Notes under the pieces: model-generated
The model's input: only the letters and a program-made list of their open reading frames with translations
Database searches by the model: none
Told to the model about the DNA's origin: nothing
Made by a program: the position numbers and the translations under genes
In this document: in pieces, positions 1-64,000 of the stretch
Layout of the letters: each line of letters opens with the position of its first letter
How positions within the stretch are numbered: position 1 is the stretch's first letter
NCBI RefSeq assembly: GCF_025446935.1
Contig: NZ_JAOEGN010000001.1
Location: forward strand, 62,001 to 126,000
From: Paracholeplasma vituli
GTDB taxonomy: Bacteria > Bacillota_I > Bacilli_A > Acholeplasmatales > UBA5453
Reading direction: 5' to 3'
Length of the DNA: 64,000 nt

Positions 1-195
1 AATCAACCTAACCTTGAGGTTATGGTCGATATGAAATGTTTGGATTGTCAATTCGCTTTAAGAGTCAATTTCGCTCTTTATGCAGAGTATATGAAATTAG
101 AAAAGTCTCCTTTTCCTTTAGATACTTGTCCTCACTGTAGAAAGCTTCAATTTGTGCCTTTAGACATTTATAACAAACTCATCGATTCTATATAG
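1..195 (+). CDS. C-terminal part of a zinc-ribbon-like protein (partial)
   Basis: The frame is open from the first base to a TAG at 193-195, so only the last 64 residues of a longer protein are present. Two cysteine pairs are visible, KCLDC and TCPHC, spaced like a small zinc-binding ribbon. Nothing else identifies a function. The start lies outside the window, so neither length nor operon context can be judged. Confidence 0.6.
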   Translation, partial: NQPNLEVMVDMKCLDCQFALRVNFALYAEYMKLEKSPFPLDTCPHCRKLQFVPLDIYNKLIDSI

Positions 196-215
196 ATAAC
201 TCAATCCAAGCTTAG

Positions 216-232
216 CCTCATCGAGGTTTTTT
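216..232 (+). terminator. Weak intrinsic terminator
   Basis: CCTC-ATC-GAGG is followed directly by six T. The stem is short (4 bp, extendable with a G-T and an A-T pair). It lies about 20 bases after the stop of the partial zinc-ribbon gene. Confidence 0.4.
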
Positions 233-275
233 CACTTTAGTAATTTTTTGTCTTATCAATACAATTTCCTAATAA

Positions 276-914
276 AAAACAAAAGTCACTACGGATAGTG
301 ACGTGGAAAACGCTCTAGCAAGCGGTTTATTTGAAGATGAGGGAATTGTTCTAATTTCTGGAACTGGGATGGTAGCATACGGTAAAAACAAGTTTAGTGA
401 AACCCATAAAGCAGGTGGTCTTGGTTATAAAGAGGGCGATCTCGGTAGTGCTTATGATCTTGGATTAAAAGCCATCCAAGCAGCCTCTAGAGCACTCGAT
501 AATCGATATGATATGACACCTTTTACAAAAGAGGTTATTGAAACATTGAGATTTAATATATCTAATGATGTCATAGACTTTATGGAAGTAAATCGTGAGA
601 ATAGAACATTCATCGCATCTCTCGCACCTATCGTAACTAAGCACGGAGATTTAGGTGATGAATATGCGAAAGAGATTTGTGATAGCGCTGTCGATGAATT
701 AGTGTTAGCTGTATGTGCAGTTCAGAGAAGACTACAGTTTGAACATCCCCAACTCGTCATTGTTGGAACACTTGGTAATGATACACATTACTTTAGGAAC
801 ACACTGTTTTCAAAATTAATGGTTTCAATGCCTGAACTAGAGGTATTCTCACCTAAACTTGAGCCTAATCTCGCAGCTTGTAATTTATCTCTAAATAATT
901 CGGTATTTTTTTAG
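276..914 (+). pseudogene. Remnant of a BadF-type sugar kinase (C-terminal half only)
   Basis: The frame from 276 encodes the last ~210 residues of a BadF/BadG-type kinase and is very close, by eye, to the C-terminal half of the fusion protein at 35108-36964 (shared GLFEDEG, GTGMVAYGKNK, GGLGYKEGDLGS, NRTFIASLAPIVTKH). Homology begins at the codons equal to VTAGSDMENAL of the fusion. A TAA lies directly upstream in frame at 273-275. The N-terminal half with the ATP phosphate-binding motif GIDGGGTKTK is missing. An apparent GTG start at 303 is simply the Met of the SDMENAL motif changed to Val, and no convincing ribosome-binding site precedes it. The C terminus also diverges (ends NNSVFF). It is best read as a truncated, non-functional copy left by recombination. 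Confidence 0.8.
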
Positions 915-1012
915 TTCATTAAGCTCGACTTAGCCTTATACATTATTTTGTCTTTTAGAATAAATACAGTTGCATGAATACACCGATGATGGGTATATTC
1001 ACTTAGTTTGAT

Positions 1013-1777
1013 TTATACTAGGTGGTTCGTCTCGATGATATCGATTACATAGAGTATATGAATTGCTTTTGTAAAACCAGTTTGTTGAACTGTATACAAA
1101 TCCAGTTCATTGCCATCTTTATCATAAACTTCAGCAAAATCCAAATTACCATTGGTGATGACACCAATTACACTACCTCTAAGCTGTTTATCAAATGATA
1201 TGAGAGGACTGCCTGAAAACCCTCCAACGGCTAGAGTGTCTATCCACATATAGCTAATATCATCTTGTTCACCAAAGTGGGAAATTATACCTCTTCGTAT
1301 CACAGGGATCGGTGTGCCGTGTTTTAAATCAAATCCATAGGTGCTATTGATTGTGCCTGGATAACCAAAGAAAAGATGTTCTTCACCAACTTCTACAGAG
1401 CCATATCGATAGGAGAGGGCGGTTTCACTCATATAATCATCTGGTAATTTAATGACACAGAGATCAAGTTCGATATTTTGGTGATAAAAGATTTGACCCA
1501 TGAATGTATAAGTTTCGCCCCCGTGGGTGGATATTGAAATGCGTTTCTTTTTAACTCGATTTTTATGAATGACCACATGTGCAGCAGTAATTAAAAATAT
1601 TTTGTTTTTATACTCGAAAATAAAGCCACTGCCTGTAGCATCTTTTAAAATGATTTCCCTACAAGCTTTCATAAAATTACTGTATTGTAGGTTATAAGTG
1701 ATCGGACTGCTTGCGTTATAGATTTGATTCGGATTCTTCACTAACTTTTTGTAAGTTCTTTTGTTATATTCAGTCAT
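1013..1777 (-). CDS. Trypsin-like (S1 family) serine protease, apparently cytoplasmic
   Basis: This 254-residue protein has the chymotrypsin-fold catalytic triad in order: His67 in LITAAHVV, Asp105 in ELDLCVIKL, and Ser188 in GGFSGSPLI. The oxyanion motif reads GFSGSP instead of the usual GNSGGP. There is no signal peptide, membrane segment or PDZ domain, so it is not a standard HtrA/DegP; about 45 residues precede the protease fold. Its partner or substrate cannot be inferred. The gene stands alone, convergent with the kinase remnant and divergent from manA. An inactive protease-like binding protein is possible but the intact triad argues against it. Confidence 0.75.
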   Translation of the reverse strand: MTEYNKRTYKKLVKNPNQIYNASSPITYNLQYSNFMKACREIILKDATGSGFIFEYKNKIFLITAAHVVIHKNRVKKKRISISTHGGETYTFMGQIFYHQNIELDLCVIKLPDDYMSETALSYRYGSVEVGEEHLFFGYPGTINSTYGFDLKHGTPIPVIRRGIISHFGEQDDISYMWIDTLAVGGFSGSPLISFDKQLRGSVIGVITNGNLDFAEVYDKDGNELDLYTVQQTGFTKAIHILYVIDIIETNHLV

Positions 1778-1909
1778 AAATAATAGCCTCTAATTAAAAT
1801 CATAACACAATATATACAAGGTTAATAGTCAATATTTAAGTTATCAAGAAAGTAAACGAGCATAAACTTTTATTAATCTATATTTTTATTGTCGAATAAA
1901 TGATATAAA

Positions 1910-1930
1910 ATAACCAAATCAATTGGTTAT
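1910..1930. promoter_or_regulatory. Perfect dyad upstream of manA, probable operator
   Basis: ATAACCAA-N5-TTGGTTAT is a perfect 8+8 bp inverted repeat, 38 bases before the manA start codon and just after an AT-rich TATAAA-like sequence. The size and position suit a repressor site in the core promoter or early leader. Confidence 0.5.
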
Positions 1931-1967
1931 TCGGGTAAAATATTATAAAATAGAGGTGGTGATTTAT

Positions 1968-2900
1968 ATGAAAGAAGTTTTATTTTTAAGTCCTGAATTT
2001 AAATATCGTATTTGGGGCGGTACTCGACTAAAAGAATTCTATAACCAGACTTTACCTTTTGAAAATACAGGTGAAGCATGGGCAATTAGTGCCCATAAAA
2101 ATGGACCTTCAACAGTTTTGAATGGGCCATATAAAAGCATGACACTCGATCATTTATATAGTCGTCATAGAAATCTATTTGGCAATGTAGAATCTAATGA
2201 GTTTCCATTGCTAATTAAAATTATTGATGCCAATGATGATTTATCTGTTCAAGTTCATCCAGATGATCAAATGGCTAAACAATATCATTCATTAGGTAAA
2301 ACAGAATGTTGGTATATATTAGACGCCTCAGAAGATGCTTATATCATTTATGGTCATAAAGCTTTAAGTAAAGCTGATTTTTTAGAATGTGTTGAGCATA
2401 ATAAGTGGGATAACCTACTCAATAAAGTCCCTGTTAAAAAAGGCGATTTCTTCTTTATTCCAGCAGGCATGGTTCACGCATTAGGTAAAGGCATTGTTAT
2501 CTTAGAAACACAACAATCTTCAGATATTACATATCGTTTGTATGACTATGATCGTATTGATAAAGACAATCAAAAAAGAGAACTTCACCTTGATTTAGGG
2601 GTTGAAGCGACAAAAATACCATCACCTGTAGTTAATACTCATGTGTCTGAACATAAAGTTGGTCAAAATCTAGTGACACATCTCATTCATTCTGAGTTCT
2701 TCTCGGTTGAAAAATATGAGCTACAAGAACCTTACCTACTAGAAAACAAACAATATAGACTCATCACTTTCTTAGAAGGTAGTGGGAAAATAGGAGAACA
2801 AACTTACAAAAAAGGCGATTCATGTATTGTCACTAATGACATTAATAATATCTTGATTAGCCCTTCAAACTTTACGCTTTTTATATCTTCCTATATTTAA
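1968..2900 (+). CDS. manA: Mannose-6-phosphate isomerase, class I
   Basis: It interconverts mannose 6-phosphate and fructose 6-phosphate, bringing mannose into glycolysis. The 310-residue protein has the Firmicutes class I layout: RIWGG near the N terminus, LLIKIIDANDDLSVQVHPDD with the zinc-ligand His, KTECWYIL with the ligand Glu, and FFIPAGMVHALG with the later His. The start is ATG 1968, preceded by GAGGTGGT at 1953-1960; an upstream TTG at 1923 lies inside the operator dyad. It closely resembles the N-terminal half of the fusion at 35108 but ends where that protein continues into a kinase. It supplies the enzyme needed by the mannosidases transcribed toward it from the other strand. Confidence 0.93.
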   Translation: MKEVLFLSPEFKYRIWGGTRLKEFYNQTLPFENTGEAWAISAHKNGPSTVLNGPYKSMTLDHLYSRHRNLFGNVESNEFPLLIKIIDANDDLSVQVHPDDQMAKQYHSLGKTECWYILDASEDAYIIYGHKALSKADFLECVEHNKWDNLLNKVPVKKGDFFFIPAGMVHALGKGIVILETQQSSDITYRLYDYDRIDKDNQKRELHLDLGVEATKIPSPVVNTHVSEHKVGQNLVTHLIHSEFFSVEKYELQEPYLLENKQYRLITFLEGSGKIGEQTYKKGDSCIVTNDINNILISPSNFTLFISSYI

Positions 2901-2903
2901 GAA

Positions 2904-2951
2904 AAACAACAACACCTCTTTTTACTAATTTTAGAGATGTTGTTGTTTTTT
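2904..2951. terminator. Bidirectional terminator between manA and the mannan operon
   Basis: AAACAACAACA at 2904-2914 pairs with TGTTGTTGTTT at 2938-2948, with further partial pairing inside (CTCT/AGAG). T-runs follow on one strand and A-runs precede, so it can end both convergent transcripts. Confidence 0.8.
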
Positions 2952-4985
2952 TTATTTGATGAGCTCTGCTAAATGTCCACCTTTGATTAAGTCTGCATAA
3001 TCAAAGTGTGTTTTACATGTATCTAGATTGATTTTAGATTTTTCTATTACAAAATTTCCTTGTTCCAAGTGAATCGTGACTCTGTCAAATAGTGGCCCAG
3101 ACACAACAAATCTAGTTGAAACTGGGTCCATTGGATAAAAGCCTAGACAACTGAATATAAGCCATGTAGACATTGATCCATTATCTTCGTCTCCCGGATA
3201 GCCATCATACCCTGGTTTAAATAACTTTTTCACAAGTGATTCAACCAATTGATTGGTTTTCTTAATGTTACCTAATTCTGCATAAATGAATGGAATATGG
3301 AATGATGGTTGATTAGATAGCGCTAGTTGTCCAAACCCTAGGGACGCCATCTCTGACATCTCATGGATTTCTTGTCCATACATATGGACATTATAATTTG
3401 GTTCAGTTGTTAACAACTCATCGATCTTTTCACTGAGTTTATGGTTATAAAGTGTGTCTAGCCCTTTAATATCATGGAAGACAGAGAAGGCACATTGCCA
3501 AGCACTACCTTCAATATAATCACCACCCCAGTCAAATGGGTCAAAGTATGTATTGAAGTTACCGTCTTGATCTTTCGATCTTAAAAAGCCATGTTTTGAG
3601 TCAAATAACTTTTTATAGTTCTCACTTTGATTCAAATACTTGTTTGAAATACTATTGAGACCGACTTTTCTTGAGGCTAAACCGATGGCATAATCTCCAT
3701 AATAATAATCTAAACTTTCAGATAAAACAGATGAACCAATCTCATTCGGTAAATACCCTAGTTTTTGATATAGGTTAGGATGTTTTCTACCAAATCGCTG
3801 ACTTGGGTCAACCGTTTCGGCGTTTTTAACTAATGCATGAACAATCTCTTCTGCTTCTTCATTTGTGAAGAACCCCTTCATAATACCTTCTGACATCACG
3901 ACTTCACATAAGGTACCAGTCATGATTTTCATTTCATTTGGGGCAATCCATTTCGGATAGAATCCATTTTCTTTAAAATAATTGTGATAACCAGTTAACA
4001 TTTTTTTATATAGTGTTGGATCATAAAAGGATAAGAATGGGTATAACGTTCTAAATGTATCCCAAAACCCGTTATCCACATAACTATAACCTTCAAATAC
4101 TTTCGCAAGATTCGCATTTAGATGATGAGGTCGATCTAATGCATCAAATTCATGAAACTGTCTTGGAAATATGAGTGATCGGTATAAGGCTGTATAGAAG
4201 ACTTGTTTTAAGGATTCATTTTGATCTTCTACTTCTATTTTGCTTAAAGCTTTTTCCCAAATATCTATGGCTGATTGTTTGATTTGGTCATAGTTTTTAT
4301 ATTTGAGTTCACGGTTATAATTAATATAAGCTTGTTCATGACTAATGAATGATGTTACGATCTTAATCTCGACTGAACTTTCTTCAAAGAGAATAGATAG
4401 TGCATTATTCATATTCTCGAAAGTAAATGGCTGATTGGTTTTAATTAGCACATATTCGATAATCTCTGGATTGGTGTGTTCTACCTTAGCATTTGTTTTA
4501 ATGTGAATGGTATACGCATCCATGACTTCATAATAAAGAAAACCATCTTGACCGAATATGGTGAATCGATTTAAATCCTTTTTCTTATAATCTAGTTTTA
4601 TATAAGCACCACTATTAGTAGGTGTTAACTTCACATCTACTTGATACCTACTTAAATAGTAGCTCATTTCGTATGGTGTTAAAAGCTCTTTTTCTTGATC
4701 AAAGTAAGACCATCTTTGATCGTTAGTCATCCCGTGTTTGCCTGAAGATGGCATAAAAACGATATGACCATAATCTGCAATCCATGGTGAAGGTTGGTGT
4801 GTTAAACGAAAACCTTCAAAGGAGCGGTCATATGGGTGATACCACCATCTTTGTCCATGAGCATTTGTTTGTATAGAGAAACTTGAAAGACCGTGAGGTA
4901 ATCCAACTACTGGGTATAAGTTACCACTTGAAAAACGGTTGTCATTCAGTGTCCCTATTTTTGGATTTACATAGTTTAAATACAT
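2952..4985 (-). CDS. GH92 alpha-mannosidase, cytoplasmic
   Basis: GH92 enzymes are calcium-dependent, inverting exo-alpha-mannosidases. Family hallmarks are NPKIGT near the N terminus, DNGFWDTFRTLYPF, YIEGSAWQ with the expected general acid Glu492, and GDEDNGSMSTW (Asp599/Asp601 in the base region) followed by GFYPMDP. The protein is 677 residues with no signal peptide, so it acts on imported oligosaccharides. At the motif that shapes the +1 subsite it reads Asn558-Gln559-Pro560, where alpha-1,2-specific members have His-Glu, so linkage preference may differ. It is the last gene of the operon, 40 bases after the ribokinase-like gene, with a hairpin in that gap and AAGGTGA before its ATG. It would release mannose for ManA. 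Confidence 0.93.
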   Translation of the reverse strand: MYLNYVNPKIGTLNDNRFSSGNLYPVVGLPHGLSSFSIQTNAHGQRWWYHPYDRSFEGFRLTHQPSPWIADYGHIVFMPSSGKHGMTNDQRWSYFDQEKELLTPYEMSYYLSRYQVDVKLTPTNSGAYIKLDYKKKDLNRFTIFGQDGFLYYEVMDAYTIHIKTNAKVEHTNPEIIEYVLIKTNQPFTFENMNNALSILFEESSVEIKIVTSFISHEQAYINYNRELKYKNYDQIKQSAIDIWEKALSKIEVEDQNESLKQVFYTALYRSLIFPRQFHEFDALDRPHHLNANLAKVFEGYSYVDNGFWDTFRTLYPFLSFYDPTLYKKMLTGYHNYFKENGFYPKWIAPNEMKIMTGTLCEVVMSEGIMKGFFTNEEAEEIVHALVKNAETVDPSQRFGRKHPNLYQKLGYLPNEIGSSVLSESLDYYYGDYAIGLASRKVGLNSISNKYLNQSENYKKLFDSKHGFLRSKDQDGNFNTYFDPFDWGGDYIEGSAWQCAFSVFHDIKGLDTLYNHKLSEKIDELLTTEPNYNVHMYGQEIHEMSEMASLGFGQLALSNQPSFHIPFIYAELGNIKKTNQLVESLVKKLFKPGYDGYPGDEDNGSMSTWLIFSCLGFYPMDPVSTRFVVSGPLFDRVTIHLEQGNFVIEKSKINLDTCKTHFDYADLIKGGHLAELIK

Positions 4986-5004
4986 CTTTTCACCTTCCTA
5001 GATA

Positions 5005-5027
5005 AAACACCTCGCTGAGAGGTGTTT
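5005..5027 (-). other. Intergenic hairpin before the GH92 gene
   Basis: AAACACCTC pairs with GAGGTGTTT (9 bp, 5-base loop) in the 40-base gap between the kinase and GH92 genes. On the transcribed strand only four T follow, so this is a leaky terminator or mRNA-processing site rather than a hard stop. Confidence 0.5.
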
Positions 5028-5946
5028 ATATATTTTTATTCATAAACTTTAAGACTGTTTCTTTATTAGGAATGCTTGGAATCGCACCCTTTTTTGTTAC
5101 ACTTAAGGCACCAGCTGCATTGGCAAACATGATCGCTTCTTTAATGCTATAACCTTGATCTATTTTACTAGCGAACGCACCGTTAAACGTATCACCTGCG
5201 GCGGTTGTATCCACAACTTGATCGATTTTAAAAGAGGGGTATAAGTTACACCCAGATTGATCACAGTGTAATGCACCATGACTACCAAGCGTGACGATAA
5301 CATTTTTAACGCCTTTACTAACCAATGCTTTAGCCGCTTCTTCATAATCATTTAAAGTGACTAATGATTTAGATACTAAACCTGCTAATTCTGATTCATT
5401 TGGTGTGAGGTAGTCAATACCATCCAGAAATGAATCCTCAAGTGACTTGTATGGTGCAGGATTTAGTAAGTAGAGTTTTCCATATTTTTTCGCAAGTTCT
5501 TTGGTAAGCCTAGTAATTTCATCCGTCATTTCCAGTTGGTTGATGACTAAATTAGCTTCTTTAAAGAGATGTTCCTTGCGGATTAAATCGGTTTGATCAT
5601 ACCCTAAGTTAGCACCCGGAATGATGATTATTTGATTTTGACCAGTGGATTCATTGACAACAATTTGTCCAACACCGCTCGGTAAGTTCTTTTGTTCGAT
5701 GTGGCTTATATCTAACTTTTCAGTTTTCAAAAAGTTTAAAAAGTTATCTCCAAATGAATCTTTTCCTAACGCGCCAAGTAAGTTTACGTGACTTCCTTGG
5801 CGAAATGCAGAAATGGCTTGATTTGCGCCTTTCCCACCTAGAAATATATCAAAATCTAACCCTATCACTGTTTCACCAGGTTTAGGTGCTTGATGTGTTC
5901 TAACGACTAAGTCAGTCATGAAGCTACCGACAATAAGGATACTCAC
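5026..5946 (-). CDS. rbsK: Ribokinase-type PfkB sugar kinase
   Basis: The 306-residue PfkB-fold kinase has the N-terminal ribokinase signature ([12 protein letters not shown], then GGKGANQA) and the C-terminal [13 protein letters not shown], whose GD holds the catalytic base Asp and anion hole. It phosphorylates a pentose at O5. It overlaps the arabinose-5-phosphate isomerase gene by 4 bases and neither a ribose transporter nor rbsD is nearby. The context therefore favours D-arabinose over ribose as substrate. That is inference: sequence alone places it as ribokinase, and deoxyribokinase or related PfkB activities remain possible. Confidence 0.85.
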
Positions 5947-6533
5947 TTTGTCAACCTCTGCCCTAAACTCCCACCTGGATGATTCTTTTTAAAATCTTCT
6001 TTCGTGTAGCCTTTGGCTTCACTTACCGTGCTCATTAAGGCATCGCCTATCGCTAACATCACAGTAGATGAGTTAGTCGGTGCTAAGTTTAAATGATCAG
6101 CTTCTTCTTGGATATCATAATTCAATTGATAGCTTGTTAGTTTGGATAAGCTACTAGTTTGTGATCTGGTTAATGCGATGGTTTTAATACCGCGATCTTT
6201 TAATGTTGCTGCTGCTTTAATCACTTCTTCAGTTTCACCACTATGTGAAATCAAAATAGCCATATCTTGATTTGTGATCATCCCAAAGTCGCCATGAAAT
6301 AATTCAGTTGCATGCACAAAGAAACTAGACGTCCCCATTGAAGAAAAACTTGCTGCAAGTTTCTTACCGATATGGCCTGCTTTACCTAAACCAATCACGA
6401 TAAGTTTTCCTTCTAGTCTTATAAGCGAATCCACGATAAACTCAAGTTGGTCTTGTTTAATCGCTTCTATGGCTTTTAAGATGGCATTTGATTCTTTTTG
6501 CATCACTGTATTAAAAGATACTATGTGATTCAT
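5943..6533 (-). CDS. Arabinose-5-phosphate isomerase (SIS domain, KpsF/KdsD type)
   Basis: The single SIS domain (196 residues) has the motifs of the D-arabinose-5-phosphate / D-ribulose-5-phosphate isomerases: [48 protein letters not shown] and the C-terminal [12 protein letters not shown]. The tandem CBS domains of full-length KdsD are absent. In Gram-negatives this enzyme feeds KDO and lipopolysaccharide synthesis, which would not be expected here. Its position between a ribokinase-like kinase (4-base overlap) and a GH172 gene (1-base overlap) instead suggests catabolism: D-arabinose 5-phosphate to ribulose 5-phosphate and on to the pentose phosphate pathway. Confidence 0.85.
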
Positions 6534-7621
6534 TAGATCACTTCCAATTCATCCGGTGTAAAGAAGGATTCAAATTTAGGACTTGGAAGTGTTTGATACC
6601 AATATGCAACAGATGAAATATCATCTTGTAATGGTAAATATCTAAACCCTTTACGCCAACCAAGTGCTTGCATTGTAACCTTTAATTCTTTATCAAAACG
6701 AACTGGGTCTGTAATGTGCCAACGGTACATTGAAAATCTTTGTTGAGAGTTATAAAGTCCATCAGGTCTGATGACTTGGTTTAATCCAGCATACATCGTG
6801 GTATATGTTTCATAAAGGTTTGTTTTCTTGTTTTCAAAGTTGTAAGAACCACAGAAATAGTCCTCAGTACCTGTACCACAAATGGTTGGATAGTCTTTGT
6901 CACCGTCCATATAGAACTTGATTTCTCCTTCGCCCCACCAGCCGGCATTATTTACGCCCCAAGCCATGTAAGTACCGACATAGTGACCTTTACCTCTAAT
7001 GCCGTCAATGATGGTATAAACATCTTTATATGGTAATGGGTTCACGCGGTTAAATCTAGCATGGAAATAAGCTTGGTCTTCATCGATTTCAGTTAACGTA
7101 TAGTCAACTTGATAATAAACTGTCATATCTGTAGTATCAACGTTTTCTAAGGTAATACGGCATCTTTTTCTAAATGGCATAATCCAATAGGAGTTAAATG
7201 CGCTACCTGGGTTTACTGTAATAGTGGCAGAGTTAAGTGGTGAATAAGTGCCCCATCCACTACAGAAGAAATCCCCGATTGGTACTTCTACTGAAGGGTA
7301 ATCTTGATCATCGTAATAAACTCTTAAAATTGTATGACGCCATGAACCTGTTGGCGTCATCCAAATGTGTTGAATTGCCCCTGGTCCTTCAATGTTACCT
7401 AATTCAAATGTTGTTTTTGCTTTAATCACGTGGAATGGATTCACTTTCCATCCGACGCCTAATTCTCTAGCTGGTTCAGATGCGCTACCTTCACCAATCT
7501 TAGCCATACCGCCTTTACCCTTTTCACCATTATAGTTTTCTGGGCTTAAAGAACGGCTTTTTGCATCCGATAATTTTGTTAAACTACCTAAGTCAGTGAC
7601 TAATCCATTGAACTTACTCAT
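6533..7621 (-). CDS. GH172 (DUF2961) glycosidase, cytoplasmic
   Basis: The 362-residue single-domain DUF2961 protein, the core of GH172, has GPGAIQHIWMTP, then YPSVEVPIGDFFCSG, and the diagnostic GTGTEDYFCGSYNFE with candidate catalytic Glu residues. Characterised GH172 members act on alpha-D-fructofuranosides and alpha-D-arabinofuranosides. No signal peptide is present, so it works on imported sugars. Co-translation with an arabinose-5-phosphate isomerase and a ribokinase-like kinase makes an exo-D-arabinofuranosidase role the best guess. GH172 proteins form trimers or larger assemblies; that is family knowledge, not visible here. Confidence 0.88.
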   Translation of the reverse strand: MSKFNGLVTDLGSLTKLSDAKSRSLSPENYNGEKGKGGMAKIGEGSASEPARELGVGWKVNPFHVIKAKTTFELGNIEGPGAIQHIWMTPTGSWRHTILRVYYDDQDYPSVEVPIGDFFCSGWGTYSPLNSATITVNPGSAFNSYWIMPFRKRCRITLENVDTTDMTVYYQVDYTLTEIDEDQAYFHARFNRVNPLPYKDVYTIIDGIRGKGHYVGTYMAWGVNNAGWWGEGEIKFYMDGDKDYPTICGTGTEDYFCGSYNFENKKTNLYETYTTMYAGLNQVIRPDGLYNSQQRFSMYRWHITDPVRFDKELKVTMQALGWRKGFRYLPLQDDISSVAYWYQTLPSPKFESFFTPDELEVI

Positions 7622-7627
7622 ATATAT

Positions 7628-8731
7628 TTATTCTCCGTTATTTTTATATTTTATTGATTTACCTTTTACGATATCGCCTTCGATATAACAATCGAATGGA
7701 TATTTAAAACTGCCTTCATTGATGTCATCCATTTTTTCAATTGCTTTTTTACCCATTTCATATTGTTTTTGAGTAATATGCGTGAAGAATGGTTCATCTA
7801 AATCAGACGTTTCAGAGTCAAAACAAACAACGCCAATATCTTCAGGAATTCTTTTTCCTAATTCATCTAATACTTTTTTCACAAGTTTAGCAACGTATAA
7901 TTCCGCAGCGAAAATACAATCAATTTCAGGGAATTTCATCAAGTGATCTATAATTATTTGATAGTCACCTTCAATGGTTTGTTTATCGCGTTCTCTAATT
8001 TCTGGTGTCTTAAGTGTTAGTAAATCGATATTTCTAGGTGTTGTATAAACAGACTTAAAGCCTTCATATCTAAAATTTAAAGTTGATGTCCCACTTGTAC
8101 TAGCGGAAAAGAAACTAATGTTCTTATAGCCATTTTCAAGTAGATACCTTGTCATTTTAGCAGCACTTAATTTATTGTCTGTTGTTACAAATGGCACCCT
8201 GGTTTTATCCATATGTCTATCGATTAAAACCATAGGTAGTCCATTCAAGTAGTATTTTAATATTTCATTACTATAGGTTTCACCGTGTACCATTTGAATG
8301 ATAATCCCGTTGACACCTAATTGAACCATCGATTGAATAACTTCATTTTCCACTTTAGAAGACTCGAAGGTTCTTTTAAAAATCATATGAATGTTTCTTC
8401 TTGAAGCTTCTTCTTCTAACCCTTTGAGTAAATCGAATCCAAATGAATGATCGATATCACACAAAACAACTCCAATTAACTTTGAGGTACTTTGAGTTCT
8501 TTGATGAACCACAGGTGTTTTGGTAACAAATGAACCTTTACCAGGAATACGCTGAACAAGTCCGCGTTCTACCAACATCTCAATCGCAGCCTTTGCTGTG
8601 ATTCTACTCACGAAAAAGATATCCATGATTTCTTTATCTGTGTGTATTTGTTGTCCCTCTTTAAGTTGTCCATTCATGATCTTTTCATAGTAATGTTCGA
8701 AAATCTTTTGGTATAGTGGAATATTTTTCAT
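7628..8731 (-). CDS. GntR-HTH / LacI-type sensor regulator (AraR-like)
   Basis: Residues 1-70 form a GntR-type winged helix (LYQKIFEHYYEKIM, then FVSRITAKAAIEMLVERGLV and IPGKGSFV). Residues ~80-360 form a LacI/periplasmic-binding-type sugar sensor (LIGVVLCDIDHSFG, LVERHMDK-like LIDRHMDKTRVPFV, DIGVVCFDSE). This architecture is that of AraR, the Gram-positive arabinose repressor, and suits a local repressor that lifts when a released sugar binds. It lies inside the mannan/arabinan operon, 47 bases after the permease gene and 6 bases before GH172, so it is probably autoregulated. The effector cannot be read from the sequence. Confidence 0.88.
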   Translation of the reverse strand: MKNIPLYQKIFEHYYEKIMNGQLKEGQQIHTDKEIMDIFFVSRITAKAAIEMLVERGLVQRIPGKGSFVTKTPVVHQRTQSTSKLIGVVLCDIDHSFGFDLLKGLEEEASRRNIHMIFKRTFESSKVENEVIQSMVQLGVNGIIIQMVHGETYSNEILKYYLNGLPMVLIDRHMDKTRVPFVTTDNKLSAAKMTRYLLENGYKNISFFSASTSGTSTLNFRYEGFKSVYTTPRNIDLLTLKTPEIRERDKQTIEGDYQIIIDHLMKFPEIDCIFAAELYVAKLVKKVLDELGKRIPEDIGVVCFDSETSDLDEPFFTHITQKQYEMGKKAIEKMDDINEGSFKYPFDCYIEGDIVKGKSIKYKNNGE

Positions 8732-8744
8732 ATGATCGCCCCAT

Positions 8745-8774
8745 CTTAATTATATATCATTTATATCAATTAAG
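8745..8774. promoter_or_regulatory. Repeat-containing gap before the regulator gene
   Basis: Two adjoining 9-base repeats, TATATCATT (8753-8761) and TATATCAAT (8762-8770), sit inside an outer dyad CTTAATT / AATTAAG. On the minus strand a TATAAT also lies here. The cluster may be an internal promoter and autoregulatory site. Confidence 0.35.
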
Positions 8775-8778
8775 TTAT

Positions 8779-9660
8779 CTATTCTTTTAAACCAGTTAGT
8801 GTCACGCTTTGCATGAAATATTTTTGGAAAACAATAAATAATATTAACACTGGTAGTGTTGCTAACATGGAAGCTGCCATGGTTTGACCATAGTTTTCAG
8901 CTGGAAAACTTCTTATAAATGTGGATAATACGAGTTTATTGGTTGGTAATACAACATATGGCATTAAGAAGTTGTTCCAACCACCTTGGAAGTTAAAGAT
9001 TGCAAGTGCTGCGAGTGCTGGCTTAACTTGAGGCAAGTAAATTTGGAAAAATATTCTCATCTCGCCTGCCCCATCAATTTCAGCACTTTCACCAAGTTCA
9101 TCTGGTAATGTAATGAAGAATTGTCTCATAAAGAATATGTTAAATACGCTGGCAATCCCTGGTAAAATAACCCCCATGAAACTACCCCATAACTTCAATC
9201 TTGATATTACGATGAAGGTAGGCATCATTGTAATAATCCCCGGAATCATCATCGATAACAATAGAATTCTAAAAATGACTTTATGACCTTTAAACTTCAG
9301 TTTAGCAAATGAATAACCCGCAATCGCAGATACTGTAATATTTAATACGCCACCTAACACAGTTAGTGTGAGTGTATTGATTAATGCGTTAAATATTAAG
9401 ATCTTATTCGTGTTATAGTCACGCCAAGTTAAGACATAACTATAGTGTTCGAATGTTGGGTTTTTGATCAACAAGTTAATGGTTGGTGATATGATTTCAT
9501 CTAGTGGTTTAAATGAGGTTGTAATCGCCCAATAAAGTGGGAAAGCAAAAATTAGTCCTAACACAATTCTTATAATCCATAATAATGTGTTCTGGATGAA
9601 TTCTCTTCGATATTTAGGGGAGTCGAATTTTTGTTTTATCGATAGTTTTTTCTTTTCCAT
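8779..9660 (-). CDS. ABC sugar importer permease, MalG type
   Basis: The 293-residue inner-membrane permease has about six membrane segments, starting with LLWIIRIVLGLIFAFPLYW. The cytoplasmic EAA loop reads ESAEIDGAGEMRIFFQIYLP, the docking site for the shared ATPase. The ending SVTLTGLKE is typical of the MalG/CUT1 class. It is translated 8 bases after its MalF-type partner. CUT1 systems usually import oligosaccharides, which suits the intracellular GH125, GH92 and GH172 enzymes of the operon. No ATPase gene is present in the locus. Confidence 0.92.
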   Translation of the reverse strand: MEKKKLSIKQKFDSPKYRREFIQNTLLWIIRIVLGLIFAFPLYWAITTSFKPLDEIISPTINLLIKNPTFEHYSYVLTWRDYNTNKILIFNALINTLTLTVLGGVLNITVSAIAGYSFAKLKFKGHKVIFRILLLSMMIPGIITMMPTFIVISRLKLWGSFMGVILPGIASVFNIFFMRQFFITLPDELGESAEIDGAGEMRIFFQIYLPQVKPALAALAIFNFQGGWNNFLMPYVVLPTNKLVLSTFIRSFPAENYGQTMAASMLATLPVLILFIVFQKYFMQSVTLTGLKE

Positions 9661-9668
9661 ATGGCCTC

Positions 9669-10622
9669 CTAAATATTGCTTTCTTTATTGACTTTTTGCA
9701 TGATGACCGTAATCATCATGATAAAGACAAATAGTAATACAGATTGAGCGGATGCTAACCCTACCCCTAGTCCACCTCTTAGTGCGTTCTTATAGATTTC
9801 ATAAACCGGTGTGGTTGTTCTTGCATCCATAATTAGGATTGGTTCAAACATTTGTGGTGAGCCTATTAAGGATAATGTTAAGGCAAAATAGATGGATGGC
9901 TTCATCATTGGCACTGTAATTCTAAAGAATTTTTGTCTCTTATTTGCACCATCAATATCTGCCGCTTCATAAATCGACGTTGGAATCGCGTTCATGCCCG
10001 CCAGGAACAAGACCATGTTTCCACCAAGACCACCCCATAAAGTCATTAGAATTAATCCCCATAAAGCGGTTCTAGTATCATTCATCAAGATTTTTGTGAA
10101 ATCTGTATTAAATAGTTCATTAAAATTCATGATGGCATTATTAATGATGCCATTACCATTTAATAAATAACTCCATACCATTGCTGTAGCAACCCCACTT
10201 GTGATACCAGGTAAATAGAATAAGCCTCTAAAGAACTTGGTACCTGCAATTGGTTTTTTAATGATTAACGCCAGGATCATAGATCCAGATAGCGTTAATG
10301 GTACTGTAATTGCCGTATAAATGGCGATATTTTTCATGGATACCCAAAAGTAAGGATCTACTTCAAATATGTATTTATAGTTTCTTAATCCAACCACGGT
10401 TAAGTCTGTCATATTGATGCCTCTCATGTTGGTGACACTTAGACTTAAGGATAAAATGATTGGAATAACCGTGAAGGATGTAAAAAGAATTAGTGCAGGT
10501 AAGACAAATGCATACCCCCAAAGATTACGTTTACCTTTTCTTGTCGTGAAAAGTGAAATAATCGACTTTTTAATTCTTTCCAACAGGGTTTGATTTTGAT
10601 TCATTATGGATGGTTTATTCAA
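9669..10622 (-). CDS. ABC sugar importer permease, MalF type
   Basis: CUT1 permease of about 317 residues with six membrane segments; the first is WGYAFVLPALILFTSFTVIP. The EAA loop reads YEAADIDGANKRQKFFRITVP. The favoured start is TTG 10622, eight bases after AAAGGTGG; a GTG at 10634 and an ATG at 10604 are in the same frame and also possible. It forms the transmembrane channel with the downstream MalG-type permease and takes substrate from the upstream binding lipoprotein. Confidence 0.9.
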   Translation of the reverse strand: MNKPSIMNQNQTLLERIKKSIISLFTTRKGKRNLWGYAFVLPALILFTSFTVIPIILSLSLSVTNMRGINMTDLTVVGLRNYKYIFEVDPYFWVSMKNIAIYTAITVPLTLSGSMILALIIKKPIAGTKFFRGLFYLPGITSGVATAMVWSYLLNGNGIINNAIMNFNELFNTDFTKILMNDTRTALWGLILMTLWGGLGGNMVLFLAGMNAIPTSIYEAADIDGANKRQKFFRITVPMMKPSIYFALTLSLIGSPQMFEPILIMDARTTTPVYEIYKNALRGGLGVGLASAQSVLLFVFIMMITVIMQKVNKESNI

Positions 10623-10659
10623 GAAAACCACCACCTTTCTAAATTAGACTCTATTTTAT

Positions 10660-12012
10660 TTACATGCCTGCAGCAAACGCTAGGATATCGTTCGCTGTTT
10701 TTTCCATATCATTTAGGGCAGCTTGAACACGTTTATCAACGGTGTCGTTACCTCTTACATAGCCACCTTCGAATAAAAGAGAGCTAATCTTGTTCATGAT
10801 TACACTGGTTTCAACGGCTGTGTAACCTGCAACTTTTGGACGTGCTTTGATATATGGTAGTGAATCAATGACGTTTCTGACGTTTGGAATGTCTCTCATT
10901 CTTGGGTCATTAATGATTTCTAGTTTAGCTGGAATTAACCCTGAGATTTCACTCCATAAAACTTGGTTTTCAGTATCTGTAATCCACCACTTAATTAAGT
11001 TCCATGCAGCTTTTTTATATTTGCTGGATTGTGGGACTGCAAGTCCAAATCCACCCATTAATCCACCGTGGTTTGAACCAGCTGGATTATCTACTGTTGC
11101 ATATTCTGATGATGGTCCTTGTGGGAATGGGATAAATTCATATTCAAAGTTATCACCAATGTAAGTCTTATAGAATTGTGAACCATTTAATAATGAGTTT
11201 GCTTGGATAGCGAAACGTTGTGTAACAAATGGGTCATCCGCGCCACCTTGGGTGGATGCGAAGGATCTATCATAGACTTTATCTTCATGAATTAATTTAT
11301 ACCAATATTTTAAGACTGCTTTACCGGCATCTGAGTTAAATGCGACAGTTTTGTTGTCATCATTTAATAACTTACCACCTGCAGTTTGTAAGTATGAATA
11401 AAAGGCACCTGAAGTATCCATATTCATCCCTGCTCTTACCATGGTTGAACCTTCATACTTCGTTGTTGCGATAGCAGCTGCTCTTAATTCATCCCATGTC
11501 TTAGGTAATTCAGTGATACCTGCTTCATTAAGAACGGTTTTATTCACCCAATATCCCCAAGCATCAATGTCTAGTGGGAAACCATAAACACTGTCATCTA
11601 ATACCATTTCATTTAAAGCTTCTTGTTGATATTCAGATGTATCAATTCCATCTTCTGCGATATATTTATCTAGGTTGACTAGTAACCCATCTTGGATATA
11701 AGTCACTGTTTGCCAACGGTCCCAAATAATTAAATCTGGTGATTCGCCGCCTAATGAGGCACCTCTTAATTTGTTGTCTAAGTCTGGTTGGGCTTCATAA
11801 ACCACTTCAATACCAGATTCTTCTGTGTATCTTTTAACCATTTCGGCAACTAACTTACCATTTTCACCACCCCAATATGTGCTATCTGCCCATACGACTA
11901 GTTTGTCTGGATTTTCATCACCATCGCCTGTTGTACCGCCATTACCGTTTCCACATGCAACGAGTACAATTGATAATGCTAGGATTACCATGATTGAATA
12001 TAGTTTTTTCAT
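10660..12012 (-). CDS. Extracellular sugar-binding lipoprotein of the ABC importer
   Basis: Family 1 solute-binding protein of about 450 residues. A signal peptide ends in a lipobox (LSIVLVAC-G) and is followed by a Gly/Asp-rich linker. The mature part has the usual motifs: KLVVWADSTYWGG, then LPKTWDELRAAA, and GGLMGGFGLAVPQSSKYKKAAW. The likely start is ATG 12012, four codons inside a GTG that overlaps the preceding gene's stop. It would capture the oligosaccharides made by the GH76 and GH172 lipoproteins and deliver them to the two permeases encoded just downstream. Confidence 0.92.
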   Translation of the reverse strand: MKKLYSIMVILALSIVLVACGNGNGGTTGDGDENPDKLVVWADSTYWGGENGKLVAEMVKRYTEESGIEVVYEAQPDLDNKLRGASLGGESPDLIIWDRWQTVTYIQDGLLVNLDKYIAEDGIDTSEYQQEALNEMVLDDSVYGFPLDIDAWGYWVNKTVLNEAGITELPKTWDELRAAAIATTKYEGSTMVRAGMNMDTSGAFYSYLQTAGGKLLNDDNKTVAFNSDAGKAVLKYWYKLIHEDKVYDRSFASTQGGADDPFVTQRFAIQANSLLNGSQFYKTYIGDNFEYEFIPFPQGPSSEYATVDNPAGSNHGGLMGGFGLAVPQSSKYKKAAWNLIKWWITDTENQVLWSEISGLIPAKLEIINDPRMRDIPNVRNVIDSLPYIKARPKVAGYTAVETSVIMNKISSLLFEGGYVRGNDTVDKRVQAALNDMEKTANDILAFAAGM

Positions 12013-12016
12013 TGTT

Positions 12017-14536
12017 TCACTCACTTTCTATTGTGTATATTTCATAAAAACTTTCTGTCCACTTATTGGCAGAACCTGCCATAAACTCGATTTTTATGTT
12101 GAGTACTTCTTTTTGGTTTGTAAACTCTTTTGGAATAAAGAAATCATCTTGTCTGATGAACATTTCTATTGAGTTTCTGAAGGATGATTGCCAGATTCCA
12201 ACTAATTGCCCATCCACATATACTTTTGCTTTTTGTCCAATTGGTGCTAACAAGTATTCTCTTCTAAGTATGACGCCTTCATTTTGTTTTAAAATGTGGA
12301 CATTAAACGTCGAATAATCTGTGATATTGGCTACTTTGTTATAGTTGGTTGTGGTTTTACTATAAATACCTTCATAGTAGTTACTTTGTGTTGTAACTAT
12401 ACTTGAGGTTGGCCCTAACACATAATTATGGTTCGTAAGACTTTCTTCATTGTTCAGTGCGAACCCATCTGTTCTAATCGTTTTTGATTCTTTATGGTAG
12501 TAATACACAGATGCTATCACATCTGCATCTGGACGGTCATTTAAACCACCATGCTCCATTTTAAAATCAATACTACTTCTAAAATAAATTGGGTCTGTGA
12601 TGAGGGTTCTAATCATAACGGTTCGATCTCTTGAATCACGATAGTTATGGTTGGATTGTCCAAATAATGGATTTGTTTTTACCCCAGCTTTGAAATACCA
12701 TCCACCGTTATAGAAGTCTTCTGTACCTGTCCCGTGAAAACTATGAGACAAACTACCATCGATATAGATTTGTTCATCTCCTTCTAAATAAAAGCGTGAG
12801 TGAAGTCCGAAGTATGACCCACTCATCGAGTGTGTAATACCAACGATATGGCCTTCACCATTTGTTTTTAAGAAGGTAATTGGTTCTTGGTTTTTAAGTG
12901 CAGATGCAGTACCGTTTAAACGTTCCACATAGGCACTCTTAAAATAGCCGTATGAACCTTTTTCAAAGTAATTATTTTCGTGTTTAACCTCGTAGTCTAC
13001 TTCATTAAATGTATAGTTCGATTGATTCACAAGCTCGATCTTAATACCCGATTCAAAAGGCATTGGATAATATGAGTACATCGTACCATCTTCTTTTAGC
13101 CCTACCATTAACCCTAGGGTTTCAAATAGACCATAAGCCCCAAATCCAAAGAAACTAGATACAGGTGCGTATACTGCATCCCCAGTTTGATCTTTATAAG
13201 TTATTTTAAGATAAACTTGATTGATGATGTCTTCACTTTCATGAATTTGAGTCCAAGTTTCATCTGATATTAATGTGTTTGGATCATATTCATACGTGTG
13301 CTCAACAGGTGTTGTTTGTGTCCCTGTAAAGTTCTTTCTTGTTCTTTCTGACTCATTCGATAAATCAAATGAATCTATTGTTTTAGAACCTGATATCGTA
13401 TCAACATCATATAAAGTTAAATCTTGAGAAGTTACATTTAATGTGACTTCAATGGTATTTTTGCCTGTTGTAAGACTTTGGGGAATATTATAGATAATAT
13501 CGCCAAAATATGGGCTATCTTTCCATTCAAACCCATTTAACCTTCTAGCTCTTACTTCAAAGTTTGATACCGTAACACCATCGATTTTCATGGTTGCTGT
13601 TTGGTTATAATCTAATAACACACTTTTAAACTTTAGTTGGTTAAACTGGGTATCATTAACTGACATCTCAAACTTAATAGAGCCGTTTCGAGATATCCTG
13701 ATGCCTTGACCCTTCGTCTCAGTTCTATCAAACTTTGTTACATCAAAGTCATTAAAGTTAATTGCGAGTGACGTAACTGTTTGTTTTTCTGAAGTCTCAT
13801 AAAGCGTAATCGTTTGATTAGCTTCTAGCTTTTTAGTTTGGTTTAACTTTGTATCATTTTGGTAAATTTTTGGATCTACCCCACTTTGATTTAAGATGCT
13901 TGCAACTTCGGTCATTTTTGCATCAAAATCGTCGTACTCTAAATCATAGTTTGAAGGGTATTTTTGATAGTTAATATTGTAGTAGAAATCCCCTTGTCCA
14001 ACGATTCTAATGGATTCTTTAAACACAATTGGTACGTATGATACGAATCCACCTGATGATTCGATTGAATCAAATACGAGTGGTTTAAGAAATGGGCTTT
14101 GTTCACCACTGGTTAAATCTACTAAATTCAGGTTATAACTTGGTGATGATGCCCCATCGATATAAATGGCTAGTCTTGGAACTGCCCCAAAGTTTGTAAA
14201 CCACATTCTGTAAATAACACCTGGTTGATTTAACTCAAGGAGTGGTCTAATAAAGTTGTTATCACTGACTTCTCCTGTTACGTTTCCTGGTAAACCAAAC
14301 CCGTCTGTGTTATTTCCGTTTCTAGAGTAACTGGATTGTTGTTCACTGTAGATGTGATTAGATATACGAGGTAAGAAGTCAATTTTTTTAAATAAATCTA
14401 AGCCATAATCATTTAAAGCTGCTAGTTTCTTATTCGCTTGTTCATCTGTGATAGATTTATTCTTGTTTGTTTGGTTACAGCCAAATAACGTGAACGTTAA
14501 AAGGATGGCCAAAACGATATGTACTATTTTTTTCAT
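12017..14536 (-). CDS. GH172 (DUF2961) lipoprotein, extracellular
   Basis: This 839-residue protein begins with a lipoprotein signal (ILLTFTLFGC). The N-terminal part carries DUF2961-like sequence (GVIYRMWFTNFGAVPRLAIYIDG) and the middle has the diagnostic SHSFHGTGTEDFYNGGWYF with the expected acidic residue. Two or more beta-sandwich segments are interspersed and follow, making it more than twice as long as the cytoplasmic GH172 at 6533. It would trim alpha-D-arabinofuranosyl or fructofuranosyl units from polymer outside the cell. It lies between the GH76 lipoprotein genes and the importer, with a 1-base gap upstream and overlap downstream, so it is tightly co-expressed with both. Confidence 0.85.
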   Translation of the reverse strand: MKKIVHIVLAILLTFTLFGCNQTNKNKSITDEQANKKLAALNDYGLDLFKKIDFLPRISNHIYSEQQSSYSRNGNNTDGFGLPGNVTGEVSDNNFIRPLLELNQPGVIYRMWFTNFGAVPRLAIYIDGASSPSYNLNLVDLTSGEQSPFLKPLVFDSIESSGGFVSYVPIVFKESIRIVGQGDFYYNINYQKYPSNYDLEYDDFDAKMTEVASILNQSGVDPKIYQNDTKLNQTKKLEANQTITLYETSEKQTVTSLAINFNDFDVTKFDRTETKGQGIRISRNGSIKFEMSVNDTQFNQLKFKSVLLDYNQTATMKIDGVTVSNFEVRARRLNGFEWKDSPYFGDIIYNIPQSLTTGKNTIEVTLNVTSQDLTLYDVDTISGSKTIDSFDLSNESERTRKNFTGTQTTPVEHTYEYDPNTLISDETWTQIHESEDIINQVYLKITYKDQTGDAVYAPVSSFFGFGAYGLFETLGLMVGLKEDGTMYSYYPMPFESGIKIELVNQSNYTFNEVDYEVKHENNYFEKGSYGYFKSAYVERLNGTASALKNQEPITFLKTNGEGHIVGITHSMSGSYFGLHSRFYLEGDEQIYIDGSLSHSFHGTGTEDFYNGGWYFKAGVKTNPLFGQSNHNYRDSRDRTVMIRTLITDPIYFRSSIDFKMEHGGLNDRPDADVIASVYYYHKESKTIRTDGFALNNEESLTNHNYVLGPTSSIVTTQSNYYEGIYSKTTTNYNKVANITDYSTFNVHILKQNEGVILRREYLLAPIGQKAKVYVDGQLVGIWQSSFRNSIEMFIRQDDFFIPKEFTNQKEVLNIKIEFMAGSANKWTESFYEIYTIESE

Positions 14537-14537
14537 A

Positions 14538-15713
14538 CTAAGATTCCACTTTTAAATTAATTTGGTAGTAAGCGATTAAGAATAAGATTTCAGTTGTCGC
14601 AGATGCATCGAGTAAATCTAAGAATTTGTCGGTTGCAACGCTATTGCCTGAACCCCAAGAACGGAGGATAAGACCTCTATCGTCTTTACCTTTTAAAATC
14701 GCATTGTTCATCGATGTGACAAATGTGTTAATCATATAATCAACTGTTCCATCTTCTTTTGATTTTGCTAGTTCGATGAAGCCTCTTAATAAATACATGT
14801 TAAACCAAGGGCTTGTTGGGTAGTTATATACACCTTGAGTACCTCTATAGAAGAATGCTAGTGCACCAGTAGCAGTTCTTTCTGCTTCTGTTAAATATTT
14901 CGCTTCTTCTGTGATTTCATATAACAATACTGACGCCCAAATCATGGTGCCTGAATTATAAGTCCATTTGGTTTTTTCGATATGTTCAACACCAAACTCA
15001 TCCATCGTTGTATTGTCCCAATAAACATGATCAACTGGGTCTTTTAGAGTCGCCACGGTCCAGTTGTAGTTTCTGATCGCAAACTCTAATAATTCTTGTT
15101 CTGGGTTATTTTGGTAATGTAGTAAAGCAGCAATGATTGCTGGTGCTGTACTACATGTGTTTCTTGAAACAACTGTTTCTTTCCAGAAAACACCACCATC
15201 TGGTGATTCACCGCTCATGACATAATCAAGTAATTCTCTTGAATGGTTTATATAGGTTTCATCATTATAGGTTTTGCCTAATTCGTAAAGACCTAAGACA
15301 ATCCAAGCGTTATCATCGTAATATGGTTCACCGCCTCTAATATTAGAGGTATAGTAAAGTTGTTTAATTGGGTATCTATAATTAGAAAGTCCTTCAACTA
15401 ATAAGTCTGCATAACCTTTTATGACTTCATTGGACGGGTCTACTAAAGCACCTGCAGATATCGCAGTTAACATCCCGCCATATCCCCAAAGTGAAGCCCC
15501 ACCTTTAAAGTTTGAATTTGGGTCTGGGTCTTGGGGACTGAACCCTGAGAATGTATTCGCATTCTCATAATAGAAATGTTCATAAATCAAATTCATTTGG
15601 TCTAAGGCGTGATCATAATACGCATTCGTAATCACGACTTTTGGTTCTTTCTTACAACCTGTAATAATCAAAGCTACTAGGGTTAGAAAACTAAGGATTA
15701 ATGTTTTTCTCAT
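14538..15713 (-). CDS. GH76 endo-alpha-1,6-mannanase lipoprotein
   Basis: Lipoprotein (SFLTLVALIITGC) of 391 residues with an (alpha/alpha)6-barrel GH76 domain. Visible hallmarks are ASLWGYGGML, the catalytic Asp pair in PYYDDNAWIVLGL, DGGVFWKE, RNTCSTAPAI and KTKWTYNSGTM-like KWTYNSGTMIWASVLL. GH76 enzymes cut the alpha-1,6-mannan backbone of yeast mannan and of mycobacterial lipomannan/arabinomannan by a retaining mechanism. It overlaps the other GH76 gene by 4 bases. The two paralogues are clearly diverged, so they may differ in tolerance of side chains. Confidence 0.92.
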   Translation of the reverse strand: MRKTLILSFLTLVALIITGCKKEPKVVITNAYYDHALDQMNLIYEHFYYENANTFSGFSPQDPDPNSNFKGGASLWGYGGMLTAISAGALVDPSNEVIKGYADLLVEGLSNYRYPIKQLYYTSNIRGGEPYYDDNAWIVLGLYELGKTYNDETYINHSRELLDYVMSGESPDGGVFWKETVVSRNTCSTAPAIIAALLHYQNNPEQELLEFAIRNYNWTVATLKDPVDHVYWDNTTMDEFGVEHIEKTKWTYNSGTMIWASVLLYEITEEAKYLTEAERTATGALAFFYRGTQGVYNYPTSPWFNMYLLRGFIELAKSKEDGTVDYMINTFVTSMNNAILKGKDDRGLILRSWGSGNSVATDKFLDLLDASATTEILFLIAYYQINLKVES

Positions 15714-16981
15714 TCGGCCACCTTTAGTAATATTTGTTCATATTCTGCAAGAATCGAAATTAATTCAGCATTACCAGCTTGATCTAATGTCTTTTGATTT
15801 GGGTATTCATTTGCGTATCTACCAGACCAATCTGCTTTAATAAAGCCTTTATCATCTTTAACGTATTGGTTTGCATAAGTAAATGCGTTTTTGATATGTT
15901 CCAATCTAACACCATAGTTATAATCGACATATCTAAAGGCATCCAAATAGCCTTGAACTAGATACACTCTAAACCAAGGGTTATCGTCTGATGGACGATA
16001 AAACTCACCATTAGGTACAACGCTGTATGGTTCGATAAATGATTTTGAACCTGTCATTAAATTATCGACGTCGGTTTTATAGAACTCACTACCTGTGAGT
16101 TTGTATAAAATCGCTGCAGAAGATAACATCGTGCCCGTATTATAGGTCCACTTTTTGGTATCGACTCTACCGTTTGCCTTAATGTTATCTGAATACGTTT
16201 GAGTGATGCGGTCATAAAGTTTATCTTTGGTCCAGTTATATAATCTAATGCCCCATGTTAAGTAAGTGGCATCACCTGTGATTTCATATAGTAATAAGGA
16301 TGCCCAGGCTGCAGGACCGTTGATACAAGTGTTACGGTCATCCTTGCCTTCAAACTCTTTAGCGGTTATCTCGTTATAGTTATATTCTCGCCAAAAAAGG
16401 CCGCCCACTTCATCTTCTTGCCAGCCATCATAGATATAAGCCATGATTTTTTTGGCTTTATCTAGTTGGCTTTCATCTTCTGTCGTTGTGTAGCCTTTGA
16501 TTAACCCAATGACTAACCAAACGTTATCATCGTAAAATGGTGGGATTTCATCGCCATTTTTTGATGCATACACTAAGTGGTCATCTGGTCTATTTAAAGA
16601 ACGGTACCATTCTAATTCTTCTAAAGCTTGATCATATCGTGCCTTATTAACGCTCGTTCTTTCAACATTATATAATTGACTAGCCATCGTGAAATATGCC
16701 CCATAGCTCCATAAGTTTGCTCTTGGCTTAACCGTTTGATGGTTATTGTCGTAAAGTGTACCTTGGTTCGATCTAAGGTGTTCATTAATCAAATCAGCAT
16801 AGCTAGTTGCTATTTCACCTAGGTTGCCTTTGATTACATATTCATAGTTTAATTTCACTTTTGGGTTCTCCTCGATTGGGGTGTCTGTGTCATCCTCTGT
16901 TGGTGGTTTTTTATTATTACATCCAGCTAACAAAAATATGCTGCCAATTAGTAATAATAATACCATGATCTTCTTATTCAT
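15710..16981 (-). CDS. GH76 endo-alpha-1,6-mannanase lipoprotein (second copy)
   Basis: Lipoprotein (LLIGSIFLLAGC) of 423 residues. GH76 motifs are NLWSYGAYFTMA, catalytic PFYDDNVWLVIGL, GGLFWREYNYNE, RNTCINGPAAWASLLLYE and KKWTYNTGTML. It follows the GH125 gene by 9 bases and overlaps the next GH76 gene by 4. Acting outside the membrane, it should produce alpha-1,6-mannooligosaccharides for import and for cytoplasmic GH125. Confidence 0.92.
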   Translation of the reverse strand: MNKKIMVLLLLIGSIFLLAGCNNKKPPTEDDTDTPIEENPKVKLNYEYVIKGNLGEIATSYADLINEHLRSNQGTLYDNNHQTVKPRANLWSYGAYFTMASQLYNVERTSVNKARYDQALEELEWYRSLNRPDDHLVYASKNGDEIPPFYDDNVWLVIGLIKGYTTTEDESQLDKAKKIMAYIYDGWQEDEVGGLFWREYNYNEITAKEFEGKDDRNTCINGPAAWASLLLYEITGDATYLTWGIRLYNWTKDKLYDRITQTYSDNIKANGRVDTKKWTYNTGTMLSSAAILYKLTGSEFYKTDVDNLMTGSKSFIEPYSVVPNGEFYRPSDDNPWFRVYLVQGYLDAFRYVDYNYGVRLEHIKNAFTYANQYVKDDKGFIKADWSGRYANEYPNQKTLDQAGNAELISILAEYEQILLKVAE

Positions 16982-16990
16982 GTTGCCTCC

Positions 16991-18274
16991 TTATGGGGTC
17001 ATTAAACTATCGATTTGGTCTATATGTTCGTCGACAAAATACGCGAATAACGAGTTTGCCCAAGAAAACCATTCTCTGGTAAATTCACTTGGGTTATCTA
17101 CATGAAAACCTTCATGCATTAAGAATGTATCTGCATGGGTTGATAATAGCATTTTAAGCATATATTTCTTTTCATCTAAGTCTGTTGTAGTTAGGGCTTG
17201 AATGACTAAAGAAATGTGCCAAATGTAACGATCTGGTGTGTGTGGACTACCAACACCTCTACCAAATTTACCCTCATAGTAAAATGGATTGTGTTTGCTT
17301 AAGATGAATTTTCTCGTATTTTGATAGAGTGGATCATCTAATGTCTTATAATCTAAGTAAGGTAGTGATAACAAACTTGGAACGTTTGCATCATCCATTA
17401 AATGATACTGTCCAAAGCCATCGATTTCATAAGCAAATATTTTCCCAAATGTGTCATGTTCAACCACGCCGTGTGTGTGGATGGCTTCATCTATTTTTTT
17501 AGCTAACAAGATAGTTTCTGTTCTAACTTGTTCATTTGGATGGTATGTTCCGATAATCTTTAATGCTAAGACAACAAATTGATTACCTGGAATAAAGTAA
17601 TTATATGTACAAACATCATCAGATGGTCTAAAGGCACTCCATACTAAATCAAGTGATTCATTTACGGCTAGCCCATGACCACCATTTAGAGGTGATTCTT
17701 CTACTTTAGCGCCTGGTCTTACGAACCAATAGGACGATTTTTCTTGATGATTCATTTCAGTTTTAAATGTGTCTAGAATAACATCCATGCCTTTTAAAAC
17801 TGTTTTTGTAAAAATAGTTTTGTTATTAGTTTCTTTATAATATAAATCTAGAATCCATAGTGGGTAACAAAGTGAGTCTAATTCAAACTTTCTTTCCCAT
17901 ACCCATGGGTCTTTTTTAGGTAGGTCACCAACATGACCTAAAGTTTCATCTGGTGCTTCATTAAATGCATTTGCATAAGGGTCAATTAAAATATATTTGA
18001 ATTGTCTTTCTATTAATCCGCTGACAAGTCTATCCATATCCGGATCAATTTTACATAAACCAATATAGTGTCTTACTTGTGCGCTCGAGTCTCTTAGCCA
18101 CATGGCAGGTATATCACCTGTAAATACATAAGATGTGCCATCGTTTAGTATTTTAGTCGTGGTTTCAAGAGTGCTTAGGAAGGTGTTTCTATACATCTTT
18201 TGTAGGTCTGGCCATTTACTTAATTTTTCGAGTCTAGCTTCAAGCCACTCGTAGGTTTTACTATATTCCTTCAT
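16991..18274 (-). CDS. GH125 exo-alpha-1,6-mannosidase, cytoplasmic
   Basis: GH125 enzymes remove non-reducing alpha-1,6-mannose by inversion. The 427-residue protein shows the family blocks GDIPAMWLRDSSAQV, ELDSLCYPLWIL, FRPSDDVCTYNYFIPGN (acid region), MDDANVPSLLSLPYLDY and FLMHEGFHVDNPSEFTREW (base region). There is no signal peptide. The start ATG follows GGAGGAAAA. It is the first gene after the strong hairpin at 18301-18341 and no promoter is visible in the 26 bases between, so it may depend on read-through from the surface-protein gene. It completes backbone degradation started outside by the two GH76 enzymes. Confidence 0.95.
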   Translation of the reverse strand: MKEYSKTYEWLEARLEKLSKWPDLQKMYRNTFLSTLETTTKILNDGTSYVFTGDIPAMWLRDSSAQVRHYIGLCKIDPDMDRLVSGLIERQFKYILIDPYANAFNEAPDETLGHVGDLPKKDPWVWERKFELDSLCYPLWILDLYYKETNNKTIFTKTVLKGMDVILDTFKTEMNHQEKSSYWFVRPGAKVEESPLNGGHGLAVNESLDLVWSAFRPSDDVCTYNYFIPGNQFVVLALKIIGTYHPNEQVRTETILLAKKIDEAIHTHGVVEHDTFGKIFAYEIDGFGQYHLMDDANVPSLLSLPYLDYKTLDDPLYQNTRKFILSKHNPFYYEGKFGRGVGSPHTPDRYIWHISLVIQALTTTDLDEKKYMLKMLLSTHADTFLMHEGFHVDNPSEFTREWFSWANSLFAYFVDEHIDQIDSLMTP

Positions 18275-18300
18275 TTTTCCTCCATATTTCCCTTAATAAA

Positions 18301-18341
18301 AATGTTACTTAGGAGGGTAACATACCCTCCTAAGTAACATT
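18301..18341 (-). terminator. Perfect 19-bp stem: terminator or read-through attenuator
   Basis: A 19-base arm at 18301-18319 pairs perfectly with 18323-18341 around an ACA loop. On the transcribed strand it is followed by TTTTTATT. It stands between the surface-protein stop and the GH125 start and should stop or process most transcripts arriving from upstream. Confidence 0.85.
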
Positions 18342-18359
18342 CATAGGGAAGACTATTTT

Positions 18360-21300
18360 TTAGAATTTTTTCTTAAGAACAAATTTGAATACTAAGAAGA
18401 TTACAACTGCAAGTGTCACAACTGAACCTGATACGATACCAACGACTGCGCCTGTAGATAAACCTTCATTTTCAGATGGTGTTTCACCAGTTGTCGTCTT
18501 TTGACCTGCTTGAGATTGATTTTTCAACTTCGTGATGGTTGCGTCTAATGCAACTAACTCAGTTGTAATTTCTTCTGCAGTTAAATCTTCTCTTAACAAC
18601 ATCGCTTCAACTGCGGCAATCTTAGCATCAACTTCTGCTAATAGTGCTTTAGAAGCATATAATTGTGTCGATGGTTTATCTTTGATATCGCCAACTAATT
18701 CAACTACTTTAGCTCTTTCAGTCTTAAGTTGTGTTAACTTAGCTTGAAGTTCTGCTTTATCAATAGTTGGTAGTTCTTCAAAGCCATCTAAGTTCCATTC
18801 TGGAAGGGCTTGTTCAACGCCTTCTACCATATGTTTATTGTCTTCTGTAATTTGTGCATCTCTAAAGTATTCATACACAATCACATCGCCAGTAATATAA
18901 GATCTAATGTAACCTGCTGTAAAGTTTTGATACGTTACTTCTAGTGTCTTAGCTTGACCTTCATAAGTCACATCAACATTCACTTTAAATGAATCAGCAA
19001 CTGGGAATCCAAATGTGATGTTACCATTTAATAATGCGTATTGTTGTAACATTTCATCTTTAACTAATACAACTGGTGAGTATGGTGTTTGCATGAGGAC
19101 AACTGTGAAGTTAGATTGTCCCCAAACACTTGCAGTACTCTTACTTGGGTTATAACCTTGAGTTAAACCGTTTCCATTCCATTCATGAACCCATTCGATA
19201 GCATGATTGAACATAAAGCCTTCATCCACTTTTGCGGTGAAGTAATTCATATAAGCTTCATACACTCTTAATACTTCGTGTTCAAAGTCAACATGGTTAC
19301 CTTTGGCGATATTACTTCTAGATTCAGTTCTACCGGCACGTTTGTCAATTTCTCTACCTTTAAAGTCTAATTGAACAGATTCTGAATAAGTGATTTCAAC
19401 CACTTCTTCAGTTACCTTCATATAACCATATTTAAAGTTTTGATAAGTTGAGCCTTCGTGTGTGAATTCTCTACTTGTAGGTGTACCTAATCCTTCGAAT
19501 CCGTCACCACCTGGTGCACCTTCAGCATTAGCTCGTTCCCAAATTGTTAGCATGTCGCCATAAATTGGATAAGCAGCGTTGTCATATACTTCTTGCATGA
19601 TCTTACCATGTTCAAATTCTTGAACGATAACATCGATCCATTCAGTTGTGATAGATGGATTTGGGTATAATCTCACGATAACAGCATCACCGACTGGTAA
19701 GCCTAAATCGTGACCGCCTCTGTCTCTTGCGAAAACAAATGCATCACCAAATGAGTCTTGAATGATTAATTTCTTAGTTGCGTCTAATGCAATGTTAGAA
19801 GTCACATTCTTAAGTGAAGTAACGTCATCACCTAATTGACCAATAGTCTTAGGTAATACATTAATTTTAGTTGGATCTAATGAATCAATTTGGAAATGAT
19901 ACTTAGTTGTAATTAAGTTTACTGAGTCAGCGAAAATTGGGAAACCACTTACTTCGATAGCCTCAGCCATATTATCTTTGCCAGAACGGAATGCGTTATA
20001 TAGATGTGCATCTGTGATGCTAATCTTATTGTCTTCGTTTTCATACCAGAAGTTACCTGAGTTTTCAGCAACATCAAAATTGATGAACTTGTATGTGCCT
20101 ACTTCAGGTACACCACGAGCGATGACATAAGTTGCTCTTACGGTTAGTGCATTCGTAACGTTTGTGATATCGCCATCCCAACCATTAAAGTCATATTCTG
20201 CTCTAGTTGGTGTTACTGGTGCAGTTGCAGCCGTACCATGTGGTACAGAAACAGTGCCTAAAACTGTGTCATCCCAGTCTATGAATGTGACTGTATGGTT
20301 TGCATTTGCAATACCATGTGTGACTAATGCTTGTTCAACGGTTTCACCGTTTAGCCAAGTTGTAAATTCAGCACCTGCTTTAAATTCTTTAATCAAGTTA
20401 TTATTGACATCTCTTAAGTTTGATGTGTAAACAATACCTTTTTCGAATAATTGATAGGTTGCATTATAAAGTGTTCTTCTGATGTCACTTGGACGACCTA
20501 ATGCAACTCTTTCACCTAATGCAGGTTGGTTAAATTCTGGTGCAATTTCAAATGCATCGTTATACCAGTAACCTTGTGTAATGAATACGTTACCCCAACC
20601 GATGTTTTGACCTGTACCATCTTTCATAATGTGCCATACACCAACGTCATCTGCTCTAAATGTCAAAGCATGAATACGTGTGTTACCAAATGGATCATCT
20701 ACACTTGTCTTATATGGTGCTCTATCGTCACGGATCATTTGTCCGACAACATCTCTAATGTTTTCAGTGATACGAATACGTTCCCAACCGGTCATGTATA
20801 CGTCTCTGTTAGTTGTGCCCCAGTGATAGTTGATGAATTCTCTTGGTGCACCGACTCTAAAGTTCATAATTGTACCAACTGAGTCTACTGCTAATTGTTC
20901 AGAGAAAGTTGCAACACCTGCTTCAACCTTAACAAGACCATATTCAAAGTTTTGATATAATACACCTTCGAAATCATATTGAATAGAGGTTGGCGCCCCG
21001 GTTAATGAGAAATCCGCATTACCAGTTAATGCAACCACTAAGTCATACATTGCTTTTGTAATAGGTGCTGCGCCGTATTGTGGTCTACCAGCGTGGCTAC
21101 CCATCATAATATAACCATTTTCAAATGATTGCTTATAAAGTTTCTTAGCAACATTTACTCTAGGCTCTGCAATTTCGCCAGATTCTGCAGTAAATGCAAG
21201 TGGGTTATAATTAGCCATCGCTACTTCGCTTGTAGGTAACCCTAATGAAGCAACAAAGTTTTCTGACCATTTATATGCTTTTGCAAAGTCATTCTTAACA

Positions 21301-21854
21301 GCTTCAGCTGTGAAGCTTGCACCAGCACCCATAAATGCATCTAGTGTTGTACCAACACCAACATTAAAGGTGTGGTTACTTGAATCTGATACCTTAACAA
21401 CCGCTAGGTCGCTAACGATGTATTTTTCACCCGATACTTCAGTAACGGCAAGTAATACACCTGGGGTAATTGTATTTAGCTCATTTAGTTTTGCAATAAC
21501 GGCTAAATCTTTAACAACAATTGGTTTACCTTCTACTTCATTGAAGAAGATTGCCCCTTCTAGTGCGGCTTCTGAATCACCAAATGTTTGATATAATCCG
21601 TGACGCGCTTTATCTAAACTAATGACTTTAACTGTACCAACAGATGGTTTAGTTAAACCGCTTGATTCATACGCATCCACAAATTGTTGTTGAATGAATG
21701 ATTCTTTACCTTTTGCCCAAGCAGGAACCTCTGCACTTACAATCACACCTGTGTTAGCATCTGCAGCTGCAGATAACTGAGTAGGTGATTTAATAAATGC
21801 AACAACGGCTAGTAGCATGATTGCTGCTGAAAGCATTAAACGAAATTTTCTCAT
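18360..21854 (-). CDS. Large membrane-anchored surface protein with LGFP-like repeats
   Basis: About 1164 residues. A Sec signal (LMLSAAIMLLAVVAFIKS) opens the protein and a membrane helix plus KFVLKKKF closes it; no LPXTG is present. The ectodomain has repeated units shaped G-x-P-x-S followed by YQNFEYG or QEFEHG (for example LGLPTSE, LTGAPTS, ALGRPSD, LGLPVGD, LGTPTSR, FGFPVAD). This is the layout of LGFP repeats, which are best known from mycobacterial and corynebacterial envelope proteins. An InlB-B-like repeat (FNGWDGDITNVTNALTV) lies mid-protein. Before the anchor there is a helical, FIVAR-like stretch and a Thr/Glu-rich linker. The start is ATG 21854, five bases after GGAGG; the ATG at 21866 is part of that site. 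The likely role is binding polymer at the surface. Confidence 0.8.
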   Translation of the reverse strand: MRKFRLMLSAAIMLLAVVAFIKSPTQLSAAADANTGVIVSAEVPAWAKGKESFIQQQFVDAYESSGLTKPSVGTVKVISLDKARHGLYQTFGDSEAALEGAIFFNEVEGKPIVVKDLAVIAKLNELNTITPGVLLAVTEVSGEKYIVSDLAVVKVSDSSNHTFNVGVGTTLDAFMGAGASFTAEAVKNDFAKAYKWSENFVASLGLPTSEVAMANYNPLAFTAESGEIAEPRVNVAKKLYKQSFENGYIMMGSHAGRPQYGAAPITKAMYDLVVALTGNADFSLTGAPTSIQYDFEGVLYQNFEYGLVKVEAGVATFSEQLAVDSVGTIMNFRVGAPREFINYHWGTTNRDVYMTGWERIRITENIRDVVGQMIRDDRAPYKTSVDDPFGNTRIHALTFRADDVGVWHIMKDGTGQNIGWGNVFITQGYWYNDAFEIAPEFNQPALGERVALGRPSDIRRTLYNATYQLFEKGIVYTSNLRDVNNNLIKEFKAGAEFTTWLNGETVEQALVTHGIANANHTVTFIDWDDTVLGTVSVPHGTAATAPVTPTRAEYDFNGWDGDITNVTNALTVRATYVIARGVPEVGTYKFINFDVAENSGNFWYENEDNKISITDAHLYNAFRSGKDNMAEAIEVSGFPIFADSVNLITTKYHFQIDSLDPTKINVLPKTIGQLGDDVTSLKNVTSNIALDATKKLIIQDSFGDAFVFARDRGGHDLGLPVGDAVIVRLYPNPSITTEWIDVIVQEFEHGKIMQEVYDNAAYPIYGDMLTIWERANAEGAPGGDGFEGLGTPTSREFTHEGSTYQNFKYGYMKVTEEVVEITYSESVQLDFKGREIDKRAGRTESRSNIAKGNHVDFEHEVLRVYEAYMNYFTAKVDEGFMFNHAIEWVHEWNGNGLTQGYNPSKSTASVWGQSNFTVVLMQTPYSPVVLVKDEMLQQYALLNGNITFGFPVADSFKVNVDVTYEGQAKTLEVTYQNFTAGYIRSYITGDVIVYEYFRDAQITEDNKHMVEGVEQALPEWNLDGFEELPTIDKAELQAKLTQLKTERAKVVELVGDIKDKPSTQLYASKALLAEVDAKIAAVEAMLLREDLTAEEITTELVALDATITKLKNQSQAGQKTTTGETPSENEGLSTGAVVGIVSGSVVTLAVVIFLVFKFVLKKKF

Positions 21855-21903
21855 TTTTTCCTCCATTTTCCTTTTATTGTAAAAATGATCCTACAGTATT
21901 CGT

Positions 21904-22022
21904 TACACTCCGTTGACAAAACAAATGTTATGTCTCACTATCCTAATATTCTAGCTATACTAGAACCTTTACACTCCCTATTCAAGCTCAATTTTAGTAT
22001 ATGTAATAAATGATATATCATT
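21904..22022 (-). promoter_or_regulatory. Regulatory region of the surface-protein gene
   Basis: On the minus strand TTGAAT-N17-TAGTAT is a candidate promoter. A perfect dyad TTCTAGCTATACTAGAA (21949-21965) covers its -10. The 9-mer TTACACTCC occurs twice (21904-21912 and 21969-21977, 65 bases apart). A palindrome AATGATATATCATT lies at 22009-22022. No gene is visible between 21867 and 22153. Confidence 0.45.
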
Positions 22023-22037
22023 ACATTATATAATAAA

Positions 22038-22101
22038 AAGAGATTGAAATTGTGTTCCTTATCCTCATTATAAGTGAAGATGAAACCGATTTCAATCTCT
22101 T
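22038..22101 (-). terminator. Terminator of the SGNH-lipoprotein gene
   Basis: AAGAGATTGAAAT (22038-22050) pairs with ATTTCAATCTCTT (22089-22101). On the minus strand the stem runs into TTTTTATTAT. The loop is long (38 bases). Confidence 0.65.
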
Positions 22102-22153
22102 ACAGCCTGATTGGTTTTTTTATGTCATTTATAACATTTGAAGTATTTTTTTA

Positions 22154-23827
22154 TTAGGATACGCTATATGGCCTAGCGTTCGCATCGTTAACGGCTTTTC
22201 TAATATTATCAAGATTTGCGATGATTCCAACCCCTGGTTTTGTGAAGGTTACTTTTGTGACATCGATGTTGGTAATGGTTTTAATCCACATAAGACCAGC
22301 TGTGTATTGACCCATTTCATTTAAGTGATATCCATCTCTGGTTAGTGTATCTCCGACAGATACTCTTAAATTTTGAATGGCTGTACCGGATGGAATGATA
22401 TAACTTATTTCTTTTAGTGTTTTTACTTGCTTTTGTGTAGCCGATACAATCATGTCATACATCTTAGTTTGATCATTGTCATATTTAGGGAATTCCCAGT
22501 GTGTACTGTCTTGTTGATAAGCCCAAGTCATTTGGAATGCAAACTTCGTATTTGGATTGTTATTCACTTTGCCGATATTATAGATAAAATCTTTAAGTGT
22601 TGGAACGTAACTCGATTCAATACCACTGAGTCCGCTCACTTGTTGAACTGTGATGATATCCCAGTTCATCATTTCGATTGCTTCTTTAATGGTGACGTTT
22701 TTCGTAATACTATGTCCGTCTTTAGAGCTCCATACACGATATTCGTATACAGGATTATTTTGTAATAAGTTACCATTATGTTGAGCTAAGGACGATCCAC
22801 CGATATAAAGATATGCAATCACATAATCCTTAATACCGATATCAACAACCATTTCATCTAGGAATGAATAGGCATCTGCTGTAAAACTATTACCAATCGA
22901 TAACATATATAGTTGGTCCATATATCTTAATACTTTTGAAGGGTCTGGTTTTGGGTATAGCTCACTTGATGTAACGGCATATGGATTTAAGATAGCTGCA
23001 TCAACTGCTTCTTTGATTGCGCCAAACTCATCCGTTGTTACTTCTTCATCGGTTAAGGTTAATGTATCCAAATCCGTATCAAAGAAATACTTAATCCAGG
23101 TTAATCCAGCTGCATATTGCCCTATCTTATTTAAATGATACCCGTCTCTTGTTAAATTATCTTCGATGACTGAATTCCTTAAATTTTGAATAACTGTCCC
23201 AGAAGGAATAATAAAGTCAATATCGTCATGTTTACCGATGATGTTTTGTGCAACATAAATGATACTGTCATACATCATCACTTGATCTTTACTATAATTC
23301 ACAAAATCTGGGTGTGTACTAGATGCTTCATATGCCCATGTCATATGAAACGCAATGCGCACATGCTTATTTTTAGAATTGGTTTTAATAAAGTTGATCA
23401 AGTTATCCAAGTAAGGTTGGTAGGTATTAGCAACCCCACTTTTACCACTGACTTGTTGAACCGTTACAATATCCCATGACTCATCTTGTAGTACTTGAGC
23501 CATGGTATGAAGCGGTTTGGTATCTAGACCAGCTTCTGTTCGCTTTTGATAATTGTAAACTGCATTGTTTGTTCTGGCGTTGGTGTCATGAACTTCTAGA
23601 CTTGACCCACCGATATCTAAATGTCCTAAGACAAATCCAGGTTTTATAAGATTATCTTCAATGATGTCATAAAAATAGGTTAATGCATCATTACTGAAAC
23701 TATTACCAATCACTAGAATTTTTTGATTATCGTATGTTGGCACTTCTTCCTCCTCTTTTGGTTTATTGGTGCATCCTGAAATTAATAAACCTAGGATGAC
23801 TAAAAGACCTGTAAATAATTTTTTCAA
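22154..23827 (-). CDS. Tandem SGNH-hydrolase-like (DUF4886-type) lipoprotein
   Basis: Lipoprotein (LLVILGLLISGC) of about 557 residues with two copies of the same ~250-residue SGNH-like domain. Each copy has the nucleophile block (LVIGNSFSNDA and LSIGNSFTADA), a GGSSL block, DIVTVQQVSG / DIITVQQVSG, and the acid-His block LTRDGYHLN. Both copies keep Ser and the Asp-x-x-His pair, so both may be active. SGNH proteins in glycan loci are usually acetyl- or acyl-esterases that strip ester groups from polysaccharide. The start is probably TTG 23827, seven bases after GAGGAG; ATG 23833 and GTG 23836 are in frame but too close to it. The gene is monocistronic, with a terminator after it. Confidence 0.8.
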   Translation of the reverse strand: MKKLFTGLLVILGLLISGCTNKPKEEEEVPTYDNQKILVIGNSFSNDALTYFYDIIEDNLIKPGFVLGHLDIGGSSLEVHDTNARTNNAVYNYQKRTEAGLDTKPLHTMAQVLQDESWDIVTVQQVSGKSGVANTYQPYLDNLINFIKTNSKNKHVRIAFHMTWAYEASSTHPDFVNYSKDQVMMYDSIIYVAQNIIGKHDDIDFIIPSGTVIQNLRNSVIEDNLTRDGYHLNKIGQYAAGLTWIKYFFDTDLDTLTLTDEEVTTDEFGAIKEAVDAAILNPYAVTSSELYPKPDPSKVLRYMDQLYMLSIGNSFTADAYSFLDEMVVDIGIKDYVIAYLYIGGSSLAQHNGNLLQNNPVYEYRVWSSKDGHSITKNVTIKEAIEMMNWDIITVQQVSGLSGIESSYVPTLKDFIYNIGKVNNNPNTKFAFQMTWAYQQDSTHWEFPKYDNDQTKMYDMIVSATQKQVKTLKEISYIIPSGTAIQNLRVSVGDTLTRDGYHLNEMGQYTAGLMWIKTITNIDVTKVTFTKPGVGIIANLDNIRKAVNDANARPYSVS

Positions 23828-23884
23828 ATTCATCACTCCTCTTCATGATATTAACAAATTAAAATTTGAATCTCAAGCCTTATA

Positions 23885-23958
23885 AGAAAACGCTTTTTTT
23901 CTGTGTGTAGCCTTTATTTATTATAAATAAACGGCGAAATGCATTTGTTTTGATGCAT
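23885..23958. promoter_or_regulatory. Intergenic region with a weak cre-like site and a dyad
   Basis: AGAAAACGCTTTTT (23885-23898) resembles a CcpA/LacI-type operator with central CG but misses two consensus positions. ATGCAT-N8-ATGCAT lies at 23939-23958. No confident promoter for the SGNH gene could be chosen. Confidence 0.25.
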
Positions 23959-24001
23959 ACTTTTATATCATTTATACCCATAAGAAATTTCTAATAACCC
24001 T

Positions 24002-24028
24002 TTGAAAACATTTTATTTATGCTACAAT
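24002..24028 (+). promoter_or_regulatory. Candidate promoter of the free BadF kinase gene
   Basis: TTGAAA at 24002-24007 and TACAAT at 24023-24028 with 15-base spacing. Transcription would begin near 24035, so the ATG at 24027 would not be transcribed and ATG 24045 must be the start. Confidence 0.45.
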
Positions 24029-24044
24029 GATTTCAGGTGATAAT

Positions 24045-24962
24045 ATGTTATTTTTAGGTATCGATGGTGGCGGGACAAAAACAAAAGTCATCATCATAAA
24101 TGAAGAAAGGAAAGTCTTATATGAAGGTACATCCGGTCCTTCTAGTTTAGATACAGTAGAAGAATCTATAACCATAAAACACATCAATGAAGCCTTATCT
24201 CATTATACTGTTAATGAATCATTTACAGCTGTTTTCGCTGGTTTGGGTGGCGTATCTGATGATTATTATAAAGCACGTCTAAAAGATTTATTAAGACACG
24301 TTATTGGTGTTTCAGAAGAGACATTGAGACTTTCTGCTAGCGATATGGAAAACGCACTAGCAAGCGGTTTATACTTTGAAGAAGGTTTAGCTTTAATCGC
24401 GGGAACCGGGATGGTCGCTTATGGGAAAAACAAAGAAAATATTACCCATAAGGCTGGTGGTTTAGGCTATAAAGAAGGAGATCTTGGCAGTAGCTATGAT
24501 TTAGGTATCAACGCTATTAGAGCATTAGCAAGAGCGCTTGATAATCGTTATCAAAAGACAGCTTTTACAGATGACCTTCAAGCTGCACTAGAGATATCCA
24601 CTGCAAGTGAGATTGCAACGCTAATGGACAAATGGCAAAACGAAAGAACCAAGATTGCCAACCTAGCACCATTTGTAACCAAGCATGCAAACCTTGGTAA
24701 CAGGTATGCAATTGATATTTGTAATCAAGCATCTAGAGAACTAGCTTTATCAGTTAAAGCGGTCCAAGATACAATTAGTTTAGCAACTCCAAAACTCGTG
24801 GTTGTTGGTTCACTCGGCAACTCAGGTGGCTATTTTAAAGAAGCACTTCATGGCTATTTAAAAACATTCATTCCTGGAATTGAAATCATTGAACCTAAAG
24901 TTGACCCAGCCTATGCTGCAGCGTTACTAGCACTTTATTACTACAACAAGCAATTAATATAA
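24045..24962 (+). CDS. BadF/BadG-type sugar kinase (N-acetylglucosamine kinase family)
   Basis: ATP-dependent kinase of about 305 residues in the actin-like ATPase fold. The phosphate-1 loop FLGIDGGGTKTKVIII opens the protein; then come AGLGGVS, the SDMENAL block, GTGMVAYGKNK, and GGLGYKEGDLGS. In NAG kinases the last block usually reads GDEGS. The start is ATG 24045 with AGGTGA four bases before it; alignment with the fusion protein at 35108 supports this. Family members phosphorylate GlcNAc or glucosamine, but the fused copy next to ManA suggests mannose as substrate here. It is a single-gene unit ending in the terminator at 24985. Confidence 0.85.
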   Translation: MLFLGIDGGGTKTKVIIINEERKVLYEGTSGPSSLDTVEESITIKHINEALSHYTVNESFTAVFAGLGGVSDDYYKARLKDLLRHVIGVSEETLRLSASDMENALASGLYFEEGLALIAGTGMVAYGKNKENITHKAGGLGYKEGDLGSSYDLGINAIRALARALDNRYQKTAFTDDLQAALEISTASEIATLMDKWQNERTKIANLAPFVTKHANLGNRYAIDICNQASRELALSVKAVQDTISLATPKLVVVGSLGNSGGYFKEALHGYLKTFIPGIEIIEPKVDPAYAAALLALYYYNKQLI

Positions 24963-24984
24963 ATCCTTTAATCCACATTAGTAT

Positions 24985-25032
24985 AAAACCCTATAACCTA
25001 GTGCATGATATGCATAGAGGCTATAGGGTTTT
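24985..25032. terminator. Bidirectional terminator
   Basis: AAAACCCTATA (24985-24995) pairs with TATAGGGTTTT (25022-25032), flanked by T/A runs. It separates the convergent kinase gene and the GH130 operon. Confidence 0.85.
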
Positions 25033-25052
25033 TTTGGAGAGATATAAATCTA

Positions 25053-25901
25053 TTATAGTAATTGATTAATAATGGTTTCGTAGGTTGTTGCAGATGGTTC
25101 TACAATATTAAATGTTTTCACATCGTCGATTTTGATGATTGCCCAGTTTTCTAACTTCGTATCGACAATCTTAATATAAAGCGTTTCGCCTCTAGTTAGT
25201 CCAGAAATAGTGAGTAGGTTAAACTTGTAGCCAACTAGGAATTCATTCCCACCATATTTTTGTGGGTTTGAATTCGCGAATTTCGCAATCATGACATCAT
25301 CGGATGCTCGATAAACCCCTAAATATAGGTTTTGGATATCATTACCGCCACCCAGTCTAAAGTTGATCCAACCAGACCCTCCTAAGACAAAGTTTGAAGA
25401 ACGGATCGCACCGACTTTATCGTCATCGGTTTTGGACCCATCAAAGAAATAGGTACCTTCTTTACGGTTATTGGTAGAAATGACATATTCGTTTTTGAAT
25501 GCGTCACTAGAACCACTGATTTGTTCAATCGTCCAACCGGTTAAATCGCCTGTTTCAAAACCGCCATTTTGAATGTCCATGTTTGCGGCGTATTCGTATA
25601 CGACAACAGTGAATGTCTTTTCATTCGCGGTATTGCCCGCTTTGTCGGTCGCGTTGTATTTCAGGGTATATGTCCCTGTTCGATTGGTGTTTAAGGTATC
25701 CCCTGAAACCACCACTTCAATGTCTTCATCTATATTATCGGATACAACCACGCTCGGGGGTGTGAATTCACCGCCGACAATCATCGCGGTGGTGCCGCCA
25801 TTTACTAATATGATGGGTTTTATGTTATCGACTTCTTTTTGTGTACAGCCTACTAATAATCCAAGTCCTAATACAGTCAGTAAAAGAAAGAATTTCTTCA
25901 T
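25053..25901 (-). CDS. Lipoprotein with DUF5011 Ig-like domain and a sugar-binding-type sandwich
   Basis: 282-residue lipoprotein (LTVLGLGLLVGC). Residues ~30-100 form a bacterial Ig-like DUF5011/HYR domain (GGEFTPPSVVVSDNIDEDI, NRTGTYTLKYNATDKAGNT). Residues ~105-275 form a beta-sandwich with NGGFETGDLTGWTI and GSGWINFRLGGG, a module often attached to GH32 and related glycosidases and thought to bind sugar. No catalytic domain is present, so it is probably a surface glycan-binding protein. It is the last gene of the GH130 operon; its ATG is one base from the preceding regulator's stop. Confidence 0.75.
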   Translation of the reverse strand: MKKFFLLLTVLGLGLLVGCTQKEVDNIKPIILVNGGTTAMIVGGEFTPPSVVVSDNIDEDIEVVVSGDTLNTNRTGTYTLKYNATDKAGNTANEKTFTVVVYEYAANMDIQNGGFETGDLTGWTIEQISGSSDAFKNEYVISTNNRKEGTYFFDGSKTDDDKVGAIRSSNFVLGGSGWINFRLGGGNDIQNLYLGVYRASDDVMIAKFANSNPQKYGGNEFLVGYKFNLLTISGLTRGETLYIKIVDTKLENWAIIKIDDVKTFNIVEPSATTYETIINQLL

Positions 25902-26888
25902 TTAAGCTCCTTTATGTTCTTTGACGGATTCTCTTTCTACCATTAAACATTCAAGGGTCATGTTGATCAGTTTCGCTTTCTTATTGTGAATGCGTCTGAG
26001 CATCAAGGTAATCGCTTGTTCAGCCATATATTTACGGGATACTTTCATCGTGGTAATTTGAGGGTTTGAAATTTTGGAATAAATGACATCGTCAAATCCG
26101 ATGATGGAAATATCTTCAGGTACTCTTAAGCCTTGTTTGTTTAATTTTTGAATGAGTAAATAAGCGCTATGGTCATTGTTACATAAAAAAGCACTTGGTA
26201 AGGATTCTGGTAAAACGACTTCTTTCATTTCACCAAGTTCGTTACGGTCTTCTAAAATGAGGGCGTTTTTATAGTCAAGCCCCTTTTCAATGAGCGCTTT
26301 GGTAAAGCCTAAATAACGGTCAATAATCGAATTGGTGGATGGGATTCTTCCCACATACCCAATCGAACTGTGGCCGTGTTTTAGTAAGTATTTCGTGGCG
26401 ATGTAGCCCGCGTTAAAGTTATTGGAAACGATACTATCTAAATTGAGGTCATCGTAATAAAAGTCGACACAGATGAGTGGAAGTTCTAAGGCTTCAACGG
26501 CTCTCACGAACGATTTTTCAAACTGTCCTAACATCATGATGCCATCCTTATTTGAGGTGGAAAAATGGATTTGTAAGTTCTTTTCATCGTTCTTCGAAAC
26601 GATTTTTAAAACGAGACTGATGTTCTTTGTAATGGCGTTTTCGTTTAATCGCTTATAAAGGGTTGTATAAAAGTCTTCGGTTTCCGCTAAAAAGATTTCA
26701 GGGACTAAAACAATCAGTTCATACTGTTCGTTCTTGGTATACTGATAACCCATTTCCTGAGCGACAAGGCGGACTTTTTCTTTCATATCCGAGGAAATAT
26801 CCGTATCGTTTTTAAAAGCCTTGGATACGGTCATTCTTGAGATATTCAAACGGTTAGCAATGTCTTGCATTGAGATTTTCTTAGACAT
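25902..26888 (-). CDS. LacI-family transcriptional regulator
   Basis: 328 residues. The N-terminal LacI HTH is complete (ISMQDIANRLNISRMTVSKAF) with a hinge helix region before a periplasmic-binding-type sensor (LICVDFYYDDLNLDSIVSNN, GYVGRIPSTNSIIDRYLGF, ISIIGFDDVIYSKI). It follows GAAGGAGG and sits between a small membrane protein gene and the DUF5011 lipoprotein gene. It is the natural local regulator of the GH130 operon and may bind the CG-centred site at 34831-34844, though that site also fits CcpA. Confidence 0.93.
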   Translation of the reverse strand: MSKKISMQDIANRLNISRMTVSKAFKNDTDISSDMKEKVRLVAQEMGYQYTKNEQYELIVLVPEIFLAETEDFYTTLYKRLNENAITKNISLVLKIVSKNDEKNLQIHFSTSNKDGIMMLGQFEKSFVRAVEALELPLICVDFYYDDLNLDSIVSNNFNAGYIATKYLLKHGHSSIGYVGRIPSTNSIIDRYLGFTKALIEKGLDYKNALILEDRNELGEMKEVVLPESLPSAFLCNNDHSAYLLIQKLNKQGLRVPEDISIIGFDDVIYSKISNPQITTMKVSRKYMAEQAITLMLRRIHNKKAKLINMTLECLMVERESVKEHKGA

Positions 26889-26903
26889 GGGTATACCTCC
26901 TTC

Positions 26904-27197
26904 TTAGCGATTAACGAACCAAATGGTTCCGACAAATAAAGCTAAACCGAGCATGTGCATACTAAAGATCACATGCGCGGTGATTTTTTGTTTAAGTGTA
27001 AATTTGGATAAGTCTTTATAACCGATAAAAGCGATAATACCAGAACCCACAATGATAATAACTGTTAGGTATAACATGACTTGATTTAGAAACGTTTGAC
27101 TTTCTTCTACATACTCAGACATTCCAAAGAATACCAAACAGTTTAATAGGAAGATTAGGAATGCACCCAGTATGAGTAGAAGCTTTGATTTTTTCAT
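26904..27197 (-). CDS. Small integral membrane protein of unknown function
   Basis: About 97 residues with three membrane helices: LLLILGAFLIFLLNCLVFFG, VMLYLTVIIIVGSGIIAFIG and VIFSMHMLGLALFVGTIWFV. The short loops carry Lys (KDLSKFTLKQK). I do not recognise the family. The start is probably ATG 27197; an ATG at 27221 overlaps a promoter-like element and has no ribosome-binding site. It is followed closely by the LacI regulator gene. Confidence 0.6.
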   Translation of the reverse strand: MKKSKLLLILGAFLIFLLNCLVFFGMSEYVEESQTFLNQVMLYLTVIIIVGSGIIAFIGYKDLSKFTLKQKITAHVIFSMHMLGLALFVGTIWFVNR

Positions 27198-27213
27198 GAG
27201 TATACCACTTTCA

Positions 27214-27249
27214 TTATTCATATTTTATCATGAATAAGCATTGTTTCAA
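27214..27249 (-). promoter_or_regulatory. Candidate internal promoter with overlapping dyad
   Basis: On the minus strand TTGAAA (27244-27249) and TAAAAT (27222-27227) are 16 bases apart. The inverted repeat TTATTCAT-N8-ATGAATAA (27214-27237) covers the -10. It could drive the membrane protein, LacI and DUF5011 genes separately from the importer genes. Confidence 0.4.
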
Positions 27250-27257
27250 CGTAATTA

Positions 27258-28154
27258 TTAGAATGGGTTCGATACTTCGATCGTTTGGACTTCTGCGTCC
27301 GACACCCCAACATAGAGTGTGTAGGTGTTTTTGTTTAGTGGAACCAATGCAGCTGAGAATAAAACGTCAATCAGGTCATCGCGTTTCGATGGACCTGGAT
27401 TGAAATGTTCGCGCGCAGCGATGAGTTTCATCGGGCTTGCTTGTTTCGTTCTGATATCCACTTTAAATGTCATTGAATAATAGTGTCTGATGTCATTACC
27501 TGAGAAGTTCGCGATATGGCCTAGTACTCCAATCGTGTGGTCATCTAACATGAGTAAGTGGTTCGCACCACCCCATTCAGTTAGAATGAACTGCTCGAAT
27601 AAAGGCGCTTTATCGATGAATTCTGTGGTGACTTCGTCATACGAATTCGCGATATCAAATCCAATTTGTCCGCGTTTACCTTTTTCCCCTTGAGGTCTTG
27701 TAAATACACCGATACGACCATCTGGAAGTTCAATTAAACGAACATCTTTCATGCCCATCGGTGCGTTTAAGGATACTTTAAGATTATTTGGATGATCTCC
27801 CTTATAGAAGCGGGTATACCAACGTACTTGGCCATTTTCATGGAATACATACGTACCACCCACAACAAAGTCTAATCCAATCTTTGTAATACAAGGGTCT
27901 TGAAGGTCTAGTGGGGTTAAATCTTCTCTTTTAACATAAATACCATTTTGGTTTTCAAAATAAACAGATTTGGAGACTTCTGAGTCTCTTTTTTCAACTC
28001 TCGCGAGAATGAGTTCTTTACCTTCAAATAGAAATGGGGATGACGGGTTATACACATCATAACCATCCACACCTTTAAATACTAAGGTCTTTGGATTTTT
28101 AGGTAATTCATTTTGATGGTAGTCTTTTAATAAATCTTCAATGGGTTGTCTCAT
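27258..28154 (-). CDS. DUF1861 family protein (five-bladed propeller type)
   Basis: 298 residues matching the DUF1861 (MTP-1) family: DVYNPSSPFLFEGKELILARVE, RDSEVSKSVYF, LQDPCITKIG, GMKDVRLIELPDGRIGVFTRP, EWGGANHLLML, IGVLGHIANFS and FNPGPSKRDDLIDVLFSAAL. The repeating pattern of strands and the QDP motif recall GH43/GH130-like beta-propellers. Family members commonly sit beside GH130 genes, and here the gene overlaps GH130 by 4 bases. There is no signal peptide. The activity is not known to me; a role in beta-mannoside breakdown is inference. Confidence 0.8.
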   Translation of the reverse strand: MRQPIEDLLKDYHQNELPKNPKTLVFKGVDGYDVYNPSSPFLFEGKELILARVEKRDSEVSKSVYFENQNGIYVKREDLTPLDLQDPCITKIGLDFVVGGTYVFHENGQVRWYTRFYKGDHPNNLKVSLNAPMGMKDVRLIELPDGRIGVFTRPQGEKGKRGQIGFDIANSYDEVTTEFIDKAPLFEQFILTEWGGANHLLMLDDHTIGVLGHIANFSGNDIRHYYSMTFKVDIRTKQASPMKLIAAREHFNPGPSKRDDLIDVLFSAALVPLNKNTYTLYVGVSDAEVQTIEVSNPF

Positions 28155-29209
28155 AGGGCTCCTTCAAACGGTTCTAGCGCTTCAAATAATTCATCTAATG
28201 ATATCGTAGCTAAACATATTTTATCATCTGCTGCGCCATAATAAATATCTAGTAAGTCATTTTTCAAAATGACCCCACAGGTAAATACCACATCTCCGAA
28301 GAAACCTTCTTTTTCATAAATGGTTTCCGGTTTTAAGATCGGATGCTTGGTTTTATGTGTGATTCTGGTTGGATCATTTAGTGGGGTTAGGAAAGCCCCT
28401 AAACTGTAGACGGCTTTACCTGCAGTCGCGGCGTGGTAAATGTGTAGCCAGCCTTTGTCTGTTTTCACAGAAGGCGCTCCACCACCGACACGGCCATTAT
28501 CCCAACCTGTTTTGTTTACAGTCATCAAGAGGTGATGGTCACCCCAGTGGGTTAAATCTAAGGATGAAGCCACCCACATGTTTGGATAACCAATATCACT
28601 CGGCACGGGGCGGTGATACATATAGTATTTACCATTTACTTTTTCTGGGAATAGCGAAACATCTTTATTATCTACAGGTAAAATGATCCCTTTACGTGTA
28701 AATGTATCAAAATCATTGGTTTCAATGAGTCCAACAGATACACCGTGTTTGGACACCGCGGTGTAGGTAATGTAATACGTATCTTCGATTTGGGTAATGC
28801 GTGGGTCTTCGACACCCCAGGATTCCATCATTCCTTCTGGAAAGATCCAAGGCTGTTCGTCGATTATAAAGTGAATACCGTCATTAGAGAAGGCCCTTCT
28901 AAGATGAGAGAGCGAGGTGAGGTATTCCACTTTTTTGTTTAAATTACTAATTGTTCTAGAGTCGTGGAATAGTAGATTTGGGTTCGATTTATCGATGGTC
29001 TTTATCTCAATTTCGTTGTCTTTATTTAAAACAGGTACATCGATGAACCCAGGTCTACTCTTCGCACTCTCTGCGATTCTAAGTAATAGGACGGTTTGTC
29101 CATTGTAAGTGGTTGCGCCACAATTGAATACACCATCCACTTTGAGTGATTCATGGGTGGGCTTAATATCTTTAGTGGTTATAAGTGGATTTTCTTTAGC
29201 TCTATTCAT
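28151..29209 (-). CDS. GH130 beta-mannoside phosphorylase/hydrolase
   Basis: 352 residues, five-bladed propeller of family GH130. Visible blocks are NCGATTYNGQTVLLLRIAES, MESWGVEDPRITQIEDTYYI with the catalytic Asp in the EDPR motif, YYMYHRPVPSD, WDNGRVGGGAPSVKT and CGVILKNDLLDIYYGAADD. Most GH130 enzymes phosphorolyse beta-1,4- or beta-1,2-mannosides to mannose 1-phosphate; a subgroup hydrolyses. I cannot assign the subgroup by eye. The protein is cytoplasmic. If it is a phosphorylase, a phosphomannomutase would be needed and none is in the window. Confidence 0.9.
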   Translation of the reverse strand: MNRAKENPLITTKDIKPTHESLKVDGVFNCGATTYNGQTVLLLRIAESAKSRPGFIDVPVLNKDNEIEIKTIDKSNPNLLFHDSRTISNLNKKVEYLTSLSHLRRAFSNDGIHFIIDEQPWIFPEGMMESWGVEDPRITQIEDTYYITYTAVSKHGVSVGLIETNDFDTFTRKGIILPVDNKDVSLFPEKVNGKYYMYHRPVPSDIGYPNMWVASSLDLTHWGDHHLLMTVNKTGWDNGRVGGGAPSVKTDKGWLHIYHAATAGKAVYSLGAFLTPLNDPTRITHKTKHPILKPETIYEKEGFFGDVVFTCGVILKNDLLDIYYGAADDKICLATISLDELFEALEPFEGAL

Positions 29210-29228
29210 CTATTCACCGATCATTTCT

Positions 29229-31169
29229 TTATAGAACTCGGACTCTAAGTGTGATTTGATCATAAGCGCCTTGTTTTGTGTAGACACGAATGATGATTGA
29301 CTTAGATCCTGAGGTCCCTGTTAAGTTTAAACTATTGGATGTATATTGGGTTGTTTTCCCTTCGAAAACGACTTCATAGTAATCCACTTCATCTGTTGGA
29401 TTGTTTAAGAATGTATCCACAATGAGTTTGAAGTTTTTAGGTACTTCTGCATTGTTTTGATAGTTGAGAACATTTAATGTGGCTTGTGAACTGGAAAGAA
29501 TGATATCCCCTACTTTAGTGAGGTTTTCAGTTCTTGTTGGGTTCGCACCACTTGGAAGTTCAACGATTACAACTGCTTGTTCTTTTTCTAAAACCAAATC
29601 GTATTCACCTTTAGCGTTAGTCGTAAGTACATTTTCTGTGACTGCGTCATAAAGTACAGTACCCGATTCAGGTGTATATTTAACTGTTTCAGTCTTTGAA
29701 TTTGGATTATAGAGTAAATAAGTTGGATAGGTTTGGTTATAGTAATCACCTGAGTTCAAGTCTATCTTCAGGATGCCATCCACATTCGTCTTCTCATAGA
29801 GGGAACCAAGCATTCCCATAGAGGCCCCTGAATAGACTGAAAAGTCTGTTTTAGCCCAATTGTAAACCGTTGGGTCTCCACCAAACCAAGGTGATTTATT
29901 GTTACCTGATTTACGAATCCCTTCATACGGGAAGACGTTATTCGCGAGTGTATTGAAGGCCTGTGCTTCACTTGCGTACTCGCTGTTATTCATCGATTCA
30001 TTTTCATCTTTAGCGTAATTCGGGAAGAAGTATCTTGAGTTTGAAATCAAATGGTTGAGCCATTTTCCGATACTGGCCGCATAGCGTGTGTCGTATTTGG
30101 CGGTTTTCGCCATAATGAATGCTGAGGCGAAAGAGTTCATCGAGAATGGATAGCCACCGCCATCGGTAATAGAACCCATTAAACCCGATACCGCGAAGCC
30201 ATTATAGTTATCATTCAGCATCCCCCAACCACCACGCGGAATGGAGTTCCCATTAAACACCGCGTTAAACAAACGGTTCACATCAAAGTTGGTGTCAAAT
30301 TCTTGGTTGTATTTAGCAGCTAAGTAAGGTCCAAAGTATAAAAGGATTTCATACATGGGTGACCCTGAGTATTTTTCTTCAATATACTTCAAAGATTCAA
30401 TCGCAGCGTCTTTATACTTGGTTTCTCCAGTGAGTTTGTATCCATAATACATAAGCATCGAAATACCTACTGCACTATCGGGTTCACGCCATACGTTGTT
30501 ACGGTAAGGGGTCATGGATTTGAAATCAAAACCAGTAAAGTCATAATCTTGTAAGTTATGCATTACTAAATACGCTTGATACCAAGATTCAATTGTCTTT
30601 AATGTGTTGGTTCTTAAGAGTACTTCATCCTCATAGAGTATCGATACTTGGGTAAAAAGAATCGCTGGGTAGATCATATACCACATCGAAATATTACGGC
30701 TATTGCCCGATGGGTTATTGATGACCACTTGTTCTTCTTCATTGAAGTATACATTCAGTGGGGTAACAAAGTTGTGTCCGTTTTGATTGGATTTATCAAT
30801 CCCGAGTAAGGAAGCACTTAAGACAGCAGCAACTGAAGTTACAGCTTCTTGAGACCCATCCACGCCATTACGATAATCGCCTACATAAGCGGAAATCCCA
30901 TATGCGTCATTTGTCGAATCTGCCCAAATAAGCGGAAATAACGTACCGGTCTTTTCAAAATCAAACACCAATTGATCATAAGCGAGTGCTTTTGATTTGA
31001 AATCGATGATTTCGTAGTTTTCAGGTAGCTCAGAATCGAATTGATTCACGCGTTGAATCGATTTCTGATATACGGCTTTTAAGTTGTTATTTTGAGTATT
31101 GGTGCAAGCAAAGGTGCTTACGCTTGTAAGCACCAGTAGCATGACCAATGTGATCTTTTTGACCCTCAT
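29229..31169 (-). CDS. Large lipoprotein, probable all-helical glycan-active enzyme, family unknown
   Basis: 646 residues with a lipoprotein signal ending STFAC. Residues ~130-480 are rich in helices and aromatic/Asp/Asn motifs typical of (alpha/alpha)6 toroids: SMWYMIYPAILF, NNVWREPDSAVGISMLMYYGYKL, GGWGMLNDNYNGFAV and SITDGGGYPFSMNSFASAF. The C-terminal ~150 residues are beta-rich, with an Ig-like end. The gene is between GH130 and a small lipoprotein gene in an importer operon. I cannot place it in a known family. A glycosidase or lyase acting outside the cell, producing oligosaccharides for the importer and GH130, is the best inference. Confidence 0.6.
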   Translation of the reverse strand: MRVKKITLVMLLVLTSVSTFACTNTQNNNLKAVYQKSIQRVNQFDSELPENYEIIDFKSKALAYDQLVFDFEKTGTLFPLIWADSTNDAYGISAYVGDYRNGVDGSQEAVTSVAAVLSASLLGIDKSNQNGHNFVTPLNVYFNEEEQVVINNPSGNSRNISMWYMIYPAILFTQVSILYEDEVLLRTNTLKTIESWYQAYLVMHNLQDYDFTGFDFKSMTPYRNNVWREPDSAVGISMLMYYGYKLTGETKYKDAAIESLKYIEEKYSGSPMYEILLYFGPYLAAKYNQEFDTNFDVNRLFNAVFNGNSIPRGGWGMLNDNYNGFAVSGLMGSITDGGGYPFSMNSFASAFIMAKTAKYDTRYAASIGKWLNHLISNSRYFFPNYAKDENESMNNSEYASEAQAFNTLANNVFPYEGIRKSGNNKSPWFGGDPTVYNWAKTDFSVYSGASMGMLGSLYEKTNVDGILKIDLNSGDYYNQTYPTYLLYNPNSKTETVKYTPESGTVLYDAVTENVLTTNAKGEYDLVLEKEQAVVIVELPSGANPTRTENLTKVGDIILSSSQATLNVLNYQNNAEVPKNFKLIVDTFLNNPTDEVDYYEVVFEGKTTQYTSNSLNLTGTSGSKSIIIRVYTKQGAYDQITLRVRVL

Positions 31170-31175
31170 GGGATC

Positions 31176-31730
31176 TTATAAGTTGCCTTGTAAAATGGTG
31201 AAGGATAATACTTCTACATTCGCGTCAGAAGCTCCGACAGCCCAAATCCAGAATTTGCCTTCGATTTTACCATTGTATACGTCGATAATGTCTTGTCCGA
31301 ATTGAGAGTTCACGTCAACCATGACATATTTGCCCCATTTCATACCGTTGTCTTCAAATACATATAGACCCCAATCGTGACCTTCTTCTGGGTTTTCAGG
31401 CACGAACTTAACAGTCCATTTGAAAGCGTCATTGACTTCTTTGATTTGGATTGCGATATAAGTTTGTTTAGTTAAATCTAATGTTAAAACTGGAGATTGA
31501 ACGCCACCCCAAGATTCAGCACCTACACGAATCACAGTGAAGTCGCCTTCTGCGTTATACGTTGCTGTACCTAATGCAGAACCGTCTGGAGTTACAGAAC
31601 CTGTCCATGAACCTAAATCTTGTGCAGAGAATTGCTTAACGATTTTTAAGCCATCTCCTGATTCATTGCCACACGCTACAAGCGCGAGAGCTGTTAATAA
31701 AACTACTGCCAAAGTTAAAAACTTTTTCAT
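31176..31730 (-). CDS. Small lipoprotein, beta-rich, possible carbohydrate-binding module
   Basis: 184 residues with signal LLTALALVAC. The mature part is predicted to be nearly all beta strand with many exposed Trp (GSWTGSV, RVGAESWGGVQSPVLTL, AFKWTVKFV, HDWGLYVFED, KFWIWAVGA), a composition typical of a jelly-roll sugar-binding module. It is encoded 6 bases before the large lipoprotein gene and 29 bases after the MalG-type permease gene. No catalytic motif is seen. Confidence 0.6.
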   Translation of the reverse strand: MKKFLTLAVVLLTALALVACGNESGDGLKIVKQFSAQDLGSWTGSVTPDGSALGTATYNAEGDFTVIRVGAESWGGVQSPVLTLDLTKQTYIAIQIKEVNDAFKWTVKFVPENPEEGHDWGLYVFEDNGMKWGKYVMVDVNSQFGQDIIDVYNGKIEGKFWIWAVGASDANVEVLSFTILQGNL

Positions 31731-31759
31731 TTCTTTTTTCTCCTCTTTCTATATATTTT

Positions 31760-32626
31760 TTAACCTTTGATACCGGACATTTTGACGCCCTCCACAAAAT
31801 ACTTTTGGGCGTATAAGAGAATGGCTAATATCGGGACTAAGGCGATGAAGCTCGCTGCCATCAGTGGACCCCAGAGGATCTCACCCGATAATGAGTTGAA
31901 TGAAGCCAAACCCAGTTGAATCGTGTACTTCGCTGGGTCATTGATATAAATCAACTGACCTAATAAGTCATTCCATGTGCCCATGAAGGCCCATAGCGCA
32001 ATCGTTATGAGCGCTGGTTTAGCCAGCGGAATAAAGATACGGGTGAATATTTGCATATGGTTTGCACCGTCGATATAAGCCGATTCTTCATAATCTTTGG
32101 GGCATGTTTCAAAATACATTTTTAGGAAGAATATAAACGATGCACTCCCGAAGTAGGCAGGAAGTATAAGTGGGGTATAGTTGTCGGTAAGACCTAACAT
32201 CGACCACATGATAAAGGTTGGAATCATCGTGACTTCATAAGGCAACATCATGGTTGCTAATAATATCATGAACAAGAGATTACGACCTTTAAACTTGAAT
32301 CGTGCGAAGCCAAAAGCGACCGCTGCGGAAACAAACACTTCCCCAAAGATCTTAAGAATAGCGATTACTACGGTATTCCACATATAACTGAATATGGGAA
32401 TGATTTCGAAGGCTCTTTTAAAGTTTTGAATAAAGAAGCCTTTCGGGAAAAACGAGATATTCGCATTGATGATTTCCGATTCGGTTTTAAGTGAAGTCGA
32501 AATCATCCAGAAAAATGGCAATAACATGACCACTGAGCCTAAGAGTAGACCCGTATGAATAAGTACGCTCTGAATGGTTTTTTTACGGAAGTGTGCACTT
32601 CTGACTTGCTTGACTGTTTTTTCCAT
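31760..32626 (-). CDS. ABC sugar importer permease, MalG type
   Basis: 288 residues, six membrane segments. The EAA loop reads EESAYIDGANHMQIFTRIFIP and the C terminus is KYFVEGVKMSGIKG, both typical of CUT1 MalG-type permeases. It pairs with the permease encoded 10 bases upstream. As in the other two importers of this window, no ATPase is encoded, so a shared MsmX/MsiK-type ATPase must serve it. Confidence 0.92.
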   Translation of the reverse strand: MEKTVKQVRSAHFRKKTIQSVLIHTGLLLGSVVMLLPFFWMISTSLKTESEIINANISFFPKGFFIQNFKRAFEIIPIFSYMWNTVVIAILKIFGEVFVSAAVAFGFARFKFKGRNLLFMILLATMMLPYEVTMIPTFIMWSMLGLTDNYTPLILPAYFGSASFIFFLKMYFETCPKDYEESAYIDGANHMQIFTRIFIPLAKPALITIALWAFMGTWNDLLGQLIYINDPAKYTIQLGLASFNSLSGEILWGPLMAASFIALVPILAILLYAQKYFVEGVKMSGIKG

Positions 32627-32636
32627 GATGTGCCCC

Positions 32637-33500
32637 CTATTCCGTATGAACCCAATATTTTTTGGTCACATTCACAATGACAGTGAAGAACATAATGATG
32701 ATAAACAAAATCCAAGCTAACGCAGTTGCGTAACCCATCTTATAATGCGCAAAGGCTTGTTCGTAAAGGTAAACCATGTAGAATTCACCCTCACCGCCCG
32801 CTCCACCCAAGACGTAGGCATCTGTAAACTTACGGAACGCAGAGATGATACCAATTATTAAGTTATAGAAGATAATCGGTGTCATCATTGGTAAGGTGAT
32901 ATACCAAGTCTTATGTAAGCTATTCGCGCCATCAATCTCTGCAGATTCATAGAGTGAGGTTGGCACGTCTTTTAAAGCAGAGAGATACGTTAGAATCCCC
33001 CCGCCTGCACCCCATACTGCCATAATGAGATAGGAAGGTAATACCCATTCCGGGTCATAAAGCCAGTTAGACCCTTTGACTCCCACCAACTCTAATATAT
33101 AGTTGATTAAGCCATTGTTTGGATCTAATATCCATCTAAATACAATCGATACGGCAACCCCTGAGACAATCGCAGGCATATAGTATAAAATACGGTAAAC
33201 GCCAGCGCCTCGTAGATTCTTTGATAGCATGACTGAGATTGTAAATGAGGTAAATACCACTAATGGAATCGCAATAATAGCATATCTAAACGTAATCCAT
33301 AATGAATGCCAAAATTGATCCGCATTAAATATTTCTTGATAGTTTTGTAAACCGATAAATTGAATGTTGGTTCCTACAATTGACCAATCGGTAAAGCTGA
33401 TGAATACCGCAGCAATCATTGGTAAAATGGTGAACAAAAGAAATCCAATGACCCAAGGTAATACAAAGTAGAGTCCTATTCTATCTTTTTTACTCATCAT
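32637..33500 (-). CDS. ABC sugar importer permease, MalF type
   Basis: 287 residues, CUT1 MalF/UgpA type. The first membrane segment is LYFVLPWVIGFLLFTILPMI. The EAA loop is YESAEIDGANSLHKTWYITLP. It starts directly at the stop of the binding-protein gene (no gap). It forms the channel with the downstream MalG-type protein. Confidence 0.92.
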   Translation of the reverse strand: MMSKKDRIGLYFVLPWVIGFLLFTILPMIAAVFISFTDWSIVGTNIQFIGLQNYQEIFNADQFWHSLWITFRYAIIAIPLVVFTSFTISVMLSKNLRGAGVYRILYYMPAIVSGVAVSIVFRWILDPNNGLINYILELVGVKGSNWLYDPEWVLPSYLIMAVWGAGGGILTYLSALKDVPTSLYESAEIDGANSLHKTWYITLPMMTPIIFYNLIIGIISAFRKFTDAYVLGGAGGEGEFYMVYLYEQAFAHYKMGYATALAWILFIIIMFFTVIVNVTKKYWVHTE

Positions 33501-34760
33501 CTAATCCTTAATCTTTGCGCGCATATTCGCTGCGGCTTTATCGATTAAATCGATGTAGTCGACATTCGGATTTTGCAGAATTGGTAAGTATAAGCCTCTC
33601 CATAAATATAAATCTGATAGTTCAGTCCACTGTTCTGTGTAGTTCGCACTTCTTGCATTCGCTAAGGCATGTTCAATCGTAGGCAAAGCAGGAATCTTAT
33701 CAGGAGCAATCACACTAATGTTATCTAATGTGCCTTTAATTGGTGGCGCAATCTTCCAAGTAAAGAAGGCTAGTGTCAAAGCTTCTAGAGCTTCATAGGC
33801 TAAATCTTTATCTTTAACACTTGATGACATCACGGTAGATGCGGTCCAGTCAAATGGGTTCGATTTACCACTTGGGTCGGATGGAATTTGGGCGTAGCCT
33901 AATTCAAATCGATCCGCTTCAGGCATTAAGGTGATTTTTCTTTCAAAGTCATCTTGAATGCCCCCCATATACATCGCCACTTCTTGTCTTTCAAAATAGA
34001 CATTACGTGGGTAAGAGATGTTGTTATATCTTGGAATGAGGTTTTCTCTAAATAGTGTCACTAAATTACCGATACCGGCTTTTGTGCCTTCTGAATCGAG
34101 TAAGACAGTTTTACCGTCAGAGGATAAGATATCACCACCGCCACTCCAAATGAATGTTTCGATGTTTGGGTTACCTTCAATTACTGTCGCATATACCGAT
34201 TTATCTCGATAGGTCTTACCAGCGATTTGTCTGGAAGTTTCAATAAACTCTGCCCAAGTCCAGTCGTCGGTTTGTGTTGGCATATCGACGCCTAAGGCTT
34301 CGAACATCGTTTTGTTGTAATAGACGATGAATGGGTTCGCAATCCAAGGTAAGCCCCAAGTCTTATCTTGGAACTGTGCACTTTGGATGACACCTTCATA
34401 GTAGTCTTCTTCATTGAGTGACTCACTGTTTGCCATATACGTTGTTAGATCGACAATAGCGCCTAAGTCAGCATACTTAGCGATGAGTTCTTGTGTGATC
34501 CAAAAGAAAGATGGCGCTCTTCTCGCGGCGATTTGTGTCGAGAGTTTAATATAGTAATCCGAAGGTATCGATAACGTCTTTATCGTATATTTCCCTTCTG
34601 CTTGTTCATTGACTTGTTTGACAATCGCATTGAATTCGGATAATTCTGTACCAGCTGCCCATGTCGCAATCGTAAACTCATTCGACGGGGTGTTATCTGT
34701 ACAAGCAGCAAGTATACCGGTTACTAAGACCATCAGTAACATACCTAGCATTTTTTTCAT
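33501..34760 (-). CDS. Sugar-binding lipoprotein of the GH130-operon importer
   Basis: 419 residues with lipobox LVTGILAAC. Family 1 solute-binding protein features are EFTIATWAAGTE, QEVAMYMGGIQD-like ERQEVAMYMG, and a C-terminal WRGLYLPILQN. It is the first gene of the operon running from 34760 down to 25053 and has its own strong promoter (34808-34836) with an overlapping cre-like site. The substrate is probably a beta-mannoside-containing oligosaccharide, given GH130 downstream. Confidence 0.9.
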   Translation of the reverse strand: MKKMLGMLLMVLVTGILAACTDNTPSNEFTIATWAAGTELSEFNAIVKQVNEQAEGKYTIKTLSIPSDYYIKLSTQIAARRAPSFFWITQELIAKYADLGAIVDLTTYMANSESLNEEDYYEGVIQSAQFQDKTWGLPWIANPFIVYYNKTMFEALGVDMPTQTDDWTWAEFIETSRQIAGKTYRDKSVYATVIEGNPNIETFIWSGGGDILSSDGKTVLLDSEGTKAGIGNLVTLFRENLIPRYNNISYPRNVYFERQEVAMYMGGIQDDFERKITLMPEADRFELGYAQIPSDPSGKSNPFDWTASTVMSSSVKDKDLAYEALEALTLAFFTWKIAPPIKGTLDNISVIAPDKIPALPTIEHALANARSANYTEQWTELSDLYLWRGLYLPILQNPNVDYIDLIDKAAANMRAKIKD

Positions 34761-34807
34761 AAGGTTTTTGTGTCCTTTCGTAACTTTACATTTATTTTCG
34801 TAACTAT

Positions 34808-34836
34808 ATCATACCGACTTTATTTTCAAATGTCAA
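34808..34836 (-). promoter_or_regulatory. Strong sigma-A-type promoter of the GH130 operon
   Basis: On the minus strand TTGACA-N17-TATGAT, with a perfect -35. Transcription would begin near 34801, about 40 bases before the binding-protein start codon. The leader holds two copies of AGTTACGAAA. Confidence 0.85.
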
Positions 34837-34844
34837 CGCTTTCA
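34831..34844 (-). promoter_or_regulatory. cre-like catabolite operator overlapping the -35 box
   Basis: TGAAAGCGTTGACA on the minus strand fits the CcpA consensus TGWAARCGYTWNCW at 13 of 14 positions and shares the -35 hexamer. Binding by CcpA, or by the operon's LacI regulator, would block the polymerase. Confidence 0.65.
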
Positions 34845-34857
34845 CACCACTTTTTTT

Positions 34858-34892
34858 AGGCAACCGATTTCCAGCTAGTTGGAAAACTGCCT
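34858..34892. promoter_or_regulatory. Nested inverted repeat in the divergent promoter region
   Basis: AGGCA ... TTTCCA-N6-TGGAAA ... TGCCT: an inner 6-bp and an outer 5-bp repeat share one centre. It lies between the two divergent promoters. Regulatory site or transcript hairpin; not resolved. Confidence 0.4.
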
Positions 34893-35029
34893 ATTTAAAT
34901 ATAATTTAATGTGAAATAATGGATACTTAAAATAATGGTTTTTGGCTTAATAGTTGTAACTTTCGGTTTCAAATGGATACTCAAAAAAATTCTATGTTTT
35001 ATATAATAAAACATACGATTTTTGGTGTA

Positions 35030-35058
35030 TAGACAATTTTCAAAGTGAATGATATGAT
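35030..35058 (+). promoter_or_regulatory. Promoter of the manA-badF fusion gene
   Basis: TAGACA-N17-TATGAT with an extended -10 TG. Transcription should begin near 35065, so the ATG at 35045 is not in the transcript. A short dyad TGTAAA-N9-TTTACA (35072-35092) lies in the leader just before the ribosome-binding site. Confidence 0.8.
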
Positions 35059-35107
35059 GTGTGCTAAGTCATGTAAAGTGACAAATTTTACAAGTGAGGT
35101 ATACACC

Positions 35108-36964
35108 ATGAAAAACGATGTATTATTTTTATCCACAGAGTTTAAATATCGCATATGGGGTGGACGCCGACTTGAAGAAATCTATTCTGAAAAGCTACCT
35201 TTTGATAAAACAGGTGAAGCTTGGTGCATCAGTGCACATCCAAATGGACCTTCAAAAGTTTTGAATGGTGATCATCAAGGCAAAACCTTAACTGAACTGT
35301 ATAAAACCAACCGTGAACTCTTCGGTAACATTGAGAGTGATGTATTTCCGTTATTAATAAAAATCATTGACGCGAATGATGATTTATCCGTTCAGGTTCA
35401 TCCTGATGATTTACTTGCAAAAAAATACCAATCACTGGGTAAAACCGAGTGTTGGTATATTTTAGACGCAAGCGAAGACGCTTATATTATTTTTGGTCAT
35501 AAGGCTTTAACCAAAGATGAATTTATTGATTATGTGAATAGAGGCAAATGGGATGAATTGCTCTATAAAGTGCCTGTTAAAAAGGGTGACTTCTTCTATA
35601 TTCCTGCAGGGATTCTACATGCATTAGGTAAAGGCATCTTAGTATTAGAGACACAGCAGTCTTCAGATATCACTTATCGTTTATACGACTATGATCGTAT
35701 CGATATCAATGGCACCAAACGAGAACTTCATTTAGAAGCAGGTATAGAAGCAACCCTGATCCCAAGTCCAAATTCAAATACTAAGCCACATACATTCAAA
35801 GTGGATCAAAATCAAATCACAAGACTGATTGATTCATCTTTCTTCACTGTGGATAAATGGGTACTCTCTGAACATATGACATTCACTAATCCATTGTTCA
35901 AACTGATTACATTCGTTGAAGGTTCGGGTATGATTAATGGGTATCCCTATAAAAAAGGTGATTCTTGTATTGTGACTTCACTAATGAAATTGATTGATAT
36001 TTATCCAAATGAGCCAACTTTGGTGATTGCTTCTCACATTTTAGATAAAGAACCTGACTTACTGTTCTTAGGTATTGATGGTGGTGGAACCAAAACCAAA
36101 GTATCCATCATCGACGCAAACAAGCAACTAGTCTATGAAGGTCTATCCGGACCTTCAAGCCTTGATACAGTCAATCAAAAGACTACTTTAAGAGCGTTTC
36201 AAGACGCATTGATCCCTTTCTTTGAAAAACACCCAAATACTGTTTTTAAAGGTGTTTTCGCAGGTCTTGGAGGCGTTTCAAAAGTGTCTGATAAAACACA
36301 ACTTAAAAACATCCTTTCGCTCATTCCAGGCGTTACTAATAAAACAAATGTCACTGCAGGCAGTGACATGGAAAACGCTCTAGTAAGCGGTTTATTTGAA
36401 GATGAAGGCATGGTCTTGATTGTAGGAACTGGTTCAGTAGCTTATGGTAAAAATAAAAAAGGTGAAACCCATAAAGCAGGTGGACTTGGATACAAAGAAG
36501 ACGACTTTGGCAGTGCTTATGATTTGGGCTTGAAAGCCATCCAAGCAGCATCAAAAGCACTGGATAATCGATATGAAACAACCGCCTTTACTAAAGCGGT
36601 TATTGAAGTATTAAACTTTAAAGAACCGAACGACGTTATCGACTTTATGGAACACTATCGTGAAAATAGAACCTTCATCGCGTCGCTCGCTCCTATCGTG
36701 ACGAAGCATGCAGATTTAGGCGATGCTTATGCCATGAAGATTTGTGATAACGCAGTGGATGAATTGGTTTTAGCTGTATGTGCAGTTCACAGAAGACTAC
36801 AGTTTGAACATTCACAACTTGTCATTGTCGGCACGCTTGGGAATGAAACGAATTACTTTAAAAAGACGCTTCATAAGAAACTGATCGAATCGATTCCAGT
36901 ATTAGAAATAACAGCTCCAAAAGTTGATCCTAGTTTAGCTGCAAGCCTAAACTCTTTAATATAA
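35108..36964 (+). CDS. Fusion: mannose-6-phosphate isomerase plus BadF-type sugar kinase
   Basis: A single 618-residue protein. Residues 1-310 are class I mannose-6-phosphate isomerase (RIWGGRRL, DDLSVQVHPDD, GKTECWYIL, FFYIPAGILHALG). Residues ~318-618 are a complete BadF-type kinase (FLGIDGGGTKTKVSII, AGLGGVS, SDMENAL, GTGSVAYGKNK, GGLGYKEDDFGS). The start is ATG 35108, seven bases after GTGAGGT. The parts match the free ManA at 1968 and the free kinase at 24045. Joining the two suggests consecutive steps: free mannose to mannose 6-phosphate to fructose 6-phosphate. The kinase half reads DDFGS where NAG kinases have GDEGS. No frame break occurs at the junction. It is transcribed divergently from the GH130 operon. 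Confidence 0.92.
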   Translation: MKNDVLFLSTEFKYRIWGGRRLEEIYSEKLPFDKTGEAWCISAHPNGPSKVLNGDHQGKTLTELYKTNRELFGNIESDVFPLLIKIIDANDDLSVQVHPDDLLAKKYQSLGKTECWYILDASEDAYIIFGHKALTKDEFIDYVNRGKWDELLYKVPVKKGDFFYIPAGILHALGKGILVLETQQSSDITYRLYDYDRIDINGTKRELHLEAGIEATLIPSPNSNTKPHTFKVDQNQITRLIDSSFFTVDKWVLSEHMTFTNPLFKLITFVEGSGMINGYPYKKGDSCIVTSLMKLIDIYPNEPTLVIASHILDKEPDLLFLGIDGGGTKTKVSIIDANKQLVYEGLSGPSSLDTVNQKTTLRAFQDALIPFFEKHPNTVFKGVFAGLGGVSKVSDKTQLKNILSLIPGVTNKTNVTAGSDMENALVSGLFEDEGMVLIVGTGSVAYGKNKKGETHKAGGLGYKEDDFGSAYDLGLKAIQAASKALDNRYETTAFTKAVIEVLNFKEPNDVIDFMEHYRENRTFIASLAPIVTKHADLGDAYAMKICDNAVDELVLAVCAVHRRLQFEHSQLVIVGTLGNETNYFKKTLHKKLIESIPVLEITAPKVDPSLAASLNSLI

Positions 36965-36965
36965 A

Positions 36966-36992
36966 AACATCCTAATCAATGACTAGGATGTT
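36966..36992 (-). terminator. Terminator overlapping the end of the XRE gene
   Basis: AACATCCTA (36984-36992 on the minus strand) pairs with TAGGATGTT (36966-36974) and is followed by TTTATAT. Its upstream arm encodes the last residues of the regulator. Confidence 0.7.
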
Positions 36993-37202
36993 CATAATGG
37001 ATACTTCAAATACTGTCGCTAACACAACTAAGTTGTCAATCGAGGGGAGTGAATCTCCCCATTGCCATTTGTATATGGCTTGGGGAGAATCAAATCCGAA
37101 GAATGCTTGGATGCCCTTGACTGACAGGTTTTTTTGTTTTCGTAGCGATTCAATGTTTTTGCCGGTTGCCCTCATGTTAATTCGTGGGAATGTTGTTGCC
37201 AA
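36972..37202 (-). CDS. Small XRE-family helix-turn-helix protein
   Basis: 76 residues. The Cro/CI fold is visible: NIESLRKQKNLSVKGIQAFFGF (helices 1-2), SPQAIYKWQWGDSLPSIDNLVVLATVF (recognition helix and helices 4-5). The start is TTG 37202, preceded by a near-perfect AGGAGGGTG seven bases away; an ATG lies 27 bases further in. It is 16 bases after the stop of the Ro60-like gene and likely co-transcribed with it, so it may regulate that unit. Confidence 0.75.
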   Translation of the reverse strand: MATTFPRINMRATGKNIESLRKQKNLSVKGIQAFFGFDSPQAIYKWQWGDSLPSIDNLVVLATVFEVSIMNILVID

Positions 37203-37218
37203 AATTGTTCACCCTCCT

Positions 37219-38652
37219 CTAAATTAAGGTATCAATCACCTCATATTTCTTAAGTGATTCCATCATAAATTCATATGGATTGATACTTTTATTTTGTGCA
37301 ATTTTCTCTATAATTCTGGGTGATGCTCCACTAACCAATAAAACTTGATCCTCTTTTAGGACAGGTACATGAACGCTTCTTGCACATACATTCCAGAATA
37401 CGACGGTAGGCAACGCGTATCCATTTTTGGCATATTCAGTTTCGAAATACTCATAGGATGACATCCCTTTGACACCCTGATCAAATTCCATATCGGATAT
37501 GATGAGAATTCGTTTGGGTAGGTTTTCCTGACTAATTCCAGTCTTTTTAGCATACTTAAGAATTAAATCAAAAACCTTCTTAATGTCTGTATTGGAACAA
37601 TCAGCGTAGGTCATCGCTGTCACTATTTTATCATAAATATCACCTTTGTCTAGTTTAACCAATTGTGGTGTTGCTCCAAAGGTGATGAATGAGTTTTTAA
37701 ATGGACCACTCAGCATTTCTGAGGTTAGTATGGCTAGACTGGTTGCGATATGTATCGCATTTTCTTGAAACATTGAACCTGAGCCGTCTCTCACAACAAT
37801 GGTTGAACTATCTAATTCTTGTCTTGGATAGTTATCCCATAGTTTTTGATAGAACTGTTTGGTGGTTTCATCCACTTTAGATTGTTCTAGGACATCTCTT
37901 ACAATTTCATAAGGATGTAAAGCATCCATTTTTTTGGGTGCTTTACTGCTAATGAACTCAGTAAATCTAGTCAAGTCATTTCTGATCCAGGCTTGTTTGT
38001 ATTTGAATAAGGCTTTAACGGGTAATGTTTGATAATCATCAACCAAACCTTTTTCTCTGAGTACATTTTCAACAATGAGACCCTTTCTTAAGTAAGCTAA
38101 CATCATACGATAATCTTGATTGGTATAATCGAGTGCTTTAATTACTTTATGTGCTAAGTCTCTGGTTTGTTTGGATGAGGTATTGATTGAGGGCATCCAC
38201 TTCGCTAATAACGAAATTGGTTCGTTCTGTTCTTTGGCCTTCATGTCTTTTGACAGTTGTAATTTAATCCATTCCAACATGTCTTGTTCGACCGGGGTGT
38301 CCATTAGGGCGAAATAATCATCATATCGACCGTAGTCTTGGATGATAGGAATGAGGTTTTTCACAATTTCTGGGTGAAAGTGACCTAACCCATTGATGAG
38401 TGCTCTAAAGATTCTTCTTTCACCCAGACCTGATTTGATGTCACGTGCATAAAACAAAATTTTAGTTGCAAGCTTATAGTCTTCATAATATGCCTTTAAG
38501 AATAAGGTATATAAGTCTTCTACATGATAGCGCATGCCACCAATTAATGCATAAAGATCTAAACAGTATGAGCCTGTGCTAACATAGGCTTTGTCGCCAT
38601 TCTCTGTTTTGGTGTTGTTGAGTTCCTGTGTGAAATAGGTATAGGCATCCAT
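37219..38652 (-). CDS. Ro60/TROVE-like protein with vWA domain (DUF2828 type)
   Basis: 477 residues. The N-terminal ~270 residues are helical repeats beginning with TGSYCLDLYALIGGMRY, then KLATKILFYARDIKSGLGERRIFRALI and EIVKNLIPIIQDYGRYDDYFAL, as in DUF2828 and Ro60-type ring proteins. Residues ~285-450 are a von Willebrand A domain with a complete metal site motif (VVRDGSGSM, then MTYADCSNTDI and LIISDMEF). Ro60-type proteins bind Y RNAs and misfolded RNAs in RNA quality control; whether this diverged type does so is inference. The start is ATG 38652, eight bases after GGAGG. The transcript begins near 38785 and has a structured ~130-base leader. Confidence 0.75.
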   Translation of the reverse strand: MDAYTYFTQELNNTKTENGDKAYVSTGSYCLDLYALIGGMRYHVEDLYTLFLKAYYEDYKLATKILFYARDIKSGLGERRIFRALINGLGHFHPEIVKNLIPIIQDYGRYDDYFALMDTPVEQDMLEWIKLQLSKDMKAKEQNEPISLLAKWMPSINTSSKQTRDLAHKVIKALDYTNQDYRMMLAYLRKGLIVENVLREKGLVDDYQTLPVKALFKYKQAWIRNDLTRFTEFISSKAPKKMDALHPYEIVRDVLEQSKVDETTKQFYQKLWDNYPRQELDSSTIVVRDGSGSMFQENAIHIATSLAILTSEMLSGPFKNSFITFGATPQLVKLDKGDIYDKIVTAMTYADCSNTDIKKVFDLILKYAKKTGISQENLPKRILIISDMEFDQGVKGMSSYEYFETEYAKNGYALPTVVFWNVCARSVHVPVLKEDQVLLVSGASPRIIEKIAQNKSINPYEFMMESLKKYEVIDTLI

Positions 38653-38676
38653 GAAAAAAACCTCCATCATAAGGGG

Positions 38677-38785
38677 GTATGAGGATATCTAATATAAGAT
38701 ACCCTCATACGACAAGACACATGTTTGTGTGAATATTGAAGAACCTATTTATCTATAATCTGTAAATTGGCTGTTCGTGTCTTTA
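38677..38785 (-). ncRNA. Structured leader of the Ro60-like gene, possible Y-like RNA
   Basis: From the predicted start near 38785, AAGACAC (38777-38783) can pair with GTGTCTT (38714-38720), closing a domain of about 70 bases. A second hairpin follows directly: GTATGAGG (38703-38710) with CCTCATAC (38677-38684) on the minus strand, extended by TATC/GATA after one mismatch. The position beside a Ro60-like gene is where bacterial Y RNAs are often found. An ordinary regulatory leader is the alternative. Confidence 0.35.
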
Positions 38786-38792
38786 CACCTTT

Positions 38793-38821
38793 ATTATAGG
38801 GGTTGTTATTTATGGGAGCAA
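38793..38821 (-). promoter_or_regulatory. Promoter of the Ro60-like / XRE unit
   Basis: On the minus strand TTGCTC-N17-TATAAT: a perfect -10 and a half-matching -35 with optimal spacing. Confidence 0.65.
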
Positions 38822-38871
38822 TAAACTGGTAGTTTAATCCGATTTCAATTCTTTAAATCCTGATGCTCATA

Positions 38872-40050
38872 CTAGTATTCATTCAAAAATTCATTTGTAG
38901 CCTCAATATGCATTAGCATTCCTTCGATAAACATAGCAGCTTCATTAAAGAAATAAAACATATTATTTGGATCATATAAGGAACCTTTGTGATAAAGTTC
39001 TAACGATTTATTGGTAGGATATCTGAATTTATCACCATTTCTATCTAGTTTATCAATGCTTTTGATGTATTTTTCAAGAATGTGAATTTCTGTTGTCTGC
39101 CAGTGTTCGATATTTGCATAGTATTCAAAAACAAACTTATACTTACTCCATAATCCTCTTCTCAGTTCATGTGACTTCAAGTAATCCTGTGTTATATTGA
39201 CAACGTAGCGTCTTTTAATTTCGCTTATCACATTAGGATGCAAACTAATGCCTATATCCTTAAGTAGTAATTCAATGAGATTACGATACATAAAGATCAT
39301 TGGTGGGATATACATGACATCACCTGATGTTGTAAATTCCCTATAAAGAAGATCACCTATTGATTTATAACCCTCAATTTGTTTAAAACTATCCATTTCG
39401 TACATTTGCCATAAGTAGCAATTGCCGTAACCATTCGATGCTTGACATAAAAAAGTTGCGTCGGGTGAATTCTCATATATATAATCTATGTTTTCTTGTA
39501 AAGAATCACTAGCTAACTTATCATCACAATAGAAGTCGTGAACCAATAGAAATACACTATTTAAACAGTTTAAAATTATTAGTATATCTAAATATTTGTT
39601 TTTATACTGAGCTAAGAATGTACTCGGAAAAGGGTATCTAAACAAATCAGATTTTTGATCAAATATGTTGATGTTATCAAAATACTTACTTATCCAAGTA
39701 TATTCTTCTTGAGGCATCATCCGTATTGTACTAACTACATCAAACAATGCTTTCAAATCGTGCTTGTTACTTTCAAATATCGATATGCACTCAGTTTTGG
39801 ATTTATTCTTAATAAGTATAGATTTTAGCAACAGTTCAATTGCGTGTCGAAATAAATAAAAAGTAGGTAATGTGTTTGTATCAACTATTAAATTAATGTC
39901 TGAATTATTAATGACATATGTGGCCGCTTTAATTGCAGATTCATAGTAATAAATCGCCCACTTCTTATAAGCAACTTTAAAGTCACTTTCTTCTATCGAA
40001 ACACCATTAACTATTTTTGTGATATCATCGTGATTACCAAAATTAAACAT
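38872..40050 (-). CDS. Duplicated HEPN-like helical protein, function unknown
   Basis: 392 residues, mostly helical and without signal peptide. The same pattern occurs twice: FYLFRHAIELLLKSILI ... HDLKALF ... FRYP in the first half, and FMYRNLIELLLKDIGI ... SHELRRGLW ... FRYP in the second. Aromatic-Arg-x4-ELLLK followed by a His-Asp/Glu-Leu helix resembles HEPN-type domains, some of which are RNases of toxin or defence systems. The strict R-x4-6-H catalytic motif is not clear, so an inactive scaffold is possible. It stands alone between the Ro60-like unit and the secreted protein; a terminator upstream separates it from the latter. Confidence 0.6.
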   Translation of the reverse strand: MFNFGNHDDITKIVNGVSIEESDFKVAYKKWAIYYYESAIKAATYVINNSDINLIVDTNTLPTFYLFRHAIELLLKSILIKNKSKTECISIFESNKHDLKALFDVVSTIRMMPQEEYTWISKYFDNINIFDQKSDLFRYPFPSTFLAQYKNKYLDILIILNCLNSVFLLVHDFYCDDKLASDSLQENIDYIYENSPDATFLCQASNGYGNCYLWQMYEMDSFKQIEGYKSIGDLLYREFTTSGDVMYIPPMIFMYRNLIELLLKDIGISLHPNVISEIKRRYVVNITQDYLKSHELRRGLWSKYKFVFEYYANIEHWQTTEIHILEKYIKSIDKLDRNGDKFRYPTNKSLELYHKGSLYDPNNMFYFFNEAAMFIEGMLMHIEATNEFLNEY

Positions 40051-40069
40051 ATACTCTCCTTATTTATAA

Positions 40070-40108
40070 AGCATAACTGGCGTAAGATTCACTCACGCCA
40101 ACTATGCT
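40070..40108 (-). terminator. Hairpin terminator of the secreted-protein gene
   Basis: AGCATA / TATGCT and TGGCGT / ACGCCA form a two-part stem with an AC/AC internal loop. On the minus strand TTTATAAAT follows. The U-tract is weak but the stem is strong. Confidence 0.6.
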
Positions 40109-40117
40109 CAAGTTCAT

Positions 40118-41869
40118 TTATTGTTCAAGTCCATAGGCTGGTGTAAAAAATGTTGATGTATATCTTACAGATACCATCGTATTAGCAAATGAATAGACAG
40201 TTAGACTGATTTTCATGCTTGGCTGTAAATTATTTATAGTTTTTGTTAATGTTTGATCTGAAGAAGCATATCCTAAGTAATAATTAATCCCATTCAAATT
40301 ATAATACATTGGCACAGCAAAATTATTTTGATTTCTAACTTGAATTCTAAAACTATAGGGTGTTTGCTGATCAATGGTTACGATTGGTACTTTATGCGCA
40401 ACAGACACGGCATATGAGGTAACACTCGATGTTGTATTATAGAATTGAGTTTCTATATTTTGTGGTTGATTGAATGCTTGGGCATTAATTGTGCTTGTTT
40501 GGTTATAAGAACCAAAGTTTTTCGTTAAAATTACCCACTGTAATCCATTGATTGAGTGTGTGCCTGTTAACCCATTCGTTAGTGAAATTGACACAGGAAT
40601 TGGTGCATTATTTGTAAGTTGTAACTGATACCCCGATTGATTTGCGCCCAAGATTGTGAATGTTGGCCTACTTAAAATGCCTGGGTTTTGTTCTGACCAA
40701 TCACCTTTAACAAATGAATCTATCTTCATTATACTGCCGTCGTTATACTTTACATGTGTTTTATTTGCATATGCACCACCTGGATATTTAATAGTTTGCG
40801 TCACATGTATGTATCGATTAATCATAAGCTCCTTATTGATTACATCATTTACTACTTCATTGCCTATATCAAGACTAAAACTTGGTCCAAAGCATCCCAA
40901 AATATCTTTTGATAACTCTATTCCACACCCGTAAGTATGATTAAAGTTTAAATCTACTGTAGTCTGATTATAGGTTGCACTAGAAAACATTCCAAACAAT
41001 GTATGAAATACTTGGGTAGCGGATTCTTCACCAGTCTTGTCGTTGTATTGACTATTTACTCTTATTGTGTAGTTCATTCGAATCTCTCTAATTTTTATTA
41101 GTGGAATTATATTTACTTGAACGTTCGAGCCTTGTTCAACATTGCAAAATCCAAGATAGCTATTATTTCCTATTGAGCTACAATATGCACCATAATCGTG
41201 AAAATCACTGGTGCTATCTACAAGGGAATGAAGATTCTTAATATACGAGTATAGATCAGTTAGTTTGAATTTGGCAACTGCACCAGAGGTTATGCTGTCA
41301 CTTACTCCATTCGTCTTAGGAATTTTCATATCATTTGGTGTATATTCAATGACACTTTCCGGTACTTCGGTAACTCCACTTATCGATGTAACATAGTGTA
41401 TGAATTCCCCGCTATTGCTTGTGTAATCAAAATCCACTGGTACAAAGTAGTATCTCGTTTCATAGATAATTGATAAGGAAATTGGATCGTTGGTTATATT
41501 GGCATTTTCCGCTCCAATAAGTATTGATACATCATCAGACGGCATAGGTGTGTTGCTTGAGTTTGTTCTACCGTTAACTGATCTATAAATGTCTCTTGCA
41601 TAGCCAGAATTATGTGCATAAAGACCTTTTGAATCTGTACCTATAATATTATTAACTTCATAATAAATATTATAATCGTTGCCATAATATGGCCCATATA
41701 ATCGCTTAAGTGTAGTTAATTTAATTTCGTCAAACTCTGTGAACAATAATGAGTTCGTGTTTTCTACTACATTAAGAACATCAGGTACGACTAGACTATT
41801 GTCTTCTAATGCATAAACTTTTACGCTTAATGATAATACTAATAACACTAATAAAACAATTTTTTTCAT
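40118..41869 (-). CDS. Secreted beta-rich protein of unknown function
   Basis: 583 residues with a Sec signal (VLLVLLVLSLSVKVYA, cut before LEDN) and no lipobox or C-terminal anchor, so it is released or held by other means. The mature protein is rich in Asn, Ser, Thr and Tyr and predicted beta-strands. There are a few Cys (YCSSIGNNSYLGFC; YGCGIELSKDILGCFG) that could form disulfides. The C-terminal ~180 residues look like two Ig-like domains (SGYQLQLTNNAPIPVSISL; PYSFRIQVRNQNNFAVPMYY). The start is ATG 41869 after GGGAGAAAA. A five-codon reading frame with a strong GGAGGTG lies just upstream (near 41925). No family is recognised. Confidence 0.65.
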   Translation of the reverse strand: MKKIVLLVLLVLSLSVKVYALEDNSLVVPDVLNVVENTNSLLFTEFDEIKLTTLKRLYGPYYGNDYNIYYEVNNIIGTDSKGLYAHNSGYARDIYRSVNGRTNSSNTPMPSDDVSILIGAENANITNDPISLSIIYETRYYFVPVDFDYTSNSGEFIHYVTSISGVTEVPESVIEYTPNDMKIPKTNGVSDSITSGAVAKFKLTDLYSYIKNLHSLVDSTSDFHDYGAYCSSIGNNSYLGFCNVEQGSNVQVNIIPLIKIREIRMNYTIRVNSQYNDKTGEESATQVFHTLFGMFSSATYNQTTVDLNFNHTYGCGIELSKDILGCFGPSFSLDIGNEVVNDVINKELMINRYIHVTQTIKYPGGAYANKTHVKYNDGSIMKIDSFVKGDWSEQNPGILSRPTFTILGANQSGYQLQLTNNAPIPVSISLTNGLTGTHSINGLQWVILTKNFGSYNQTSTINAQAFNQPQNIETQFYNTTSSVTSYAVSVAHKVPIVTIDQQTPYSFRIQVRNQNNFAVPMYYNLNGINYYLGYASSDQTLTKTINNLQPSMKISLTVYSFANTMVSVRYTSTFFTPAYGLEQ

Positions 41870-42052
41870 TTTTTCTCCCTTTCGATGATGCATCTTCCTT
41901 ATACACATTTCAATATCCATATTTCATATTCACCTCCACTTTTATCGAAAAATGTATTAGATAGTACCCCATTCATACTAATAAAACGAATTTTATTAAT
42001 TTTTTGTCCGCTTTATTTTAGAAAAAAATACTGAATTTTTCATTTTATACCA

Positions 42053-42077
42053 AAAAAAGACCATTTGGTCTCTTTTT
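42053..42077. terminator. Terminator of the rhamnose operon
   Basis: AGACCA-TT-TGGTCT (42058-42071) is flanked by an A-run and a T-run, so it works on both strands. It ends the operon that runs from 59460 down to 42119. The rest of 41870-42118 shows no gene. Confidence 0.85.
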
Positions 42078-42118
42078 TGGTTATTATATTGTACTTGGGT
42101 TACCAATATAGTCATTAA

Positions 42119-42769
42119 TCATTTATTGTCAAGGAATGCTTGTCCAACCAATAGTTCGTTAATTCCTAGTAGTGTTTTATCCGCCATTTTTGAGAGACTT
42201 GCTGGCCCTATGCCAATAGCAAACATCTTAGCATTTTTTGCTGCTAAGATACCAGCTTCTGCATCTTCAACGACAGCACATTGTTCAGGTTTTAACCCCA
42301 GTGCTTGACCCGCTTTAATAAACACCTCAGGATGAGGCTTACTGTATGTGATGTCATTACCATCAATAATCGCGTCAAAACTATCCAGTAATCCAATCTT
42401 TTTTAGTATCTTCCTTGCATTTTTACTAGATGAACCAATAGCAATCTTAATATTTTGCTGTTTTAGCAATCGAATAGTCTCTTTTACACCGGGTAATATA
42501 TCTGCTTCTGATAGTTGATCTAATAATCTTACATAGAATTCATTTTTTTGAGTAGCCAATGATTGCTTTTCATCATTAGAGTACACCTTAGATGCTCTAG
42601 ATAAAATAATCTCTAAAGACTCCATTCTCGAAACACCCCTCAACTGATGATTGATAGTTCGATCAAAAGGTATTCCTTCCTGATTTGCAATAAATTGCCA
42701 TGCTTCAAAATGAAGGTCATCGGTTGAAACGATGACCCCATCTAAATCAAATATTACACCTTTTATCAT
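42119..42769 (-). CDS. pgmB: Beta-phosphoglucomutase
   Basis: It converts beta-glucose 1-phosphate to glucose 6-phosphate. The 216-residue HAD-fold protein has the nucleophile and acid Asp8/Asp10 in FDLDGVI, the cap region with LRGVSRMESLE, IGSSSKN, SKPHPEVF and VEDAEAGI. These are the signatures of beta-PGM rather than a general phosphatase. It is the last gene of the operon that includes a GH65 phosphorylase, whose product is beta-glucose 1-phosphate, so the two act in sequence. Confidence 0.92.
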   Translation of the reverse strand: MIKGVIFDLDGVIVSTDDLHFEAWQFIANQEGIPFDRTINHQLRGVSRMESLEIILSRASKVYSNDEKQSLATQKNEFYVRLLDQLSEADILPGVKETIRLLKQQNIKIAIGSSSKNARKILKKIGLLDSFDAIIDGNDITYSKPHPEVFIKAGQALGLKPEQCAVVEDAEAGILAAKNAKMFAIGIGPASLSKMADKTLLGINELLVGQAFLDNK

Positions 42770-42770
42770 A

Positions 42771-43745
42771 TTATTTCTTGGTCGCCTTTAATGAGAAATT
42801 TTGGAGGGTTATTGAAACGTCATATGTCCCTGGTATTTCATACCCAATATTCATGTTCGTTAAGTATAAATCTTCTACCTCGGTATTGAGTAATGCGCCT
42901 TGTTGTTTAGCAAGCATTAATGCGCGAGCAAAGTATGGAATCAAATCGATGTTAATGTCATTATGAACACCTACTTGTAACCCATTTGGCATAAAATCAA
43001 TTTGTGGCATTTGATAGATAAACTTCCCCGTATTACCTGAAGTACCTGCATCAATCATGCCATTTTCTTGCATCAATGGATATCGTGCATCAAAAAATGG
43101 GATACCAAACCACATATATTCACCTGCATCAGCAGCTGCATTACTTCTTACTACAATGTACATCAAGAACTGTGCTGTGTGTAATGAGGCGTTATACTCT
43201 GCATTTGACATATGATTCACTAAACTATTCAATTGAATGGAAAGACTCAATACGATGCTTTCTACATCACTGACTGATACATTTTGTGATAAGCCTTGTT
43301 GGATTAATAAATGGGGCCAAGCTTCTTTAGATTCTCTTGGACGTAGGTATTCTTTTGAGGTATTCAAGACAAATGTGATTTCGCCAGTATCTGGATTAAT
43401 AATGAGTTTTTTAGATGGATCTTCAATGGTATAGAAACCATCCACATAGGCAACTTTTTTACCATTCAATGCATAATCATCCGCTAATCCAAAACGATTG
43501 CCAGCTTGCCCTAAAAGCCAAGCAATCTGACCCGTTGGTGTCCCATAGGTCAAATTATAATCTAAAGGATAACGATTGTCTGGTTGTGGTTCATTATCTG
43601 CTGGAGATATCACAAATCCATTACGGAAATGATTATCTTGAATGAGTTCAATGACCTTACTTTCTGGATTCGGTGGTTTTTGATTACAGGCTGTAAGCGT
43701 CATAAATAATCCTAACATACAAAACAGTATCAGGCTTTTTTTCAT
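42771..43745 (-). CDS. Lipoprotein, third member of an unrecognised family (diverged)
   Basis: 324 residues with lipobox GLFMTLTAC. It aligns by eye with the proteins at 52851 and 53751: KEYLRPRESKEAWPHLLIQQ, LHTAQFLMYIVV, YMWFGIPFFDARYPL, IDAGTSGNTGKFIYQM, INIDLIPYF and NIGYEIPGTYDVS. The predicted fold is mainly beta. It lies between the MalG-type permease gene and pgmB. It is the most diverged of the three; the HxDQGG motif of the others is here IDAGTSG. The function is unknown; a glycan-binding or glycan-cleaving role is inference from the operon. Confidence 0.65.
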   Translation of the reverse strand: MKKSLILFCMLGLFMTLTACNQKPPNPESKVIELIQDNHFRNGFVISPADNEPQPDNRYPLDYNLTYGTPTGQIAWLLGQAGNRFGLADDYALNGKKVAYVDGFYTIEDPSKKLIINPDTGEITFVLNTSKEYLRPRESKEAWPHLLIQQGLSQNVSVSDVESIVLSLSIQLNSLVNHMSNAEYNASLHTAQFLMYIVVRSNAAADAGEYMWFGIPFFDARYPLMQENGMIDAGTSGNTGKFIYQMPQIDFMPNGLQVGVHNDINIDLIPYFARALMLAKQQGALLNTEVEDLYLTNMNIGYEIPGTYDVSITLQNFSLKATKK

Positions 43746-43756
43746 AGGTTTCTCCT

Positions 43757-44602
43757 TTACATTTTAATGCTACCACTGGTCAATCCAGCGATAAATTGTT
43801 TAGATGCTAATAAAAACACGATGAGTAGTGGTAAACTGCTGATGACATACGCTGCAAAAGGTGCCCCATAACCACCTGTCATACCATAATAAGCTGAGGT
43901 GAAATTGACTAGTGCGATCGGTAACGTGTGTAATCGTTCTTCAAGTAAGACCAGTGATGGCCATAAGTAATCGTTCCAACCACCAATAAATGAGGTAATT
44001 ACCAAAGTCCAAATAATGGGTTTTGAGATGGGTAACATCACATTATAGTAGACTTGAAAATCAGTTGCACCATCGATAGTTGCAGCATCCAATAATTCTG
44101 TAGAAACACCAGAAAATGAGGTTCTGAGTAAGAATGTTGCAAACGGAATCGAACCTGCAATAGCGGGCAAAATAACACCCCAATGTGTATTCACTAACCC
44201 GAGTTTATTAACAAGTTCATATTGACTGGTGATGGTCACTATTCCTGGCATCATCAACAAAGCAATGATCATATAAAAGATGGTGTTTTTGTACGGAAAA
44301 TTGAATCTCACAAAAGCAAACGCTGTAAATGAACCGATGGAAACAATCCCAAAAGTTTGAATGATCGTAACAAACAACGAATTAAACAAATACGGTTTGA
44401 TGACAATCCAAGCATATTCATAATTTTCAAGACTCCATACTTTGGGTAATCCGAATGGGTTAGACTGATCATCTGAAATGGTTTTAAAACTTTTAATGAC
44501 AAGCATGAACAATGGGTAGAATGATAAAACCAATAAGGTCACTACTAATAAAGTTATGATGACTTCGACATATTGTTTCTTTAAATATCTAACGATCAGC
44601 AT
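43757..44602 (-). CDS. ABC sugar importer permease, MalG type
   Basis: About 281 residues with six membrane segments, including VIITLLVVTLLVLSFYPLFML. The EAA loop reads LDAATIDGATDFQVYYNVMLP and the end is QFIAGLTSGSIKM. ATG 44602 follows AAGGA by ten bases; ATG 44611 is in frame but too close to the ribosome-binding site. It pairs with the permease encoded just upstream. Confidence 0.9.
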   Translation of the reverse strand: MLIVRYLKKQYVEVIITLLVVTLLVLSFYPLFMLVIKSFKTISDDQSNPFGLPKVWSLENYEYAWIVIKPYLFNSLFVTIIQTFGIVSIGSFTAFAFVRFNFPYKNTIFYMIIALLMMPGIVTITSQYELVNKLGLVNTHWGVILPAIAGSIPFATFLLRTSFSGVSTELLDAATIDGATDFQVYYNVMLPISKPIIWTLVITSFIGGWNDYLWPSLVLLEERLHTLPIALVNFTSAYYGMTGGYGAPFAAYVISSLPLLIVFLLASKQFIAGLTSGSIKM

Positions 44603-44603
44603 A

Positions 44604-45497
44604 TTAGTCATTTCCTTTCAGTTTTTTCATATTGAAAAGGGTAACCCCTAACGTCATTAGAAAAATAACAATCCCGATTGCAGAGGCATAGCCATACCGG
44701 TCATACGTGAACGCTTCTTCGAATAACATGAAGGCTGGGACATTCGTCGCGTTCGTTGTTCCTGGCCCACTACCTGTGACTAAAACCTGTAGATTAATGT
44801 TCTGTAATCCCCCAATAATTCCCATCACAACAAAGTATTTGATTTGACCTTTCAATAAAGGCATGTCGATTCGAATCACTCGTTGAAGTAGGTTTGCACC
44901 ATCAAGCTTAGAGGCTTCGATGACCCCACTGGATATGTTTTGTAGTCCCGCTAAATAGATTAAAAATGAAGTCCCGGCAACCCATGGAAATGCAGTTAAC
45001 ATAATGGCTACTGGCGCTAATTTAGGATCAAAATACCAGTTTTGATTGCCACCACCGAAGAAGTTGATGAGTCGATTCGCAATACCCGAATCACCACCAG
45101 CAAACACGATATATTGCCAAATAAGAATGACGACGACAGCAGGGACTAATACCGGTATGATAAATAAGAAACGGTATAATGCACTCGCAAATCGACTTTT
45201 TAGATTATATAATAACTCGGCTAGAAAGATTGTAGCAAAATTACCTACAAACATCCCTACCACAATAAAAATTACCACATTAAACAAGCTTCGATAAAAA
45301 ACTGGGGATGTGAATAGTTCAATGAAATTATCAAGGAAAATGAATTTTCCAATCCCTGCACCATTCGCATCCGTAAACGAAAACATCAATGTTCGAATCG
45401 GTGGATAGTAAGAAAAAATCAGCAATAACAAAATCGCTGGCGAAAGCCATATAAAGGCTTTGTATTGAAATTTGGGTTTTCGCTGATTTTTCTTCAT
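44604..45497 (-). CDS. ABC sugar importer permease, MalF type
   Basis: About 297 residues; CUT1 type. First membrane segment AFIWLSPAILLLLIFSYYPP. The EAA loop is IEASKLDGANLLQRVIRIDMP. The start is ATG 45497 after GGTGAGG, which itself overlaps the stop of the binding-protein gene. Third permease pair of the window; likely cargo is a glucose-rhamnose oligosaccharide. Confidence 0.9.
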   Translation of the reverse strand: MKKNQRKPKFQYKAFIWLSPAILLLLIFSYYPPIRTLMFSFTDANGAGIGKFIFLDNFIELFTSPVFYRSLFNVVIFIVVGMFVGNFATIFLAELLYNLKSRFASALYRFLFIIPVLVPAVVVILIWQYIVFAGGDSGIANRLINFFGGGNQNWYFDPKLAPVAIMLTAFPWVAGTSFLIYLAGLQNISSGVIEASKLDGANLLQRVIRIDMPLLKGQIKYFVVMGIIGGLQNINLQVLVTGSGPGTTNATNVPAFMLFEEAFTYDRYGYASAIGIVIFLMTLGVTLFNMKKLKGND

Positions 45498-45502
45498 AAT
45501 CC

Positions 45503-46990
45503 TCACCATTTAGATTCGTCGTACTCGTTTTCTATTTTGAGTGCTTGAATCGTATTTCGAATTGTTTGTGCCAAAGAACGAGCTACTTCTTCGGTGGTTT
45601 TAACCTTATTATCAATATCTTGTAAGCTCTTGATGAATGCTGTGTTATAAGCATAACCTAACATAGCCCATGAATTTACAGAACCCCAATATACACGGCT
45701 ACCTGTGTTTACGGTTGCTTTATCTTGGGTATAAATCTCTAATAAATCTTGAAGGTATGGTGCGATGGCAGTCTCTGAATCTGGATTCAGTGGAATACCA
45801 CCTTTTAAATCACCGATTAAACGATTATTATTCTGTGGTGCTGTTAAAAACATTAAGAAATCAACTGCGCCTTCAACTGTACCTTTTTCTACTGCCGAAT
45901 TAGTGATAAACCACGGTGTTGCAAGTCCAGCAACACCTCGAATCGACGGCGAATACGCATGTTGAGTGGTTGCTGTAGTTAGGTCAGGATACGGCATGAC
46001 ACCCCATTCAAAATTGATGTTCTTATTGATGGATAACTTACGGATTTCCCTACCTGTTACTTCAACCATGGCCAAATTGCCGTTGACAAAATTCGTATGA
46101 GCATCATAGCTTTGCCAATTTTGTGGGTAAAACTCTGTCTTCATCTTCGTGACTTTGATGTATTCATAATAACGATTATCCACTAAAGATGCGCCTGAAC
46201 CTATCGCATTTACAGTTGGGTTCCAGATGCCTTTTTCAAAGGCTCTGACAAATTCTTCCGTATCGACTTTACCATTGACTGTTAGCACATCTGCAAGCGG
46301 TAAAATATCAGAGAACATCGTAGATTCTAAAACAATATCATACCATGTGTAAGTCGTAGTATAGGCTTCTTTATTAGTCTTGGACTTAATATCGCTTAAA
46401 GCCTGTAAAAACTCTGCATAGGTTTCAGGTACTTTGGTGATGCCCGCTTCTGCGAGGATGGCTTTATTATACATAATGCCCACCGGTACTTTTTCTAACG
46501 TGATGGTGTAATAATTGCCATCACTTGCCATATTTTGGGCAAGTTCCTCAGGAATATATAAATCCTTCCAGGCTTTATTCCCTGAAACATATTTGTTTGG
46601 TTTATTTAAATACTCATTTAAAACGACATAGTAATCTTTACCTAAATCCATGTTGACAACCGTTCCGTTTTGATAGGTAATATCTGGGGCGGTCTTATTG
46701 TTTAATTGTGGCACTAAGATGGCTCTATCGCCATTAGAAGATGTTTTATTGATTTCAATTTTGTATTTCGGATTTAACTTTTCCCATTCTCTCGCCAATA
46801 CTTCTAATGTATTATAAGGAAATGGATTGGCTTCACTTGGGGTCATGAGTGGGGTTGTATTGAAGTTACCAATATCGCCACCCCCATCAATCACGATGGT
46901 TTTTACTTCACCTACACCGCCATTACCGTTACAAGCTGACACGATTACTAGCGATAGTATTAAAGCAACTAGGGTCAAGACTTTTTTCAT
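45503..46990 (-). CDS. Sugar-binding lipoprotein of the rhamnose-operon importer
   Basis: 495 residues with lipobox LSLVIVSAC. It has the layout of large family 1 binding proteins: KYKIEINKTSSNGDRAILVPQL, ITYQNGTVVNMDLG, IMYNKAILAEAGITKVPETYAEF, LAMVEVTGREIR and AVDFLMFLTAPQNN. Its gene overlaps the end of GH65 by 4 bases, and permease genes follow. It should capture the substrate for GH65. Confidence 0.9.
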   Translation of the reverse strand: MKKVLTLVALILSLVIVSACNGNGGVGEVKTIVIDGGGDIGNFNTTPLMTPSEANPFPYNTLEVLAREWEKLNPKYKIEINKTSSNGDRAILVPQLNNKTAPDITYQNGTVVNMDLGKDYYVVLNEYLNKPNKYVSGNKAWKDLYIPEELAQNMASDGNYYTITLEKVPVGIMYNKAILAEAGITKVPETYAEFLQALSDIKSKTNKEAYTTTYTWYDIVLESTMFSDILPLADVLTVNGKVDTEEFVRAFEKGIWNPTVNAIGSGASLVDNRYYEYIKVTKMKTEFYPQNWQSYDAHTNFVNGNLAMVEVTGREIRKLSINKNINFEWGVMPYPDLTTATTQHAYSPSIRGVAGLATPWFITNSAVEKGTVEGAVDFLMFLTAPQNNNRLIGDLKGGIPLNPDSETAIAPYLQDLLEIYTQDKATVNTGSRVYWGSVNSWAMLGYAYNTAFIKSLQDIDNKVKTTEEVARSLAQTIRNTIQALKIENEYDESKW

Positions 46991-49266
46991 ATTTGATCCT
47001 TTCTCATACCGGTTAGTGGTATGATGGTTTTCTTTGTGTGTTCGAATGTTTGTTGTTTATAAACCAATCGGAGTGGGGATGTACAATAAATCGTTACAGA
47101 CTCTTTAGACAACTCCGCTTTGACTAGTTTACCTTGATACATGAATTCCATTTTAACGTTCCCCCAACGCTCAAAATACGTTGGGTTTAATTCTAAGTAA
47201 TTGAGGGCTGGTTTAAAGCCAAATAAACCTCTAAATACTGAGTACCATCCACCAGCCATACACGCAGCGTGTAAGCCTAAATGGGCTTCTTTGTGGTGGT
47301 CGATGATGTCAATAGCGACACTCTTATACCAGTAATCATAAAACTTATCACACTCTTGATGGTCTATCGCTGCGATGGCGTGAACTGGGTAGGTGAGTGA
47401 AGAGGAGGCTTCACACATCTTTTCATAGTATTGCCAGTTTCGTTCATAAGAGACAGGTCCTAATGGTAAATCGATGTAGGTAAATAGCATGATGACATCC
47501 GGTTGTTTGATGACTTGAGATTCATGGTAAAGGCCTGATTGTTTCATTTGGAAACTCTTGGCTGACCCATTGCCAGTCACTTCGAGGGTTTCTTTTAAAT
47601 TGAAGTACCCATCAAACTGTGGAATATAGCCATCCTTGGTAATGCTTTTTTTAATCTTTAAAGAGACTTGTTTTATTTTGTCGAGTAACGGTTTTTGAAT
47701 ACCATACTTATCCTTTAAAACCTTGTTTCTTAACCACTCAACAGTTTCTCCTAATACATAGGAAACCATAAAGTTGGTATAGGCATTGTTGTTGATATAA
47801 GGGTGGTGTTCATCGGTACCTGTGACGTTATTTAAATCGTAGATATCCTCATTTTCATTATACTGAACTCTTTGGATAAAGTACTTGGAAATTTCTAAAA
47901 GCATCTCTACCCCATAATTCACCATAAACTCATGGTCTTTAGTTACGCGGTAATAGGCGAGGATTGCGTAGGCGATATCCGAGTTGATATGGATTTGCAT
48001 AAACGGGTGTCTTGCATAAGCCCATACTTTCTCATCCCCTAATACCGATGAACAAAACGCATAACGTGCGCCATCAATGCCTTCTTTTTTCGCATTTTTA
48101 ACGGCTTCTTCTAACCGGTTATACCGATACATCAAGATCGATTTCGCCGCTTCTGGTTGTGTCATTAAATACACAGGAAATTGGAATATTTCAGCGTCCC
48201 ACCATACAAATTGATTGTATTTTTCACCGGTTAAGTTTTTCGCACTGACGCTATGAACTTGGTCATAACGGTCTAGTGAAATGAGAGTTTGATAGTTAGC
48301 ATATTGAAGTAAGGCTTCATCTTCTTTATGGTCAAGTTCAATATTCATTCGTGTGAATGCTTGAACATAGGCGATTAGGTGCTTTTGATAGTGCGAACTA
48401 TGGGGTTGTTCTTTCACTTCTCTCATTGCCTGATGATTAACACTTGCAAGTTCGCTTTTCAACAGTACATCTTGGGTCATATGAACCACAATCGCTTTTT
48501 TGATGTGGATTACTTTTTCTTGTTTCGGATGTATACGTTCAAAATGACAACCGGTATCATACATCCATTCGGATGATTCTTTTTCTACTTCATTGTGAAT
48601 GGAAATCGCTGTTTCAAAATGATATTTCTCTCCAATACCAAACAAAAACTGACCTTGATCATAATCGAATGATTTTAGTTTGGATTTCTTTTGTCCGTTT
48701 GTTTTAATGAATGTATCTAACCCACTATCAATCACAACATCGAGGTTATGATTGAGTTTTTCTAGGGTTGCGTGAATGAAATAGTGGTGGTTGTCTTTAA
48801 ATGAGGCGAACCGTCTAAAGGAGAGTTTGGTTAAATGACCTTCTAAGTCATTCCAAACCACTTCTCTGATTAAACACCCATCGTTGGTATCAATGTATCT
48901 AACCCACGATTCAATCTTACCTTCCCAAGGGTAAAAGGTATGCCCCCCAATGGTAAATCTTAAGAGTAAAATATCCGCAAAATTAATACACGAATCTTGA
49001 GTCTCGAACTGTTTCGCTTCGATCTCATTGATATAGTATTTTCGCATATACATATTATCGATATAAATTTGAGGAATCTCGATGATTTCATCGATTAAAC
49101 CTCGGATGTACGCGCCTTGAACATTCAAAGAACCGAATTCTTCAAATGATCCTCTGATGCCAAAGTACCCATTCCCTGTGGTAAATAGCGCAGCATTTCT
49201 CGCTTCTTCTTTCATTTCATAAGAAGCTTCAATTAAACTGTTGTGATTTGCGCTATAAGTTAACAT
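46987..49266 (-). CDS. GH65 disaccharide phosphorylase, probably glucosyl-rhamnose type
   Basis: 759 residues, the usual GH65 length, without signal peptide. The general acid Glu486 lies in TGTDEHHPYINNNAYTNFM, in the family's conserved (G)xDE-H-NNxYTN block; the substrate region KYNQFVWWDAEIFQFP and DGARYAFCSS are also present. Inverting GH65 phosphorylases cleave alpha-glucosides with phosphate to give beta-glucose 1-phosphate. Known acceptors include glucose, trehalose, nigerose, kojibiose and, in one clostridial enzyme, L-rhamnose (3-O-alpha-glucosyl-L-rhamnose phosphorylase). Co-transcription with rhaA, rhaB, rhaD and pgmB favours the last. The sequence alone does not fix the acceptor. 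Confidence 0.88.
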   Translation of the reverse strand: MLTYSANHNSLIEASYEMKEEARNAALFTTGNGYFGIRGSFEEFGSLNVQGAYIRGLIDEIIEIPQIYIDNMYMRKYYINEIEAKQFETQDSCINFADILLLRFTIGGHTFYPWEGKIESWVRYIDTNDGCLIREVVWNDLEGHLTKLSFRRFASFKDNHHYFIHATLEKLNHNLDVVIDSGLDTFIKTNGQKKSKLKSFDYDQGQFLFGIGEKYHFETAISIHNEVEKESSEWMYDTGCHFERIHPKQEKVIHIKKAIVVHMTQDVLLKSELASVNHQAMREVKEQPHSSHYQKHLIAYVQAFTRMNIELDHKEDEALLQYANYQTLISLDRYDQVHSVSAKNLTGEKYNQFVWWDAEIFQFPVYLMTQPEAAKSILMYRYNRLEEAVKNAKKEGIDGARYAFCSSVLGDEKVWAYARHPFMQIHINSDIAYAILAYYRVTKDHEFMVNYGVEMLLEISKYFIQRVQYNENEDIYDLNNVTGTDEHHPYINNNAYTNFMVSYVLGETVEWLRNKVLKDKYGIQKPLLDKIKQVSLKIKKSITKDGYIPQFDGYFNLKETLEVTGNGSAKSFQMKQSGLYHESQVIKQPDVIMLFTYIDLPLGPVSYERNWQYYEKMCEASSSLTYPVHAIAAIDHQECDKFYDYWYKSVAIDIIDHHKEAHLGLHAACMAGGWYSVFRGLFGFKPALNYLELNPTYFERWGNVKMEFMYQGKLVKAELSKESVTIYCTSPLRLVYKQQTFEHTKKTIIPLTGMRKDQI

Positions 49267-49269
49267 CTC

Positions 49270-50409
49270 TTATCCCTCCAACACTCGAATGAGTCCTGCT
49301 GCATAGATTCTAACTAAAAAGTCACTCGGGTGGTTGATATTATTCGCGAGAATATCTACACCCTTTTTGGTTTTATAAAGCTCTTCAGTAATACTACCCA
49401 TATCGAGTAACGCCACCCCGTATTGGTCTTTTAACGCTTCTAACTCAACTAAGTAATTCTTTTGACCTTGGTTTTGAATGGATAACGGATTCGCATAAAT
49501 AGTTTGAATCAAAATAATATCCGCAACCGGGTGTCTGGATTGAATTGAACGAATCATAAATTCAATGTGTTCTCTATAGGTTAATGGAGAAACCCCTAAA
49601 GACCCATCATTCATCCCAAACCCAATGATGACTAAATCAGGGTTATAGTCATTGACGAGGGTATCGACATTGTCTTTTCCCCACGAAGCCAACATACCAC
49701 CCTTAGCGGTGTTGATTAAGCTGACTTCTGAATCATATTTATCTTGGATGTAATTGGTAAATAGCGTTCCAAAATCGTCCAAATAGGGTTTGATGCCTAA
49801 GATGCCTGAAGCGTTCGCTCCGGTGGAAATCGAGTCTCCATATAATACGACATTTACTGCTTCACCAGCATTTATTTTTTTAGTAAATCGCGCCAATGCA
49901 TCCGCTTGATGGGCAGGTGTAATGCCTGCCCATGTGGATGCGTGTTTATACGTTACGGCGATTTGATGCATGACAATCCCAATGCCTTCAGTAAAGATAA
50001 TTTGTGTGCCTGGGGCTTTCGCTTGATAGGTACTAAAAGCGTACTCTTCAGGTAAGTTTTTTCCAGCCAACTGTTCAGATGTTAAATAGGGCATCGTGGA
50101 AACATCGGTTCTAATGAGGGTGTTATCTCTAATTTCATATTCTTTTGGATCATATTCTTTATCAAGCGTATAATCTCTTACAGATATGATTTCAGTGGGT
50201 GTAAAGAGTAACTTACCGGATATTTCCGAACCGTTATCTTCTAAGACAACCGTTTCATTATAGATGATTTTATCTTTCCATACGTTTACTAACATTTGTT
50301 TTTCTCCATACTGATAGCCTAAGTCTTTTTGACAAGCACTCAGAATAAAACTGGTAAAGAGTAAGCTGATAAACAGGATTAAGTGCTTATAGATTACTCT
50401 TTTGTTCAT
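49270..50409 (-). CDS. SGNH/GDSL hydrolase lipoprotein, probable carbohydrate esterase
   Basis: 379 residues, lipobox LLFTSFILSAC. An N-terminal beta-rich domain (~30-170) precedes an SGNH domain with all four blocks: VVLYGDSISTGANASG (Ser), GGMLASWG, IGFGMNDGSLG (Asn) and the final NINHPSDFLVRIYA with Asp/His. The arrangement is that of CE2/CE3-like and related acetyl esterases. It should remove acyl groups from polysaccharide outside the cell. It is encoded directly after the surface protein (no gap) and 3 bases before GH65. Confidence 0.85.
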   Translation of the reverse strand: MNKRVIYKHLILFISLLFTSFILSACQKDLGYQYGEKQMLVNVWKDKIIYNETVVLEDNGSEISGKLLFTPTEIISVRDYTLDKEYDPKEYEIRDNTLIRTDVSTMPYLTSEQLAGKNLPEEYAFSTYQAKAPGTQIIFTEGIGIVMHQIAVTYKHASTWAGITPAHQADALARFTKKINAGEAVNVVLYGDSISTGANASGILGIKPYLDDFGTLFTNYIQDKYDSEVSLINTAKGGMLASWGKDNVDTLVNDYNPDLVIIGFGMNDGSLGVSPLTYREHIEFMIRSIQSRHPVADIILIQTIYANPLSIQNQGQKNYLVELEALKDQYGVALLDMGSITEELYKTKKGVDILANNINHPSDFLVRIYAAGLIRVLEG

Positions 50410-52803
50410 TTAGATACCTTTTTTCTTAAATACGAAGAAGGCAGCTGCGGCTAAGAGGATGACCCCGCCACCAATACTTAAGGATAAGACTAAAGCACGG
50501 TTAGAAGATTGTGGCGCTGCAGGGGCTGCTGTGATGGATAAAGCAACGCTTGCTGACCCACCCGCTGTTTCAATCTTAATTTCGTGTTCTCCAGCTTCAA
50601 GTGTTTCTAAGAAGCTTGATTTAAGTTTAAGAACGTTGTTTGCATAAGTGTAGTTTGCACCATCAACAACCACACCATTCACTTTCACAGTGTAGGTTAA
50701 ATCTCTGTTATAGAATTCGATATTCTTATCGGTTAAGGATTCAAGTTCATAAGATAGCGTTGTTGTTAATACATGCGGTGCTGGTGCATAAGCAACGGCT
50801 AAGGATTCAGAAAGTGGGTTTTTACCATTGATTAAGGATACGCTTAAGGTATTCTTAGAAGCATTGGTTCCACCGGTGGCCGCTAAGTATAAATAACCTG
50901 TACCATTGGCTAAAGATGTTTTTAAGGATCTTGTTGTGATAGTATCACCAGTCATCACTTGGCCGCCTATGGAAAGTTTTAGATATTCATCTGTGACCCC
51001 AGAGACTGTCTTCATTTCGGTTGAGAAGTCAATGACTATTTCATTTGATAAATCTATCGTTAGGGTCGCTGTACGTTTCGCATCAAAAAAACGGTTAGAA
51101 TATAGGCTTAACATATAAATTTCAACTCTCGCTTGATTTGCGCCATCAGGGATAATCAAGAAGAATAAGCCTTTATTGTTTTGTACAGAAGCATCATCGG
51201 CAGTTGAGAAGATTTCTGGATTTTCCATAATACCAAAGCTAATCCATCCACCAGCTTCTACTGTAATGGCAGAAATGTCTAAAGTCATCTTGAAGTTTCT
51301 GACATCAAGTGCTTCAAGTTCATAGAATAAACCATTGTTGCCTTCACCTAAACCAGAGCCTAGGAAAGTCGCTTCAATCTTATTGTTGTTTTCGATGACA
51401 TAGGTGTTATCGCCAACAATCCAACCTTCTAAGGTTTGGGTTGCTTCAAGCAATACAGCTTCAGCAGCGTCAAACGCATCATTGAATTCAATTTGGTCTA
51501 CTTCTGCTAATAAGCTGATTAAGTTATTTGAAACGCCTGCTTTCGCATCGAGGGCTGCGTTGACTTTTGAAATATCTGATAAGTCTAATACAGAGGCTTC
51601 GAAAGCATCGATTTGAGTTGAAACTAAATCGTGAACCTTAGAAATGATTAATGCATCGGCGTCTTCAATTCTACCGGATAATGCTGTGAGTCTTGTAAGT
51701 TGTTCTGGGGTAAATTCACTTGAATCTACGGCTAATTCTTTTGTTTGGGCTGTTTCTAATTGGGTGATAGCTTGATTAGCTGTAGCAAAGTTGGTAATTA
51801 AATTGACTTTACCTTCTAGGTTGACTACGGAAGCTTCAAGTTCATCTAAGACGATGTCGCCACCAAGTTCAGTGATTGCTGCTTCAAGGGTGTCTTGAGC
51901 CGCGTCATAGCGTGCTTGGTAATAATTCTTGTCATATGATTTCAATGAATCAAAGTTAATGTTCGCGTTGATGGCTTGTGCAGCTTGTACATTCGCGATC
52001 ACGGATAAGTCTTCTAATAATGCGGCTTCTAAAGCGACTAAGTTTGTTTTGAAGGTGTCATAAGCACCATCTTCTGCATAATACGCTCTACGGCTAGCAT
52101 CCACAACATAATTCGCGATTAAGGTTTGAATCGAACCATCGATGTTTAATCCACCAACTAGGAAATAAGAGTTCGTCTTATCTGCGAAGTTTTGATAGAA
52201 AGTGGCTGAAGCGACGGTGAATACTTGACCATTGATGGTCACATTCACATTGGTGCCTACTTCTTTGATCGATACGGTGATCACATCTTCTAAAGCGACT
52301 AATTGATAGCCTTTCCAGTTCGCATCTTCCCAATCCCCTTGTTCAGCCAAAATGAATTCTGGTAAGGAAATGTGGTGTGTGCCTGAACCTACTTGGATAG
52401 CGACTAAGTATTTATTAGCGACTGTGGTGTGCTTAACAAATTCAATCGATAAGACTGCACCATTACCACTGATGTATGAACCTTGTGGTCCAAAGAACGT
52501 GATTGCTGCTGTACCTGGGTCCATATAAGTTAAATCCAGTTGCATTTCAAAATCGGTTGCGTTAAATGGGGTTCTAAATCCAGCTCTTAAGCCGAACCCT
52601 GTGGTTAACGCCATTGCGACACCTTGGTCGCCAATACGGGATGCACCAAAACTACCTGGTTGCCAATGTGAATAGAAATCCGTTGTGGTTGATTCTACAC
52701 CAACGACTGGTGGATTTTCTGGTAATACGGCTGCTTTAGCTTGCTTTGCCATCATCATAAATGCTAAAACAACGATTAAACTGAATGCTACGATTTTTTT
52801 CAT
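50410..52803 (-). CDS. Membrane-anchored surface protein with two beta-sandwich modules
   Basis: 797 residues. Sec signal AFSLIVVLAFMMMAKQAKA; C-terminal helix LSIGGGVILLAAAAFFVF plus KKKGI. Residues ~35-235 and ~455-660 are concanavalin-like beta-sandwiches (FEMQLDLTYMDPGTAAITFF; FKMTLDISAITVEAGGWISFG). Between them is a long helical, FIVAR-like stretch (~240-450). An Ig-like X2-type domain (TLEAGEHEIKIETAGGSASV) precedes the anchor. No catalytic motif is seen, so it is likely a glycan-binding surface protein. The start is ATG 52803, five bases after GGAGG; ATG 52815 is part of that site. A small hairpin lies in the leader. Confidence 0.8.
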   Translation of the reverse strand: MKKIVAFSLIVVLAFMMMAKQAKAAVLPENPPVVGVESTTTDFYSHWQPGSFGASRIGDQGVAMALTTGFGLRAGFRTPFNATDFEMQLDLTYMDPGTAAITFFGPQGSYISGNGAVLSIEFVKHTTVANKYLVAIQVGSGTHHISLPEFILAEQGDWEDANWKGYQLVALEDVITVSIKEVGTNVNVTINGQVFTVASATFYQNFADKTNSYFLVGGLNIDGSIQTLIANYVVDASRRAYYAEDGAYDTFKTNLVALEAALLEDLSVIANVQAAQAINANINFDSLKSYDKNYYQARYDAAQDTLEAAITELGGDIVLDELEASVVNLEGKVNLITNFATANQAITQLETAQTKELAVDSSEFTPEQLTRLTALSGRIEDADALIISKVHDLVSTQIDAFEASVLDLSDISKVNAALDAKAGVSNNLISLLAEVDQIEFNDAFDAAEAVLLEATQTLEGWIVGDNTYVIENNNKIEATFLGSGLGEGNNGLFYELEALDVRNFKMTLDISAITVEAGGWISFGIMENPEIFSTADDASVQNNKGLFFLIIPDGANQARVEIYMLSLYSNRFFDAKRTATLTIDLSNEIVIDFSTEMKTVSGVTDEYLKLSIGGQVMTGDTITTRSLKTSLANGTGYLYLAATGGTNASKNTLSVSLINGKNPLSESLAVAYAPAPHVLTTTLSYELESLTDKNIEFYNRDLTYTVKVNGVVVDGANYTYANNVLKLKSSFLETLEAGEHEIKIETAGGSASVALSITAAPAAPQSSNRALVLSLSIGGGVILLAAAAFFVFKKKGI

Positions 52804-52824
52804 GGTTCCCTCCATATATTTTTT

Positions 52825-52841
52825 ACAACTGTCTCAGTTGT
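52825..52841 (-). other. Hairpin just before the surface-protein ribosome-binding site
   Basis: ACAACTG-TCT-CAGTTGT, a perfect 7-bp stem with a 3-base loop, in the 47 bases between the upstream stop and this start codon. On the transcribed strand it is followed by A-runs, so it is not a terminator; mRNA 5' protection is plausible. Confidence 0.5.
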
Positions 52842-52850
52842 TGAATCGAC

Positions 52851-53744
52851 TTATTTTAATACTGCTAATGCGCTAACGCCTTGGATGTATGATTTAACAT
52901 CAAATCGTCCAGGCAGTTCCCATCCAAAATTCATATAACCTATTTGATAGTTTGCTTGATCATGTTTTTTTAAATACCCGTGGTCTAAGGCATACTGTTT
53001 GGCTTTTAAGACAAACGGTAAGATATCCACTACAATGTGATAGGTTTTTCCAAATTGAATGGGTTCTTTTAAGTAGTTTCGATTGGACATCGAGTAGATG
53101 AGTCTACCGGTTGTACCAATCCCTCCCTGGTCGACATGCATCGACTCTTCAATGAATGGATAACGGTTATCATAAAGCGGTATACCAAACCAAAAGAATT
53201 CTTTGAAGTTGCCATAGCCCTTAGAACCTTCAATCCCTGTATCGTGAATCACGAAATACCATAAAAGCTGTGCAGCATGTAGGTTAGGGTTAAATAAACC
53301 GAGGTTTTCATCTTTAACAGATTCAATGTTAAAAGTGAGTTTTAAGGTGAGTGATTTTAATTCATCTACTGAGACGCTTTGTTCAAAGTCTTGTTCAATG
53401 AGCAAATGACTCCATGGTTCACTACCGTTTTTTCTAACCCCATTAGGGTATTCTTTAGATCCGCTCAAATCCATCTTGAGATACCCTGTTTTGGGATTCA
53501 CTTCAATGTGTCTTGAAGGGGTGTCATAGATATAGTTATCTAATACTTTTTTGCTAGAAGATTCACATAAATCAAATGGCGTCCACCACTGGGCCATCTG
53601 CCAGATTGGCCTATTGGTGGGATTGGCTTCGCCTTGATAATCTAAGTGTTTGTAAATCTTTCTGTGATTGATTGTTGGATTAATCCCAAGCACATGAAAT
53701 CCTGTTTTAAACTGTGGGTCAGTTAATAGTTCGATTGTTTTCAT
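52851..53744 (-). CDS. Cytoplasmic member of an unrecognised family in a rhamnose operon
   Basis: 297 residues and no signal peptide; it begins MKTIELLTDPQFKTGFHVLG. It is clearly paralogous to the lipoprotein at 53751: LDYQGEANPTNRPIWQMAQWW, SEPWSHLLIEQDFEQSVSV, LHAAQLLWYFVI, FFWFGIPLYDNRYPF, HVDQGGIGTTGRLIYSM, YHIVVDILPF and YMNFGWELPGRFDV. The fold is predicted to be beta-sandwich with many conserved Trp, His, Glu and Asp. A cytoplasmic copy of an otherwise exported protein argues for an enzyme rather than a surface binding module. It could act on imported rhamnosides. The family is unknown to me. Confidence 0.7.
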   Translation of the reverse strand: MKTIELLTDPQFKTGFHVLGINPTINHRKIYKHLDYQGEANPTNRPIWQMAQWWTPFDLCESSSKKVLDNYIYDTPSRHIEVNPKTGYLKMDLSGSKEYPNGVRKNGSEPWSHLLIEQDFEQSVSVDELKSLTLKLTFNIESVKDENLGLFNPNLHAAQLLWYFVIHDTGIEGSKGYGNFKEFFWFGIPLYDNRYPFIEESMHVDQGGIGTTGRLIYSMSNRNYLKEPIQFGKTYHIVVDILPFVLKAKQYALDHGYLKKHDQANYQIGYMNFGWELPGRFDVKSYIQGVSALAVLK

Positions 53745-53750
53745 AGATAC

Positions 53751-54731
53751 CTACTTTTTAATCGCTTTAATGGAGATACCTCTAAAGGTTGAGGATACAT
53801 CAAATGTCCCTGGGAGTTCCCAACCTAAATTCATATACCCAATTTGCATGTTTTGATATTGTGCATTGACTAACGCATTATTATTAATCGCGTATAGGAA
53901 AGCTTCTTGTAAGTAAGGTAAGACATCGATTTCGATATGATAGGTTTTACCCATTTGGATTTTCTCATCAAAATAGTTTCTTGATGACATTGAGTAGATG
54001 AGTTTATTGGTGGTTCCTGGACCACCTTGGTCAAGGTGAGCGGACTGTGCAATAAAGTCTGTTCTATTATCAAAGATTGGAATGCCAAACCATAAGAAAT
54101 CGCCACGGGTACCCACTTCATTTGGATTACTATCTTCAGGTACCACGTTTTGTAAGGTCAAATACCATAACAGCTGTGCGGCATGTTTTCCTGGGTCATA
54201 GGCTGAACCGGTTAAGTTTTCAACCGAATTCACGGTGACCTCAAGTCTTAAGATGAGTGCGGATAATTCAGACATCCCCACCGATTCATTGAAGTTTTGT
54301 TCAATGAGGGCGTGTGTCCATGGTTGACCGCTTTGTCTTGGTTCTGAGTATTCTTTAGAGGCTTGTAGATCAATTCGTAAGTAACCATTGTCACTAGGGT
54401 TCATATGTAATGTTCTAGATTCTGTTTGATAGGTATGAACACCATTCACTTTTGAATAGGTTGAATCAGTGACATCATGAGGTGTCCACCACTGAGCCAT
54501 GTACCAAACATTTCTGCTTGAAGGTAAGGCTTCTCCGTTATAATCCAAATGTCTTTGAATGGTTCTACCATCTTCCACAGGGCTGATTCCTAGAAGCTGA
54601 AAGCCGGTTGAAAAAGTTGGGTCTTCTAGAAGTTCTATCGCACCTGTGTCATCGATGATGGGTTCATCTTTTTCTTTACATCCGGATAACAACACTAAGG
54701 ATAAAATCAATATGCCTAAGACCTTTTTCAT
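53751..54731 (-). CDS. Lipoprotein member of the same unrecognised family
   Basis: 326 residues with lipobox SLVLLSGC. After the linker it runs parallel to the cytoplasmic protein at 52851 over its whole length: HLDYNGEALPSSRNVWYMAQWW, QPWTHALIEQNFNESV, KHAAQLLWYLTL, FLWFGIPIFDNRTDF, HLDQGGPGTTNKLIYSM, YHIEIDVLPYL and GYMNLGWELPGTFDVS. It is encoded 4 bases overlapping rhaD and 6 bases before its paralogue. Predicted place of action: outer face of the membrane, on polymer or released oligosaccharide. Function unknown. Confidence 0.7.
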   Translation of the reverse strand: MKKVLGILILSLVLLSGCKEKDEPIIDDTGAIELLEDPTFSTGFQLLGISPVEDGRTIQRHLDYNGEALPSSRNVWYMAQWWTPHDVTDSTYSKVNGVHTYQTESRTLHMNPSDNGYLRIDLQASKEYSEPRQSGQPWTHALIEQNFNESVGMSELSALILRLEVTVNSVENLTGSAYDPGKHAAQLLWYLTLQNVVPEDSNPNEVGTRGDFLWFGIPIFDNRTDFIAQSAHLDQGGPGTTNKLIYSMSSRNYFDEKIQMGKTYHIEIDVLPYLQEAFLYAINNNALVNAQYQNMQIGYMNLGWELPGTFDVSSTFRGISIKAIKK

Positions 54732-55540
54732 TTGATAAATGCCTCATTTGGTTTGACGTTAAAGGCTTTCGCAAGTCTCAATAAATCTTCATCCGAAATG
54801 AGTTTATGGTTACTAAATGGTTTAATGGTTAAATAGGTCATAGCGGCTTTTTCCACTGTTTCAACTAAACCAAAGGTTGAGTCGAGTGTGTCGCCACAGG
54901 CGACTACACCATGAAGTGGCCATAAGACGATTTTGAATGTTTTAAATTTGTCTGCTGTGTTTTTTCCAATGATGCCATTGCCGGGGATTTCCCAAGGAAT
55001 AATACCAATACCCTCAGGGAATATGATGATGTTTTCGGTGTTTAAACCCCATAACGCTTTTGAGAATGTTTTTTCATCTAGCTCTGTAATCGCACTCATC
55101 ATATTGGTGTAGGTTGTGTGGGTATGGATGATGACGCGGTGTGTTGGGTCGATTTCAAGTCTAGAGATGTGTGAAGCTAGGTGTGTAGATAATTCAGAGG
55201 TCGGTCTTTCGGTTGGTTTTAATCCCCAAAGGATTTCCACATGATCGCCATTTTCAGTGACTTTTACGATACAACTGTTCGCTTCAGGGTGCTCTTTGAC
55301 ATTTTTAAAATACTTCCCTGACCCGGTGACTAATAGGTATTTCCCCGCCAACGCTTTCGCATTGATTTGAAGTGGGTACAATCTTCCTGGTTTCGATAAG
55401 TCTAAGTAAAGGGATAGCTCAGCTTGATCTAGGATGAACGAAACGTTCCCCGCATTTCTTTCATCCCAACCAAGTAAATACATACGGTCAATGACATTCG
55501 AGAATTCTTGGATAAACTTGGATTCTAATATGTTTTTCAT
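54728..55540 (-). CDS. rhaD: Rhamnulose-1-phosphate aldolase
   Basis: It splits L-rhamnulose 1-phosphate into dihydroxyacetone phosphate and L-lactaldehyde. The 270-residue class II zinc aldolase has the family start FIQEFSNVIDRMYLLGWDERNAGNVS, the phosphate-binding VTGSGKYFKN, zinc-ligand His in VIIHTHTTYTNMM and the third His in LWPLHGVVACG. It overlaps rhaA by 4 bases. A lactaldehyde reductase is not in the window. Confidence 0.95.
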   Translation of the reverse strand: MKNILESKFIQEFSNVIDRMYLLGWDERNAGNVSFILDQAELSLYLDLSKPGRLYPLQINAKALAGKYLLVTGSGKYFKNVKEHPEANSCIVKVTENGDHVEILWGLKPTERPTSELSTHLASHISRLEIDPTHRVIIHTHTTYTNMMSAITELDEKTFSKALWGLNTENIIIFPEGIGIIPWEIPGNGIIGKNTADKFKTFKIVLWPLHGVVACGDTLDSTFGLVETVEKAAMTYLTIKPFSNHKLISDEDLLRLAKAFNVKPNEAFIK

Positions 55541-56781
55541 AGTCTTTTGCCTTTCATGGTCGCTTCATAAGCTTCGATTTGCTTCAAGAAGTCGATACCC
55601 ACTGGTTTTTGTTCGGTCTCACAAATATAGTCATAGACCAGTCCAAATGGTAGTGCTTTTAATTCTTCGGTGTAGATGAGTCTTTGTGTATAGTTTTGTT
55701 CTAATTCAATCTTTTTAAGGAGTTCTTTGGGTTCAAGTAAGGCTTTTAATAAGGCCTTTTGAGTATTTCTAATTCCAATTACCCAAGCAGCGATCCGGTT
55801 GATTGAGGCGTCGAAGTAATCTAAGCCTATCGATGTTTTCTTTAATAAATCATCCCTGACTAACGCTTCAGCAACCCCGATTAAGTCATCGTTTAAGGTA
55901 ACGACATGGTCTGAATCCCATCTCACAGGTCTAGATACATGGAGTAAGGTATGATCGACGAATAATGACATGGATGATAGTTTGTCTGATACTTGTTCTG
56001 TTGGATGGAAATGACCTGTATCCAAACAAATGCCTAGATGATGTTTGGTTGCGTATCCTAAATAGAATTCATGAGAACCGGTGGTGTATGATTCTGCCCC
56101 AATTCCAAAGAGTTTCGATTCAAGTGTGTCCTTTACGTGAGGTAATTTGGTTTGGTAGATGTCATCGAGTGATTCTTTTAATCTGACTCTAGGGGATAAT
56201 CTTGAATACGGAGAATCTTTATAACCATCTGGGATCCAGAGGTTACAAACCGTATCCGTATTCAAGGCTTCACCGAAATAGGAGGCAATCTTTCTCGATT
56301 GTTTTACATGCTTGATCCAAAAGTTTCTAACGGTTTCGTCACTTGAAGAAAGTGTAAACCCAGATTTAGCCATTGGATGTGAGAATAGGGTTGGATTAAA
56401 GTCAAGTTTGACATTATTTTTTTTAGCCCATTTAACCCACGACTCAAAGTGTCTTGGTTCAATTTCATCGAGTCCGATGGATTCTTGGGTATCGAGATAT
56501 ATAGCATGTAAATTCACTCTGTGTTGATAAGGCACTAAGCTGAAGACCATTTCTAAGTCTTTTCGTAGTTCTTCGAGGGTATTCGCTTTATAAGGGTAGT
56601 TTCCCGTTACAGAAATCCCACCAGAGAGGGCTTCTTTACTATAAAAGCCTTTGACATCATCGCCTTGCCAGCACTGGATGGAGATGGGTGTGTGTTTGAG
56701 TGTATGGATGGCTTGATCGATATCCACGCCGTAATTGGCGTAGATTGATTTAGCTAAGTTATATTTTTCTTTTTGGGTCAT
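55537..56781 (-). CDS. rhaA: L-rhamnose isomerase
   Basis: It converts L-rhamnose to L-rhamnulose. The 414-residue protein begins LAKSIYANYGVDIDQAIHTL and has SIQCWQGDDVKGF, ISVTGNYPYKA, VNLHAIYLDT, FGIGAESYTTGSHEFYLGYA and the metal-binding CLDTGHFHPTEQVS. Length and motifs are those of RhaA throughout. It overlaps rhaB and rhaD by 4 bases each, so the three enzymes are translationally coupled. Confidence 0.96.
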   Translation of the reverse strand: MTQKEKYNLAKSIYANYGVDIDQAIHTLKHTPISIQCWQGDDVKGFYSKEALSGGISVTGNYPYKANTLEELRKDLEMVFSLVPYQHRVNLHAIYLDTQESIGLDEIEPRHFESWVKWAKKNNVKLDFNPTLFSHPMAKSGFTLSSSDETVRNFWIKHVKQSRKIASYFGEALNTDTVCNLWIPDGYKDSPYSRLSPRVRLKESLDDIYQTKLPHVKDTLESKLFGIGAESYTTGSHEFYLGYATKHHLGICLDTGHFHPTEQVSDKLSSMSLFVDHTLLHVSRPVRWDSDHVVTLNDDLIGVAEALVRDDLLKKTSIGLDYFDASINRIAAWVIGIRNTQKALLKALLEPKELLKKIELEQNYTQRLIYTEELKALPFGLVYDYICETEQKPVGIDFLKQIEAYEATMKGKRL

Positions 56782-58229
56782 TTGTTTCTCTCCTTTAGGA
56801 TGGTTTGATACTTTTGGTAGATGCTTGATAAATCGGTCTTGGGTTTAAAAATCCTATTTTTTTCTTTCGACAAGTCTTGTTTAGTAAACCCTGTATATTT
56901 GGATTCGTGTTGAACTAACGCATTTCCAATGGAGGTTGCTTCTTTATCCCCTTTAATTACGTTTAATCTTGTGATATCAGCGGTCATCTGATTGATGAGG
57001 TCATTCTGCGATCCACCGCCAATGATGTTGATTTGTTTGGTTTTGATGTTCGTTAACTTTTCGAGAGTGTCTAGGTGGTGTTTATATTTACAAACCAAAC
57101 TGTAATTGAATAAGGCTAAATATTGAGATAACGTTTTAGGTGTTTCTTGATTGGTTCTAATGCAGTAGTATTTGATTTTATCGAGAATATCGATACCTAG
57201 TTCAAACTCAGGGGCATCTAAATCGATGATGGAATCAAAGTATAGGCTTTGTTTGATGTCTTCATCAAGTACTCTATAATCGATATTGTCTAGTTTAAAG
57301 GCTTCAATGATTTTGTTTTTGATCCAAAAGCCAGCGATATTTTTTAAAAATCGAATTTGATGAAGATACCCTACTTCATTGGTATAAGAGGCATTGTAGG
57401 TATCTTGGTTAATCAGTGGTTTATCTAAGACTTTACCGATTAAACTCCATGTACCTGAAGAAATATAGACATCCTCTTTATTTACTTGAGTACTATGTAC
57501 CGCAGACGCGGTATCGTGTGTACATACCGCGACGACCGGTACTTTTTTAAGTTGATATTTTAAGACTAAATCATCTTTGAGATACCCATAGGTTTCACCT
57601 GGGTAAATGATCTTGGGTATAAAATCTGGGTTAAATCCCATCTGGTATAAAGTATCAATGATATTTTTTTGATTCGGGTTATAGAAACTGGTTGTGGAGA
57701 GATTGGTTAATTCTACTCGCTTGATACCGGTTAGGTAATAAGCGATTAAATCTGGGATCATCAACCAGGTATCGGCTTGTTTTAATAAGGCTTGTTCGTA
57801 TGTTAAGTCATAGGCAATCTGGTAAATCGTATTAAATCGTAAGTGCTGGATGCCAGTGAGCTCATATAAGGCTTCTTTTGAAATCTCTCGATTGATTAAT
57901 GATTCTCCCTCTCGTGTTCTTTCATCACGGTAACATACGGGGTTTCTTAGTAATAAACCCTCTTTACTGAGATAACCGTAATCTACACCCCACGTATCAA
58001 TCCCAATCGATTCGATATCGGGTTCGATTTCAAAGGCTTTTTGAATACCGTACATGATTTCATTAAAGATCTTTTTAAAATCCCATACTAAAAGAACCTC
58101 TTGTTGGATCGGCTGATTTGTAAAACGATGTACTTCTCTTTGTTTAATTGAATTTCCTACCGTGATGATGATGACGCGTCCAGAAGACGCGCCTAAATCC
58201 ACGGTTAGGTAATGATGATTATCGTTCAT
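56778..58229 (-). CDS. rhaB: L-rhamnulokinase
   Basis: FGGY-family kinase of 483 residues that phosphorylates L-rhamnulose at O1. Visible motifs are LTVDLGASSGRVIII (phosphate loop), IESIGIDTWGVDYGYL, NPVCYRDERT, PVVAVCTHDTASAVHS, YISSGTWSLIG and INIIGGGSQNDLINQMTADI. It overlaps the oxidoreductase gene upstream by 11 bases and rhaA downstream by 4. Confidence 0.95.
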   Translation of the reverse strand: MNDNHHYLTVDLGASSGRVIIITVGNSIKQREVHRFTNQPIQQEVLLVWDFKKIFNEIMYGIQKAFEIEPDIESIGIDTWGVDYGYLSKEGLLLRNPVCYRDERTREGESLINREISKEALYELTGIQHLRFNTIYQIAYDLTYEQALLKQADTWLMIPDLIAYYLTGIKRVELTNLSTTSFYNPNQKNIIDTLYQMGFNPDFIPKIIYPGETYGYLKDDLVLKYQLKKVPVVAVCTHDTASAVHSTQVNKEDVYISSGTWSLIGKVLDKPLINQDTYNASYTNEVGYLHQIRFLKNIAGFWIKNKIIEAFKLDNIDYRVLDEDIKQSLYFDSIIDLDAPEFELGIDILDKIKYYCIRTNQETPKTLSQYLALFNYSLVCKYKHHLDTLEKLTNIKTKQINIIGGGSQNDLINQMTADITRLNVIKGDKEATSIGNALVQHESKYTGFTKQDLSKEKNRIFKPKTDLSSIYQKYQTILKERNK

Positions 58230-59460
58230 AATCGCTCCATGATTTGGATGTATCGATGACTAAACCCTGATTAAGTCGGGATTCTTCCGCATCGAATGCT
58301 AAATAGTGACTTTCTACTGAATAGTTGATGTCTGTTAAAAATGAGGTGTTATCTCTCACAGCTCTTACGAAATCGATGAGTAAATTCTTATCTCCACCGG
58401 AGTGATAAGAAAAATCATCGGTGAGTGTTTTAATGTCGATGGTAAAAGGTTGTTTACCGTAAGGCAGGACGGTGATGAGATTATCCTCTAAATCACCGAT
58501 GAGTTCTGCTTTGGTTCCTTTAATCTCAATACGACGGTGGGTATTGTAGGAGAATCCTGTCATAGTGAAGGATGCGGATGAATAATCTTCGAATTGCATA
58601 TTTAAGACTTGGTGATCGACGACGTTATTGTCCATATCATAGACACAACGTCCGTAATTTAAGTTTCTATTAGATAAAACCTTTTTGGCATCGGTATCTA
58701 AACTGAAGAAAGCCATCCAAGCTGGATTTTCTTCATAAAACTTGACTGCGTTAAACGGGCAATCTACTTTACAGTCAATACAGTTTTTAGCAGCACCTTT
58801 GGGCATGTTTTCTTTTTTAAAATAGTGGAGAGTGCCAAAGGATGAGATTTTCTCTACCCTTTTACCAACTAGGTATCTGATGATATCAATGTCATGACAA
58901 CTTTTCGCTAGGATCATTGGACTTGAGGTATTTGAATTGTGCCAATTACCTCTCACAAAGCTATGAGCGTAATGGAGATACCCAACGTTTTCTGTTTGGT
59001 GGAGGGTTGCGATAGAACCCAACACACCTTGGTCAATGAGCTTTTTAATCTCATTGTAAAAGTGTGTGTAGCGTAATACATGCGCAACCGCTACTTTACG
59101 GTTTAATTGATTGGCTAATTGTTTGATTTCAAAGATGTCTTTTTTACTTAAGGCGATGGGTTTTTCGAGTAAGATGTCATAACCCACTTCTAATGCTTTT
59201 AAAGCATGTTTATGATGATCTTGGTCCATCGTTGAGATGACCAATATATCAGCGAGCTTACCAGCCTTCATGAATGAATCAAAATCGCCATAGATTTGAT
59301 TTTCATTCAATCCATAGGTGTGTTTCATCCATGTATGTTTGTTTATATTGTGTTCACAGGCAGCCACCAATTGGATTTCATCAGGAAAATCTTTAGCCAC
59401 ATTTGAAAATACAATCCCACGTTGGCCAAACCCTAGTACAGCTAAAGTCATTTTTTTCAT
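58219..59460 (-). CDS. Gfo/Idh/MocA family NAD-dependent oxidoreductase
   Basis: About 413 residues. An N-terminal Rossmann fold (LAVLGFGQRGIVF, DILVISTMDQDHHKHALKAL, DILLEKPIAL with the EKP motif) is followed by the alpha/beta substrate domain. Inserted there is a cysteine cluster, NCIDCKVDCPF (four Cys), typical of a subset of gut-type members and possibly metal-binding. Members oxidise sugars or, in some CAZy families (such as GH109), cleave glycosides by a transient redox step. It is the first gene of the rhamnose operon. The start is ATG 59460 (AAGGA ten bases before); an in-frame start at 59565 would lie inside the promoter. Confidence 0.85.
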   Translation of the reverse strand: MKKMTLAVLGFGQRGIVFSNVAKDFPDEIQLVAACEHNINKHTWMKHTYGLNENQIYGDFDSFMKAGKLADILVISTMDQDHHKHALKALEVGYDILLEKPIALSKKDIFEIKQLANQLNRKVAVAHVLRYTHFYNEIKKLIDQGVLGSIATLHQTENVGYLHYAHSFVRGNWHNSNTSSPMILAKSCHDIDIIRYLVGKRVEKISSFGTLHYFKKENMPKGAAKNCIDCKVDCPFNAVKFYEENPAWMAFFSLDTDAKKVLSNRNLNYGRCVYDMDNNVVDHQVLNMQFEDYSSASFTMTGFSYNTHRRIEIKGTKAELIGDLEDNLITVLPYGKQPFTIDIKTLTDDFSYHSGGDKNLLIDFVRAVRDNTSFLTDINYSVESHYLAFDAEESRLNQGLVIDTSKSWSDYER

Positions 59461-59507
59461 CTTTGTTTCGTCCTTACTAAATATAAATATAATCGCGTTG
59501 TTATCGC

Positions 59508-59521
59508 TGGAAACGGTTTCA
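59508..59521 (-). promoter_or_regulatory. cre site in the rhamnose operon leader
   Basis: On the minus strand TGAAACCGTTTCCA is nearly palindromic and fits the relaxed CcpA consensus TGNAANCGNWNNCW throughout. It lies just downstream of the predicted transcription start, in a roadblock position. Confidence 0.7.
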
Positions 59522-59535
59522 TTTGGTTCATCACA

Positions 59536-59565
59536 ACTATAACAGTTATGGCGGATTAAAGTCAA
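59536..59565 (-). promoter_or_regulatory. Promoter of the rhamnose operon
   Basis: On the minus strand TTGACT-N18-TATAGT. Transcription should begin near 59530 and run through 14 genes to the terminator at 42053. Confidence 0.75.
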
Positions 59566-59580
59566 CTAATGAACGTTATC

Positions 59581-59628
59581 TTGACAATTAGTCACGATAA
59601 TTGTAAAATTCAGTCATATTCAGTCACA
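59581..59628 (+). promoter_or_regulatory. Promoter and direct-repeat operator of the deoR-type gene
   Basis: TTGACA (59581-59586) -N17- TAAAAT (59604-59609) is a near-ideal promoter. Two tandem copies, TTCAGTCATA and TTCAGTCACA (59609-59628, 10-base period), begin at the -10 and cover the start point. Tandem repeats one helical turn apart are usual DeoR-family operators, so autoregulation is likely. Confidence 0.8.
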
Positions 59629-59643
59629 TTTTTGGAGGAATCT

Positions 59644-60405
59644 ATGATACTAAATGAACGTCAACGAAAAATTTTCGAAATTATCAAAAAGGAAAAGACG
59701 ATTTCGAATAAGAGTCTACAAAACAAACTCTTTATTAGTGAATCTACCTTAAGAAGAGATTTAAATGATATGGAAAGACAGGGGATCATTCATAGAACCC
59801 ATGGTCATTCCTCTTTAATTGAATCATCATCTAGAGAATCATCTATATTAGTCCGAGTTCAAACCCAGGTAAAAGAAAAAAACAGCATCGCGGTAAAATG
59901 CGCGACGCTATTAGCGAAGAATGAGTCTTATTTTGTGGATTCTAGTTCCACAGCTGGGTATGTACTACCGCTATTAGATAATCTACCTAATGTTACCGTT
60001 ATTACCAATGGGTTAAATAACGCAGCGATTCTTACTCAAAGCCCTAATGTCAGAGTCTATCTACCTGGGGGTATTATTTATAACAATACAAACTCAGTCC
60101 TTGGGATAGATACAGTGAACTATATTAAGAACTTTAACTGTAACGCTTTTATCTTCTCTTGTGGAGGTATATCCTTAGCCTCTGGTATTACAGAAGCATC
60201 TTTAGAACAAGCCTTAGTTAAAAGAGAGATGCTTAATCATTCGAAGGTCCATATCTTATTGGTAGACCATACCAAGTTTGATAAGATCTTCTTATGTAAG
60301 ACTTGTGAGTTTGAAGATATTGATTATGTCATTACGGATAAGATGCCTAGTGAAGCTTATATTGAGGCTTTTAAAAAGTCAGGGACAACGTTGTTGATTG
60401 CATAG
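59644..60405 (+). CDS. DeoR-family regulator of the rhamnose operon
   Basis: 253 residues. The N-terminal HTH has the DeoR signature (LNERQRKIFEIIKKEKTISNKSL, SESTLRRDLNDMERQGIIHRTHG). The C-terminal DeoRC sensor contains YFVDSSSTAGYVLPLL, VTVITNGLN, VRVYLPGGIIY and HILLVDHTKFDKIF. Such proteins sense phosphorylated sugars; here rhamnulose 1-phosphate is a reasonable guess. The start is ATG 59644 after GGAGGAA. It is divergent from the rhamnose operon and its promoter region contains tandem operator repeats. Confidence 0.92.
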   Translation: MILNERQRKIFEIIKKEKTISNKSLQNKLFISESTLRRDLNDMERQGIIHRTHGHSSLIESSSRESSILVRVQTQVKEKNSIAVKCATLLAKNESYFVDSSSTAGYVLPLLDNLPNVTVITNGLNNAAILTQSPNVRVYLPGGIIYNNTNSVLGIDTVNYIKNFNCNAFIFSCGGISLASGITEASLEQALVKREMLNHSKVHILLVDHTKFDKIFLCKTCEFEDIDYVITDKMPSEAYIEAFKKSGTTLLIA

Positions 60406-60415
60406 GGTGACTATT

Positions 60416-61249
60416 ATGGGGAAAAAATTAGTTGATGAATACTTAAAATATAACTCGATGATGAGTAACCCTCATAAAATCATCATACCGATTGATTATG
60501 ATAGGCTTTTTTATGAATCCTATATTAAATCGCATAAAGCTGTGCCTATTGATGGTATTGCAGATTATAAAGACTTAGATTATATTTTGATCAAAAATGG
60601 CCAATATTCAGTAGCAATTGAAGACATTAAATTTGATGGTTCTTCATTAGGGAAAGGTTCAAAAAATGATAAAGAAAGGTTTTCTATTGAGAGAGATGTA
60701 AAAAATCACAAGCTTGAAGAGAGTGATCACTATTGTAATGGCTCCACTTTTCATTATGATTTTTCAATTGAAACTTATATTAATAGATTTAAAGAAAACT
60801 TCGATGAGCACTATAAAAAGATTCAGAAGTACCATGAGACATTAAATTCATTTCTAGCTCACAATAATGCAAGCAGTAATGGTAAACTTGGATTTTATCT
60901 TCATGACGATTTCTATCAGCCTGTTTTGTATGAAATTAACAATGAAAAACGTGTGTTGTCACCATTGGTTGTTCCCAAAATTTTAATCTATCTAAGGACA
61001 AAAAATGATGTTGATTTCGTTATCATTTCGCATTATGGACTTGATAATATTCCATATATATATTTCCTCAATCTTAAGAAAGAATCCATTGATTATTTAC
61101 TGAATAGAACCGAATTACTACCAGAAAATGCGACATTTACACATGCAGATGCGACACACTATTACGCATCAATAAGTCAATCCATTAAAACAGATATCTC
61201 TATCAGCTTCGAAAATTCTACGAAGAAATCCGGTGGGAAAACCATTTAA
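60416..61249 (+). CDS. Protein of unknown function
   Basis: 277 residues from ATG 60416 (GGGTGA five bases before), 10 bases after the regulator's stop. It is hydrophilic with alternating helix and strand, contains no signal peptide or membrane segment, and has no motif I recognise. Features are IIPIDYDRLFYESYI, SVAIEDIKFDGSSLGKGSKND, a helical middle (FKENFDEHYKKIQKYHETLNS) and a strand-rich end (IYLRTKNDVDFVIISHYGL). The gene is more AT-rich than the rhamnose genes and may be recently acquired. Confidence 0.5.
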   Translation: MGKKLVDEYLKYNSMMSNPHKIIIPIDYDRLFYESYIKSHKAVPIDGIADYKDLDYILIKNGQYSVAIEDIKFDGSSLGKGSKNDKERFSIERDVKNHKLEESDHYCNGSTFHYDFSIETYINRFKENFDEHYKKIQKYHETLNSFLAHNNASSNGKLGFYLHDDFYQPVLYEINNEKRVLSPLVVPKILIYLRTKNDVDFVIISHYGLDNIPYIYFLNLKKESIDYLLNRTELLPENATFTHADATHYYASISQSIKTDISISFENSTKKSGGKTI

Positions 61250-61289
61250 AGAATTTAAAAATCTACCGCCAAAGTTTATCACCTAAAGG

Positions 61290-61994
61290 TCATTTAATTT
61301 CAATTGATAAAACATCCTCGTAACTCACAGGTATACCTTTATTATCATGTGAATAAGTCATAAATCTTCTATACTTGGGATTATCCCCAAGTGAAATGTA
61401 TTCTAGGGCTTGTTTTATGCACTTTTGCTGAACATCAGAATTATAACTGTTTACTTTGAATTTAACAATAATCGTCTTAGAATTTGACTGATAAAGTGTC
61501 TTATCATAACCGAGTGCATTAATTACATCATTTACAGTTTCACTATTGTCGATAAACAATTCTGAAATGCTATCTCTTAAAGAACCATGTTTTTTAATTA
61601 AAAATCCATGAGGACCATCTTTAGTGTCATAAATACGCTTTTTTGTGATATTTCCTAGCTTTTCTTCAATTATTTTCATCATGTCGTCTTTAGTGTGTAT
61701 TTTGTATAATGATGCAATTTCTTCAAGAATGTTATCATAGATTGATGGTAATGTTTGTATCCCCATATTATAAGATGTTGGATTCAATGTTCTGGAAAAA
61801 TGAAAGAAGCATACTGACATATTGTTTTTAAAAGTAATGTTGTATTTATCTAATAAGAGTTTCAACTGCCAATCCGATGATTCTAGATATAGGTTTCTAA
61901 CTTCACTCTTTATTTTTCGAATCATCGTTTCATCAACTTTGAAGATGCTTATAAGAGAATTTTCACAATCCTTTAAATTCTCACAGCTAAGCAT
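61290..61994 (-). CDS. Protein of unknown function
   Basis: 234 residues from ATG 61994, seven bases after GGGGTGA and about 15 bases after the predicted transcript start. It is cytoplasmic, Lys/Asn-rich, mixed helix and strand. MSVCFFHFSRTLNP and DGPHGFLIKKHGSLRDSISELFID are the most distinctive stretches. No family is recognised. It is convergent with the gene at 60416; no clear terminator lies in the 40 bases between them. Confidence 0.5.
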   Translation of the reverse strand: MLSCENLKDCENSLISIFKVDETMIRKIKSEVRNLYLESSDWQLKLLLDKYNITFKNNMSVCFFHFSRTLNPTSYNMGIQTLPSIYDNILEEIASLYKIHTKDDMMKIIEEKLGNITKKRIYDTKDGPHGFLIKKHGSLRDSISELFIDNSETVNDVINALGYDKTLYQSNSKTIIVKFKVNSYNSDVQQKCIKQALEYISLGDNPKYRRFMTYSHDNKGIPVSYEDVLSIEIK

Positions 61995-62015
61995 ACCATA
62001 ATCACCCCTGTCAGT

Positions 62016-62044
62016 ATTATAGTGATACAAACCAAATAAAACAA
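62016..62044 (-). promoter_or_regulatory. Promoter of the gene at 61290-61994
   Basis: On the minus strand TTGTTT-N17-TATAAT, a perfect -10 at optimal spacing. Confidence 0.7.
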
Positions 62045-62052
62045 CCTAATTA

Positions 62053-62084
62053 AATAAAAAATCTCAGAAACATTTTTCTGAGAT
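62053..62084 (-). terminator. Terminator of the ilvE gene
   Basis: ATCTCAGAAA (62061-62070) pairs with TTTCTGAGAT (62075-62084). On the minus strand TTTTTTATTT follows. Confidence 0.85.
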
Positions 62085-62098
62085 AAATTGATAAATAT

Positions 62099-63163
62099 TT
62101 ATTTAACTATATGTATCCACTCGCGATGTTCCGCAGTGGATTTTGTTTTTATGTCATTTAGTGTATCGTATAATCTTTGAGCAATTGGTCCAATCTTATC
62201 AGAAATGTGATAACTAGTGCCTCTATACTCAATTAAACCAACAGGTGATATAGTAGCTGCAGTGCCTGTACCAAATACTTCTTTGATTTGATTATGGTTA
62301 ATATAATCAAATAACTCTGTGTAAGTTATATCTTGTTCTAATACTTCATATCCCCATTCTTTTAATAAGGTAATGACAGAATCCCTAGTGACACCCGCTA
62401 AAATCGTACCATCAAGTATAGGTGTGATGACTTTGTTTTCAAAAGCAAACATGATATTCATCGCACCAACTTCAGAGATGATATCATGATTTTTACCACC
62501 TAACCATAAGACTTAATTATAGCCTTTTTCGTTAGCTTCTTTTTGAGCTAGTAAAGACATGGAGTAGTTAGCAGAACATTTTACATCGCCTGTACCACCA
62601 AAGAATGATCTTGAATATGTGGGATTAATACTAATAGATACAGGTTTTAATCCATTAGGATAATAATGACCTACAGGAGATAATATAATGATGAACTTAT
62701 AAGTGTTACTTGGATGAACACCTAATACCTCATCGGTTGCAAACATAAAAGGTCTAATATATAAAGATGTACCTTCTTCTGTAGGAATCCAATCCTTATC
62801 TACTTTAACTAATTCAGAAATAGCTTCAACAAAGTCATCTTCTTCGATATAAGGCATCGCCATACGGATACAAGACTTCTTAAATCTTTTAGCATTCTCA
62901 TATGGACGAAATAAAACTATTACGCCTTTTTCATTTAAATAGGCTTTTAAGCCTTCAAAGACACTTTGTGCATAATGAAAAACACTAGTAGATGGACTTA
63001 TAGATAAATCATCAAATGGTACTATTTGAGGATTAGTCCACCCATTAGATTTGTTGTAGTCCATAGTAAACATGTGGTCGGTGAAGTACTTTCCAAAACT
63101 AAGAATAGAATAGTTCGGTCTTGATTTCTTAACACTTGAATAATCGATATCAATTTTCATCAT
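62099..63163 (-). pseudogene. ilvE: Branched-chain amino acid aminotransferase split by a nonsense codon
   Basis: The complete reading frame codes for a class IV aminotransferase of ~354 codons, the normal length. Motifs are VPFDDLSISPSTSVFHYAQSVFEGLKAY-type SVFHYAQSVFEGLKAY, YIRPFMFATDE, GGTGDVKCSANY, then WLGGKNHDIISEVGAMNIMF and TILAGVTRDSVITLL. An in-frame TAA at 62513-62515 interrupts it after NEKGYN; relatives have Gln there (CAA), so one C-to-T change explains it. Frame and sequence are otherwise preserved on both sides, so the lesion is recent, a sequencing error, or read through. The PLP lysine region lies before the stop, but the part after it is needed for the fold. Confidence 0.88.
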
Positions 63164-63171
63164 TATTACCT

Positions 63172-63213
63172 TGTATACTCAGTTTATGGTTATAGTAGTG
63201 AAGTGAGTATACA
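63172..63213 (-). promoter_or_regulatory. Inverted repeat in the ilvE leader
   Basis: TGTATACTCA (63172-63181) and TGAGTATACA (63204-63213) are perfect 10-bp arms 22 bases apart, ending just before the AAGG ribosome-binding site. Operator pair or leader hairpin. Confidence 0.45.
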
Positions 63214-63250
63214 TATCCTTTCTGAATATCTACTATAATCTAATTAAGGC

Positions 63251-63398
63251 GCCGTGGATTTTTTTCATTTTGTTAACGCTAGATGTTTATAAGAGGCAAC
63301 TACCACGGCTCTTATTTTTAACTTTCAATGAGTTAGTTAGAGCAAGACGCTTTATCACAAGGTTAAAGAAATAAGAGACTCGTGAAAACTAGCGCTAA
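63251..63398 (+). ncRNA. Putative IS110 bridge RNA
   Basis: Three sets of complementary segments are present. GCCGTGG (63251-63257) pairs with CCACGGC (63303-63309). CTCTTATTT-TTAAC (63309-63322) pairs with GTTAA-AG-AAATAAGAG (63362-63377). TTAACGCTAG (63273-63282) can pair with CTAGCGCTAA (63389-63398) with one mismatch. IS110 elements carry a noncoding bridge RNA upstream of the transposase whose loops match donor and target DNA. The position and size fit; the loops cannot be assigned without the element's ends. Confidence 0.6.
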
Positions 63399-63408
63399 AT
63401 AATCGGAG

Positions 63409-64000
63409 GTGAAAATCAAGTTCCATGTAGGAATAGATATCTCAAAATTCAAACACGACTACTTCATAGCTACGGATGCAGGCGTGAAAATAAGTGCGTT
63501 CACATTTATGAACGATTACGAAGGATTCCAAAAACTCAAAAATGAGTTAAGTGTCTTAGGTGATCCAAAACAAATAAAAATCGGTTTTGAGTCAACTGGA
63601 CATTATGGAATCAATTTGAAATCATTTTTATCTAGTTTAGGATATACCTATCTAGAGTTTAATCCTCAATTAAAGAGTCAGTTTTCGAAGGCTACTACGT
63701 TAAGACGGACTAAAACTGATAAAATTGACGCTAAATTAATAGCAACCATGTTAGGCCAGTTTGACTACAAACCTTACATAGCAAATTTTACCACAAAAAT
63801 GAGTTAAAAGAATTGATTAGACAACGAGATAATTATCTAGAAATGAAATCGAAACAACTCGTTTATCTAACAAACGTATTAGATAAGTCATTTCCAGAGT
63901 TTAAAGGGTTTTTCGATAATAAATTGGGGAAAACACCACTATACATCTTAAAGATCTATAAAAACAAGGAAAAGATATCCAATTTAACCATGAGTCATTA
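63409..64000 (+). pseudogene. IS110-family transposase, frameshifted and cut by the window edge
   Basis: The first 133 codons give the DEDD RuvC-like domain: FHVGIDISKFKHDYF (first Asp), IGFESTGHYG (Glu), TLRRTKTDKIDAKLIA (Asp pair). The frame stops at 63805-63807, but from about 63787 the next frame continues the family pattern (FYHKNELKELIRQRDNYLEMKSKQ, given here in parts: FYHKNELKEL, IRQRDNYLEM) to the window end. One missing T in a T-run at 63786-63789 explains it. GGAGGTG overlaps the apparent GTG start; ATC at 63415 sits where MKFHVG would begin with ATG. Confidence 0.75.

Follow-up and report, generated by a model that had tools for sequence, protein, structure and literature searches.

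Kinases of the PF01869 family tend to be labeled GlcNAc kinases or 'BadF ATPases'. Among the described systems closest to the enzyme considered here, the ATP-dependent hexokinase of Sulfolobus tokodaii (structures 2e2n, 2e2o and 2e2q) offers the nearest functional precedent, being a plain-hexose kinase of the same family and fold that a title cited in PMC9550789 describes as broad in specificity; it differs in being archaeal and single-domain, and we know of no link between it and the mannose-6-phosphate isomerase ManA. MurK of Clostridium acetobutylicum (8zo3), which shares this fold, phosphorylates both MurNAc and GlcNAc (PMC5790795). The reaction that we propose below, from mannose to mannose 6-phosphate, is that of ROK-family fructo/mannokinases and polyphosphate glucomannokinases, which belong to a different family, and no fusion of these enzymes to ManA was found in the literature searched. 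The ManA of Bacillus subtilis (1qwr), for its part, carries no fused kinase.

We analyzed a window of 64,000 nucleotides from Paracholeplasma vituli, of the order Acholeplasmatales, in which one gene encodes a type I mannose-6-phosphate isomerase followed by a PF01869 sugar kinase (Table 1). That ManA is here fused to a BadF-type kinase, as the original prediction for this DNA had it, is borne out by a single frame in which Pfam and NCBIfam profiles recognize both families, and the free copies of each half that it placed in the window are indeed present; a third copy, a kinase remnant, went unmentioned there. Both its lack of the first hundred or so residues and its position 1 kb away from the free ManA make this remnant a probable pseudogene. 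We hold it very probable that the kinase half phosphorylates mannose, its breadth toward glucose left apart, and with the same assurance that the fusion acts in mannose catabolism as a bifunctional enzyme, with mannose as a physiological substrate.

Table 1. Features of the fusion gene and its surroundings (positions in the window)
Feature	Position	Strand	Basis or remark
Truncated kinase remnant, 76% identical to kinase half	303..914	+	without N-terminal phosphate-binding lobe
Free ManA, 67% identical to ManA half	1968..2900	+	
Free kinase, same clade, 53% identical to kinase half	24045..24962	+	
LacI-family regulator, downstream of operon	25902..26888	-	
Divergent operon: solute-binding protein, two permeases, 184-aa and 646-aa proteins, GH130, DUF1861	27258..34760	-	
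LacI/cre-like palindrome TGTCAACGCTTTCA	34831..34844	.	intergenic, between fusion and divergent operon
ManA-kinase fusion gene, 618 aa	35108..36964	+	one uninterrupted frame; profile matches to both families (Pfam, NCBIfam)
ManA half, residues 1-312	35108..36043	+	VHPDD, TECWY, GILHAL, YRLYDYDR motifs; 1qwr alignment
Junction DKEPD, residues 313-317	36044..36058	+	sequence and alignment
Kinase half, residues 318-618, NAGK/MurK/hexokinase-type PF01869	36059..36964	+	DGGGTKT, Asp420, GTGS
Ser351 codon (= human NAGK Asn36, T. forsythia MurK Asn32)	36158..36160	+	alignment; Asn role from PMC10465942
Catalytic Asp420 codon (= human NAGK Asp107)	36365..36367	+	alignment
Glu464 codon, clade-specific, sugar loop	36497..36499	+	alignment

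The identity of the N-terminal half is straightforward. Residues 7-292 match the type I phosphomannose isomerase profiles PF20511 and PF21621 above their curated cut-offs (75 versus 22 bits and 33 versus 27 bits, respectively), the half exceeds the cut-off of the TIGR00218 manA equivalog (186 versus 116 bits), and it aligns over its full length with the B. subtilis structure (E 3e-85), with which it has in common the metal-site and active-site motifs VHPDD, TECWY, LHAL and YRxYDYDR. An AlphaFold2 model of the full-length fusion rendered this half poorly, mostly at pLDDT <50, the underlying alignment being shallow.

The kinase half, in contrast, was modeled well (pLDDT 94, pTM 0.89), and its residues 321-614 match PF01869 at 99 bits against a cut-off of 31.5, covering positions 1-269 of the 271 in the profile. 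The best solved matches, obtained from the model of the full-length fusion, were C. acetobutylicum MurK (Z 31.5, 29% identity across the kinase half) and S. tokodaii hexokinase 2e2q (Z 29.4). The predicted fold by itself leaves the substrate unsettled, and it is a counterpoint to the mannokinase reading that, among solved structures, a GlcNAc/MurNAc kinase comes nearest, with a broad-specificity hexokinase close behind. The fusion scores below the bacterial NagK equivalog NF046058 (NagK_SO3507; 104.6 bits versus a cut-off of 370) and gave no match at E values up to 0.001 to the ROK profile PF00480, which the free kinase matches weakly (28.6 bits). Related ROK-family folds include regulators (PMC12696579), and the kinase half could by that analogy be a catalytically idle domain that senses sugar or serves as a scaffold for ManA. 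We consider this scarcely credible, given that the catalytic Asp420 and both phosphate motifs (DGGGTKT and GTGS) are intact, as they are in C. acetobutylicum MurK, that no DNA-binding domain is present, and that the half is under purifying selection. Judged by their motifs, the active sites of both halves look intact.

The frame is open from a GTG at 35045 to a TAA at 36962-36964, with a hairpin 3' of the stop codon; translation probably begins at the ATG at 35108, preceded by a ribosome-binding-like GTGAGG at 35094-35099. By alignment, the five-residue junction sits where the free ManA stops and the free kinase starts, clean, in frame and without leftover intergenic sequence. Purifying selection on both halves is indicated by Nei-Gojobori dN/dS values of about 0.13 for the ManA half against its paralog and 0.22 for the kinase half against the free kinase, both with dS near saturation, and of 0.15 for the kinase half against the remnant. 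The probability that 618 codons would stay open by chance at this base composition is about 7e-19. A sequencing error that merged two genes might be suspected in a draft genome (43 contigs) whose fusion found no counterpart in an order-wide search or in wider samples, but the clean in-frame junction, its position on a 207-kb contig and the purifying selection on both halves make an artefact of assembly or annotation very unlikely.

The original prediction had suggested surveying other genomes for the same fusion, and here the outcome was negative. No second ManA-kinase open frame was found with either a kinase or a fusion query across the whole order (160 genomes), in class and phylum samples (395 and 392 genomes, overlapping) or in a further order (90 genomes), and a contig scan with the kinase alignment gave no second fusion among 80 loci. 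The fusion has thus been seen in one genome only, while in relatives the kinase and ManA are separate neighboring genes: in a genome of the same family (L041; also L088) the operon order is the same, and the two genes are divergent and 250 bp apart. In a literature search of partial coverage, we found no paper linking mannokinase with BadF, nor any ManA-kinase fusion.

ManA has, however, acquired a different partner elsewhere in the order. Four loci (L037, L038, L039 and L040) encode proteins of approximately 640 aa in which ManA is fused to a GDP-mannose 4,6-dehydratase (PF16363). Like the kinase fusion, these join an N-terminal ManA to a second enzyme of mannose metabolism, but the partner is biosynthetic and not adjacent to ManA in the pathway. 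ManA frames of 630-650 aa from another family within the order were considered as candidate kinase fusions and rejected, the four examined being these dehydratase fusions; many genomes of that family have frames of similar length. The argument that fused enzymes commonly catalyze consecutive steps, on which the original prediction leaned, is therefore supportive of a mannose kinase rather than decisive, weakened both by the singleton status of the fusion and by the existence of ManA fusions to a non-adjacent enzyme.

Stronger evidence comes from the relatives of the kinase half. In a tree of 147 kinase rows, 57 group with the fusion kinase in one clade (SH-aLRT 100), and the split was already present in an earlier tree of 136 rows. 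With the window's own rows left out, ManA lies within 15 kb of 25 of 55 clade loci versus 2 of 88 outside the clade, and MurQ within the same distance of none of the 55 versus 52 of the 88 (Fisher p 1e-10 for ManA and 2e-15 for MurQ, values that are not corrected for relatedness among the sequences and serve only as description). Roughly half of the rows in the clade have no ManA nearby, owing in part to contig ends, and several of the kinases without a local ManA adjoin GH38 alpha-mannosidases. Clade kinases were absent from the congeners tested. Among 14 relatives with a full-length MurQ match, a non-clade kinase lies within a few bases of MurQ in 13, implying that the amino-sugar kinase duty is already covered there; many relatives carry a second, distant PF01869 kinase directly adjoining murQ. 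The nearest tree rows to C. acetobutylicum MurK include MurQ-linked kinases.

Mannose use is not required of every clade member. A sub-branch of six (L174, L176, L216, L219, L225 and L226) adjoins GH36 alpha-galactosidases instead of ManA, and its kinases may act on a different substrate. Outside the clade, kinases in a Deinococcales locus (L094) and in Pelolinea (L115) adjoin long ManA-like genes and may represent an independent origin of the kinase-ManA link, yet they keep the Asn discussed below. ManA-like proteins of 570-600 aa, with an N-terminal half lacking any Pfam match, were also observed (L046:14271-15992 and similar), at loci that carry DUF4185 enzymes, an ABC transporter, an SGNH hydrolase and a clade kinase.

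The residues of the sugar pocket divide the same two groups. Human NAGK contacts the N-acetyl carbonyl through an Asn, whose counterpart in T. forsythia MurK is part of the lining of the same cavity (PMC10465942). At this position Asn is found in 86 of the 90 rows outside the clade, and in C. acetobutylicum MurK, whereas 50 of the 57 clade rows, including the fusion, have Ser and a single one (L215) retains Asn. Two and three residues farther on, most of the clade has Asp and Thr; by residue count, these correspond to the cavity residues Phe34 and Phe35 of T. forsythia MurK. Glu464 is shared by 56 of the 57 rows in the clade but by none of the 90 outside, where Leu, Ile, Phe, Met or Ala stands, and the loop that reads HIIGDEGS in C. 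acetobutylicum MurK is YKEDDFGS in the fusion. Such changes suggest that the ManA-linked clade has a remodeled version of the pocket that accommodates the N-acetyl group in NAGK and MurK, and we infer that they would exclude N-acetyl sugars.

These observations bear on the possibility that a GlcNAc, MurNAc or ManNAc kinase was joined to ManA by chance or for co-regulation. Most of the characterized bacterial PF01869 members nearby use amino sugars, and the closest structure, 8zo3, binds GlcNAc. Set against this are the avoidance of MurQ throughout the clade, the loss of the N-acetyl-contacting Asn and the shortfall from the NagK equivalog noted above, together with the genome itself, in which family searches found no murQ and the nagA gene adjoins a ROK kinase; an amino-sugar substrate is accordingly very improbable.

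The surroundings of the fusion point toward mannose-containing polymers. The window encodes a GH92, two GH76, a GH125 and a GH130 enzyme, the last, a putative beta-mannoside phosphorylase, within the divergent transporter operon; its best NCBIfam match is mannobiose phosphorylase, below the cut-off of that model. The palindrome between the fusion and this operon overlaps the -35-like box of the operon, and its LacI/cre-like pattern occurs three times in the window against 0.4 expected, with only one good site near the fusion; TGTCAACGCTTTCA is a predicted operator through which a LacI-like regulator may control the fusion. Farther upstream, the stretch 2952-18274 combines GH92, the two GH76 and GH125 with two DUF2961 (GH172-type) proteins, a SIS isomerase, a PfkB kinase and ABC transport genes. 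It looks like a locus for degrading a polymer of alpha-mannan plus D-arabinan, possibly arabinomannan, with a D-arabinose 5-phosphate route; DUF2961/GH172 and DUF4185 enzymes that break down D-arabinan have been described (PMC10115798). Elsewhere in the window, an L-rhamnose isomerase, an FGGY kinase, an oxidoreductase and a DeoR regulator form a probable rhamnose locus (55537-60405), and two adjacent frames at 62099-63163, which resemble two parts (74% and 61%) of a 353-aa frame immediately upstream of the window (L035:9436-10497), are possibly a broken duplicate.

Family searches of the whole genome found no PTS_EIIC or EII-Sor, and a genome with a mannan-degrading locus and no sugar-PTS EIIC needs a mannose kinase. 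No other obvious candidate appeared among the kinase families searched, though an enzyme of another family, such as the PfkB kinase at 5026-5946, might conceivably serve. The genome has two ROK kinases, one with the glucokinase-type motif CTCGLEGC and the other that beside nagA, as well as two PGM/PMM-type mutases that could handle mannose 1-phosphate released by GH130. In the pathway that we propose, mannosides imported by ABC transporters would be cut to mannose by the GH92, GH76, GH125 and GH130 enzymes; the C-terminal kinase would form mannose 6-phosphate from cytosolic mannose at the expense of ATP; and the N-terminal half, ManA, would pass this on as fructose 6-phosphate to glycolysis. 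Any gain from tethering the two enzymes, such as channeling or a fixed stoichiometry, is speculative.

A broader enzyme, which would phosphorylate glucose, mannose and perhaps other C2-hydroxy hexoses with no preference for mannose, overlaps with this explanation and is possible, though we think it doubtful. It would fit the rank of the S. tokodaii hexokinase as second-best structural match and the GH36 neighbors of some clade members. A glucokinase-like ROK enzyme is nevertheless encoded separately in the genome, linkage to ManA would be unexpected for a glucokinase, and the S. tokodaii enzyme has the Asn but not the clade Glu. A mannokinase (EC 2.7.1.7), an assignment that we infer from genomic context and residues, thus stays the best-supported reading of the kinase half, in line with the original prediction, and the linkage of the clade to ManA with its avoidance of MurQ, the loss of the Asn and the gene content of a PTS-less, mannan-degrading genome weigh more in its favor than the fusion does. 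The accompanying claim, of a mannose-specific role for a branch of a family mainly known for GlcNAc phosphorylation, is supported as regards mannose, which may be one hexose among several, and with the further qualification that PF01869-type kinases already included a broad-specificity hexokinase in S. tokodaii.

Our findings suggest that the kinase phosphorylates mannose, a role not hitherto assigned to this branch of PF01869, and their novelty lies less in a single fusion than in the assignment of a subfamily and its signature. With more reserve, we lean toward a dedicated PF01869 mannokinase subfamily in the Acholeplasmatales and related Bacilli, marked by Asn-to-Ser and Leu/Ile-to-Glu replacements, of which one lineage has become fused and tethered to ManA and serves growth on mannan- or arabinomannan-type polymers. 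If the clade is a mannokinase, it would supply the first step of mannose catabolism, otherwise missing from a genome without a sugar PTS, Ser351 and Glu464 (fusion numbering) would provide a signature for re-annotating its relatives, and the group would allow a clean test of what shifts the preference of this fold from amino sugars to plain hexoses or back, for which the fusion is a ready-made coupled enzyme.

Follow-up and report, generated by a model that had tools for sequence, protein, structure and literature searches.

A candidate carbohydrate-active enzyme family with a predicted clan GH-C-like fold in a rhamnose operon of Paracholeplasma vituli

The closest solved folds to the proteins described here are found in glycoside hydrolase clan GH-C, where the beta-jelly-roll enzymes of GH12 (endoglucanases and xyloglucanases, e.g. 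Thermotoga maritima Cel12A) stand beside the GH11 xylanases and which, to our knowledge, has long held these two families only. The GH78 alpha-L-rhamnosidases act in the same sugar pathway and are encoded beside relatives of these proteins in Bacteroidota, but have an (alpha/alpha)6 barrel fold and share no sequence similarity with them. Family GH65 includes 3-O-alpha-glucosyl-L-rhamnose phosphorylase (PMC8537180, PMC8950772), an activity of the Cphy_1019 type that would yield beta-Glc-1-P and free rhamnose. We have analysed a 64,000-nucleotide stretch of the genome of the wall-less bacterium Paracholeplasma vituli (the window), in which an earlier note had singled out three proteins of a rhamnose operon as candidates for a new glycosidase or lyase family.

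The three proteins, P0001 (42771), P0002 (52851) and P0003 (53751), form together with their relatives what we call family X, of which the window's genome holds exactly these three copies (Table 1). They are paralogues, as had been claimed, since their pairwise identity of 34-51% reflects homology far above chance (P0002 versus P0003, E=2.7e-95, 51% identity; P0002 versus P0001, E=2.1e-43, 34% identity). Two of the motifs ascribed to them, KEY...W-x-H-x-LI-x-Q and WFGIP-x-x-D-x-R, are present in all three, and the third, given as IGY-x-x-x-x-E-x-PG, was slightly misspelled and is shared in the form M-N-x-G-[WY]-E-[LI]-P-G. The division into two lipoproteins and one cytoplasmic protein was also correct: P0001 and P0003 carry the lipoprotein signals LTAC and LSGC, respectively, and P0002, which has none, begins at the domain itself (MKTIELLTDP), as does its orthologue in locus L012. 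P0001 groups in a clade with copies from other Bacilli, several of which likewise adjoin permease genes. The Pfam search proposed earlier, extended to NCBIfam, gave no significant match to family X, only sporadic single hits of single members; PDB sequences gave no relevant match with single-sequence or profile queries, phage and plasmid records gave none, and in the literature on endo-rhamnosidases and new clan GH-C families we found nothing describing the family.

Table 1. Genes of the rhamnose operon and the adjoining regulator, with positions in the window
Feature	Position	Strand	Remarks
Beta-phosphoglucomutase, last gene of the operon	42119..42769	-	TIGR01990 255.9 bits, above cut-off
Family X copy P0001, lipoprotein, 324 aa	42771..43745	-	Between ABC permease and beta-phosphoglucomutase genes
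ABC permease 2	43757..44611	-	Assigned by eye; kept beside family X in other loci
ABC permease 1	44604..45509	-	Assigned by eye; kept beside family X in other loci
ABC sugar-binding lipoprotein	45503..46990	-	PF01547 E=3.7e-12
GH65 enzyme, probable alpha-glucoside phosphorylase	46987..49266	-	PF03632 E=3.4e-78
SGNH/GDSL lipoprotein esterase	49270..50409	-	PF13472 E=6.4e-15
801-aa surface protein	50410..52815	-	Signal and C-terminal membrane anchor; CBM_X2-like stretch
Family X copy P0002, leaderless (cytoplasmic), 297 aa	52851..53744	-	GH-C-like jelly-roll model
Family X copy P0003, lipoprotein, 326 aa	53751..54731	-	Sister to P0002
RhaD, rhamnulose-1-phosphate aldolase	54728..55540	-	TIGR02624 E=2.6e-97; NF002963 above cut-off
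RhaA, L-rhamnose isomerase	55537..56781	-	PF06134 E=2e-186
RhaB, rhamnulokinase-like FGGY kinase	56778..58229	-	ORF judged by eye
Gfo/Idh/MocA oxidoreductase, at the head of the operon	58219..59565	-	PF01408 E=9.5e-14
DeoR-type regulator, divergent from the operon	59569..60405	+	PF00455 E=2e-43; PF08220

An AlphaFold (AF2) model of P0002, computed from an alignment of 63 family X sequences, was confident (pLDDT 95.1, pTM 0.92), and all 50 matches listed by Foldseek against the PDB belonged to clan GH-C, those to GH12 being best (3amh, E=4.9e-9) and those to GH11 forming a second group. TM-scores against GH12 were modest (0.3-0.57) with large rmsd and the match is therefore remote; the predicted fold is a GH-C-like beta-jelly-roll. 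A viral fold library gave weak matches only, chiefly to tail-fibre and uncharacterised phage proteins. When the residues were mapped, D192, D205, E276, G15 and G274 proved invariant in all 63 sequences, down to 22% identity; position 98 is acidic in 62 of them, and R104, H113, H156, Q159, R194, W111, W185 and N272 are conserved at 94-98%. E276 sits in a G-[WFY]-E motif that is invariant as N-x-G-[WFY]-E276.

This residue, on the strand after the single C-terminal helix, may correspond to the acid/base Glu of GH12, which has Q-x-G-x-E-P there. However, identity to GH12 is only 8-13%, and family X differs in an extra N-terminal region, in its rhamnose context and in having cytoplasmic members. 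The Pfam GH12 model PF01670 matched none of 63 family X members at E<=0.1 and was matched in none of 20 genomes carrying the family. HHalign pairs E276 with GH12 E200 at a non-significant E=0.098 (four GH12 sequences), and 5 of 100 shuffles outscored the real alignment. GH12 membership is therefore not claimed here. At the place of the GH12 nucleophile strand, E-x-M-x-W, family X has no conserved Glu, so the GH12 mechanism is not simply transferable; the candidate strand reads F-[FLI]-W-F-G-[IVL]-P, with Asp or Glu at position 182 in 50 of 63 sequences, followed by W185, G187 and P189. The family likewise lacks the conserved E-Y-Y nucleophile strand of GH11 and, in a profile-profile comparison with one GH11 xylanase against shuffled controls, any sequence signal to it.

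Two other readings of this fold have to be weighed. The near-invariant H113, H156, R104, R194, Q159 and Y99 are similar in type to the residues of jelly-roll lyases, e.g. PL7, and could serve a polysaccharide lyase that cuts at a uronic acid beside rhamnose; this would agree with uronate-rhamnose polymers, ulvan or gellan for example, and with the fusion of a sulfatase to family X in locus L037. We regard a lyase as unlikely because the fold matches listed are all clan GH-C hydrolases with no lyase among them, three carboxylates are fully invariant, and beside family X, both in the window and in the Bacilli operons, neither uronate genes nor an unsaturated-uronyl hydrolase came to notice. Jelly-rolls also occur widely as binding folds, and several copies per locus, together with the position of the Bacteroidota gene after SusC/SusD and another lipoprotein, would suit a non-catalytic family akin to surface glycan-binding proteins. 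This is improbable, as no binding role suggests itself for a leaderless cytoplasmic copy, conservation across phyla exceeds 90% at more than 12 polar or aromatic positions although the sequences share just 22-40% identity, and the nearest folds are catalytic domains. Indeed, assignment to a carbohydrate-binding family, which the earlier note held would speak against its proposal, did not arise: the closest solved folds are clan GH-C glycosidases, not carbohydrate-binding modules.

All three family X genes lie at the positions given earlier and belong to one tightly packed operon of 14 co-directional genes running from 59565 down to 42119 on the minus strand, with intergenic gaps of -11 to +35 nt. 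The RhaB assignment is accompanied by homologues that adjoin RhaA and RhaD in genome G380. The earlier statement that the operon shows no known rhamnosidase extends, for GH78 and GH106, to the entire genome, in which neither the GH78 models PF05592 and PF17389 nor the GH106 model PF17132 found a match, so that a co-regulated enzyme of either family elsewhere did not come to light; the family X proteins themselves match neither set of profiles. What had been overlooked is the possible role of the GH65 enzyme, which among solved proteins comes closest to kojibiose phosphorylase (3wiq, E=1.5e-66) and which can be likened to Cphy_1019 by family only. With the beta-phosphoglucomutase it is a candidate source of free rhamnose within the operon; family X proteins therefore need not be rhamnosidases and need only deliver rhamnose-containing oligosaccharides.

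Depolymerization might instead be the task of the 801-aa surface protein, or of an enzyme encoded elsewhere, with family X performing another step such as debranching. The surface protein is kept in several family X loci (relatives occur in L012, L014, L016 and G380) and has a helical region between two beta-rich regions that lack a Pfam assignment. We give this little credence, given that its predicted model is poor (pLDDT 56), Pfam offers at best a weak match to a CBM_X2 stretch, and no counterpart was recognised in the loci of Bacteroidota and planctomycetes.

On balance, we favour the reading that family X, absent from Pfam, NCBIfam and PDB sequences, is a carbohydrate-active enzyme family with a GH-C-like fold that cuts a rhamnose glycan: the lack of a database entry and the predicted cellulase/xylanase-like shape make it probably a new family of sugar-polymer-cutting enzymes. 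The earlier proposal of a new glycosidase or lyase family finds partial support in the absence of database matches, the GH-C-like model, the invariant acids, the lack of GH78 and GH106 matches in the genome and the rhamnose and glycan context kept in other phyla, its function being a prediction. Our current working hypothesis is that, at the cell surface, a polysaccharide that contains rhamnose and is probably O-acylated would be cut by the lipoproteins P0001 and P0003, stripped of its acyl groups by the SGNH lipoprotein and held by the 801-aa protein. Oligosaccharides brought in by the ABC importer would be trimmed in the cytoplasm by P0002, and GH65 would split off an alpha-glucosyl unit, plausibly from alpha-Glc-(1,3)-L-Rha, passing beta-Glc-1-P to beta-phosphoglucomutase and the sugar to RhaA, RhaB and RhaD. 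We infer that E276 may act as general acid, partnered by D192 or D205. Taken as a whole, the reading that family X kept the clan GH-C jelly roll, lost the clan nucleophile and built another active site, from E276 with D192/D205 and the His/Arg/Gln set, with which it cuts rhamnose polysaccharides outside and inside the cell, is tentative and in our judgement somewhat short of an even chance. If correct, clan GH-C would gain a carbohydrate-enzyme family, the use of rhamnose glycans by genomes with no matched rhamnosidase would be explained, and family X would serve as a marker gene for rhamnose glycan loci in several phyla.

Approximately 65 relatives were found across several phyla, in wall-less bacteria, Bacilli, Clostridia, Bacteroidota, Planctomycetota and others, frequently beside GH65, GH78 rhamnosidases, esterases, SusC/D and sulfatases. 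GH65, SGNH and ABC genes accompany family X in Bacilli and Clostridia, and one Bacilli genome from a different taxonomic family has the operon almost complete, including four family X genes (bPGM-surface protein-X-X-X-SGNH-GH65-ABC-X-RhaB-RhaA-RhaD); the conserved GH65, X, SGNH, ABC and Rha operon offers a defined protein set for joint study. Seven Bacteroidota loci (L026, L030, L041, L042, L043, L046 and L049) contain GH78, Pfam-confirmed for four of the seven, and further genes in family X loci encode GH95, GH38, GH20, GH5, sulfatase, SASA and CE2 proteins.

In the planctomycete locus L044 a Gfo/Idh/MocA gene directly follows the family X gene, and another heads the operon in the window, its product having weak NCBIfam matches that include disaccharide 3-dehydrogenase. 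A 3-keto-glycoside lyase or hydrolase system formed by family X and this oxidoreductase is nevertheless very improbable, for a cytoplasmic dehydrogenase would be out of reach of the lipoprotein copies, homologues occur among the loci examined only in L012 and L013 (close relatives) and L044, and PF06439-type folds are missing from the fold matches listed.

Of 12 Bacillota/Mycoplasmatota genomes with family X, 9 contain RhaA, against 28 of the 295 genomes sampled from the window's phylum (Fisher p=3.5e-7, a value that ignores shared ancestry and compares sets of partly different taxonomic mix). It was missing from 19 of 42 family X-bearing genomes, some incomplete and many from Bacteroidota, which may have another isomerase type instead. 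Leaderless copies recur beyond the L012 orthologue, with relatives in L029, L035 and the three near-alike Armatimonadota loci L032, L038 and L039. In these last three the family X gene adjoins an S41/tricorn-like peptidase gene, outside a sugar context.

The three-member family in the rhamnose operon is real: each copy of this family, here family X, is an open reading frame at the place given in the earlier note, and homology of the three is confirmed by searches in which X2 matched X3 at E=2.7e-95 (51% identity) and X1 at E=2.1e-43 (34% identity). A search of the genome found no fourth copy. The division into two lipoproteins and one leaderless protein also holds, the L012 orthologue of X2 in a related genome likewise beginning directly at the domain, but the third shared motif, written there as IGY-x-x-x-x-E-x-PG, should read M-N-x-G-[WY]-E-[LI]-P-G.

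Features of the window discussed in the text
Feature	Position	Strand	Description
X1	42771-43745	-	family X; lipoprotein signal
X2	52851-53744	-	family X; begins directly at domain, no leader
X3	53751-54731	-	family X; lipoprotein signal
Rhamnose operon	59565 down to 42119		14 co-directional genes
DeoR-type regulator	59569		divergent from operon
600-aa secreted protein	40118-41920		no Pfam match; just downstream of operon
392-aa protein	38872-40050		no Pfam match; just downstream of operon
Mannan/furanoside degradation genes	2952-18274		GH92, two DUF2961 proteins, GH76, GH125, own ABC importer; same strand
Tandem DUF4886 protein	22154-23836		two SGNH-like domains; adjoins mannan genes
Natural fusion	35045-36964		type I phosphomannose isomerase + BadF/NagK-type kinase
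Isomerase and kinase halves	303-914, 1923-2900, 24027-24962		separate and partial copies
GH130	28151-29209
646-aa lipoprotein	29229-31169		no Pfam match; adjoins GH130

The operon, whose genes are spaced -11 to +35 nt apart, runs Gfo/Idh/MocA, RhaB, RhaA, RhaD, X3, X2, an 801-aa surface protein, SGNH esterase, GH65, ABC binding protein, two permeases, X1 and beta-phosphoglucomutase, families being named by Pfam/NCBIfam matches, and RhaB and the permeases by eye and conserved neighbours. Profile searches of the genome found neither GH78 nor GH106, in agreement with the earlier remark that the operon shows no known rhamnosidase. One possible source of free rhamnose had nevertheless gone uncounted, because GH65 includes 3-O-alpha-glucosyl-L-rhamnose phosphorylase (PMC8537180; PMC8950772), and the operon's GH65 may be that source.

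Neither Pfam nor NCBIfam matched family X, and searches of PDB sequences gave nothing relevant. The structure model, built from a 63-member alignment, was confident (pLDDT 95.1, pTM 0.92), and all 50 PDB matches listed for it belonged to GH12 or GH11 (E from 4.9e-9, TM 0.3-0.57). D192, D205 and E276 are invariant in 63/63 members; E276, within N-x-G-[WFY]-E, is on the strand following the single long C-terminal helix, a place that corresponds, by order of elements, to the acid/base Glu of GH12 (Q-x-G-x-E-P). HHalign paired these two residues, with Trichoderma reesei Cel12A (sequence identical to PDB 1h8v) as the GH12 yardstick, although not significantly (E=0.098; 5/100 shuffles scored higher). 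Profile comparison with one xylanase sequence, which we take to represent GH11, gave no signal. As these scores are non-significant and family X lacks a conserved Glu at the GH12 nucleophile site, we do not claim membership of GH12 or GH11, only a predicted fold resembling that of their clan, GH-C.

The chemistry we infer is hydrolysis with E276 as acid. R104, H113, H156, Q159, R194, W111, W185 and N272 are conserved in 94-98% of the 63 members, and the His/Arg/Gln set among them makes a lyase possible; a glycan-binding role is less likely, given this strong conservation and the existence of cytoplasmic copies. The proposal that family X is a new family of glycosidases or lyases, judged against Pfam, NCBIfam and PDB sequences, is plausible and strengthened by the GH-C-like model and invariant acidic residues, catalysis itself being what we still infer. 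Most likely, an acylated polymer containing rhamnose would be cut outside the cell by the lipoprotein copies, its fragments taken up by the ABC importer and trimmed by the leaderless copy, with GH65 and the Rha enzymes completing breakdown.

An alignment-based scan of genome contigs found 43 loci, which hold about 65 distinct members and come from Mycoplasmatota, Bacillota, Bacteroidota, Planctomycetota, Verrucomicrobiota, Armatimonadota and Hydrogenedentota. Family X is rare in the window's phylum (matches in 3/392 sampled genomes, one of them weak). X2 and X3 group together in the tree, whereas X1 falls in a separate clade with other Bacilli copies, several also adjoining ABC permease genes; the two lineages therefore separated before this bacterial family arose. 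In Bacilli and Clostridia, family X accompanies GH65, esterases of the SGNH or CE2 type and a related ABC importer, as in G380, a Bacilli genome of another family (bPGM, surface protein, X, X, X, SGNH, GH65, binding protein, permeases, X, RhaB, RhaA, RhaD). RhaA occurs in 9/12 X-bearing Bacillota/Mycoplasmatota genomes against 28/295 sampled genomes of the window's phylum, sets of differing taxonomic mix and non-independent genomes; locus L033, which encodes SusD and looks mis-assigned, was omitted. Bacteroidota have GH78 genes close by in seven loci, and family X after SusC/SusD in several. In a planctomycete (L044), three consecutive genes encode X, Gfo/Idh/MocA and a fusion of GH65 with a HAD-type (beta-PGM-like) domain (L044:2939-5959), and a verrucomicrobial sulfatase is fused to the domain (L037:4840-7251) among further sulfatase genes. 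In Armatimonadota (L032, L038, L039), leaderless copies lie directly 3' of an S41/tricorn-like peptidase gene, with no sugar genes seen nearby.

Elsewhere in the window, the mannan/furanoside genes suggest that mannans or arabinomannans of microbial cell surfaces serve the wall-less Paracholeplasma vituli as food, and the 646-aa lipoprotein is a possible unassigned glycosidase.
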